Origin: Crambe crambe
Lineage: Eukaryota > Porifera > Demospongiae > Poecilosclerida > Crambeidae
Reading direction: 5' to 3'
Assembly (NCBI GenBank): GCA_963924555.1
Contig: OZ004594.1
Span: forward strand, 2,821,563 to 2,885,562
Length of the DNA: 64,000 bases
Shown here: in pieces, positions 1 to 64,000 of the stretch
How the letters are laid out: each line of letters begins with the position of its first letter
How positions within the stretch are numbered: position 1 is the first letter of the stretch
The notes under the pieces: generated by a model
Seen by the model: the letters and a program-made list of their open reading frames with translations, nothing else
The model's database searches: none
What the model was told of the DNA's origin: nothing
Program-made: the position numbers and the translations under genes

Positions 1-18
1 GATTACCTTCTTCTTCAG

Positions 19-1625
19 AAGTCGGTTCACTAGCTGGCGAATGTTCCTCCATAAGTACATGTTTGAGAGGTATGAATAGTAGTGAAGAAGGCTTCACCCA
101 CATCATACCCGAGGTGAAATTCACCTGCAGTGGTACTGTAGTCAGGTGGACGGTGGGAGGGAAGTTACTCAAAAGACGTCTGGGTAGTAATCCAAGATTA
201 CTGATTTGGAGATCGTTACTCTCATCAAATACCACATACTCTGTAACAGCTAGGATACCATTGCTCAGCTGTAATGGAGGAACTTTGACAAGAGTTCGCA
301 GTGACATGTACGAGTGCCATCTCTATCCTGGAGTTGATATCGAAAGAGGGGATGTAGTCGGTGCTTTTTTGTCTCCAGACATACAAAACACAGATCAATT
401 TCAGCTGTACTTTGAAAACCGTGGACATATGGACTCACCCTTGAATTACCTCTTTGCTGGAGAGAGGAGCGAACTCTCACTGGATTCACCAGACGCAGAA
501 ACTGAGAGAGCTCTACCCCTGATATCATTTGAAGTTAGATCTTTTGGTAAGTAAAAATTATAGCTAGTTCTTTGTCACCTCAGATTTGATGCTACATCAG
601 TTCCAGCCAGGTAACTTACAAGCTGAAGGTAGCTTACGAAATATTATGATCAGAAGCCTAGTGACATATTAGAGGGAGATATTGTATGCCATATATGGCT
701 CAAAGCAATCTTTCTGGTATGTTATTTCACAGATGATGATGATGCCATCACTGATGTTCAAACTACATTCAGCACTGATGAATTGATCACTGCAGAGACC
801 ACGGGTAAAGGTAACTTAGCCCACCAATCATAAAGGAAACAAAAGACAAAGGGTTGGTATGGTGATAAGTTGTAGATACAGCTTCCATGCTGTAACCTAA
901 AGTACCAAAAAAGATGATACTATAGGATAGTGAATATCATTCCATAAGAACTGAATGCGATCTTTTTGATTACATCATGTGCAGTATTGAATACTGAAGA
1001 TGAAACGACCACCCTCCTCCTGCCAACTGATGCTACTTCTGTGGACAATGCAACAGAACCACAACAAAATAGCAATGCACCATTTAAGAATGACAGTCTG
1101 ATAGAAACCACGGGGCCGGAAACAGCAGCTGCAGGGTATGTCCTCGGCCTGGAGGCCATTATCGGGATTGTGGTGAGTGTCTTTCTGGTCGCAGTGATCC
1201 TGATATCGATAATCATAACACAGACTTACATGATCAAGCGCTACAGGCGCTACAAGTACGCCCGACGAGCTTCAAACACGCACAGTTTGAGGGAGCAACC
1301 ATATGCCGTTGTATATATGAGGGAACCGGGATTCGAAGGAAGCACAGAAAATATTCTTGATCCTTCGGACATAGAGCTGCAAATGAATCATTCCTACGCA
1401 TCAAATCAGGAGCTAAACAGAGGAGACTATTCGAGCATTACGGGTGAGAATGAGAGAGAGAATACTTCACATTTTAATCATGTGACTGTATCTGATGCTG
1501 CTACTAATGAGGAGGATGCTGTCGGAGAGAGCAGTGAGGAGGATCGCAGACATGACGACTCCCAAGGGGTGATTGTGAGTTCAATGGAGGATGAGAGAGA
1601 GTACTATGAGCACATTTACTATTGA
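19..1625 (+). CDS. Single-pass membrane receptor-like protein, 5' partial
   Basis: Not recognised by name. Three exons can be read: 19-546, 733-804 (or -810, two in-phase donors) and 985-1625, all with GT-AG borders and matching phase. The first exon begins at an acceptor (ttcag) with an open frame, so the true start lies left of the window. It encodes a compact extracellular domain with sparse cysteines (motif FTHIIPEVKFTC near base 96, YFENRG near 412). I believe this beta-rich domain type recurs in sponge receptor-like proteins, but that is from memory. A short Thr/Ser/Asp-rich stalk follows, then one clear transmembrane helix (about 1135-1220, GIVVSVFLVAVILISIII), a basic stop-transfer stretch (KRYRRYKYARR) and a roughly 130-residue acidic cytoplasmic tail with tyrosines (YAVVYM, YYEHIYY) that could be phosphorylated. 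Probably a cell-surface receptor or adhesion protein; ligand unknown. Confidence 0.6.
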
Positions 1626-2377
1626 GTTGTCTCAGTACATGTATCAACACAATCTACTTTATCAGTACTGCTATCCATAATAATTGGCATACATATTTGC
1701 TGCACCTTACCATCGAAGTAATGCTAATAGCTATGCGTGTTGCCTTAATTGTCTAGCATGAACGCCTATCTCGTAGATGAGTTTAGCAATTCCTCTTACA
1801 ATACAATATTGATTATAATGATCATCGTGAATTCCTTACCTTGGATGAATTTAACGATTCCTTAGCTGGTGCTGTAGTGATATTACCATTACTATAAATG
1901 CCTCTTACTTCGGATGAATCTAGCAATTCAAATATCGAGTGCAGTGCGCTCTTCCTTGCCTTAACCTTGAGTGACACGCATGCGCATTAGCATTTGACCT
2001 TTGAACCATAACAGACGGATGGACATACATACAAGTGTATGAATACCTCTTATCTTATCATCCTCTTACCTCGGATGAATTAACCAGTTTACTCATGTAT
2101 GCTAAATAGTACTCAATAGCTGATTAACATACTGTATTCTTATATCCGGTGGGACCCCTGAAATGAAAAAAACCTCTTTTATCAGGACATTTTTCTCTAT
2201 GTCCCTTCGCTTCAGAGAAATGAAAATATGATACTTCCCACATCTCTAGGATCAGGACACCTCTCTGATCAGGACACTGCTCTAATCAGGACACTCCTCT
2301 AATCAGGACACATATGGTCTCAAGCTCTACACCTAAAAGGGTCCTACTGATTGTATAAATGCCTACACTGCAGTTAC
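1626..2377. other. Intergenic or intronic stretch, no exon seen
   Basis: No coding exon is recognisable on either strand. It holds the presumed 3' UTR of the upstream membrane protein and, around 2235-2315, a short tandem repeat of an approximately 18-base unit (tctaatcaggacac type). The next TSC2 exon would be expected here on the minus strand, because the last visible exon ends at a good donor, but no tuberin-like sequence is present. Confidence 0.6.
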
Positions 2378-3917
2378 CTTCTCCAGACAAGCCAGAACAG
2401 CAGAAAAGGTTGTCCTGTAGTCCAATAGCATGGGAGTGATCACAGGGGTGTGGTCGCCACTCCCACCAGACTGATGGCAAACGAAGAATGGACTGAATTG
2501 GATGGAGCCATCTTTCAGATAACCCACTTGGCCAAACTCGTTGGAGCGCAGGTTCAAAATACACTCAAAGATCTGTAATAGGACATGAAAGCTCTGCTGA
2601 TGAAATATAGCATGTAACCATCCAGGGCTGCATTTAGTTAACGGGGGGAGGGGGAATAACTCCTCGTTGGAGTCAATTTGATGAGCTTATTCGAATGGAA
2701 TAGTTCAATTAAACTAGGCACAGGTTATTAAATCTCAAGGAGGGCGAAGGTACAGCAATAACGGGGAGGAATCCTCCCCCTAAATGTAGCTCTGTTATCT
2801 AGATATAGTTCCAGACTATATGCCCTGCTATTCTGAGCACAAAAGATCCGACCATAACTGAACCCCTCATACTTACCTTCTTTCTTATCCAGTAAGCAGT
2901 GGGGAAGAAGTGTCCTTCATCATAGTGCTGCTGCAAGAGGACCACCAGGACACTTAGAATCTGGGCCGCCACAGGAGAGGAAGACTGCAGTTTCTCCTGG
3001 AAAGGAAGATTAGGAAGGACATAAACCCTCTCTTATCAGGATTATCTGATCCCAAAGTGTCCACGTTCTAATTTTTTTTTCCTGATCACAAAGTTCTCAC
3101 TTCACTAGCTACAATTTACTGACTGAATTTACTGACTTTGAATGCTTCGATGAGACCATACACAGCTGCTTTCGAGTCATTAAGTGGGAGGCCTTCTGAA
3201 GACTGCAGCTGCAGTGGTGGGTGAGTGGGTGGATGGAATGGGAATGAAACCTACACCATAATGACAGCCACATTCCATACGTACTTTGTCCTCTTTAGCC
3301 TTTGAAGCCACCTGTAAGCCCTTTCGCAGTATGGAATTGATGAGGGCCAGGATTTGTGTTCCCCATTCCAGAGAGGACAGACTCAGGAGCTGGACCAAGA
3401 GCTTTGTAGCATGGCACCTAACGTCCATGTCAGGATCATTAGCCACATCTTGAAGGAACTTGAGCACAACCAACTCCATCAACTTTTGCTGCAATTTTTT
3501 TTTTTTTTTTTTCAGTTTCTGAACCCTCATTTTCTGAAATGAAGCAGTAAAAACTGTTTCTCACCTCGTAGCATATGGATTTTTCTTCCATGATCCTACC
3601 CAAGTACTTTAACATCTCTATGCGAATGGGAGATCTTCTTTCTAGCCTGCCATGGTAACACAAGGGTTGGGGGATAACACAAGGGTTGGGAGTCCATTAA
3701 GTAGTTAGGAGGGATTCAATACAAAATTTTCTCTCCACTCAAACTTACACATAAAACTTCTCCATGAAACTGACCACTTTTTCCACATATCCATACTCAT
3801 TCCCATTAATGGTGGACATTCGGTAGGAGACGAGGGTCAGAACAGACTTCAACTGCACGTTATGAGTATGAGGTATGCACGTAAGTGTGTGAGTATGTGG
3901 TACATATGTATGTGTTA

Positions 3918-3987
<70 letters not shown>

Positions 3988-4454
3988 TGAGTGAAATAAT
4001 GTGGAATGAGCCAACTTGGTTATCTTACAGGCATAGTTTCCATATTCTCTTCCACCAGATCGAAGAATTTCTCCGGTTCCCCAATACTGATTCCGGTTCC
4101 AGCATTGTATAGCTCTTCTATGGACGCGAATAGCTTCCTCAGGCACTCCCCGAGGCTATTCGAGGGGAGAAGGGAGGTTTCCCCCGTCCTCTTCCTGAGT
4201 AGCTTGAGGTGATCTTGGATGGCAGCCATGATGTCATAGATGATGTCCCACTCCAGGAGGTGGAGGCTGGAGGAGTAAGTTCGGACGAGACGGACAAGGG
4301 AGAGGGCTACTTCGTACACCACTATGGTGTGATTGGACAACACTGCCTAATTAGGTCATGTGATTGTGTGCAATAAAAAAAAATCATTTTGTAATAGTGA
4401 GGACCAGAATGAAAAAAAGTTGCAAAAATACAGAGTCTGTTGCACAATATGAGA

Positions 4455-4515
<61 letters not shown>

Positions 4516-7500
4516 GTGCACAATATCTGCTTCTTTGGGGAGGGAGGCAGGAAGGAAAATACCAGAGAGACTGTTACATAATGAGAGTCTCTCTCTCTCT
4601 CTCTCTCTCTCTGCAGGAAGGGAGATCAGTGCTAAACTGAGCATTACATATATTTACTTACCAGTTTGATGGATGGGAGGACGGAAGCAAAGGTGAGATC
4701 AAGACTCTGCACTTTCCTTATCCCCCACATGCTCATGCTCACATAAAACACCGCACCTCGAAGCAGACATGCATTCTGATCACCAGATCTGAAATGAAAA
4801 TGAAATTAAAATCTCACCACGTGGAGACAAACAGGAGCTCACTACAGATAAAGACTCTCCAAAAGAGGTCAAACCCCTCAACTTAGGAAAATCTAAAAAG
4901 TAATTATAACACTCAGAGGGACATGTTGTGAAGTTTGATACTTCAATCATCTCTAAATTGGGTGATGTCTGGAAAGACTCAACCTTGTCTCTTCAATTCC
5001 ATGCAGGCTGTGATCCTTCAAAAGTGATCGGAAAGTTATACAAAAGGCTAGGTCCCAAGTGTGTCCATTATTATGAGCTCACCTTTCCTGCTGCATGATA
5101 GTACACATGGTGTATATGGTGCTCCTGCCCAAATGGGTCCCTAGCAACTTCAACATTACCTACGTAAAGTTGTGGTAAAGGGTCAACAGAGTGACAGACA
5201 CAATACATACTTATGGGGTGGTGGAAAAGAATAAACACGCGTTACAGATACAATGACAATGGCATTGAATTTGGGAAGGGTCATCAGGTTTACAGACACA
5301 GGGTTAACAGAGTCACTAGTCAGACCAATTTTGGGTAAGGGTTAACAGAGTTACAGACACCATGGATGCATGGCATCTAATTTTGGGTAAGGGTCATCAG
5401 AGTTAAAGACACGATGGTATTAAATTTGTCAATAGCTGGCAATTATCAGTTGGCACAGTGGAACCATCCCAACTTGTACAAATTATACTAGAGAGTATCA
5501 ACGCTGTCTGTACCTCCAAGCTCCTCTTGGCAAACTTTTCGACATTGAGGGTGTGGCACAGGGTGATGACCAGGTCATGGAGGGACTGGGCAGGAAGTGT
5601 ACTATAACAGACCACAGCACTGACGAAGTCCAGGCACAGCTGAGAAAAAGAAGAAAAAAGGGAGAAATACTTTCCAAAGGAGTGGCAATAATAATTACGA
5701 CTGTTCTCTGTCAATTGTCATAATTGGGAAGGCTGACATCATATCAAGGGGGAGCCTACCATAGAAAAGGGAAGGGGTCTGTCACTAACCGTTAAAACAT
5801 TGGAGTCAGGTGATTGGCGAGCCAAGGCACAAGTCATCCTGTAGGACCAAGAGGAGAGAATCAGATTTTTAACTGGGTAAGGTGACTTGTATGCGTACCT
5901 GACTAAACCTATCACCACTTCCCCATCGAGAAAGGCAGCATTGTAGTGAACAAAGTTGATCAGCAGGTTCAAGAATTCAGTCGAGTGACCCATGTCTACC
6001 ACTTCAGGCATCCATGACAACAGAAACGGTCCTTCAAGAGTGTTGTAGATACAAAATAGTTCCAAAATAAATATTTCCATGGCAATGAGAATCGGTATGG
6101 TTATTACTTACCAATGGATTCTTCCAAATGGTGGATATTCTTTCCATCTTGAGTCAGTACTCGCAAGATGGTAAGCCTGATGGAAGAAGGAGTACGAGAA
6201 TTTTTTTGCTTAGTAGCTAGCGAAGTAGACATCTATACCACTACATACCTCAACTGGACATCTTCCCTGACATTGTGTTTCTGAATGACATTGAGAAAGT
6301 GTGCCCTTAGAACACCAAGATCTTCAAACTGCAAGACAAGTGATATGTATGTATGTATGTATAAGAAGAGGGCACTTAATAAAGAGTGGGCATCTATCAA
6401 GATACATGTGTGTGCATATTAACCATGGCATGCAGAGGACAAGTGTCCAGGCAGAACTGCAGACTCTTAGTCTAATCTGTTAGTCTAAACACAAAGTAGT
6501 GTATGTTATAGCAAATCCTACATGGGCACCTGTATTGCTTAAATGGCCTCAATCGTTATGAAAAGGATGTTTATATCAAAGTCATACCAAGATGAAGTCA
6601 ATTCAGTGATTTAATAGGGACTTAACAGTCTGTGACTGGGTCTTTTATTAAATCATCATCCCGTTCTGTTTCCATGTACATGCAGTGGAACCTCCAATAA
6701 AGGACAGGTCGAACCTCTCAACAAAGGACAATCTAATTTGTATATCCTCCAAAAGAAGATAACCTCTCCACAAAGGACAGAAGACTGTCCCAAGTAGTCC
6801 CTTATTATTCGGTTACCGGATATTGTATATACCTGTCCATAAATCAGGTTCCTGATGAATGTGAGGGTGTCATGTCTAATGTCCACTGGCTGTGATGGCT
6901 CAATCAGGTCCTTAATGGCATTCCAGATGGACTCCACTGCATGCTAAGATCACAACAGTAAAGAAACATTACAAGTATGCTTTAAATAAATTACCCCTTG
7001 TAGCAAGCACTTAGGGCCTCAGAAAATATCACTCACTGACAAGTCTTCATAATGAAGTTAGGGACATTACTTTTGCCATAAGGCAAGACCCTTATCCCAT
7101 TGCAACTCTAAGGATAATGATGTGGCACAATACATGTAATTATACATAGCATGTATGAAGGGTAACCTTAGTCTAGTTGGAGGTCTGAAAATATTACATG
7201 TGGTGCTGATTCTAACTATATCAATTGCACAGTAGGAATACTATCGTTGCTGCAGGATGAAGTGCCTTAATTTTAGCAATTGGTTATTCACCTCCTCTAA
7301 TCTTCTCGTAGCGACGAGCTCGTTGTGCTCCTTCATGGCTCTCACTCGTCGCTGAGTTGGCACATTACTTCCCAGTTCCTATTACCACAAACACAGCCTG
7401 AAAATGGTAATAACATCTTAGGTACAACACATACATACCCTGAGGACATCGGCGGTGAAGAAGGTGCTATGTTCCAGTTTCCCCAACTCTTCAAGGTCCT

Positions 7501-7588
7501 TTTGAGGTGTGGGTGTGGCCCTAGAAGCCCCCAGCCCTAGAATAGAGCCTATTTTTTTCCGGATACTCTGCTCTTTAGGCTGCTGCAT
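2378..7588 (-). CDS. TSC2: Tuberin (TSC2), N-terminal 17 exons only
   Basis: Tuberin is the GTPase-activating subunit of the TSC1-TSC2 complex, which switches off Rheb and so mTORC1 at the lysosome. I rebuilt 17 exons from ATG 7588: 7439-7588, 7292-7378, 6833-6943, 6249-6328, 6112-6176, 5899-6031, 5790-5838, 5514-5639, 5083-5159, 4662-4788, 4029-4346, 3749-3852, 3565-3646, 3285-3533, 3137-3202, 2877-2996, 2378-2572. They sum to 2,139 bases, 713 codons in frame. Recognisable tuberin blocks are GLGASR in exon 1, ESIWNAIKDLIEP in exon 3, AVVCYSTLPAQSL in exon 8, LLRGAVFYVSM in exon 10, SYRMSTINGNEYGYV in exon 12 and LKDGSIQFSPFFVC in exon 17. This is the helical N-terminal half. The last exon ends at a donor (gtaact), and the C-terminal Rap-GAP domain is not in the window. 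Exon 14 may start at 3533 with a poly-lysine run, or at a downstream in-frame acceptor. Head to head with FOXK. Confidence 0.9.
3921..3985. repeat. (TG)n microsatellite
   Basis: About 32 TG units in the TSC2 intron between exons 11 and 12; on the minus (sense) strand it reads (CA)n. Confidence 0.9.
4457..4513. repeat. (CT)n microsatellite
   Basis: A pure CT run of about 57 bases in the TSC2 intron between exons 10 and 11, with a second shorter CT run at about 4589-4612. Confidence 0.9.
5170..5430. repeat. Degenerate tandem repeat, about 65 bp unit
   Basis: The phrase gggtaagggt(t/c)a(a/t)cagagtt(a/c)a(c/a)agacac recurs three to four times in the TSC2 intron between exons 8 and 9. It is non-coding and lies just before exon 8. 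Confidence 0.6.
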
Positions 7589-15368
<7,780 letters not shown>

Positions 15369-15814
15369 ACCCTCTCATTTTTTTTGTCAATTCTAGGAGA
15401 CAATTTTACTAAAATTAGAAGTGTTTTGTGTCCAGCAGTGATCCAAAACTCTTAAAAACTTCCCCCACTTTTCATTAGTTTATTGCATTATGGTTTACTA
15501 TAAACTTTGTTTAAAATTTTAGTGATTGTTATTAATTCTGGTTTCTTTTCCAATTAATGCACACTGACTCATTGTGTTGTCAACACTTCAATTCTAATTA
15601 ATGCCATCTTCTAAAACATCATACAATTATTGTGACCATCTTTTAGTGTGCCCCAAGAAGTTTCAGTAATATGGTTTTGTTCATTGCTCTTGCAAAGTTT
15701 ATTAAACATAATATGAATTTGCATAACATACTTTTGAGTAAGGCTACAAATATACAAAGTTGAAAATAATCAGATTTTAAAACCAACAATCGGAAGACAA
15801 AAATAAAACAAATT
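15369..15814. terminator. Convergent 3' ends of FOXK and CLEC16A
   Basis: FOXK (plus) and CLEC16A (minus) stop 446 bases apart. A poly(A) signal for CLEC16A (AATAAA on minus) is at about 15698-15703, and one for FOXK on plus at 15802-15807. If both are used the 3' UTRs overlap by roughly 100 bases. Poly(A) use is inferred from the hexamers. Confidence 0.5.
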
Positions 15815-24861
<9,047 letters not shown>

Positions 24862-25078
24862 GCTGGACTATCTCACCAGCTTAGCTCCGAACTGCTACAC
24901 TGTCTAAATCCTTTGAAAGAGCGGCTGCTGGCACCAAAACAGGCTGAACAAACAATGCACCCTTTTCGATCTGTCACATGCCCACACGAGACTGCTGAAT
25001 TCGCATTTTTATAAAAGAGGCGTGGCTCCGTCAAATTTGAATGTTTCTATGGTAACCGAAGTACAAGAAACACTCAAC
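24862..25078. promoter_or_regulatory. CLEC16A/CFAP52 divergent promoter with X-box-like site
   Basis: The genes start about 0.2 kb apart on opposite strands. A TATA-like tttataaaag is at 25008-25017 (plus). GTTTCTATGGTAAC at 25043-25056 fits the RFX X-box consensus RYYNYY-WW-RRNRAC. RFX factors drive ciliary genes, which suits CFAP52. Regulatory function is inferred from sequence alone. Confidence 0.5.
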
Positions 25079-28000
25079 ATGGAAACTGGAAGGGATTCTA
25101 GCATGGATACGTCCAATGTAAGCCCTTTGGAACTTGTTTCAATCATTGGCTTTAATGGTAAGGAGAAAGTGAATATGATAGTAGTTAAGAGTTATAGCTT
25201 AGCAAAGTACCTAGCTAATTGCCTAGCTACATTTTTTCCACTTAGGGAATATTCCAGGAGGTCTGGTGTCCCATCCAGATGGAGTCCACATCATATACTC
25301 CCTAGGATGCAAACTGATAATCAAAAATCTCTCCACGAAAGAGCAGAGCTTTTTGACAGGGCACTCCAACAATGTCTCTTGTTTGGCTTGTTCCCCATCT
25401 GGCCAATTCCTAGCCTCAGGCCAGGTCACTCACATGGGATTCAAGGCTGATGTCATTGTGTGGGACTTCTCTGAGAGGTCTCTCTATTGCAGGTTTTCCC
25501 TGCATAAGGTCCACGTTCAAGCAGTGGCCTTTTCCCCTAATGATAAGTATTTGGCAACTCTCGGAGGTCTGGATGACAACAGGTAAGTTTATAGAATCTT
25601 AGGGAAAAGTAGGAGTGGCTAGCTATCTAGCCATTTGGCCATTTGAAATCCAGATCCTTCTACCCCAGGGGGACTTATCTGGTTAGTGTCTATATTGACT
25701 TTCTGTCTTTCTTCTTCCCTCAGTCTCGTAGTTTGGGATCTGGAGACAAAGGAAGCAATATGTGGTAGCCAGGCTGCCATATCTAGTGCTGGAATGGTTC
25801 ATGCTTTGTCCTTTGGCAATTGCTATGATAACCTCATCGTCACTGGAGGAGAGTAAGTAAAACAGCATGGCTGTGATATAGCTATACCAGCATGTTTTAA
25901 ATTTTACTCTGCTGGCCCAGTAAATGATAACTCCCCTCAACACTAGTAGCTTTAAAGGGGAGTGATGGGGTTCCTGATATGTAAGTTGCTATCTAGCATT
26001 TGTACCCACGACCTGGGCATACAATTCTATATTTCTCTCACAGTGGTACCCTGCGTGTTTGGGAATTGCAGAGAGAGGCTCGTAAAATCATTCCAACTGA
26101 CTGCAACCTTGGTCAACTCAGACGAGTAGTCAACTGCATTCAGGTCTCAGATAATGACCAGTACATGTATTGTGGGACAACCACTGGAGATGTCATGGAG
26201 GTAGTTAAGTGAATCTATATGGATCAGTGATAGCTAACTACTTCTTTTTCAGATCAATACCCAGGCTTGCATCATCCGAAATTTCGGCCCCCAAAAGAAG
26301 AAATTTAGCCAGGGAGTATCTGTGGTCCAATGCCTGCCCTCGGGGAACTTTCTCCTTGGAACAGGAGGAGGAGAGATTGTGGAAACATCAGGAGCCCCCA
26401 ACTTTAAAAAGATCCGTTCTGCCAAACTGCCTGGGAAGGTCACATCTTTATCATTGAGGGGAAATGGTAACCAGTTCTTTATTGGTTTGAGCAATGCACA
26501 AATGTACAAGATGGACTTTGACACCTTTGAACCCGACCTCCTTGCATCCTGTCATCACAGTGCCATCACCAGCATTGTCTTCCCAAGGTTAGTTAGCCAA
26601 AAGTGGCTTTATAAGAGCTGAAACTACCTTGAATGTTGTCTGGGTATTTGTTGTTTGTTTGTTGTTTGCTTGCTTATTATTCTCACTGCATTGACTAACT
26701 CTTTAGGGGGTCTGCAGAACTATTTGCCACTAGCAGTCAAAATGATGTGAGGATGTGGCATGCAGCCACAGGCAAAGAGCTGCTGAGGCTCACCGTCCCC
26801 AACCTGACCTGTGATGCAGTGGAGATAACCCCTGATGGAAAAGCCATCATCACAGGTCAGTATAAGATCAGTTTACAGGCACTCATTGCAATGGTATGTG
26901 TATAATGTGGCTATTTCTTTTTATAGCTTGGAATGATGGAAAGATTAGAGCATTTTTCCCTGAAAGTGGCAAACTTATGTACATCATTCATGATGCCCAT
27001 AATAAGGTACGTATGCAACCTTCCTTACATGGAATAAAGATTGCATGATATACTTTGTGCATCCCAGGGAGTGACGGCCTTGGCCTGCACGTCCACTAGC
27101 AGACGGCTGATCAGTGGAGGAGGAGAGGGACAGGTCCGTATCTGGGACATCACCCCCAAAGGACACACCTCCATGAAGGAGGCACTGAAAGAACACAAGG
27201 GAGCTGTCACCTGTATCAGAGTAACAGCTGGTGATGAAGAGGTGTGTGAGATCCAGATATGTAGTGGTTAAAATAATTATATTTGATCAACTCTTTCCTA
27301 ATGGTAAATTGTTTGCTACTTGGTGATGTTTTTCCCTGCCCTAGACCATCACCTCCCAAGATTAGTGAGGACACTGGCCACCAAACTTACAAATTATTTC
27401 CCCCTTGCAGTGTGTCACTTCTAGTACTGATGGAACATGCATCATTTGGGACCTCGTGTAAGTATTGGGAATACTAAATCATCACTTTCTCTAATCTTGT
27501 CCTCTTCGTCTCCTTCTTCTCTGCAGGAGATTCGTTCGGAGTCAAATCATCTTTGCCAACACCATGTTCCGTGCAGTGTGCTATGGGTTGAACGACTGTC
27601 AGATCATCACGGGTGGTACGGACAGGAAGATCGGATACTGGGAGACCTACGATGGCTCACAGATCAGGGAACTGGATGGGAGCAAGTCTGCCTCCATCAA
27701 TGGGATGGATGTCCATAAGGGACACTTTGTCACTGGTGGCGGTGATAAACTCATCAAGGTGTGCATTAGAGTGCATGTTTTTCTATGTAGTTTAATCGAC
27801 TGGCTATGTAATAATGCTGGATGTGATAAGCCATTGAAGTCATAAGAAGTCATCAATTGTATTGGGCAGCTAAGCTCACATACGTACGTATCTACAAGCA
27901 TTTTGATTTAGCTTCATGATCTCTCATTGAATTAAAGTTTTACTACAGCAACTGCTACCATTACTACATGTGACAGTCGAGGGTAGAAATCAAACTTTAT

Positions 28001-28402
28001 TCACGTTTTAGTCAAAGTTTCCTTTTGTCATGACTGATGCTTTACAATACAATTTTCTGCCTTTCGAACTTTTTTTTTCAAAAGTAGAAAGCGTGAATAA
28101 AGTTTGATTTCTACCCTCGACTGTCACACATGCTATATATACAGGTGTGGAGGTATGATGAAGGAGACGTGACTCACATTGGGGTGGGACACAGTGGAGA
28201 GGTCACGGGAGTCAGAATCTCACCTGATGGCCAGCACATTGTCAGCGTGAGTGCTGATGGCGCTATTCTCCGCTGGAAGTACCCCACCCCTCCACCTCAG
28301 TTCCTATCAGTAATTCCTACACCTCCTCCAGTGCCAGGCGAGGCTGAGGTCCAGCAACAGGAATCGGAAGTGGGAGGGGCTATCCCTAAACAGGACGAGT
28401 AG
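25079..28402 (+). CDS. CFAP52: CFAP52 (WDR16), ciliary WD40 protein
   Basis: CFAP52 is a microtubule inner protein/cilia-associated WD40 protein of motile axonemes. Eleven exons: 25079-25157, 25246-25582, 25724-25852, 26044-26200, 26253-26587, 26707-26855, 26927-27006, 27068-27241, 27411-27457, 27527-27758, 28145-28402, giving 658 aa against about 620 in human. Family signatures run in order: IIGFNG, GHSNNVSCLACSPSGQFLAS, FSPNDKYLATLGG, GTLRVWELQREARKI, YCGTTTGDVMEI, AWNDGKIRAF, ISGGGEGQVRIWDI, ALKEHKGAVTCIRV, DGTCIIWDLV, GGTDRKIGYWETYDG, VGHSGEVTGVRISPDGQHI and VSADGAILRWKYP, spanning two WD40 propellers. An upstream in-frame ATG at 25049 would add 10 residues but sits inside the X-box-like element, so I prefer 25079. 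The protein ends with a short Pro/Glu-rich tail. Presence of this gene implies motile flagella, as in sponge choanocytes and larvae. Confidence 0.95.
27970..28128. mobile_element. Fold-back (MITE-like) element in the last CFAP52 intron
   Basis: Perfect 36-base inverted arms at 27970-28005 and 28093-28128 (gtgacagtcgagggtagaaa...) around an 87-base interior with no coding capacity. The right arm ends 16 bases before the exon 11 acceptor. Confidence 0.85.
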
Positions 28403-28603
28403 TACACCATGTTTGATAATTTTAGCACAGTACACATCATTTTCATACTAACTTGAAAAAGACAACTTTCATTATGCTAAAGTAGTAATCATAACCATAA
28501 TTATTATGAAGCAATGTTAAGAAAAGAAATTCATGGTCTGACCATCACATGACAAGTGCCACATCCTCTCTGGATATTAGGCTAGAGAAGTACATAATGT
28601 CAT
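28403..28603. other. CFAP52 3' flank
   Basis: AT-rich sequence with no exon; presumed 3' UTR and intergenic spacer before the ankyrin remnant. Confidence 0.5.
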
Positions 28604-29005
28604 CCTTAGTCACTGGTGTCACCCCCCTCCACGTACCTAGCTGCAGTGTCAGGTGATGTGGACAAGGTCAGGGAATTACTGCAAAGTGGTGAGTACAAAA
28701 ACTGTACTGACTCCAATAGGAAGACTCCACTGCATTATGCCTGTGCTAAAGGTCACTTAGATAGAGTGAAGGTGCTGATATCTGAATTCACTCTAAGGAT
28801 ATTAATGGTTGCATACCACTAATAGATGCTGCTTTGAATGGGTGGGAGCATGTATCACTGTCCTTCAAATAATAAAACATTACTTCATTGGACATGCAAA
28901 GGAGGTAATGTTAGCCTAGTTCAAACTCTGATACAAGACAACAAGACTGATATCAATGCTAGGGATGATAAAAATGACACACCACTCCATTGCATTGTGT
29001 TTTAA
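28604..29005 (+). pseudogene. Decayed 5' fragment of an ankyrin-Roc-death gene
   Basis: Aligns with the first approximately 190 codons of the intact gene at 34841 (SGDVDKVRELLQSGEY, TPLHYACAKGHLD), but carries at least two internal deletions (after the ISEF codons at about 28788, and after gggagcatgt at about 28851) and loses the frame. Similarity stops near 29005. No GTPase or death-domain part follows on this strand. Confidence 0.85.
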
Positions 29006-30000
29006 TAATGAAGCACCATGACCTTCAAGAATCATGATCACACTAGCATAGCTACATATATTGAAACTAAGTGGGTGAAGAATAAAGTGGGCATGGCGAT
29101 CCCACACACAGGCACACCAGGCCACTCAAAATCCTGTGGATACACCCCTGGATAGAGGACACATTTATGAGAGATAGCTAATATTTACATTACATAGCTA
29201 CACAAAATCTCTACACTAATTAACTCTGCAGGCATGGGATAGAATTATATTATTGGATAATAAAAGTGGGCCAGTGAAAACCGGACTGGTGGATACACCC
29301 CTGCAATCTACATCTAGAATGTATTAGCTATTTCTAATCTGGTGTTTATATCCTCCATTTAGACTATATCTTTATAATTCAGTGTGACCTCTAGTGTGTG
29401 ACTTTCCAATAATGGGTATACCTTCTAATCCAAAGTGTAACTTTTCTATTTAGTTTGTCCTCTATAATTCAGCGTACCAATCCCTTGATGGTTTCTAGTG
29501 TAAAGGTATGTAGCTAAGTTCTTTATGACCTCTATATAATTTAGGATTTTCCAACCTTAAAGTGTGTACCTTATTCCTAATCTAGTATTGATCGAGTGTC
29601 TACTTAATATCCATCAAGCTAGTGCATCAGCCTTAGCTAATTCTTTTTTTAGATGTTTTTGGCTGGCTACTTTATATTCTAATTAGGCTGCACTTAGAGA
29701 CAGCATTGGTGAGTGCATCAATAATCATTGTACATGTAGCTAGCTATAAGAGGTCATCACTACTAATCCTTTTCCTCCAGGTCGTCATGGAATCAGTCAT
29801 GTGATCAAGATTCATGAGTATGTAGTAGCTTCTGATGCTCTTTATAGTCATTACAACTTCAAAGAAGACAATTATGAGAGGATTAGTTATGAATTTCAGT
29901 CAGTGATAGCCTTGTACACAGGCCATGGCTAAGTCAGTTGAGATAGCTATAAGTAAGATGTTATCATAACCAGTGATGTATTGACCTTTACCTCCAAGTC
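29006..30000. other. Intergenic, no gene; flank resembling 51.7-52.2 kb
   Basis: No coding exon. The stretch 29780-29940 (gtgatcaagattcat, cttctgatgctc, cattacaactt, aagacaatt) resembles sequence at about 51730-52140 upstream of the second ankyrin gene, so it is probably old flank of a third duplicated copy. The rest is unremarkable AT-rich sequence. Confidence 0.5.
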
Positions 30001-30525
30001 AGACATGTGATCAAGATTAGTTACAACCTTCCTCTCCAGATCACAACTAACTATGCTATTGAAGACGCTAATGCAATTTTCTACTGCATCTCTCTCACTT
30101 TTGGTGATGACTACCATTCCCTTATTGATGTCAACCATCTCCATCATGCACTCCACCCCCTCCTCCATCAGCCAGTGCACACCAGTCTTCCACATGGTGC
30201 AGCGACGTTGCAAGTGTATGGAATGTTCATCAGCTGCTTTACCTGGAACAGTGATGGTGAAACTGTATATTATTCTGAGGAGAAGGACATGAAGGAAGCG
30301 TGGGGGGAAGTAGTCATAAGGATCAGTGCACTGTGCAAGCCACCCAATACTGTAGTTGTCAGAAGGTTTGGTCCATGACACTTCACTCTTATCTGCACTA
30401 CAGAGAGCAGGAAAGAACAAGAAAGACTGGGGACCAGATGAAGTGTCCTGTGGTGTGGAAATGAATAAACCTATATCTTTGTGTTCGATTTCTTGGCAAT
30501 ACTGAAGATATTGAGTTCGGAAAAA
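30001..30525 (-). pseudogene. Inverted fragment of ankyrin-Roc-death gene (post-Roc region)
   Basis: On the minus strand this encodes QYCQEIEHKDIGLF, SFLFFPALCSADKSEVSW, YFPPRFLHVLLLRI, RRCTMWKTGVHWLMEE and ENCISVFNSIVSC, matching residues after the Roc domain in both intact paralogues. It is opposite in orientation to the nearby 5' remnant and to the intact genes. The frame is open for 222 codons (29947-30615), but neither the GTPase nor the death domains flank it. Most likely a gene fragment; an exon of a chimeric gene cannot be excluded. Confidence 0.8.
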
Positions 30526-32012
30526 AGTGAAGAGATTAGTATCTGAATCGGAGCTATGGATTTGCTGAATTACAATTTCATTGCATAAATTATTGCTCTG
30601 TACGATAGTGCGCATGAATGCAGTTCATATAGCAACGTGAATTTCTAGCGCTAAGTTGAAACTGGCTACAGCTGCAGCCATTATTGATACATGTAATATG
30701 TGTGGGTGTTGAAAATTCCGGGGATCACGTGAATTCTGAATCTGGCGGAACGACTGTGCCATGCGTTATTAGAGGTGTCACATCATAGATACTATAGTCT
30801 ATAGTATCTATGGTCACATCCATAGCTAATCCAGGGAATCGTATAATCAGGGAATCTGCATCTCTTATTTTAAGTAAGTTGTACTTGTAGGGTATACTGC
30901 ACCTTGTTTATGTGCCTCAGAGTTAAATGAACACCTCTTCATTTTGTATTCTCACTGATTTGCAAGTGTTGCTATTTTCTATTGCTGCTAGCTACTTGTA
31001 AAATAGCAGAATAGCATGCTATTTTAGAATATGCAATTCTGCTATTAGTATAAAAATACCAGAATAGCATCTACTATTTTAAATGCTATTTTGAATATTT
31101 GCTATTATGGGTCATGTGATGTTTTGGAATACACGGAAGTTATTTTAGAATACATGGAAGTTACACTGAAATGTCCGGCTGTCCTGGTCTACAAATGAAT
31201 AGGCAATACCTGCAGCAGAAGTATGCTTCTTCAGTATGTTGCAGCTAGTTACTAACCAGTACAAAATCCACAAGAACTAGAGTGATTTATTCACTGCTTC
31301 TGTACAGAGCTGCTACATCAAGGCGAGGTTAGTTGGATCGCGCATGACCTATGACATCAAATGAAAATGCTCTATAGCAGAATAGCATGCTATTTTAATT
31401 CTTTTAAGGTGCTATTTTTTGCAAATAGCATGCTATTCTTGCTGGCTATCATTATAGCAGCTGGTATCAGAGAGTACTATGTAGTGTTAGTACGGAATGG
31501 GCGTGGCTTCTCTCATTAGAACAATACAAACTAGACTCCGTATCTCTTCTATTCTTGCTATAAGCTCAACTAAACTTCTTACATCTGAAAAACAATGCAG
31601 AAGATGATGATATGACCACTCAAACTCCTCCAGAACAGCGTCAATGATCGGCACCAGCCGCCGCCTAAATCTAATGATTTTTATGATTCGTTCATCATCA
31701 TCATCAGATTCAATAAATATTCTTTGACAGCTGTAACTCCATGATCCTTTCACATACGACAATGAAATTCATATCAACTTGTGTAGTTATAACCACACAA
31801 TGTGCTTTTGCCCGTTATATCCACAGTTTCCCTTCAAAATAATCACTCATATCAAACAATTTTTCATTATAACTATGTCAGCCATTTTTAAATGACATCA
31901 TTTGTCATGCGTGCACGTCTGTCACTATCACATGCACGTACGCGCGTGCCAACCAGCTATTTTACTTGAAAACAATATTCAACTTAGGTCATACAAAAAG
32001 TAAACTAACAAG
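30526..32012. other. Intergenic, repeat-rich, no gene supported
   Basis: Contains a perfect 13-base-arm hairpin at 30784-30812 (catagatactata) and, at about 30980-31440, many copies of AATAGCATGCTATTTT-like words. An open frame of 91 codons on the minus strand (31487-31762) has no recognisable similarity and only a TTG start, so I do not call it. Confidence 0.5.
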
Positions 32013-32305
32013 TGAAAGGAAAAAAATTTATGCTAAATAAAAAGGCCATGTAGGGTTAGTCTGTACTTTAACAGTTTCTGTCAACAAAAATCAAAATTAT
32101 GCTGCCTTCAATAATAATCCCTTCATCACTGCCTAAACCAAGCAGAACACTTTTATACTGACATGAACAATTAAAGCAGCTTGGTGGGAGGCAGTGATGT
32201 CTTATTATTGAAGGCAGCATAATTTTGATTTTTGTTGACAGAAACTGTTAAAGTACAGACTAACCCTACATGGCCTTTTTATTTAGCATAAATTTTTTCC
32301 TTTCA
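32013..32305. mobile_element. Fold-back element with about 110-base arms
   Basis: The left arm (32013 to about 32130) and right arm (about 32190 to 32305) are near-perfect inverted copies (tgaaaggaaaaaa...tttatgctaaataaaaagg; ...atgctgccttcaataata). The loop is about 55 bases. No coding capacity; typical of a MITE or fold-back transposon. Confidence 0.85.
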
Positions 32306-32477
32306 TTATATTATGAATGCTGTTTGCAAAAGCTATTTTTGCTGTTCTTTTGACACAAAACAACTGAAACTAGCTAACTATAGGCACGAAAATGTAATAT
32401 TCAGAGGAGTTTATAAGCTAGGCAATAAGCAATATTTGACAGTGAGCAAATTTTTTAGAGCTGATAGGCTCTGAGTT

Positions 32478-33418
32478 AGCTACGATTTTGGTAAGTATTG
32501 GTTCGGGCCTCACTATTCTACGGAACAGAACGAAATAAAATGGAACAGTTCCGGGACCCTATTTCATGAAACAGAATTCCACTGCACATGTACATGCGCA
32601 GGAGAGTCCCTGATTGGTAGCACCTGTGCATCCATATACACTGTAAAAACAAATGTGTAAAAACAACCCACTTTTAGGTTACAGCAGATTGCAGTGATCT
32701 TGCAATACAAATCCAGAACAGCAAAACCAAAAATTTACATAGCCTCCTTTCAAGTAGCCCAACTCCAAAGCCATTTGAAAGGAGGCTATGTAAATTTTGG
32801 TTTTGCTGTGCAATCTGCTGTATCTGAGTTCCAATTTGCAACTCAGATAACCTAAAAGTGGGTTGTTTTTACACATTTGTTTTTATAGTGTAGGTGTACC
32901 ACTGTACTGGAGAATCCAGGAAGATTTGAGCAAGGAGGTAATATTGAGCAACAATTTTAATAGATTTTGCATACATGACACATCAACTTGATAATCTAGC
33001 GGCTGCAGAGCAGCACTGCTAACATCAATTCAAAAAAATGCACAGGGCCAGAAGCTTAGTTTATCAAGTGTTGTACTCATGTGCACAAACTAATTTATAT
33101 GAACTAAGTATACTTGTAATTAATTCTTTGTCATTATTATGTCATTATTATTGGGAATCTTGAGAGAATAATCAGAGCATAATTCCACTTGTCCACTTAT
33201 TTATCGTGCATGTAAAGTTCTTAATGACAAGAAGATCAGCTATGATACACTTTCACAATCCAAACTCATACTGCGCATGTGCATACGCACGCGCAGTGAA
33301 AATTCTGTTCCATAAAATAGGATCCCGGAACCATTCTGTTCCATTCCGTAGAATGGTGAGGCCCGTTGGTTCCAGCCAGGCAGCTGCATGCATAGGAAGC
33401 TGTAATACTTACCAAAGT
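32478..33418. mobile_element. Long inverted-repeat element with a nested MITE
   Basis: Sequence at about 32478-32605 (tttggtaagtattggttcgggcctcac...gttccgggaccc...atgcgcag) is repeated inverted at about 33265-33418, with roughly 85% identity by eye and one short insertion on the right. It encloses about 650 bases with no transposase. A separate fold-back element (32638-32893) lies inside. Probably a non-autonomous DNA transposon. Confidence 0.65.
32638..32893. mobile_element. Fold-back MITE nested in the long inverted-repeat element
   Basis: Arms begin tacactgtaaaaacaaatgt and include aacccacttttaggtta; inner arms pair again (tttacatagcctcctttcaa). The palindrome is nearly complete across about 250 bases. 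A related partial copy is at about 52358-52440 (shared tctgagttccaatttgcaac). Confidence 0.8.
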
Positions 33419-34840
33419 ACTTATAATATAAACCTAGCACTAGTGCCTACAATCCCCCTAGCATCTACATTGATAAAGTTGACTATGCGGGTTATGCATA
33501 CATAGGTCGCTACTATCATAATACCTAGCTACATATCCCACGCCTGGGACATTTTTGAGTGTAGACCTATAGATATAATATTACACTGTATCAACAGTTT
33601 ATGAGTCATGACCTGAGAGTCAATGTTTCTGCTCTTACATGCACTCAAGAGCTTCATTCTTCCCATCGCTACTATCATAAAAGAGCCAAAATTATATGCC
33701 ATCTTCTCTTTCTCAGCCATTGCTCAGCAAACACTGACAGTTTAGTGAGGCCCGAGGTGAGGCCAGCGGAACGCCATTTTTCCCCCCTAATTACGTAATT
33801 AGACGTCATATGCTACGTAATATCAGCAACCTTTACCCAATGCACACATGCTCTACCTTGTTGCTCTTCTCTAGGCTTTAGTTGGAACTTCGTAGCAAGA
33901 AACTAGCTTCTCACTGACTTTAGTTCGAAATCCCACCCCTTGCACGGCATAGTATCCACCGATATCATTTTTCTATTTGGTATGCAGTTCCCCTGGGGGA
34001 AAAAAGCAAAAAAAAAAAACAACAACAAAAAACAAAAAAACAATGGGGGATGACTGGTAAACTGGTCTAAAAAGGGCTGATAGGATGAGATTATGCATGC
34101 AGGATGACGTTGGATCTGGGTGGTGACACTCTCAAATTCACAAATTCACAATATTTAGCTATTAGCCTTAATTATTACCTAGCTATATAACTAGCTACAA
34201 AGAATGGTAGTAAACAGTAATGAGATTGATTATCAGTGGATTTCTGGTTAAATTCCGAGTTGCTGTGTAGCTCATTTCTACGTATCTGCAGTCATTGATT
34301 CTTGTGGGATTCTTGTAGATTCTGTTACTGTACTGCTATTAGCTAGCATGTTTGAATTCTCAAGTTATTAACTAACTTCAGTAATGAGATTTATTATCAG
34401 TGGATTTCTTATTGAATTAGGAGTTGCTATGTAGCTAGGTAGTATTGCATTTCTATAATCTGCAGTCATTTTCTGTTAGTTATATTTCTTGTTGAATTCG
34501 GACCTAAGTAAGAATGGCTGTCAATTGGTATGGACTCAAAATAGACATGAAAATTCCAAGTATATCAGAGCTATCTGAAAAGATGTAACTGTGAAAACCT
34601 AATAAGAGGTTATCTTTCCATTGCATTCAAAAAAAAAAATCTTTTGGTTACTTTAAACTACCATTATAACTAAAGCCAATTATCCATAATAAGAAAAGCA
34701 CATTATCTAATTGAGAGACAAATAGCAAAGATAGCAGGAATAAAATGCGAATAGCTCTAGCTCTAGCTACAAAATTTATGAGATGATCTAATACCCTAAC
34801 CTCTTCAGATATCATTGCAACAAGCTACTTGACTAGAGCT
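33419..34840. other. Upstream region of the giant ankyrin gene
   Basis: No gene seen. A roughly 160-base segment is tandemly repeated (about 34220-34300 and 34386-34500; gagatt(g/t)attatcagtggatttct). A possible acceptor (cctcttcag, 34800-34808) lies 32 bases before the ankyrin gene's ATG, so a 5' UTR exon may exist further upstream. A poly-A run is at about 34007-34050. Confidence 0.45.
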
Positions 34841-37800
34841 ATGGCCACTGGTGTCACTCCCCTCCACTTAGCTGCAGAGTCAGGTGATGTGGACAAGGTC
34901 AGGGAATTACTGCAAAGTGGTGAGTACAATGTAAACTGTACTGATTCAAGTGGGGAGACTCCACTGCATTATGCCTGTGCTAAAGGTCACTTAAATATGG
35001 TGAAGGTGCTGATATCGGAATTCAATGCTGATGTACTCTTTAAAGATATTAATGGTTGCATACCACTAATAGATGCTGCTTTGAATGGGTGGGAGCATGT
35101 GGTGCTTACTCTATTGAATAAGTATCATTGTCCTTCAAATATCCGAAGTAAAGACAATAAAACATTACTTCATTGGGCATGCAAAGGAGGTAATATTAGC
35201 CTAGTTCAAACTCTGATACAAGATCACAAGGCTGATATCAATGCTAGGGATGATCAAGATAACACACCACTCCATGTGGTAGCATTGTGTGGGAATAAAG
35301 AGGTTGCATTGTTTTTAATTAATGAGGTGGGCTGTGACATTAATGTCAAAGGCAGTTTACATCGGTCTTTGTTACATTCAGCATGCAATGGAGGTAATGT
35401 TAGCCTAGTTAAAACTTTGATACAAGACCACAAGGCTGATATCAATGCTAGGGATGATGAAAATGACACACCACTCCATGTGGCAGCATTGGGTGGGGAA
35501 AAAGAGGTTGCATTGTTTTTGATTAATGAGGTGGGTTGTGATATTAATGTAAAAGGTAATGTAGGTCAGTCTTTGTTACATTCGGCATGCAATGGAGGTA
35601 ATGTTAGCCTAGTTCAAACTCTGATACGACACCATAAAGCTGATATCAATGCTAGAGATGATGAAAATAACACACCACTCCATGTGACAGCATTGGGTGG
35701 GAAAAAAGAGGTTGCATTATTCTTTATTAATGAGGTGGGTTGTGACATTAATGTCAAAGGCAGTTTAGGTCGGTCTTTGTTACATAAAGCATGCAATGGA
35801 GGTAATGTTAGCCTAGTTCAAACTCTGATACAAGACCACAAGGCTGATATCAGTGCTAGGGATGATGAAAGTGACACACCACTCCATGTAGCAGCATTGG
35901 GTGGGAAGAAAGAGGTTGCATTGTTTTTAATTAATGAGATGGGTTGTGACATTAATGTTAAATGCAGTTTAGGTTGGTCTTTGTTACATTCAGCATGCAA
36001 TGGAGGTAATGCTAGCCTAGTTCAAACTCTGATACGTGACCACAAGGCTGATATCAATGCTAGGGATGATCAAAATAACACACCACTCCATGTGGCCGCT
36101 TTTTGTGGGAAAAAAGAGGTTGCATTGTATTTAATTAATGAGGTGGGTTGTGACATTAATATCAAAGGTCTATTAGGTCGGTCTTTGTTACATTCAGCAT
36201 GCAGCGGAGGTAATGTTAACCTAGTTCAAACTCTGATACGAGACCACAAGGCTGATATCAATGCTAGGGATGATCAAAATAACACACCACTCCATGTGGC
36301 AGCATTGGGTGAGAAAAAAGAGGTTGCACTCTTTCTAATTAATGAGGTGGGTTGTGATATTAATGTCAAAGATGATTCAGGTTGGTCTTTGTTACATAAT
36401 GCATGTTATGAAGGTAATGTTAGCCTAGTTCGAACTCTGATAGAAGACCATAAGGCACATATCAATGTAAGGGATAATGAAAATAATACACCACTCCATG
36501 TGGCAGCATTGGGTGGGGAAAAAGAGGTTACATTGTTTTTAATTAATGAAATGGGCTGTGACATTAATGTAAAAGGTAACTTAGGTCGGACTTTGTTACA
36601 TTCAGCATGCAATGGAGGTAATATTAGCCTAGTTCAAACTCTGATACAAGATTACAAGGCTGATATCAATGCTAGGGATGATGATAATAGCACACCACTC
36701 CATGTGGCAGCATTGAGTGGGAAAAAAGAGGTTGCACTGTTTCTAATTAATGAGGTGGGTTGTGACATTAATGTCAAAGATGTTTCAGGTTGGTCTTTGT
36801 TACATAATGCATGTTATGAAGGTAATGTTAGCCTAGTTCGAACTCTGATAGAAGACCATAAGGCACATATCAATGTAAGGGATAATGAAAATAATACACC
36901 ACTCCATGTGGCAGCATTGGGTGGGGAAAAAGAGGTTACATTGTTTTTAATTAATGAAATGGGCTGTGACATTAATGTCAAAGGTAACTTAGGTCGGACT
37001 TTGTTACATTCAGCATGCAATGGAGGTAATATTAGCCTGGTTCGAACTCTGATAGAAGACTACAAGGTTGATATCAATGCTAGGGGTGATGATAATGACA
37101 CACCACTTCATGTAGCAGCATTGTATGAGAAAAAAGATGTTACATTGTTTTTACTTAATGAGGTGGGCTGTGACATTAATGTCAAGGGTTATTTAGGTCG
37201 ATCTTTGTTATATTCAGCATGTAATGGAGGTAATGTTAGTCTAATTCAAACTCTGATAAGAGACTACAAGGCTGATATCAATGCTAGGGATGATCAAAAT
37301 GACACACCACTTCATGTAGCAGCATTGTATGGAAAAAAAGATGTTATATCGTTTTTACTTCATGAGGTGGGTTGTGATATTAATATCAAAGGTCATTTAG
37401 GTCAGTCTTTGTTACATTATGCATGCAAAGGAGGTAATGTTGACCTAGTTAATTCTCTGATACGAGACCACAAGGCTGATATCAATGCTATGGATGATCA
37501 AAATAACATACCACTCCATGTGGCCGCATTCTGTGGGGGAAAAAAGGTTGCATTATTTTTAATTAATGAGGTGGGTTGTGACATTAATATCAAAGGTCAT
37601 TCAGGTCGGTCTTTGTTACATTTAGCATGCAATGGAGGTAATGTTAGCCTAGTTCAAACTCTGATACGAGACCACAAGGCTGATATCAATGCTATGGACT
37701 ATGATAATAACACACCACTTCATGTAGCAGCTTTGTATGGGAAAAAAGAGGTTGCATTATTTTTAATTAATGAAGTGGGTTGCAACATTAATATCAAAGG

Positions 37801-40800
37801 TCATTTAGGTCGGTCTTTGTTACATTCAGCATGCAGCGGAGGTAATGTTAGCCTAGTTCAAACTCTGATACGAGACCACAAGGCTGATATCAATGCTAGG
37901 GATGACCGAAATGACACACCACTCCATGTGTCAGCATTGTATGGGAAAAAGGATGTTACATTGTTTTTAATTAATGAGGTGGGTTGTGACATTAATATCA
38001 AAGGTCATTTAGGTCGGTCTTTGTTACATTCAGCATGCTGTGGAGGTAATATTAGCCTAGTTCGAACTCTGATAGAAGACCACAAGGCTGATATCAGTGC
38101 AAAGAATGATGAATATAACACGCCACTCCATGTGGCAGCATTGTGTGGGGAAAAAAAGGTTGCATTATATTTAATTAATGAGGTGGGTTGTGACATTAAT
38201 ATCAAAGATCATTATGGTCAGGCTTTGTTACATTCAGCATGTAAAGAAGGTAATGTTAGCCTAGTTCAAACTCTGATACGAGATTACAAGGCTGATATCA
38301 ATGTAAAGAATGATGAAAATAACACACCACTCCATGAGGCAGCACTGTGTGGGAATAAAGATGTTGCATTGTTTTTAATAAATGAGGTGGGTTGTGACAT
38401 AAATATCAAAGGTCATCTAGGTTGGCCTTTGTTACATTCAGCATGCAGCGGAGGTAATGTTAGCCTAGTTCAAACTCTGATACGAGACCACAAGGCTGAT
38501 ATCAATGCTAGGGATGACCGAAATGACACACCACTCCATGTGGCAGCATTGAGTGAGAAAAAAGAGGTTGCATTGTTTTTAATTAATGAGGTGTGTTGTG
38601 ATATTAATGTCAAAGGTCATCTAGGTCGGGCTTTGTTACATTCAGCATGCAGCGGAGGTAATGTTAGCCTAGTTGAAACTCTTATACGAGACCACAAGGC
38701 TGATATCAATGCTAGGGATGATCAAAATAGCACACCGCTCCATGTGTCAGCATTGTGCGGGAAAAGAGAGGTTGTATTATTTCTAATTAATAAAGTTGGT
38801 TGTAATATTAATATCAAAGGTCATTTCGGTCAGTCTATGTTACATTCAGCATGTAAAGAAGGTAATGTCAACCTAGTTCAAACTCTGATACGAGATTACA
38901 AGGCTGATATCAATGCAAAGAATGATGAAAATAACACACCACTCCATGTGGCAGCATTGTGTGGGGAAAAAGACGTTGCATTGTTTTTAATAAATGAGGT
39001 GGGTTGTGACATTAATATCAAAGGCAGTTTGGGTCAGTCTTTGTTACATAGTGCATGTAAAGGAGGTAATCTTAGCCTAGTTCAAACTCTGATACGAGAC
39101 CACAAGGCTGATATCAATGCAAAGAATGATGAATATAACACGCCACTCCATGTGGCAGCATTAGGTGGGGGGAAAGAGGTTACATTGTTTTTAATTAATG
39201 AGGTGGGTTGTGACATTAATATCAAAAGTCATCTAGGTCGGTCTTTACTACATTCAGCATGCAATGGAGGTAATGTTAGCCTAGTTCGAACTCTGATAGA
39301 AGACCACAAGGCTGATATCAATGCTAAGGGTTATGATAATAACACACCACTTCATGTAGCAGCTTTGTATGGGAAAAAAGATGTTACATTATTTTTACTT
39401 AATGAGGTGGGTTGTGACATTAATGTAAAAGGTTATTTAGGTCGATCTTTGTTGCATTCAGCATGCAATGGAGGTAATGTTAGCCTAGTTCGAACTCTGA
39501 TAGAAGACTACAAGGCTGATATCAATGCTAAGGGTTATGATAATGACACACCACTCCATGTAGCAGCTTTGTATGGGAAAGAAGATGTTATATTGTTTTT
39601 ACTTAATGAGGTGGGTTGTGACATTAATGTCAAAGGTCATTTAGGTCAGTCTTTTTTACATTCAGCATGTAAAGGAGGTAATATTAGCCTAGTTCAAACT
39701 CTGATACAAGACAACAAGGCTGATATCAATGTTAGGGATGATGAAAATAACACACCACTCCATGTATCAGCATTGTATGGGAAAAAAGATGTCACATTGT
39801 TTTTAATTAATGAGGTGGGTTGTGAAATTAATATCAAAGGTCATCTAGGTCGATCTTTGTTACATTCAGCATGCAGCGGAGGTAATGAAAGCCTAGTTCA
39901 AATTCTGATACGAGACCACAAGGCTGATATCAATGCTAGGGATGATCGAAATAACACACCACTCCATGTGTCAGCATTATGCGGGAAAAGAGAGGTCGTA
40001 TTATTTCTAATTAATAAAGTGGGTTGTGACATTAATATCACAGGTCATTTCAGTCAGTCTTTGTTACATTCAGCATGTAAAGGAGGTAATGTTAGCCTAA
40101 TTCGAACTCTGATACGAGACCACAAGGCGGATATCAATGCAAAGAATGATGAATATAACACGCCACTCCATGTAGCAGCATTGTGTGGGGAAAAAAAGGT
40201 TGCATTATATTTAATCAAAGAGATGGGTTGTGACATTAATATCAAAGATCATTATGGTCAGGCTTTGTTACATTTAGCATGTAAAGAAGGTAATATTAGC
40301 CTAGTTCGAACTCTAATACGAGATTACAAGGCTGATATCAATGTAAAGAATGATGAAAATAACACACCACTCCATGAGGCAGCACTGTGTGGGAATAAAG
40401 ATGTTGCATTGTTTTTAATAAATGAGGTTGATTGTGACATAAATATCAAAGGCGGTTTGGGTCGGTCTTTGTTACATAGTGCATGTAATGGAGGTAATCT
40501 TAGCCTAGTTCAAACTCTGATACGAAAGCACAAGGCTAATATCGATGCTAGGAATGATGAAAATAACACACCACTTCACGTTGCAGCATTGTGTGGGAAA
40601 AAAGAGGTTGCATTGTTTTTAATTAATAAGGTGGGTTGTGACATTAATGTTAAAGGCCATTTAGGTCAGTCTTTATTACATTCAGCATGCATTGGAGGTA
40701 ATGTTGGCCTAGTTCAAACTCTGATACAAGATTACAAGGCTGATATCAATGCAAAGAATGATGAAAAAAACACGCCACTCCATGAGGCAGCATTGTGCGG

Positions 40801-43800
40801 GAAAGAAGATGTTGCATTGTTTTTAATAAATAAGGTGGGTTGTGACATAAATATTAAAGGCAGTTTTGGTCGGTCTTTATTACATAGTGCATGTAATGGA
40901 GGTAATCTTAGCCTAGTTCAAACTCTGATACGAGACCACAAGGCTGATATCAATGCAAAGAACGATGAATATAACACGCCACTCCATGTGGCAGCATTGT
41001 GTGGGGAAAAAAAGATTGCATTGTATTTAATTAATGAGGTGGGTTGTGACATTAATGTCAAAGGTTATTTAGGTCGATCTTTGTTGCATTCAGCATGCAA
41101 TGGAGGTAATGTTAGCCTAGTTCGAACTCTGATAGAAGACTACAAGGCTGATATCAATGCTAGGGATGATGACTATAACACACCACTCCATATGGCAGCA
41201 TTGTGTGGGAAAAAAGAGGTTGCATCTTTTTTAATTAATGATGTGGGTAGTGACATTAATGTGAAAGGTTTCTTAGGTCAGTCTTTGCTACATTCAGCAT
41301 GCAATGGAGGTAATGTTGGCCTTGTTCAAATTCTGATACGAGACCACAAGGCTGATATCAATGTTAAGGATGATGAAAATAGCACACCACTCCATGTGGC
41401 AGCATTGGGTGGGAAAAAAGAGGTTGTATTATTTTTAATTAATGAGGTGGGTTATGACATTAATGTCAAAGGTAGTTTAGGTCAGTCATTGTTACATAAT
41501 GCATGTAAAGGAGGTGATATTAGCCTAGTTCGAACTTTGATTCAAGACCACAAGGCTGATATCAATGCTAGGGATGATGAAAATGACACACCACTCCATG
41601 TGGCAGCATTGTTTGGAAAAAAAGAGATTGCATTGTTTTTAATTAATGAGATGGGTTGTGACATTAATGTCAAAGGTGATTCAGGTTGGTCTTTGTTACA
41701 TAATGCATGCTATGGAGGTAATGTTAGCTTAGTTCAAACTCTGATACAAGACCACAAGGCTGATATCAATGCTAGGGATAACGAAAATAACATACCACTC
41801 CATGTGGCAGCATGTTTTGGGAAAAAAGAGGTTGCACTATTTCTAATTAATGAGGTGGGTTGTGACATTAATGTCAAAGATGATTCAGGTTGGTCTTTGT
41901 TACATAATGCATGCTATGGAGGTGATATTAGCCTTGTTCGAATTCTGATTCAAGACCATAAGACAGATGTCGATGCAAGGGATAATGAAAATGACACACC
42001 ACTCCATGTAGCTGCATTTGGTGGGAAAAAAGAGGTCGCACTATTTTTGATTAATGAGGAGGGTTGTGACATTGATGTCAAGGGATGTTTAGGTCGAACT
42101 TTGTTACATTCAGCATGCAATGGAGGTAATGTTAGCCTAGTTCAAACTTTGATACAAGACCACAAGGCTGATATCAATGCTAGGGATGATCAAAATAATG
42201 CACCACTCCATGTGGCAGCATTGTGTGGAAAAAAAGAAGTTGCTTTATTTTTAATAAATGAGGTCGGCTTTGACATCAATATCAAAGGTGATTCAAGTCG
42301 CTCTTTGTTACATAATGCATGTAAAGGAGGTAATGTTAGCTTAGTTGAAACTTTAATACGAGATCACAAGGCTGATATTGATGCTAGGGATATTAATAAA
42401 AACACACCACTCCATGTGGCAGCATTGTGTGGGAAAAAAGAGGTTGCATTGTTTTTAATTAATGAGGTGGGTTGTGACATTACTGTCAGAGGTTATTTAG
42501 GTCGATCTTTGATACATTCAGCATGCAGTGGAGGTAATGTTAGCCTAGTTCAAACTCTGATACGAGACCACAAGGCTGATATCAATGCTAGGGATGATAA
42601 AAATAACATACCACTCCATGTGGCAGCATTGTGTGGGAAAAAAGAGGTTGCATTGTTTTTAATTAATAAGGTGGGTTGTGACATTACTGTCAGAGGTTAT
42701 TTAGGTCGATCTTTGATACATTCAGCATGCAGTGGAGGTAATGTTAGCCTAGTTCAAACTCTGATACATGATCACAAGGCTGATATCAATGCTAGGGATG
42801 ATGAACATAACACACCACTCCATGTGGCAGTATTGGGTCAGAAAAAAAAGGTTGTATTTTTTTTGATCAATAGAGTTTGTTGTGACATTAATATCAGAGG
42901 TCATTTGGGTTATACTTTGCTGCATAAAGCATGTTCTGATGGCAATGTTGATCTACTTCATACTTTGATACAAGACTATAAGGCTGATATCAATGTTAGA
43001 AATGAATACAACAAGACCCCTCTTCATGTGGCTACTCGCTTTAAAAAATTAGAAATCATGTCCATTCTAATTAATGATTATGGCTGCTATTTCGATGAAA
43101 GAGATCACAATGGCTACTCATTACTACACACAGTATGCAGCTATGGTTTCTATTCTCTGATAGCAAAGCTTTGTGACCATATATCACCTTTAGTAGTAGA
43201 CAATGATGGTAACACTCCCCTTCATATTAGTTCTTCTCTTGGCCATATCAAATGTATTGAGGTATTACTGCAAAAAAAAGCTCCAATTCTGATAAGAAAT
43301 AATTCAGGAAAGACTCCAAAGGACTTAGCAAAAGGTGATGCTATGTTGCTGATTAATGAGTACATGAAACAGAATCGAGATAAAACACTGGTTGACTATC
43401 ATGGCATGCAAGAGCGTGCAAAGAAGAAGTACTCAGGTGCACAACGTATAACCAGGTTATTTATCATTGGTAATCCTGGTGCAGGGAAGAGCTCCTTTGT
43501 TGAATCACTTAAAAGAGAGGGTTATTTTGAATCATTTTGGAGGGTATCTGAATCCACCGTACCCCCTCACACTGCTGGTATAGTCCCTAGTATTTATACC
43601 AGTAAACACTATGGGAGAGTCCAGTTCTATGACTTTGCTGGAGACCCTGAGTACTACTCCTCACATGCTGCTATACTGGAGAATCTTGCCTCGTCAAGTA
43701 AAGGTGACAACATATTCATTATTGTGATTGATTTGAGAGAAGATAACTTAGCTATTGAGAATGTGTTACACTATTGGTCTGCATTCATACAACACCAGAT

Positions 43801-45725
43801 ATTCAAGAACAAGCCTTCCCTTATTGTAATAGGGAGCCATTCAGATCTAGTTAGCAAAGAAACTCTAACACAAAAAAGTAAATTATTCAAAAAGCTCTTC
43901 AAAAAATACTCAGTGGCCACTAGACTAGGTCAAAATACCACATACTTTCAGTTGGATTGTTGTCAACCAGGATCCAAAGAGATTAGTGAGGTCCAGGAGC
44001 AACTTATTAGTCTAACATGTAAGTCCCAGTCCTATCAATTGTCTTTTGAAGCAAGCATTCTCTTAGGGTTATTGGAGAAAGATTTCAGCAATGTCACTGC
44101 TTGTCCTGTCAGTACATTAGTATCCCACATAGAGGACACTGGGGTGCATCTTCCCAATAAAGCTGAATTATTACACCCCATACTGCATGACCTCCATGAG
44201 GTTGGTATTTTATTACTGATGGGAGACAGAACTAAGCATGATTACCACATAGCATTAAAGACATCTAAACTTACTAATAAAGTTCATAAAACCTTTTTTT
44301 CTAAGCCTGCTATTAAAAATATTAAACAAATGAGTGAACTTAGATATATTTCATCTCTTAACATTGGAATTATCCCTGAAGACCTTCTGCAAGAGATCCT
44401 TCCTACACATATCACAAAAGAATGCCTTGTTCATCTTCAGTATTGCCAAGAAATTGAACACAAAGATATAGGTCTGTTTCTTTCCACACCACAGGACATT
44501 TCATCTAGGCCCCAGTCTTTCTTGTTCTTTCCTGCTCTCTGTAGTGCAGATAAGAGTGCAGTGTCATGGACCACATCTCCTGACAGCTACAGTATTGGGT
44601 GGCTTGCACAGTGCACTGATCCTCATGACTACTTCCCCCCACGCTTCCTTCATGTCCTTCTCCTCAGAATAGTCTTCAGTTTCACCCTCACTGCTCCAGG
44701 TAAAACAGTTGATGAGCATTCTAAGCACTTTCAGCGTCGCTGCACCATGTGGAAGACTGGTGTGCACTGGTTGATGGAGGAGGGGGTGGAGTGTATGGTG
44801 GAGATGGTGAACATCAATAAGGGTCCTGGAGTGGTGGTCATCACCAGAAGTGAACAAGATGCAGTAGAAAATTGCATTAGTGTCTTCAATAGCATAGTTA
44901 GTTGTGTGATGGAGACCATGAAAGAGTTTTGCCACTCCATCACACCTGAATTCTTTCTGCTTGACTCCACAAAAGAAGACGACTACTTCAATGAGGACAA
45001 CTTCTTTGTCATGAATGAAGTGGAGGAGGTCCTGATATCTTCCAAGGGAGTGGAAGCAGTCATCAGTAAAACAGGGAAAAGGAAAATGATGCGTTCTAAG
45101 TTGCTATGCATGCGCACACTCACTCATTGGAACAGTATTTTTCCTATAGACTTCATCTCTGTTTTTGGTTACCTTAGAGACATAGTTGCAGATTTGTTTG
45201 TCCTTGGTCTCCATCTCAAAATCCCCCAAAGTGTCCTTGAGGCCATAAAGAGGGACCATCTCCTTGATACAAGTGGACAGAGGACTGAACTGGTGAGGAA
45301 GTGGATGAGCTCCTCTCTGGACCCTCCATGCTGGTGGCATCTTGTGGAGGCACTGAGGAAGATCAACTGGGGAGCACTAGCTAATGAGATTGAAGAGAAA
45401 TACAGTAAGTCGCTATGACAACATATCCAAGTACTAGTTATGAATTCATTTTGCAGGTGACCACATACAACTCCAGAAAAAGCTGCTTGACCCAAAGCTT
45501 CAAACCATTACACCTGATATTGAGTTTCTGGAGTTACTTGCTGGAGTGGTAGGATCCAAGTGGTCATCCCTGGCCTGCATTCTCTGTGAGGAGATAGAAG
45601 AAGTGAAGACAGAAGAGGAAGACCAAGCCCTCCTGATGCTGAAGAAGTGGTCCTCCAAGGAAGGGGCCACATATGGTCAGCTCTGCAACAGACTCAAAAC
45701 AATCTCACTCTTTCAGTATGTATAA
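34841..45725 (+). CDS. Giant ankyrin-Roc-COR-like-death-death protein
   Basis: Two exons, 34841-45404 and 45457-45725, total 10,833 bases (3,610 aa). ATG 34841 starts MATGVTPLHLAAESGD. Residues 1 to about 2,835 are ankyrin repeats, roughly 80. Most form a 68-residue (204-base) two-repeat unit: GRSLLHSACNGGNVSLVQTL... then NTPLHVAALCGKKEVALFLI.... A Roc-type GTPase follows: P-loop GNPGAGKSS (residue 2877), switch motif DFAGD (about 2931) and base-recognition GSHSD (about 2998). Next comes a COR-like/winged-helix region (about 3050-3220) and a conserved block with RRCTMWKTGVHWL. The first death-fold domain is at about 3430-3521 (LRDIVADLFVLGLHL, RKWMSSS, CWWHLVEAL). Exon 2 encodes a second one (FLELLAGVVGSKWSSLA, LMLKKWSSKEGATYGQL). 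The order resembles DAPK1 without its kinase. Likely a cytosolic sensor that signals through death-fold contacts; ligand and pathway unknown. No signal peptide or transmembrane helix. Confidence 0.85.
35150..43000 (+). repeat. 204 bp coding tandem array (ankyrin doublets)
   Basis: About 38 consecutive units of 204 bases, each coding two ankyrin repeats (35 + 33 residues). Neighbouring units are often nearly identical at the DNA level, for example 36360-36620 against 36768-37028, two units away. The array has no frameshift or stop. Variation concentrates at a few positions such as the loop after INVK and the residue after GR/GQ/GW. Confidence 0.9.
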
Positions 45726-47584
45726 AATGTGTGGATATTAATTATGTAACTGCTACTTTGTTTCTTTGTTGTTATTGTTGTTATTATAGTTGTTGTTGCC
45801 ATTGTCATTATAGTTGTGTATAGTTGTTGTTGTTTTGTCTCTTTTAATTCAATTATTATTCCTTGCTTGCTTGTACGTTTTAGCAGTCCTAAGCATGCTT
45901 TTCACACTTGTGTATACCTTCATGTGGGTGTGTGTTTTGAGTTAAAAATTCTTCTATTTAAAAAGAGTGTTCACTTTATTTTCATTAGATTTTCAGTTTC
46001 GTGTTTGTAATTTATTTGTCTTATATGTTCCTGATTATAGTCATTTCCTTTATCTCTTTGAGCAATCACTCTCTGATATTGTGGTCCAATTCTCTTATCT
46101 TTCATTAGCTACCTTCTCTGTTATTTTCATTCCATCATGTTAGTAATTCACAGTCATTTTCCTTTCTCCTTGAGCTATCACTCTCATTCTCTACTAATTC
46201 TCTCCATCTTCCATTACTTTCTCTGCTCTTAACATGTTATTTTCATTCCATCATTAGTCTGTTGCTATATATACTAGTTCCCTCCCATTGAAACTGCACA
46301 ACACAAGTACTTCACACACTATTGGAATTGGTAAGTGTTAGTGTAGACTCATTTTACTTGTTTATTTTATAATCTCCTCCTCCAGGTGGCCATGTGATCA
46401 TTCTCTCCCCTGGATGGTCACGTGACCATTCTCCTGTGGCATTCCCTCCAGCTAGGTACGTATGTAGTAGTCATGTGATCATTCTCCTCTGTCATGTGAC
46501 CAATGTTCTAAATTCATAGGGTCCTTCTTCTGAGACAGATCCACAAGAAATAAAGAACTAGCTAATGATGTATCATATGAATCATGGTAAGAAAACATTT
46601 ACAATCATGTGACGTGTAGCCATTACTTTCCCTCTTTTTCTTGTTATTATCCAGAGAAGTAGAAGGACACTTCCCAATTGAATTTCTCAAACAAAATCCT
46701 GAGAAAGCCAAGTGCTAGTTTTATAGGACTCTTCCCTACAATCGTCTCCTAAATCATCTCAACCTCCATTTGCTTCAACTATTTATCCATACATATTATC
46801 CAGCCAAAGTTAATCCTGCATATAACATTGCCTGGTTACAGTAAATATAGCCCTAGCCATCCCATCGAACAAATAGAATTGGTAAGAGACTTATTTTGTT
46901 GTAGCTATGTAGCTATAACCTTCCTCTCCAGATCATGTGACTAGGTGGCCATTCTCCTCTCATCATGTGACCATTCTCCTCCATTCTCCTCCAGATAATC
47001 TCATGTGATCATTCTCCTCTATCATGTGACTAATGTTCTACGTGCACGAGATCCTTCTTCCAAGATAAATCCACAATGGAATAAAGAAATGTCTATCAAA
47101 TAGTCATGTGACCATGATCCTCTGTCATATGACCAGTGCATAGGGTCCTTCTTCCAGGATAGATCCACAAGAAGTATCATACGAATCATGGTAAGAGCAA
47201 TAATTGTGTAGCCATTACTTCTCCAGATGGCCACTCCCCTTGATGCATTCTCATCCAGGTAGCTATGTGCTCATTCTCTCCCATGGATGGTCATGTGACC
47301 ATTCTCTTCTTTATCGTGTGATAGTTTTCCTCCTGGTGGCGTTCCCTTCCAGGTACATGGTCATGTGACCATTCTCCTCTGTCATATGATCAAATGTTCT
47401 ATGTTTATGTTGATAGGGTCCTTCTTCCAAGACAGATCCACAGTGAGTAGCTATGTATCTAAGGCTATAATGAATCATATGAGTTTTAGGTAAGAGCAAT
47501 AATCATTTGAGACCATTTACAATGTAACATAATTATAGCCATTACTTTCCCTCTTTCTCTCATTATTGTCCAGAAAAATATAAT
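45726..47584. other. 3' flank of ankyrin gene 1, duplicated; E-box rich
   Basis: No exon recognised after the stop at 45725. It is colinear with 58017-59520 downstream of gene 2. From about 46390 it carries many TCATGTGAC / catgtgaccattctcctct words and one perfect GTCACGTGAC at 46417-46426. Repeated phrases such as agggtccttcttc and ccacaagaa suggest an old tandem repeat of about 200 bases. Confidence 0.65.
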
Positions 47585-50395
47585 CACATATCCGGCTGCA
47601 GTTAATAGCTACTTGAACTCTTTATCCAGCCAAGTTAATACTTAAACTCTTTATCCAGCCACAGTTAATACTTGAAATCTTTATCCGGCTACAGTTAATA
47701 CTTGAAGTCTTTATCCAGCTTCAGTTAATACTTGAACTCTTTATCCGGCTGCAGTTAATACTTGAACTCTTTATCCAGCCACAGTTAATATTTGAACTGG
47801 CCACAGTTACTCTTTATCCGGCCACAGTTAATACTTGAACTTTTTATCCGGCTACAGTTAATACTTGAACTCTTTATCCGGCTACAGTTAATACTTGAAC
47901 TCTTTATCCGGCTGCAGTTAATACTTGAACTCTTTATCCGGCTACAGTTAATACTTGAACTCTTTATCTGGCTACAGTTATTCTTTTATCCGGCCACAGT
48001 TAATATTTGAACTCTTTATCTGGCCACGGTTAATATTTGAACTCTTTATCTGACTACAGTTAATACTTCCAACTCTTTATCTGGCCACAGTTAATATTCA
48101 AACTCTTTATCGGGCTACAGTTAATACTTGAAATTTTTATCCAGCTGCAGTTAATATTTTGAAATCTTTATCTGGCTACAGTTAATACTTCCAACTCTTT
48201 ATCTGGCCACAGTTAATATTCGAACTCTTTATCGGGCTACAGTTAATACTTGAAATTTTTATCCAGCTGCAGTTAATATTTTGAAATCTTTATCTGGCTA
48301 CAGTTAATACTTCCAACTCTTTATCTGGCCACAGTTAATATTCGAACTCTTTATCGGGCTACAGTTAATACTTGAAATTTTTATCCAGCTGCAGTTAATA
48401 TTTTGAAATCTTTATCTGGCTACAGTTAATACTTCCAACTCTTTATCTGGCCACAGTTAATATTCGAACTGCTACTTGAAATCTTTATCTGGCTACAGTT
48501 AATATTTGAATTCTTTTATCCGGCCACAGTTAATATTTGAACTCTTTATCCGGCTACAGTTAATATTTGAATTCTTTTATCCAGCCACAGTTAATATTTG
48601 AACTCTTTATCTGGCCACAGTTAATATTTGAACTCTTTATCCGACTACAGTTAATACTTCAACTCTTTATCTGGCCACAGTTAATTTTCGAACTCTTTAT
48701 CCGGCTACAGTTAATATTTTCCGGCTGCAGTTAATACTTAAACTCTTTATCCGGCTACAATTAATATTTTAAACTCTTTATCTGGCTGCAGTTAATATTT
48801 GAAACTCTTTATCCGGCTACAGTTAATATTTTGAAATCTTTATCCAGCTGCAGTTAATATTTTGAAATCTTTATCTGGCTGCAGTTAATATTTGAAACTC
48901 TTTATCCGGCTACAGTTAATATTTTGAAATCTTTATCCAGCTGCAGTTAATATTTTGAAATCTTTATCTGGCTGCAGTTAATATTTGAAACTCTTTATCC
49001 GGCTACAGTTAATATTTTGAAATCTTTATCCAGCTGCAGTTAATATTTTGAAATCTTTATCTGGCTACAGTTAATATTTGAAACTCTTTATCCAGCTACA
49101 GTTAATATTTTGAAATCTTTATCCGGCTGCAGTTAATACTTAAACTCTTTATCCGGCTACAGTTAATAATATTTGAACTCTTTATCTGGCCACAGTTAAT
49201 ATTTGAACTCTTTATCCGACTACAGTTAATACTTCAACTCTTTATCTGGCCACAGTTAATTTTCGAACTCTTTATCCGGCTACAGTTAATATTTTCCGGC
49301 TGCAGTTAATACTTAAACTCTTTATCCGGCTACAATTAATATTTTAAACTCTTTATCTGGCTGCAGTTAATATTTGAAACTCTTTATCCGGCTACAGTTA
49401 ATATTTTGAAATCTTTATCCAGCTGCAGTTAATATTTTGAAATCTTTATCTGGCTGCAGTTAATATTTGAAACTCTTTATCCGGCTACAGTTAATATTTT
49501 GAAATCTTTATCCAGCTGCAGTTAATATTTTGAAATCTTTATCTGGCTGCAGTTAATATTTGAAACTCTTTATCCGGCTACAGTTAATATTTTGAAATCT
49601 TTATCCAGCTGCAGTTAATATTTTGAAATCTTTATCTGGCTACAGTTAATATTTGAAACTCTTTATCCAGCTACAGTTAATATTTTGAAATCTTTATCCG
49701 GCTGCAGTTAATACTTAAACTCTTTATCCGGCTACAGTTAATAATATTTGAAGTCTTTATCTGGCCACAGTTAATATTTGAACTCTTTATCCGACTACAG
49801 TTAATACTTCAACTCTTTATCTGGCCACAGTTAATTTTCGAACTCTTTATCCGGCTACAGTTAATATTTTCCGGCTGCAGTTAATACTTAAACTCTTTAT
49901 CCGGCTACAATTAATATTTTAAACTCTTTATCTGGCTGCAGTTAATATTTGAAACTCTTTATCCGGCTACAGTTAATATTTTGAAATCTTTATCCAGCTG
50001 CAGTTAATATTTTGAAATCTTTATCTGGCTGCAGTTAATATTTTGAAATCTTTATCTGGCTGCAGTTAATATTTGAAACTCTTTATCCGGCTACAGTTAA
50101 TATTTTGAAATCTTTATCCAGCTGCAGTTAATATTTTGAAATCTTTATCTGGCTACAGTTAATATTTGAAACTCTTTATCCAGCTACAGTTAATATTTTG
50201 AAATCTTTATCCGGCTGCAGTTAATACTTAAACTCTTTATCCAGCTACAGTTAATAATATTTGAACTCTTTATCTGGCTGCAGTTATTACTTTGAAGTCT
50301 TTATCCGGAATTGAACTCTTTATCCAGCTACAGTTAATTGAATTCTTATCTGGCTGCAGTTAATAATAGAACTCTTTTATCCAGCTACAGTTTCT
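47585..50395. repeat. Minisatellite array, about 30-31 bp monomer
   Basis: About 90 tandem monomers of the form ctttatccggctacagttaa + tacttgaact. Higher-order periods exist: 122 bases (four monomers) at about 48067, 48189, 48311 and 48433, and 575 bases with the marker ccggctgcag at 48721, 49296 and 49871. No open frame of interest. A smaller array of the same monomer is at 59525-60520. Confidence 0.95.
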
Positions 50396-50919
50396 GGCAA
50401 TGATATCCAGTTATAGACTCCTTCAAATCTTTTTCAAGCTCCAGTTCATACGGTTCAAATCAACCCAGCTACAGTTAATTTTTTATCTGGCTATTGAATA
50501 TTCGAATTCATTATTGCCACAAGAAATGCTCTTTGCTACATCAAGAGCTTGCAAATATCTGAGCGTACTCTAAACAATCACAAGGTACATTAATTCACAT
50601 GTATACATTTACATTGATTTTACCTACAATAGTCTATTTTTATCCCTGATTATAGTGTATTTACATAATTATTAAATTTTGTGTAGTAATTCATTATTAT
50701 AATCATTATTTACCAAGTTTTGTGTAGTTCTCATTATATTATAAGTCTCCCTATTAATACTTCATTGCTATTTTTCACAAAATGAACATGAATACACCAC
50801 AATGAACGGTAAAGAGAAAACATTATACAAAGAAGAAAAAATTGATAAGGAAATAGGACAGCAAACCACAGGAGATCACATGAGTTTTGATAGACAATGA
50901 TATTGCTATGGGACTGGAC
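50396..50919. other. Duplicated flank between minisatellite and ATG12 remnant
   Basis: Closely matches 60520-61036 (shared cacaagaaat, gcttgcaaatatctga, aacaatcacaaggtacatta, tgtgtagttctcattatatt). No gene on either strand; it is the 3' flank of the ATG12 remnant. Confidence 0.8.
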
Positions 50920-51558
50920 CAAGAGTCTTACAGTAGTGCAGTATCAAATTATCTCCCACACCATAGCACTGAGGATCACAAAATATGTAGACAGTCATTA
51001 TTATTGTGAACCCGACTGATCTGAACCCTGAAATGAGACCACCCCTACCTATATTATGTAGTAATACTGTGAACCATGCTAATATGGACACCTAAAATGA
51101 GACCTATCTATTATTACATGTAGTACTGTGAATCCCACTAGTCTGGACCCCTGAAATGAAACCACACCTACTTATATTACGTGTAGTTCTGTGAACCCTG
51201 ACTACCCTGAAAAATTAGACCACCCATTGCCATGATTGGCCATTTTCAGGAAAAAATTTGGGCTTATCTCATCTGATTCTATGCACCTTATAGCTAGAGA
51301 GAGTGAAGAGTGACGTCTTGGGATGGTGCAAAGGCTTGGGCTACATACACAAACTAGAAAGAAGAATAAGACTGAATGATTCAAATGTTACAACTTGCCC
51401 ATGGTCATAATACTTAACTAAGTGCAATGAGCTCACCACAGAGTCACTTGAGGTTCTTCTTTAAGCACTGGTGCATCCAGCCTATAGTTCTATCACCCTC
51501 CACAAGAAACTTATTCTTGGCCAGCTGGCCAGCTGAGGTGTTGCCTTCACTGTTACTG
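50920..51558 (-). pseudogene. ATG12: ATG12 pseudogene (from segmental duplication)
   Basis: Retains copies of exons 2, 3 and 4 and the introns of the intact gene at 61037-61731, so it arose by DNA duplication and not retroposition. Breaks: exon 4 lacks the bases coding the Pro-Ala-Trp-Gly end, giving a shifted tail without the essential C-terminal glycine; exon 3 has a 4-base insertion (tagc) that creates a stop; exon 2 has a deletion that puts TGA after Asn-Leu-Lys. Exon 1 is not found, and similarity ends near 51600. Confidence 0.9.
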
Positions 51559-51599
51559 GAAATAGCATTGATAGAATGAACTTGACAGGTCCCTTTTGT

Positions 51600-52915
51600 C
51601 TCTTTTTTTGCATCCCATATTTTTTGTTTACTAGTGCATTTAGTCAGTGGTTTGTTGACTTCCTCTTAGCATTGGTAGTGACCATCAATAGCAGCTAATC
51701 TGTGTAGTTGTGTAAACCATAGAACAAAATGGAATCAGAGATGTGATCAAGATTCATCTGATGCTCATTTCAAGACAATTATGTTGTTGAATACAAGCTA
51801 GATAAGAGGTTATCAGGTTATCACTACTAGTGACATATTAGTGACCTTTTTCAGGTCATCTACGTATGTGTGATCAAGATAGGTTTTAATGTGTGACTTA
51901 TAAATCTACATAGCTAGTAGCTTCTGATGCTCATTACAACTTTAAAAAAGACAATTTTGCAAAAGAGCCTTAGTTATCTCATACACCGGCCGTGGCTAAG
52001 TCAGTGAGTGCGAATGGTAATAGGCATTACTAGTGATGTGTTGACCTTTCCCTCCAGGTCGGCATGTGATCAATTCTACGATCAATTCTATGTATGTGTA
52101 TGTATCCTCTTTATTGTCATTACAACTTTAAAAAAAGACATTTTGAGAGCACTGATTATGAATCTTCATTCAAGGTGAACACTTGGCAATGTACTATTAA
52201 TTATGACTTTCTATCATCTTTCAGATGTTGTCCCTCAGAATAGAGACTCCAACTGTCAATTTTAAAAAAGTGATATCTTCTATCTTTATAAAACTGTATT
52301 GAGAATGAGTGTCATTACTGGGTGCTAGAAACACATACGTACCAACTGGTTCCACTACACTGTAAAAATAAATGCATCAAAGCAACCGATTTTTAGATTG
52401 TCTGAGTTCCAATTTGCAACTCAAAAGTGTTTACAGCGTTAGTGAGTCATTATGATGGTGGTGTTAAGAATACTAACTGGTTCCATCAGTGAGTCATAAT
52501 TATTAAATTGTATTAGGAATACTTACTGGTGCCACTACTACAAATATTTGAACTCTGAACAGTCAAACCCTCTTAATATTTTAAAGATAGTTCGTATTTG
52601 AAGACTTTCTCGATATTTGGAACTCTTTAGCAAGCTTAGCTATACCCATGGTGAGTACATAGCTATATAGCTAAGTGAATAAGAACTTCATCAATTTATG
52701 CTGAGGTAAAGGTCAAAGGTGGCAGTATATTCATAGCTGCAGCTGTTGGAGTGAGACGTAATTATCACATGTCATACATTATGTCAATGGTACCATAGCA
52801 GATACAAAGAGATTCATCAAGACTTCATAAAGAACGCCATGTGATCTATGATTATAAGTTATCTCTATGGCAATTGAACTCTCCAAGCAAAATACAAGAA
52901 GGAATACGAAAAGCT
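51600..52915. other. Upstream region of ankyrin gene 2, no gene
   Basis: Non-coding. 51730-52140 resembles 29780-29940 beside the ankyrin remnants. A partial MITE copy lies at about 52358-52440 (related to 32638-32893). No promoter element is clear. Confidence 0.5.
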
Positions 52916-55900
52916 ATGGCTTCAACTTCCTCAGTCACTGGTGTCACTTCCCTCCACCTAGCTGCAGAGTCAGGTGATGTGGACAAGGTCAGGGAATTAC
53001 TGCAAAGTGGTGAGTACAATGTAAACTGTACTGACTCCAATGGGAGGACTCCACTGCATTATGCCTGTGCTAAAGGTCACTTAGATATGGTGAAGGTACT
53101 GATATCTGACTTCAATGCTGATGTACTCTTTAAGGATGTTAATAGTTGCATACCACTAATAGATGCTGCTTTGAATGGGTGGGAGCATGTGGTGCTTACT
53201 CTATTGAATAAGTATCACTGTCCTTCAAATATCAAAAGTAAAGACAATAAAACATTACTTCATTGGGCATGCAAAGGAGGTAATGTTAGCCTAGTTCAAA
53301 CTCTGATACAAGACCACAAGGTTGATATCAATGCTAGGGATGATGAAAATGACACACCACTCAGTGTGGCAGCATTGGGTGGGAAAAAAGAGGTTGCATT
53401 GTTTTTAATTAACGAAGTGGGTTGTGATATTAATATCAAAGATTATAAAGGTTGTTCTTTGTTACATTCAGCATGTATTGGAGGTAATGTTAGCCTAGTT
53501 CAAACTCTGATACGAGACCACAAGGCTGATATCAATGTTAGGGATGAAAATAAGCATACACCATTCCATGTGGCAGCAGGATGTGGGGAAAAAGAGGTTA
53601 CATTTTTTTAAATAAATGAGGTGGGTTGTGATATTGATATCCAATGTGATCGAGGTCGATCTTTGTTACATCATGCATGCATTGGAGGTAATGTTAGCCT
53701 AGTTCAAACTCTGATACGAGACCACAAGGCTGATACAAATACTAGGGATGATGAAAATTATACACCACTCCATGTGGCAGCATTGTGTGGGAAAAAAGAG
53801 GTTGCACTTTTTTTAATTAATGAGGTGGGTTGTGACATTAATGTCAAAGGTTATAAAGGTTGGTCTTTGTTACATTCAGCATGCAAGGGAGGTAATGTTA
53901 GCCTAGTTCAAACTCTGATACGAGACCACAAGGTTGATATCAATGCTAGGGATGATAAAAATGACACACCATTCCATGTGGCAGCGTTGTGTGGAAAAAA
54001 AGAGGTTGCACTGTTTTTAATTAATGAGGTGGGTTGTGACATTAATGTCAAAGGTTATAAAGGTCGGTCTTTGTTACATTCAGCATGCAAGGGAGGTAAT
54101 GTTAGCCTAGTTCAAACTCTGATACGAGACCACAAGGTTGATATCAATGCTAGGGATGATAAAAATGACACACCATTCCATGTGGCAGCGTTGTGTGGAA
54201 AAAAAGAGGTTGTACTGTTTTTAATTAATGAGGTGGGTTGTGACATTAATGTCAAAGGTTATAAAGGTCGGTCTTTGTTACATTCAGCATGCAAGGGAGG
54301 TAATGTTAGCCTAGTTCAAACTCTGATACGAGACCACAAGGTTGATATCAATGCTAGGGATGATAAAAATGACATACCATTCCATGTGGCAGCGTTGTGT
54401 GGAAAAAAAGAGGTTGCACTATTTTTAATTAATGAGGTGGGTTGTGACATAAATATCAAAGGTTATAAAGGTCGGTCATTGTTACATATGGCATGCAATG
54501 GAGGTAATGTTAGCCTAGTTCAATATCTGATACGAGACCATAAAACAGATATCAATGCTAGGGATGATGAAAATGACACACCACTCCATGTGGCAGTATT
54601 GTGTGGGAAAAAAGAGGTTGCACTGTTTTTAATTAATGAGGTGGGTTGTGACATAAATATCAAAGGTTATAAAGGTCGGTCATTGTTACATATGGCATGC
54701 AATGGAGGTAATGTTAGCCTAGTTCAATATCTGATACGAGACCATAAAACAGATATCAATGCTAGGGATGATGAAAATGACACACCACTCCATGTGGCAG
54801 TATTGTGTGGGAAAAAAGAGGTTGCACTGTTTTTAATTAATGAGGTGGGTTGTGACACAAATGTCAAAGGTGGTTTGGGTTGGTCTTTGTTGCATAAAGC
54901 ATGCAATGGAGATAACATTAGCCTAGTTCATACTCTGATACAAGACCACAAGGCTGATATCAATGCTAGGGATGATCAAAATAATACACCACTCCATGTG
55001 GCAGCACTGTGTGGAAAAAAAGAGGTTGCATTGTTTTTAATTAATGAAATGGGCTGTGACATAAATGTCGAAGGTAGTTCAGGTCGGTCTTTATTACATA
55101 ATGCATGCATTGGAGGTAACGTTAGCCTAGTTCAAACTCTGATACGAGACCACAAGGCTGATATCAATGCTAGGGATGATGAAAACAGCACACCACTCCA
55201 TGTTGCAGCATTGTGTGGAAAAAAAGAGGTTGCACTATTTTTAATTAATGAGGTGGGTTGTGACACGAATGTCAAAGGTAGTTTGGGTCGGTCATTGTTA
55301 CATATGGCATGCAATGGAGGTAATGTTTGCCTAGTTCAAACTCTGATACGAGACCACAAGGCTGATATCAATGCTGGAGATGATGAAAATGACACACCAC
55401 TTCATGTGGCAGCATTGGCAGGTGAAGAAGAGGTCATACTTTTATTGATTGATAGATTCACATCCCCCTTAGTATTAGACAATGATGGTAACACTCCCCT
55501 TCATATTTGTTCCTCACGTGGCCATACCAAATGTGTTGAGGTATTACTGCAAAAAAATGCTCCAATTGTGATAAGAAATAATTCAGGAAGTACTCCAAAG
55601 GACTTAGCAAAAGGTGATGCTAAATTACTAATTAATGAGTACATGAAACAGAATCGAGATAAAACACTGGTAGACTATCATGGCATGCAAGAGTGTGCAA
55701 AGAAGAAGTATTCAGGTGCACAACATGTAACCAGATTATTTATCATTGGTAATCCTGGTGCAGGGAAGAGCTCCCTTGTTGAATCACTTAAAAGGGAGGG
55801 TTATTTCGAATCTTTTTGGAGGGTATCTGAATCCACTGTACCCCCTCACACTGCTGGTATAGTCCCTAGTATTTATACCAGTAAACACTATGGGAGAGTC

Positions 55901-58016
55901 CAGTTCTATGACTTTGCTGGAGACCCTGAGTACTACTCCTCACATGCTGCTATACTTGAGAATCTTGCCTCGTCAAGAAAGAGTGACAATATATTCATTA
56001 TTGTGATTGATTTGAGAGAAGATAACTTAGCTATTAAGAATGTGATGCACTATTGGTCTGCATTCATACAACACCAGAAATTCAAGAACAAACCTTCCCT
56101 TATTGTAATAGGGAGCCATTCAGATCTAGTGAGCAAAGAAACTCTAACCCAAAAAAGCAAAATATTTGAAATGCTTTTAAAAAAATACTCAGTGACCACT
56201 AGACTGGGTAAAAACACTGCATACTTTCAGTTAGATTGTTGTAAACCAGGATCCAAAGAGATCAGTGAAGTCCAGGAGCAACTTATTAGTCTAACAGGTA
56301 AGTCCCATTCCTATCAATTGTCTTTTGAAGCAAGCATTCTCTTAGGGTTATTGGAGAAAGATTTCAGCAATGTCACTGCTTGTTCTGTCAGTACATTAGT
56401 ATCCCACATAGAGGACACTGGGGTACACCTTCCCAATAAACCTGAATTACTACACCCTATACTGCATGAGCTCCATGAGGTTGGTATTTTATTACTGATA
56501 GGAGACAGAACTAAACATGATTACCACATAATATTAAACACATCTAAACTTACTAATGAAGTTCATGAAACCCTGTTTGCTAAGGATGCTATTCAAAATA
56601 TTAAACAAATGAGTGAGCTTGGATATCTTTCATCTCTTAACATTGGAATCATCCCCGAAGATCTCCTACGAGATCTTCTGCCTCCATATATCATAAAGGA
56701 ATGCCTTGTTCATCTTCAGTATTGCCAAGAAATTGAGCACAAAGATATAGGTTTGTTTGTTTCCACACCACAGGACACTTCATCTAGTCCCCAGTCTTTC
56801 TTGTTCTTTCCTGCTCTATGTAGTGCAGATAAGAGTGAAGTGTCATGGACCACACCTCCTGACAACTACAGTATTGGGTGGCTTGTACAATGCACTGATC
56901 CTCGTGACTACTTCCCCCCACGCTTCCTTCATGTCCTTCTCCTCAGAATAGTCTTCAGCTTCACCCTCACTGCTCCAGGTAAAGCAGTCGATGAAAATTC
57001 CATACACTTGCAGCGTCGCTGCACTATGTGGAAGACTGGTGTGTACTGGTTGATGCAGAAGGATGTGGAGTGTATGGTAGAGATGGTGAACATCAATAAG
57101 GGTCCTGGAGTGGTGGTCATCACCAGAAGTGAACAAGACACAGTAGAAAATTGCATTAGTGTCTTCAATAGCATAGTTTGTTGTGTGATGGAGACCATGA
57201 AAGAGTCCTGCCACTCCATCAGACCTCAGTTCTTTCTGCTTGACTCCACACAACAGGATGACTACCTCAGTGAGGACAACTTCTTTGCTGTGAAGGAAGT
57301 GAAGAAGGTCCTGATGTCTTCCAAGGGTGAGGAAGCAGTCATCAGTAAAGCAGGGAAAAGGAAAATGAAGCGTTCTAAGTTGCTATGGTTGCACAAACTC
57401 ACTCATTGGAACACTCTATTCAGCATAGATTTCACCTCTGTCCACTTTCATCTCAAAACAATAGTTAGAGAGCTTTTTGATCTTGGTCTCCAACTTGATA
57501 TCCCCATTAATGTCCTTGAGACCATAGAGGTGCAGTATCCCACTAATGTGGATAGACAGAGGAGAGAACTGGTGAGGAAGTGGATGAGCTCCTCTCAGGA
57601 TCTCCCATGCTGGTGGCACCTTGTGGAGGCACTGACGAAGATTGGTAAAAGAGCCATAGCAGATGAAATTGAAGAGGAATGTGGTGAGTGGCTAAATTTA
57701 AGAGCTATCTCCACTTTCATGATTATTATCTTCTACAGGTGACCACATTCAACTCCAGAAAAAGCTACTTGACCCAAAACTCCAAACCATTACACCTGAT
57801 GTTGAGTTTCTGGAGTTATTTGCTGGAGTGGTAAGATCCAAATGGTCGTCTTTGGCCTGCCTTCTCTCCCTGACCAGTGAGGAGATAGAAGAAGTGAAGA
57901 CAGAAGAGGAAGACCGAGCCCTCCTCGTGCTGAAGAAGTGGTCCTCCAAGGAAGGGGCCACATATGGTCAGCTCTGCAACAGACTCAAAACAATCTCACT
58001 CTTTCAGTATGTGTAA
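52916..58016 (+). pseudogene. Second ankyrin-Roc-death paralogue, broken by an in-frame stop
   Basis: Same architecture as the giant gene but shorter: exons 52916-57683 and 57739-58016, 1,681 codons including one internal TAA at 53609-53611. There the usual TTA codon of the unit (LFLINE) reads TAA; the frame is unchanged before and after, so a single substitution explains it. About 26 ankyrin repeats precede the Roc P-loop GNPGAGKSS (codon about 945), DFAGD, GSHSD, the COR-like region and two death-fold domains (LHLKTIVRELF-like and FLELFAGVVRSKWSSLA). The rest is open and conserved, including the intron between the two death domains, so decay is recent, or the stop is an assembly error or polymorphism, or translation begins downstream. 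If not a pseudogene, the 53612-58016 part would still give a complete GTPase-death protein. Confidence 0.75.
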
Positions 58017-59524
58017 TTATAGATATTCGTGTAGTGTGTGTGGATATTATTTTCATGATCGTGTAACTGAGTAGTTGTTATTGTCATTGTTGTTTGTCAT
58101 AATGGTGGTTGTTTTTAGTTTTGATTGTCTCTTGTTATCATTTAATTCACTTTTTGACTGTTAATTTTTCACATTTTATCATTCTTAAGCTTGCTTTTTA
58201 CACTTGTATACCTAATTTTTGGCCTGTAGGTTCGTGTTTATGTGTTTTGAGTTTAAAAAGAATGTTCAATTGCATTTTCATTTTCATATTTGTAATTTAT
58301 TTATCCTTTGTCCTTAAGCAATCGCTTTCTGATATACTACTAATTCTCTCCATCTTCCATCTCTGTCTCTTAACATGTTAAACCATCTCACCATTAGTCT
58401 GTTGATCCCTCCCATTCAAACTGGAATTGGTAAGTGTTAGCGTAGACTCATTTTTACTTTATTTTTATAATCTCCTCCTCCAGCCATATGGTCGGTCAGT
58501 GACCATCTCCTGTGGCATTTCCCTCCAGGTTTTAGTCATGTGACCATTCTCCTCTGTCATGTGATCAATCAACATCATAGCTCCTTCTGAGACAGGTCCA
58601 CAAGAAATAAAGAAGTATCTATCTAATGCAATGATGTATCATATGAATCATGGTAAGAAAATAGTGAAAGTAATGGCTACATGTCACATTGTAAATGGTC
58701 ATTGCTCTCTTGTTATTGTCCAGAAAAGTAGAAGGACACTTCCCAATCAAACCTTTAATAAACAGAATCCTGAGAAGGTTGAGTGCTAGTTTTTACAGGA
58801 CTCTTCCACAATCTTCTCTCTCTGTTAATTGGTAAGAGACTTATTTTATTATTTATTGCTGTATATAGTATGTACGTAACTATAAACTTCCTCTCCAGAT
58901 CATGTGACTAGGTGGCCATTTCCTCTCGTCATGTGACCATTCCCCTCTATCATGTGACCAATATTCTACATGCATGGGACCCTTCCAAGACAAGTCCACA
59001 ATGAAAAAAAGAAGTGTCTATCAAATGGTCATGTGACCATTCTCCTCTGTCACATGACCAGTGCATAGGGTCCTTCTTCCGGGATAGGTCCACAAGAACT
59101 ATATGATGTTTCATACAAATCATGGTAAGAGCAATTATCATCAATGACCATTTACAATGTGACATGTAGCCATTACTTCTCCAGGTGGCCATGTGGTCTC
59201 TTTCTCATGGAAGGTCATGAGACTATTCTCCTTTGTCATGTGGCAATTTTCTTCTGGTGGCATTCCCTTCCCAGTACATGATTATGTGACCATTCTCCTC
59301 TGTCATATGACAAAATGTTAACTACATTCATAGGGTCCATCTTCTGAGACAAGTCCACAGTGAAATATCTATGATGTATAATATCATACAAGTTTCTAGT
59401 GGATCATGGTAAGAGCCAGGTGCTAGTTTTTACAGGACTCTAATCTTCCCCTAAATCATCTTTACCTCCATTTGCTTCAACTGTTTATCCTATTACAGAA
59501 TAGTATCCAGCCAAAAAATTATAC
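58017..59524. other. 3' flank of ankyrin gene 2, duplicate of 45.7-47.6 kb
   Basis: Colinear with the flank of the first copy (shared aagaagtggtcctccaagga end, agctctgcaacagactc, then the E-box-rich gaccattctcctctgtcatg series). No exon recognised. Confidence 0.7.
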
Positions 59525-60520
59525 CTGAACTCATATCTGGCTGCAGTTAATATTTGACCGGCAACAGTTAATACTTGAACTCTCTATCCAGATGGCTACA
59601 GTTAATGCTTGAATCTGTCTACAGTTAATACTTGAACTCTTTATCCGGATGGTTACAGTTAATACTTGAAGTCCAGTAAATGATTATTTATTTGGCTACA
59701 TGAATTCTTCATTTAGCTGATACTTTTCTTTGTGTGGCTAATGGCTATTGGAACTACAATTGTCTGGCTAATACTTGAAGTCTTTGCTGGCTGCAGTTAA
59801 TATTTGAACTCTTTATCTGGCTACAGTTAATACTTGAACTCTTTATCCGGCTACGGTTAATACTTGAAGTCTTTATCCGGCTACAGTTAATATTTGAAGT
59901 CTTTATCCGGCTACAGTTAATATTTGAAGTCTTTATCCGGCTACAGTTAATACTTGAACTCTTTATCTGGCTACAGTTAATATTTGAACTCTTCTACCCA
60001 GCTACAGTTAATACTTGAACTCTCTATCTGGCTACACAGTTAATACTTGAAGTCTTTTGTCTGGCTACAGTAAATATTTATACTCTCTATCCTGCTACAG
60101 TTAGCTAATACTCCTGGCTACAGTTAATCCGTCTCTACATGTATCCGGCTGCAGTTAATACTTGAAGTCTCTATCCGGCTACAGTTAATACTTGAAGTCT
60201 TTGTCCAGTACTCTTTATCCGGCTACAGTTAATAGCTGCAGTTAATATTTGAACTCGGCTACAGTTAATATTTGAACTCTTTTAGCTACCCGGCTACAGT
60301 TAATACTTGAACTCTCTATCCGGCTACAGTTAATACCTGAACTCTCTATCCGGCTACAGAACTCTTTATCCAGCTACAGTTAATTGAACTCATTATCTGG
60401 CTGCAGTTAATACTTGAACTCTTTATCCGGCTACAGTTAATAATTGAACTCTTTATCCAGCTACAGTTAATTGAACTCTTTTATCTGGCTGTAGAACTCT
60501 TATCCGGCTACAGTTTCTGG
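59525..60520. repeat. Minisatellite array, same 30-31 bp monomer, short copy
   Basis: About 30 less regular copies of ctttatccggctacagttaa-type monomers, in the same position relative to the ankyrin gene and ATG12 as the large array at 47585-50395. No higher-order period is evident. Confidence 0.9.
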
Positions 60521-61036
60521 CAATAGTATCCAGTTACTGACTCCTTTCAAGCTGCAGTTGTAACATTCTCCATACGGTTCAAATCAACCCAGCTACAGTT
60601 AATTTTTTATCTGGCTATTGAATATTTGAATTCATTATTCCCACAAGAAATCTCTTTGCTACATCAATTAAGAGCTTGCAAATATCTGATCATACTCTTA
60701 AACAATCACAAGGTACATTAATTCACATGCATACATTTATATATAACTGCATCGATTTTACCTATTTTTTATCCTTGATTATACATTAAATTTTGTGTAG
60801 TAATTCATTATTATAATCATTATTTAGCAAGTTTTGTGTAGTTCTCATTATATTATAAGTCTCCCTATTAATACTTCATTGCTATTTTTCACAAAATGAA
60901 CATGAATACACCACAATGAACGGTAAAGAGAAAACATTATACAAAGAAGAAAAAATTGATAAGGAAATAGGACAGCAAACACATCACAGGAGATCACATG
61001 AGTTTTGATACACAATGATATTGCTATGGGACTGGA
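60521..61036. other. ATG12 3' flank (duplicated block)
   Basis: Non-coding sequence matching 50396-50919. Presumed ATG12 3' UTR and downstream region; no clear AATAAA on the minus strand was found. Confidence 0.6.
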
Positions 61037-61731
61037 CTAGCCCCATGCAGGAGTCTTACAGTAGTGCAGTATCAACTTATCTCCCACACCATAGCACTGA
61101 GGATCACACAAAATATGTAGACAGTCATTATTATTGTGAACCCTGAAATGAGACCACCCCTACCTATATTATGTAGTAATACTGTGAACCATGCTAATAT
61201 GGACCCCTAAAATGAGACCTACCTATTATTATACATGTAGTACTGTGAATCCCACTAGTCTGGACCCCTGAAATGAAACCACTCCTACTTACACTACGTG
61301 TAGACCACCCATTGGCCATTTTCAGGAAAAAATTTGGGCTTATCTCATCTGATTCTATGCACCTTATAGAGAGAGTGAAGAGTGACATCTTGGGATGGTG
61401 CAAAGGCTTGGGCTACATACACAAACTAGAAAGAAGAATAATTATTATTCAAACGTTAATAGGGTCATAATACTTAGCTAAGTGCAATGAGCTCACCACA
61501 GATTCATCAGGTTCACACTTGAGGTTCTTCTTCAACCACTGGTGCATCCAACCTATAGTTCTATCACCCTCCACCAGAAATTTCTTCTTGGCCAATTGAG
61601 GGGCATTTCCTGCTGCCTTCAAACTCACTGTCACTGGAAATAGTGGGTTAGAACTTTGAATGAATGAACCTGGCAGGTGCCTTTTATCCTGAATACTCAC
61701 CTTTTTCCGAAACTTCTTCTGTAGCCGCCAT
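61037..61731 (-). CDS. ATG12: ATG12, ubiquitin-like autophagy modifier
   Basis: ATG12 is conjugated through its C-terminal glycine to ATG5 by ATG7 and ATG10; ATG12-ATG5-ATG16 then drives LC3/ATG8 lipidation on autophagosomes. Four exons: 61701-61731, 61497-61633, 61363-61425, 61037-61096, total 291 bases (96 aa), shorter than human ATG12 (140 aa) because the disordered N-terminus is nearly absent. The family core is intact: VTVSLKAAGNAPQLAKKKF (beta 1-2), FVYVAQAFAPSQDVTLHSLY (beta 4 region, human-like FAPSPD) and YGVGDKLILHYCKTPAWG ending in the essential Trp-Gly. ATG 61731 is the only in-frame start. Head to head with MPG at about 130 bases, and tail to tail with the ankyrin gene across the minisatellite. 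Confidence 0.93.
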
Positions 61732-61859
61732 GATAAGAGAGAAGATGAAGAGTTTGTTTACGGTTTGTTTACCTGCGCTCTAAATAAAGCCCGCCTATGC
61801 TCCAAATAGAGCACACCAACACATCGTGGGCGTATCTCTTCAACCCTTTACCGCACAAA
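61732..61859. promoter_or_regulatory. ATG12/MPG divergent promoter
   Basis: The ATG12 and MPG start codons are 128 bases apart on opposite strands (65 bases if MPG starts at its upstream ATG 61797). No TATA box is seen. A shared bidirectional promoter is inferred from the spacing. Confidence 0.6.
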
Positions 61860-62673
61860 ATGCAAGAGACTAACACTAGCACTCCGGCAGATGCCCAATC
61901 TATCTCACCCTGCAGGGAACTCAAAAGAAGAAGTGAAGAGTTTTACAGCCTTGAAAATCCCAGTAAGAGACGAAAATTGAGCCAAGATGACCTCCATAAG
62001 GTGTGTGAGATAACAAAACTAAAAACTATTATCTTGTGTCGTCATCACATAAAAGGTAACATCAAGGCCAGATGGGGATTGTGAGCGATCATTTTTTGAC
62101 TGTGGTTGTGAGGAGCTAGCTAGGAAGCTGCTTGGGTGTGTTCTGGTTAGGGATGTGGAAGGTGAAGGAAGGTGCTGGGGTCGAATTGTGGAAACAGAAG
62201 CATATCTGGGAGGGGATGATAAAGCAGCCCATTCTTACAATGGGAGAAGAACTGAGAGGAATGAAGCAATGTACATGCAGCCAGGCACGGCTTATGTTTA
62301 TTCCATATATGGAATGTATTGGTGTTTCAATATCTCCAGCAGAGGTGAAGGAGCAGCCGTACTCGTACGGGCATTGGAACCACTAGGAGGCATGGCAAGT
62401 ATGAAGAAACGACGAAAGAAGATGAAAAAGGAGACAGATCTTTGTAATGGACCGGCAAAACTCTGCCAAGCAATGGCCATAGATAAGGCTTGCGATAAGT
62501 TGGATCTTGTGCTCAGCAAGGAGTTGTGGGTAAAGCATCCACAGAATGATGGAGAGGTTGAAGAGGGTGTGGTCACAAGTGGGAGGGTAGGAGTGGACCA
62601 TGCAGGACAAGAATGGGCAAGTAAACCCCTTAGATTTTACTTCAGAGACAATAGATTTGTAAGCAAGAAATAA
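61860..62673 (+). CDS. MPG: N-methylpurine DNA glycosylase (MPG/AAG)
   Basis: Monofunctional base-excision repair glycosylase that removes 3-methyladenine, hypoxanthine and other alkylated purines in the nucleus. Two exons, 61860-62000 and 62086-62673, joined in frame across an 85-base GT-AG intron: 729 bases, 242 aa. Exon 1 gives a variable N-terminus with a basic nuclear-signal-like KRRK. Exon 2 carries the conserved fold: FFDCGCEELARKLLGCVLV, GRIVETEAYLGG with the catalytic glutamate, AAHSYNGRRTERN, MYMQPGTAYVYSIYGMYWC with the intercalating-tyrosine region, NISSRGEGAAVLVRALEPL, NGPAKLCQA, and the C-terminal RVGVDHAGQEWASKPLRFY. An upstream in-frame ATG at 61797 would add 21 residues. AATAAA at 62761 is a plausible poly(A) signal. 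Confidence 0.93.
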
Positions 62674-63022
62674 TGTTTTTTTGGTTTGTTTGTTTTCCCT
62701 TAAAGATACAATAATTAAAAATTAATTTTTTTTTTTTTTAATGATGAGAAAATACTACTAAATAAAATTGATATAGTTTTTTGTTGTTTTTTTTTGCAAA
62801 AAGGACTATGTACATAGGATCTTAATTATGGGTATACCGAGTCATAAAAATCAATTTTTAAAAAGTAAGTTTTAGTTTAGTTTGACTAACATATTGCAGA
62901 GATGCTGTTGCTTAAACTTAATAATAGAGATTTTGAGAGATAAAATTGTCTTTTTTGTACAGTTTTTGAAGCCATGGGAGATTATTAGTAGTAAGAGGTG
63001 ACTATTTCCCTTCTTTCTTTCT
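62674..63022. other. Convergent 3' region of MPG and the HECT gene
   Basis: AT-rich with poly-T runs; contains the MPG poly(A) signal AATAAA (62761-62766). No exon seen. Confidence 0.6.
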
Positions 63023-63529
<507 letters not shown>

Positions 63530-64000
63530 CTAATAATGAAAGGGAATGATCGTGAAATATGCACTTGTATCAATGTCATGCAGAACATGGAATAAAGGGA
63601 TTGTTTTTCTTGGCATGGACTTGGCTTCTGTACTGGTTCTCCCCGTAACATAACACCATGCGGCAATAAGGACATATATGTACATGCATGCATAAGTATA
63701 GTACATATACTGTACATGCATGAATGTATGTCATTCAACTGTATATGTATGGATGTGAAAGTCCCAACAAATATAGTACATGCATGCATAAGTATAGTAC
63801 ATGCACTGTACATGCATAATGTATTATACATGCATGCATAAGTACATGTACAGTAAAGAATGTCTATGTTTACAATCAATTTTCCATTAGCAGGTCATGG
63901 CATAATTGAATAAGAAATATGTGATAGTCTAGCACTTGAGAATTCACTGACCTAATTGATACTGTGTAGTGCATTAGATCAAGGCATTGTTACTGGAGAT
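63530..64000. other. HECT gene intron with a short tandem repeat
   Basis: No exon found. 63665-63860 holds about three copies of a unit of roughly 50 bases built from tacatgcatgcataagtata and gtacatgcactgtacatgca, rich in TGCATGCA palindromes. Confidence 0.6.

Follow-up and report, generated by a model that had tools for sequence, protein, structure and literature searches.

A giant kinase-less ankyrin-Roc-COR protein with two death domains and its expanded gene family in the sponge Crambe crambe, a candidate repertoire of intracellular sensors

The window, i.e. the whole stretch of DNA that was analysed, comprises 64,000 nucleotides of the Crambe crambe genome (C17:2821563-2885562) and contains a giant gene, a second member of the same family and two relics:

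34841-45404, plus strand: exon 1 of the window gene (ATG, ankyrin array, Roc, COR and death domain 1), 10,564 bases, stop-free
34844-43291, plus strand: ankyrin array, about 83 repeats of 34 amino acids, mostly 68-amino-acid (204-bp) A/B pairs (Pfam on the first 400 residues, own-repeat profile, tandem-repeat periodicity)
43436-44026, plus strand: Roc GTPase with P-loop from 43469, DFAGD and GSHSD (Pfam, profile, fold)
44027-45127, plus strand: COR (COR-A and COR-B), recognised by predicted structure only
45173-45400, plus strand: death domain 1 (DD1), with the FADD death domain as nearest profile match (E 6.5e-9)
45405-45456, plus strand: GT-AG intron of 52 bases (sequence; in-frame junction as in the family)
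45457-45725, plus strand: exon 2 with death domain 2 (DD2) and stop codon (Pfam Death; found in 23 of 24 aligned rows; fold)
52916-57683, plus strand: exon 1 of the second family member, start methionine by analogy, in-frame TAA at 53609-53611 (sequence)
57739-58016, plus strand: DD2 exon of the second member (L013; splice-junction survey)
28610-28819, plus strand: relic, ankyrin start of another member (sequence, domain scan)
29950-30624, minus strand: relic, COR fragment of another member without Pfam match (by eye against the window protein)

The two family members are separated by a large minisatellite with a unit of about 30-31 bases (47610-50392). WD40 exons lie at 27038-28396, and the ordinary neighbours, a methylpurine-DNA glycosylase and a CLEC16A-like gene, at 62053-62670, 15818-17614 (minus strand) and 21826-22287 (minus strand).

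An open frame of 3,543 codons without a stop extends from 34787 to 45418 in the ORF listing. Reading from the ATG at 34841 over the intron at 45405-45456 to the TAA at 45723-45725 yields a product of 3,610 residues, the length given in the initial annotation, which had also described one uninterrupted exon of about 10.6 kb (by sequence, 10,564 bases without a stop) and about 80 ankyrin repeats. A profile made from the gene's own repeats produced 83 matches to two alternating 34-residue types, and the DNA showed a period of 204 bases with 38.3 copies and 85% match. The proposed order of ankyrin repeats, Roc, COR and two death domains was borne out by Pfam, profile comparison and predicted fold. 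Roc exceeded the Pfam cut-off (27.2 bits against 27), Ank and, for DD2, Death were matched, and DD1 was recognised via the FADD profile. Comparison of the window Roc with the LRRK2 Roc profile gave an E-value of about 7e-9. Among the aligned members, Pfam Roc was matched in 31 of 31 and Pfam Death in 20 of 31 (E <= 0.1 for both), the window protein not being among the Death matches listed. The DD2 profile found the death domains of ankyrin-3 (1.1e-5) and RIPK1 (2e-5). Structure prediction recovered the folds of Roc, COR and DD2; COR-A and COR-B were placed directly after Roc by the predicted structure, but no Pfam COR match was obtained for the window protein, and the sequence identity to the Roc-COR core of LRRK2 and bacterial Roco proteins was 14-17%. 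The predicted product of the window locus is a giant, cytosolic, kinase-less ROCO protein, for which sequence, predicted structure and relatives together show a long ankyrin solenoid with a period of two repeats, a Roc-COR GTPase core and two C-terminal death domains.

The absence of a kinase, as initially annotated, was upheld both for the exon and for the upstream region (27.0-34.8 kb), where 10 of the 14 listed frames of 70 or more codons were scanned by Pfam. The ATG directly precedes the first ankyrin repeat, as it does in the 4,061-residue member. The description as DAPK1-like holds for the C-terminal half, with ankyrins before Roc-COR and death domains after it, and for the ROCO kinship indicated by a Roc GTPase domain directly followed by COR, but the group-defining kinase before the ankyrins was not found. 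The layout also differs from that of the LRRK group, which has a kinase after COR and LRRs before Roc, since death domains come after COR in the window protein. No LRR match was obtained by Pfam in the first 400 residues, the last 721 residues of exon 1 or exon 2, and the remaining repeats are readable as ankyrins. For NACHT or NB-ARC, no Pfam match at E <= 1 was detected in the window protein, which carries Roc instead; P-loop-type matches in aligned members were AAA_16 (30 of 31, best E 1.5e-5) and nSTAND3 (8 of 31, best 0.0097), and the second window copy matched nSTAND1 with an E-value of 0.28. TRADD-N was absent from the families listed in the Pfam scan of the window protein and from the 25 of 42 families shown for the aligned members. 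Because the kinase that defines the DAPK1 group was not found, we refer to a ROCO-death family that lacks a kinase, with a layout like that of DAPK1 and a presumed use like that of NLRs.

A census of the Crambe crambe genome (143.1 Mb, 119 contigs) revealed that the window gene is no singleton. Searches with three members (best 66 of 298, 60 of 191 and 60 of 697 candidates scored, so that all counts are lower bounds) identified at least 66 family loci, 21 on C17, 20 on C15, 18 on C18, 4 on C14, 2 on C1 and 1 on C6, and an independent genome scan with Pfam Death matched both death domains at family loci (best 150 of 965 candidates). Three clusters accommodate 55 of these loci: 18 on C17 at 2.86-3.21 Mb, 18 on C18 at 5.25-5.59 Mb and 19 on C15 at 1.39-1.69 Mb. 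Open frames of 849-4,065 residues are present at 63 of the 66 loci, two of them with a stop within the match, and the remaining three have short frames. At least one member is larger than the window gene, since the frame of 4,065 residues has the same kind of N-terminus and a distance from start to P-loop worth about 100 repeats; in three members this distance corresponded to about 53, 85 and 100 repeats. A tree built from 31 rows joined all eight C15 rows in one clade and all six C18 rows in another, each with support of 100/100, while the C17 rows formed no single clade and needed three changes; the program flagged long branches, L051 being placed with the C15 group. Five N-termini were inspected: they are whole in the window gene, C17:3062k and C1:1812k, the near-identical copy C1:1650k is cut off at the 5' end, and the second window copy has a downstream stop.

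These genes are constrained in their C-terminal domains. G77, G80, G82, K83 (P-loop), T111, D131, G134, H200 and D202 are invariant across the alignment of 31 rows (from 66 loci), which makes nucleotide binding by Roc look intact on sequence grounds. The dN/dS values of 0.25-0.44 for Roc, COR and DD1 (10 C17, 6 C18 and 7 C15 members) indicate purifying selection on these domains. An in-frame GT-AG junction into the DD2 exon was found at each of the 30 most similar loci (L009-L038, with L009 being the window gene), with preceding introns of 51-623 bases; the DD2 exon ends early at two of them, L030 and L034.

The ankyrin array behaves differently at its core and at its surface. All 38 array units of the window gene are different peptides with a mean amino-acid identity of 0.73, and some pairs are very similar in DNA sequence (units 6 and 8, 99.0%; units 15 and 25, 97.1%). 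Between the two copies in the window, unit likeness (0.828) equals that within the first gene (0.833), which indicates homogenisation by lineage and not by gene; units on C18 were more similar among themselves (0.813) than to window units (0.725). Amino-acid changes in the window gene are concentrated at the positions scored as concave/hairpin, which we take to be the randomised positions of designed ankyrins (pN 0.275 vs 0.116, permutation p 0.00015), and three other genes showed an excess in the same direction (p 0.002-0.012). The pN/pS ratio was 0.27 in the repeat core, 0.78 (0.63-0.99) at the 12 concave/hairpin positions, chosen in advance, and 1.01 (0.76-1.40) at 12 helix-exposed positions, indicating a conserved solenoid whose surface can vary freely. 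Compared with the exposed set, pN at concave positions was weakly higher (permutation p 0.039, 0.033, 0.163 and 0.063 in four genes). From the ratios at concave or helix-exposed positions, positive selection on the repeat surface was not demonstrable, and relaxed constraint accounts for the diversity equally well. Repeat-surface diversity is thus free variation rather than demonstrated selection for new ligands.

One relative was detected among 20 pattern matches when prokaryote genomes were scanned with the family alignment. It is a contig of 3,960 bases (JACERO010000092.1, L068), binned under the title Nitrosopumilus sp. isolate HM_N. A single frame holds the A/B ankyrin pairs, Roc, COR and DD1, and a possible GT-AG intron of 53 bases, at the same place as in the Crambe gene, separates it from DD2. 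Over 731 aligned columns its product shares 48% identity with the window protein; in Pfam searches, Ank and the second Death were over the cut-off, Roc and DD1 under it. The three whole units of this contig are 0.82-0.88 identical to one another and at most 0.71 identical to any of 67 Crambe units, as homogenisation of arrays within lineages would predict. An archaeon is not expected to carry such a gene, and the contig is read as probable host DNA of a related sponge, contaminating this public archaeal genome. A Nitrosopumilus-type symbiont is described from Hymedesmia (Stylopus) methanophila in the available part of PMC7848895, and Hymedesmia is a poecilosclerid genus like Crambe. The isolate name gave no hit in a search of that text, and we infer that HM stands for this sponge.

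The reading that we favour, with a probability of roughly 55%, is that the family constitutes a repertoire of ROCO sensors without a kinase that operate in the manner of NLRs, and its members may act as intracellular danger sensors. The ankyrin array would serve to recognise ligands that derive from microbes, viruses or damage, or else guarded host proteins, and ligand binding would free the Roc-COR switch to load GTP. COR-mediated pairing of two chains could then gather their death domains, four in all, which in clustered form would recruit death-domain adaptors (FADD-like or RIPK-like) and trigger cell death or NF-kB-type signalling. Roc-COR would thereby replace the NACHT domain and ankyrins the LRRs of an NLR, and the repertoire would arise from tandem gene duplication and repeat turnover inside the array. 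DED domains were found in 29 stretches of the genome, 21 of them over the cut-off, so that a FADD/caspase-8-type set of partners, and with it a FADD-caspase type of output, is possible for the family. Against the favoured reading, the same genome holds a conventional NACHT repertoire of at least 103 stretches with frames of up to 2,905 residues, and no substitute for NLRs is needed. NACHT stretches were noticed at C21:1.29-1.64, C10:6.78-7.03, C9:7.06-7.53 and C1:1.4-3.2 Mb, and L065 (C18:5181000-5185499), beside the C18 ankyrin-Roc cluster, appeared by eye to encode a NACHT domain with a long array of LRRs after it.

Scaffold proteins are usually few and conserved. A house-keeping function, in which the array tethers a DAPK-like ROCO core to the cytoskeleton or membranes and the expansion serves dosage or tissue use, would agree with the strongly conserved repeat core, with surface variation compatible with drift and with the DD2 profile matching ankyrin-3 besides RIPK1. 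However, a total of at least 66 loci, of which three clusters hold 55, together with lineage-specific clades and relics are unlike scaffolds, and we regard this explanation as unlikely. Less probable still are receptors for self/non-self discrimination (allorecognition), akin to the incompatibility NLRs of fungi, whose repeats are conserved internally: high internal repeat similarity, turnover and gene clusters match the fungal pattern as far as it is set out in the available part of PMC4986451, but the fungal repeats are under positive selection according to that text, which was not demonstrated for the Crambe repeats, the mean identity of the 38 units (0.73) is below the 85% taken there as highly conserved, and the single assembly examined lends no support to polymorphism between individuals. 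A tandem expansion that is for the most part decaying, with long frames outlasting duplication for a time and only a few copies in use, would account for the two relics, the stop in the second window copy, the 5'-truncated C1 copy and the early ends of DD2 in L030 and L034, but is highly improbable in view of the long frames retained at 63 of 66 loci, the low dN/dS, the invariant GTPase motif residues and the in-frame splice junction at all 30 loci inspected.

Extending the sensor reading, we tentatively suggest that poecilosclerid sponges might run a second large intracellular-receptor repertoire beside NLRs, combining a ROCO switch, giant, internally homogenised ankyrin arrays with specificity via turnover, and tandem death domains. 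Such a family would perhaps exceed every other known ROCO family in size and mark a second way in which animals came to possess NLR-like systems of immunity or allorecognition. If true, it would hint that more than a single kind of nucleotide switch gave rise to NLR-like repertoires in animals, and the family would offer a natural experiment on the coupling of an array to death-domain output by Roc-COR. ROCO proteins are known mainly from the single human genes LRRK2 and DAPK1, and in the open-licence literature searched we found no published account of such an ankyrin-Roc-COR-death-death family. Other Roc-bearing genes exist in the genome besides this subfamily. Another expanded ROCO-like group is represented by L058 (C8:945000-947400) and L060 (C12:1886000-1889600), with Pfam COR-A matches under the cut-off, and by similar places on C8, C10, C11 and C12; similar Roc matches occur in frames of roughly 600-1,300 residues. 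L059 (C6:6219500-6224000) is an ankyrin-Roc gene of a different branch, with at least 1,381 residues in the fetched stretch and another C-terminus.

LRRK2, the Parkinson's protein with a comparable GTP-switch core, and bacterial Roco proteins differ from the Crambe protein, in which no LRR or kinase was found and whose low identity and lacking Pfam COR match set it apart. In DAPK1, only a handful of ankyrin repeats are placed before Roc-COR. The DAPK1 group, metazoa-only and marked by a death domain and a kinase before Roc-COR according to the accessible part of PMC6337361, shares with the Crambe family the order of ankyrin, Roc, COR and death domain, but the latter has two death domains, about 83 repeats, one giant exon and at least 66 loci, and no kinase was found. 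Placozoa have at least 17 ROCO genes, fewer than Crambe, some with CARD or death domains; LRR and TPR repeats, but no giant ankyrin arrays, are mentioned in the portion of PMC4104024 available. The sea-anemone proteins NG1 and NG3 similarly couple Roc/COR to immune-type domains, namely TIR and, in NG3, also a death domain, but they contain LRRs or a kinase, and an ankyrin array is not described in the available text (PMC5094078). Brown algae have an expanded ROCO family with repeat turnover, proposed to be immune receptors, and their 9-47 genes per species, more than reported for other organisms in the part of PMC11378527 consulted, would be exceeded by the at least 66 loci (63 with long frames) in Crambe. 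The algal genes are LRR-ROC-COR, mostly dispersed and with LRRs on separate exons, in contrast to the one-exon ankyrins, clusters and two death domains of the sponge genes (PMC11378527, same part). In Amphimedon, a sponge expansion of 357 death/TRADD-N proteins, often with ankyrins, likewise combines death-superfamily domains and ankyrins, but TRADD-N follows an N-terminal death unit in the excerpt of PMC8195603, whereas the Crambe family has Roc-COR and C-terminal death domains, with TRADD-N not among the matches listed. Sponge NLRs (PMC12909245) and fungal ANK-NLRs (PMC4986451), each as partially available, resemble the Crambe family in nucleotide switch, repeats, death-fold or effector domain and species-specific expansion; the switch is NACHT or NB-ARC in NLR/STAND proteins and a Roc-COR GTPase in the Crambe family, with NACHT genes also present in the same genome. 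The fungal ankyrin arrays have high internal similarity and, in the available part of PMC4986451, positive selection on the concave face, and by analogy fungal ankyrin NLRs are the nearest precedent for the proposed mode of action.
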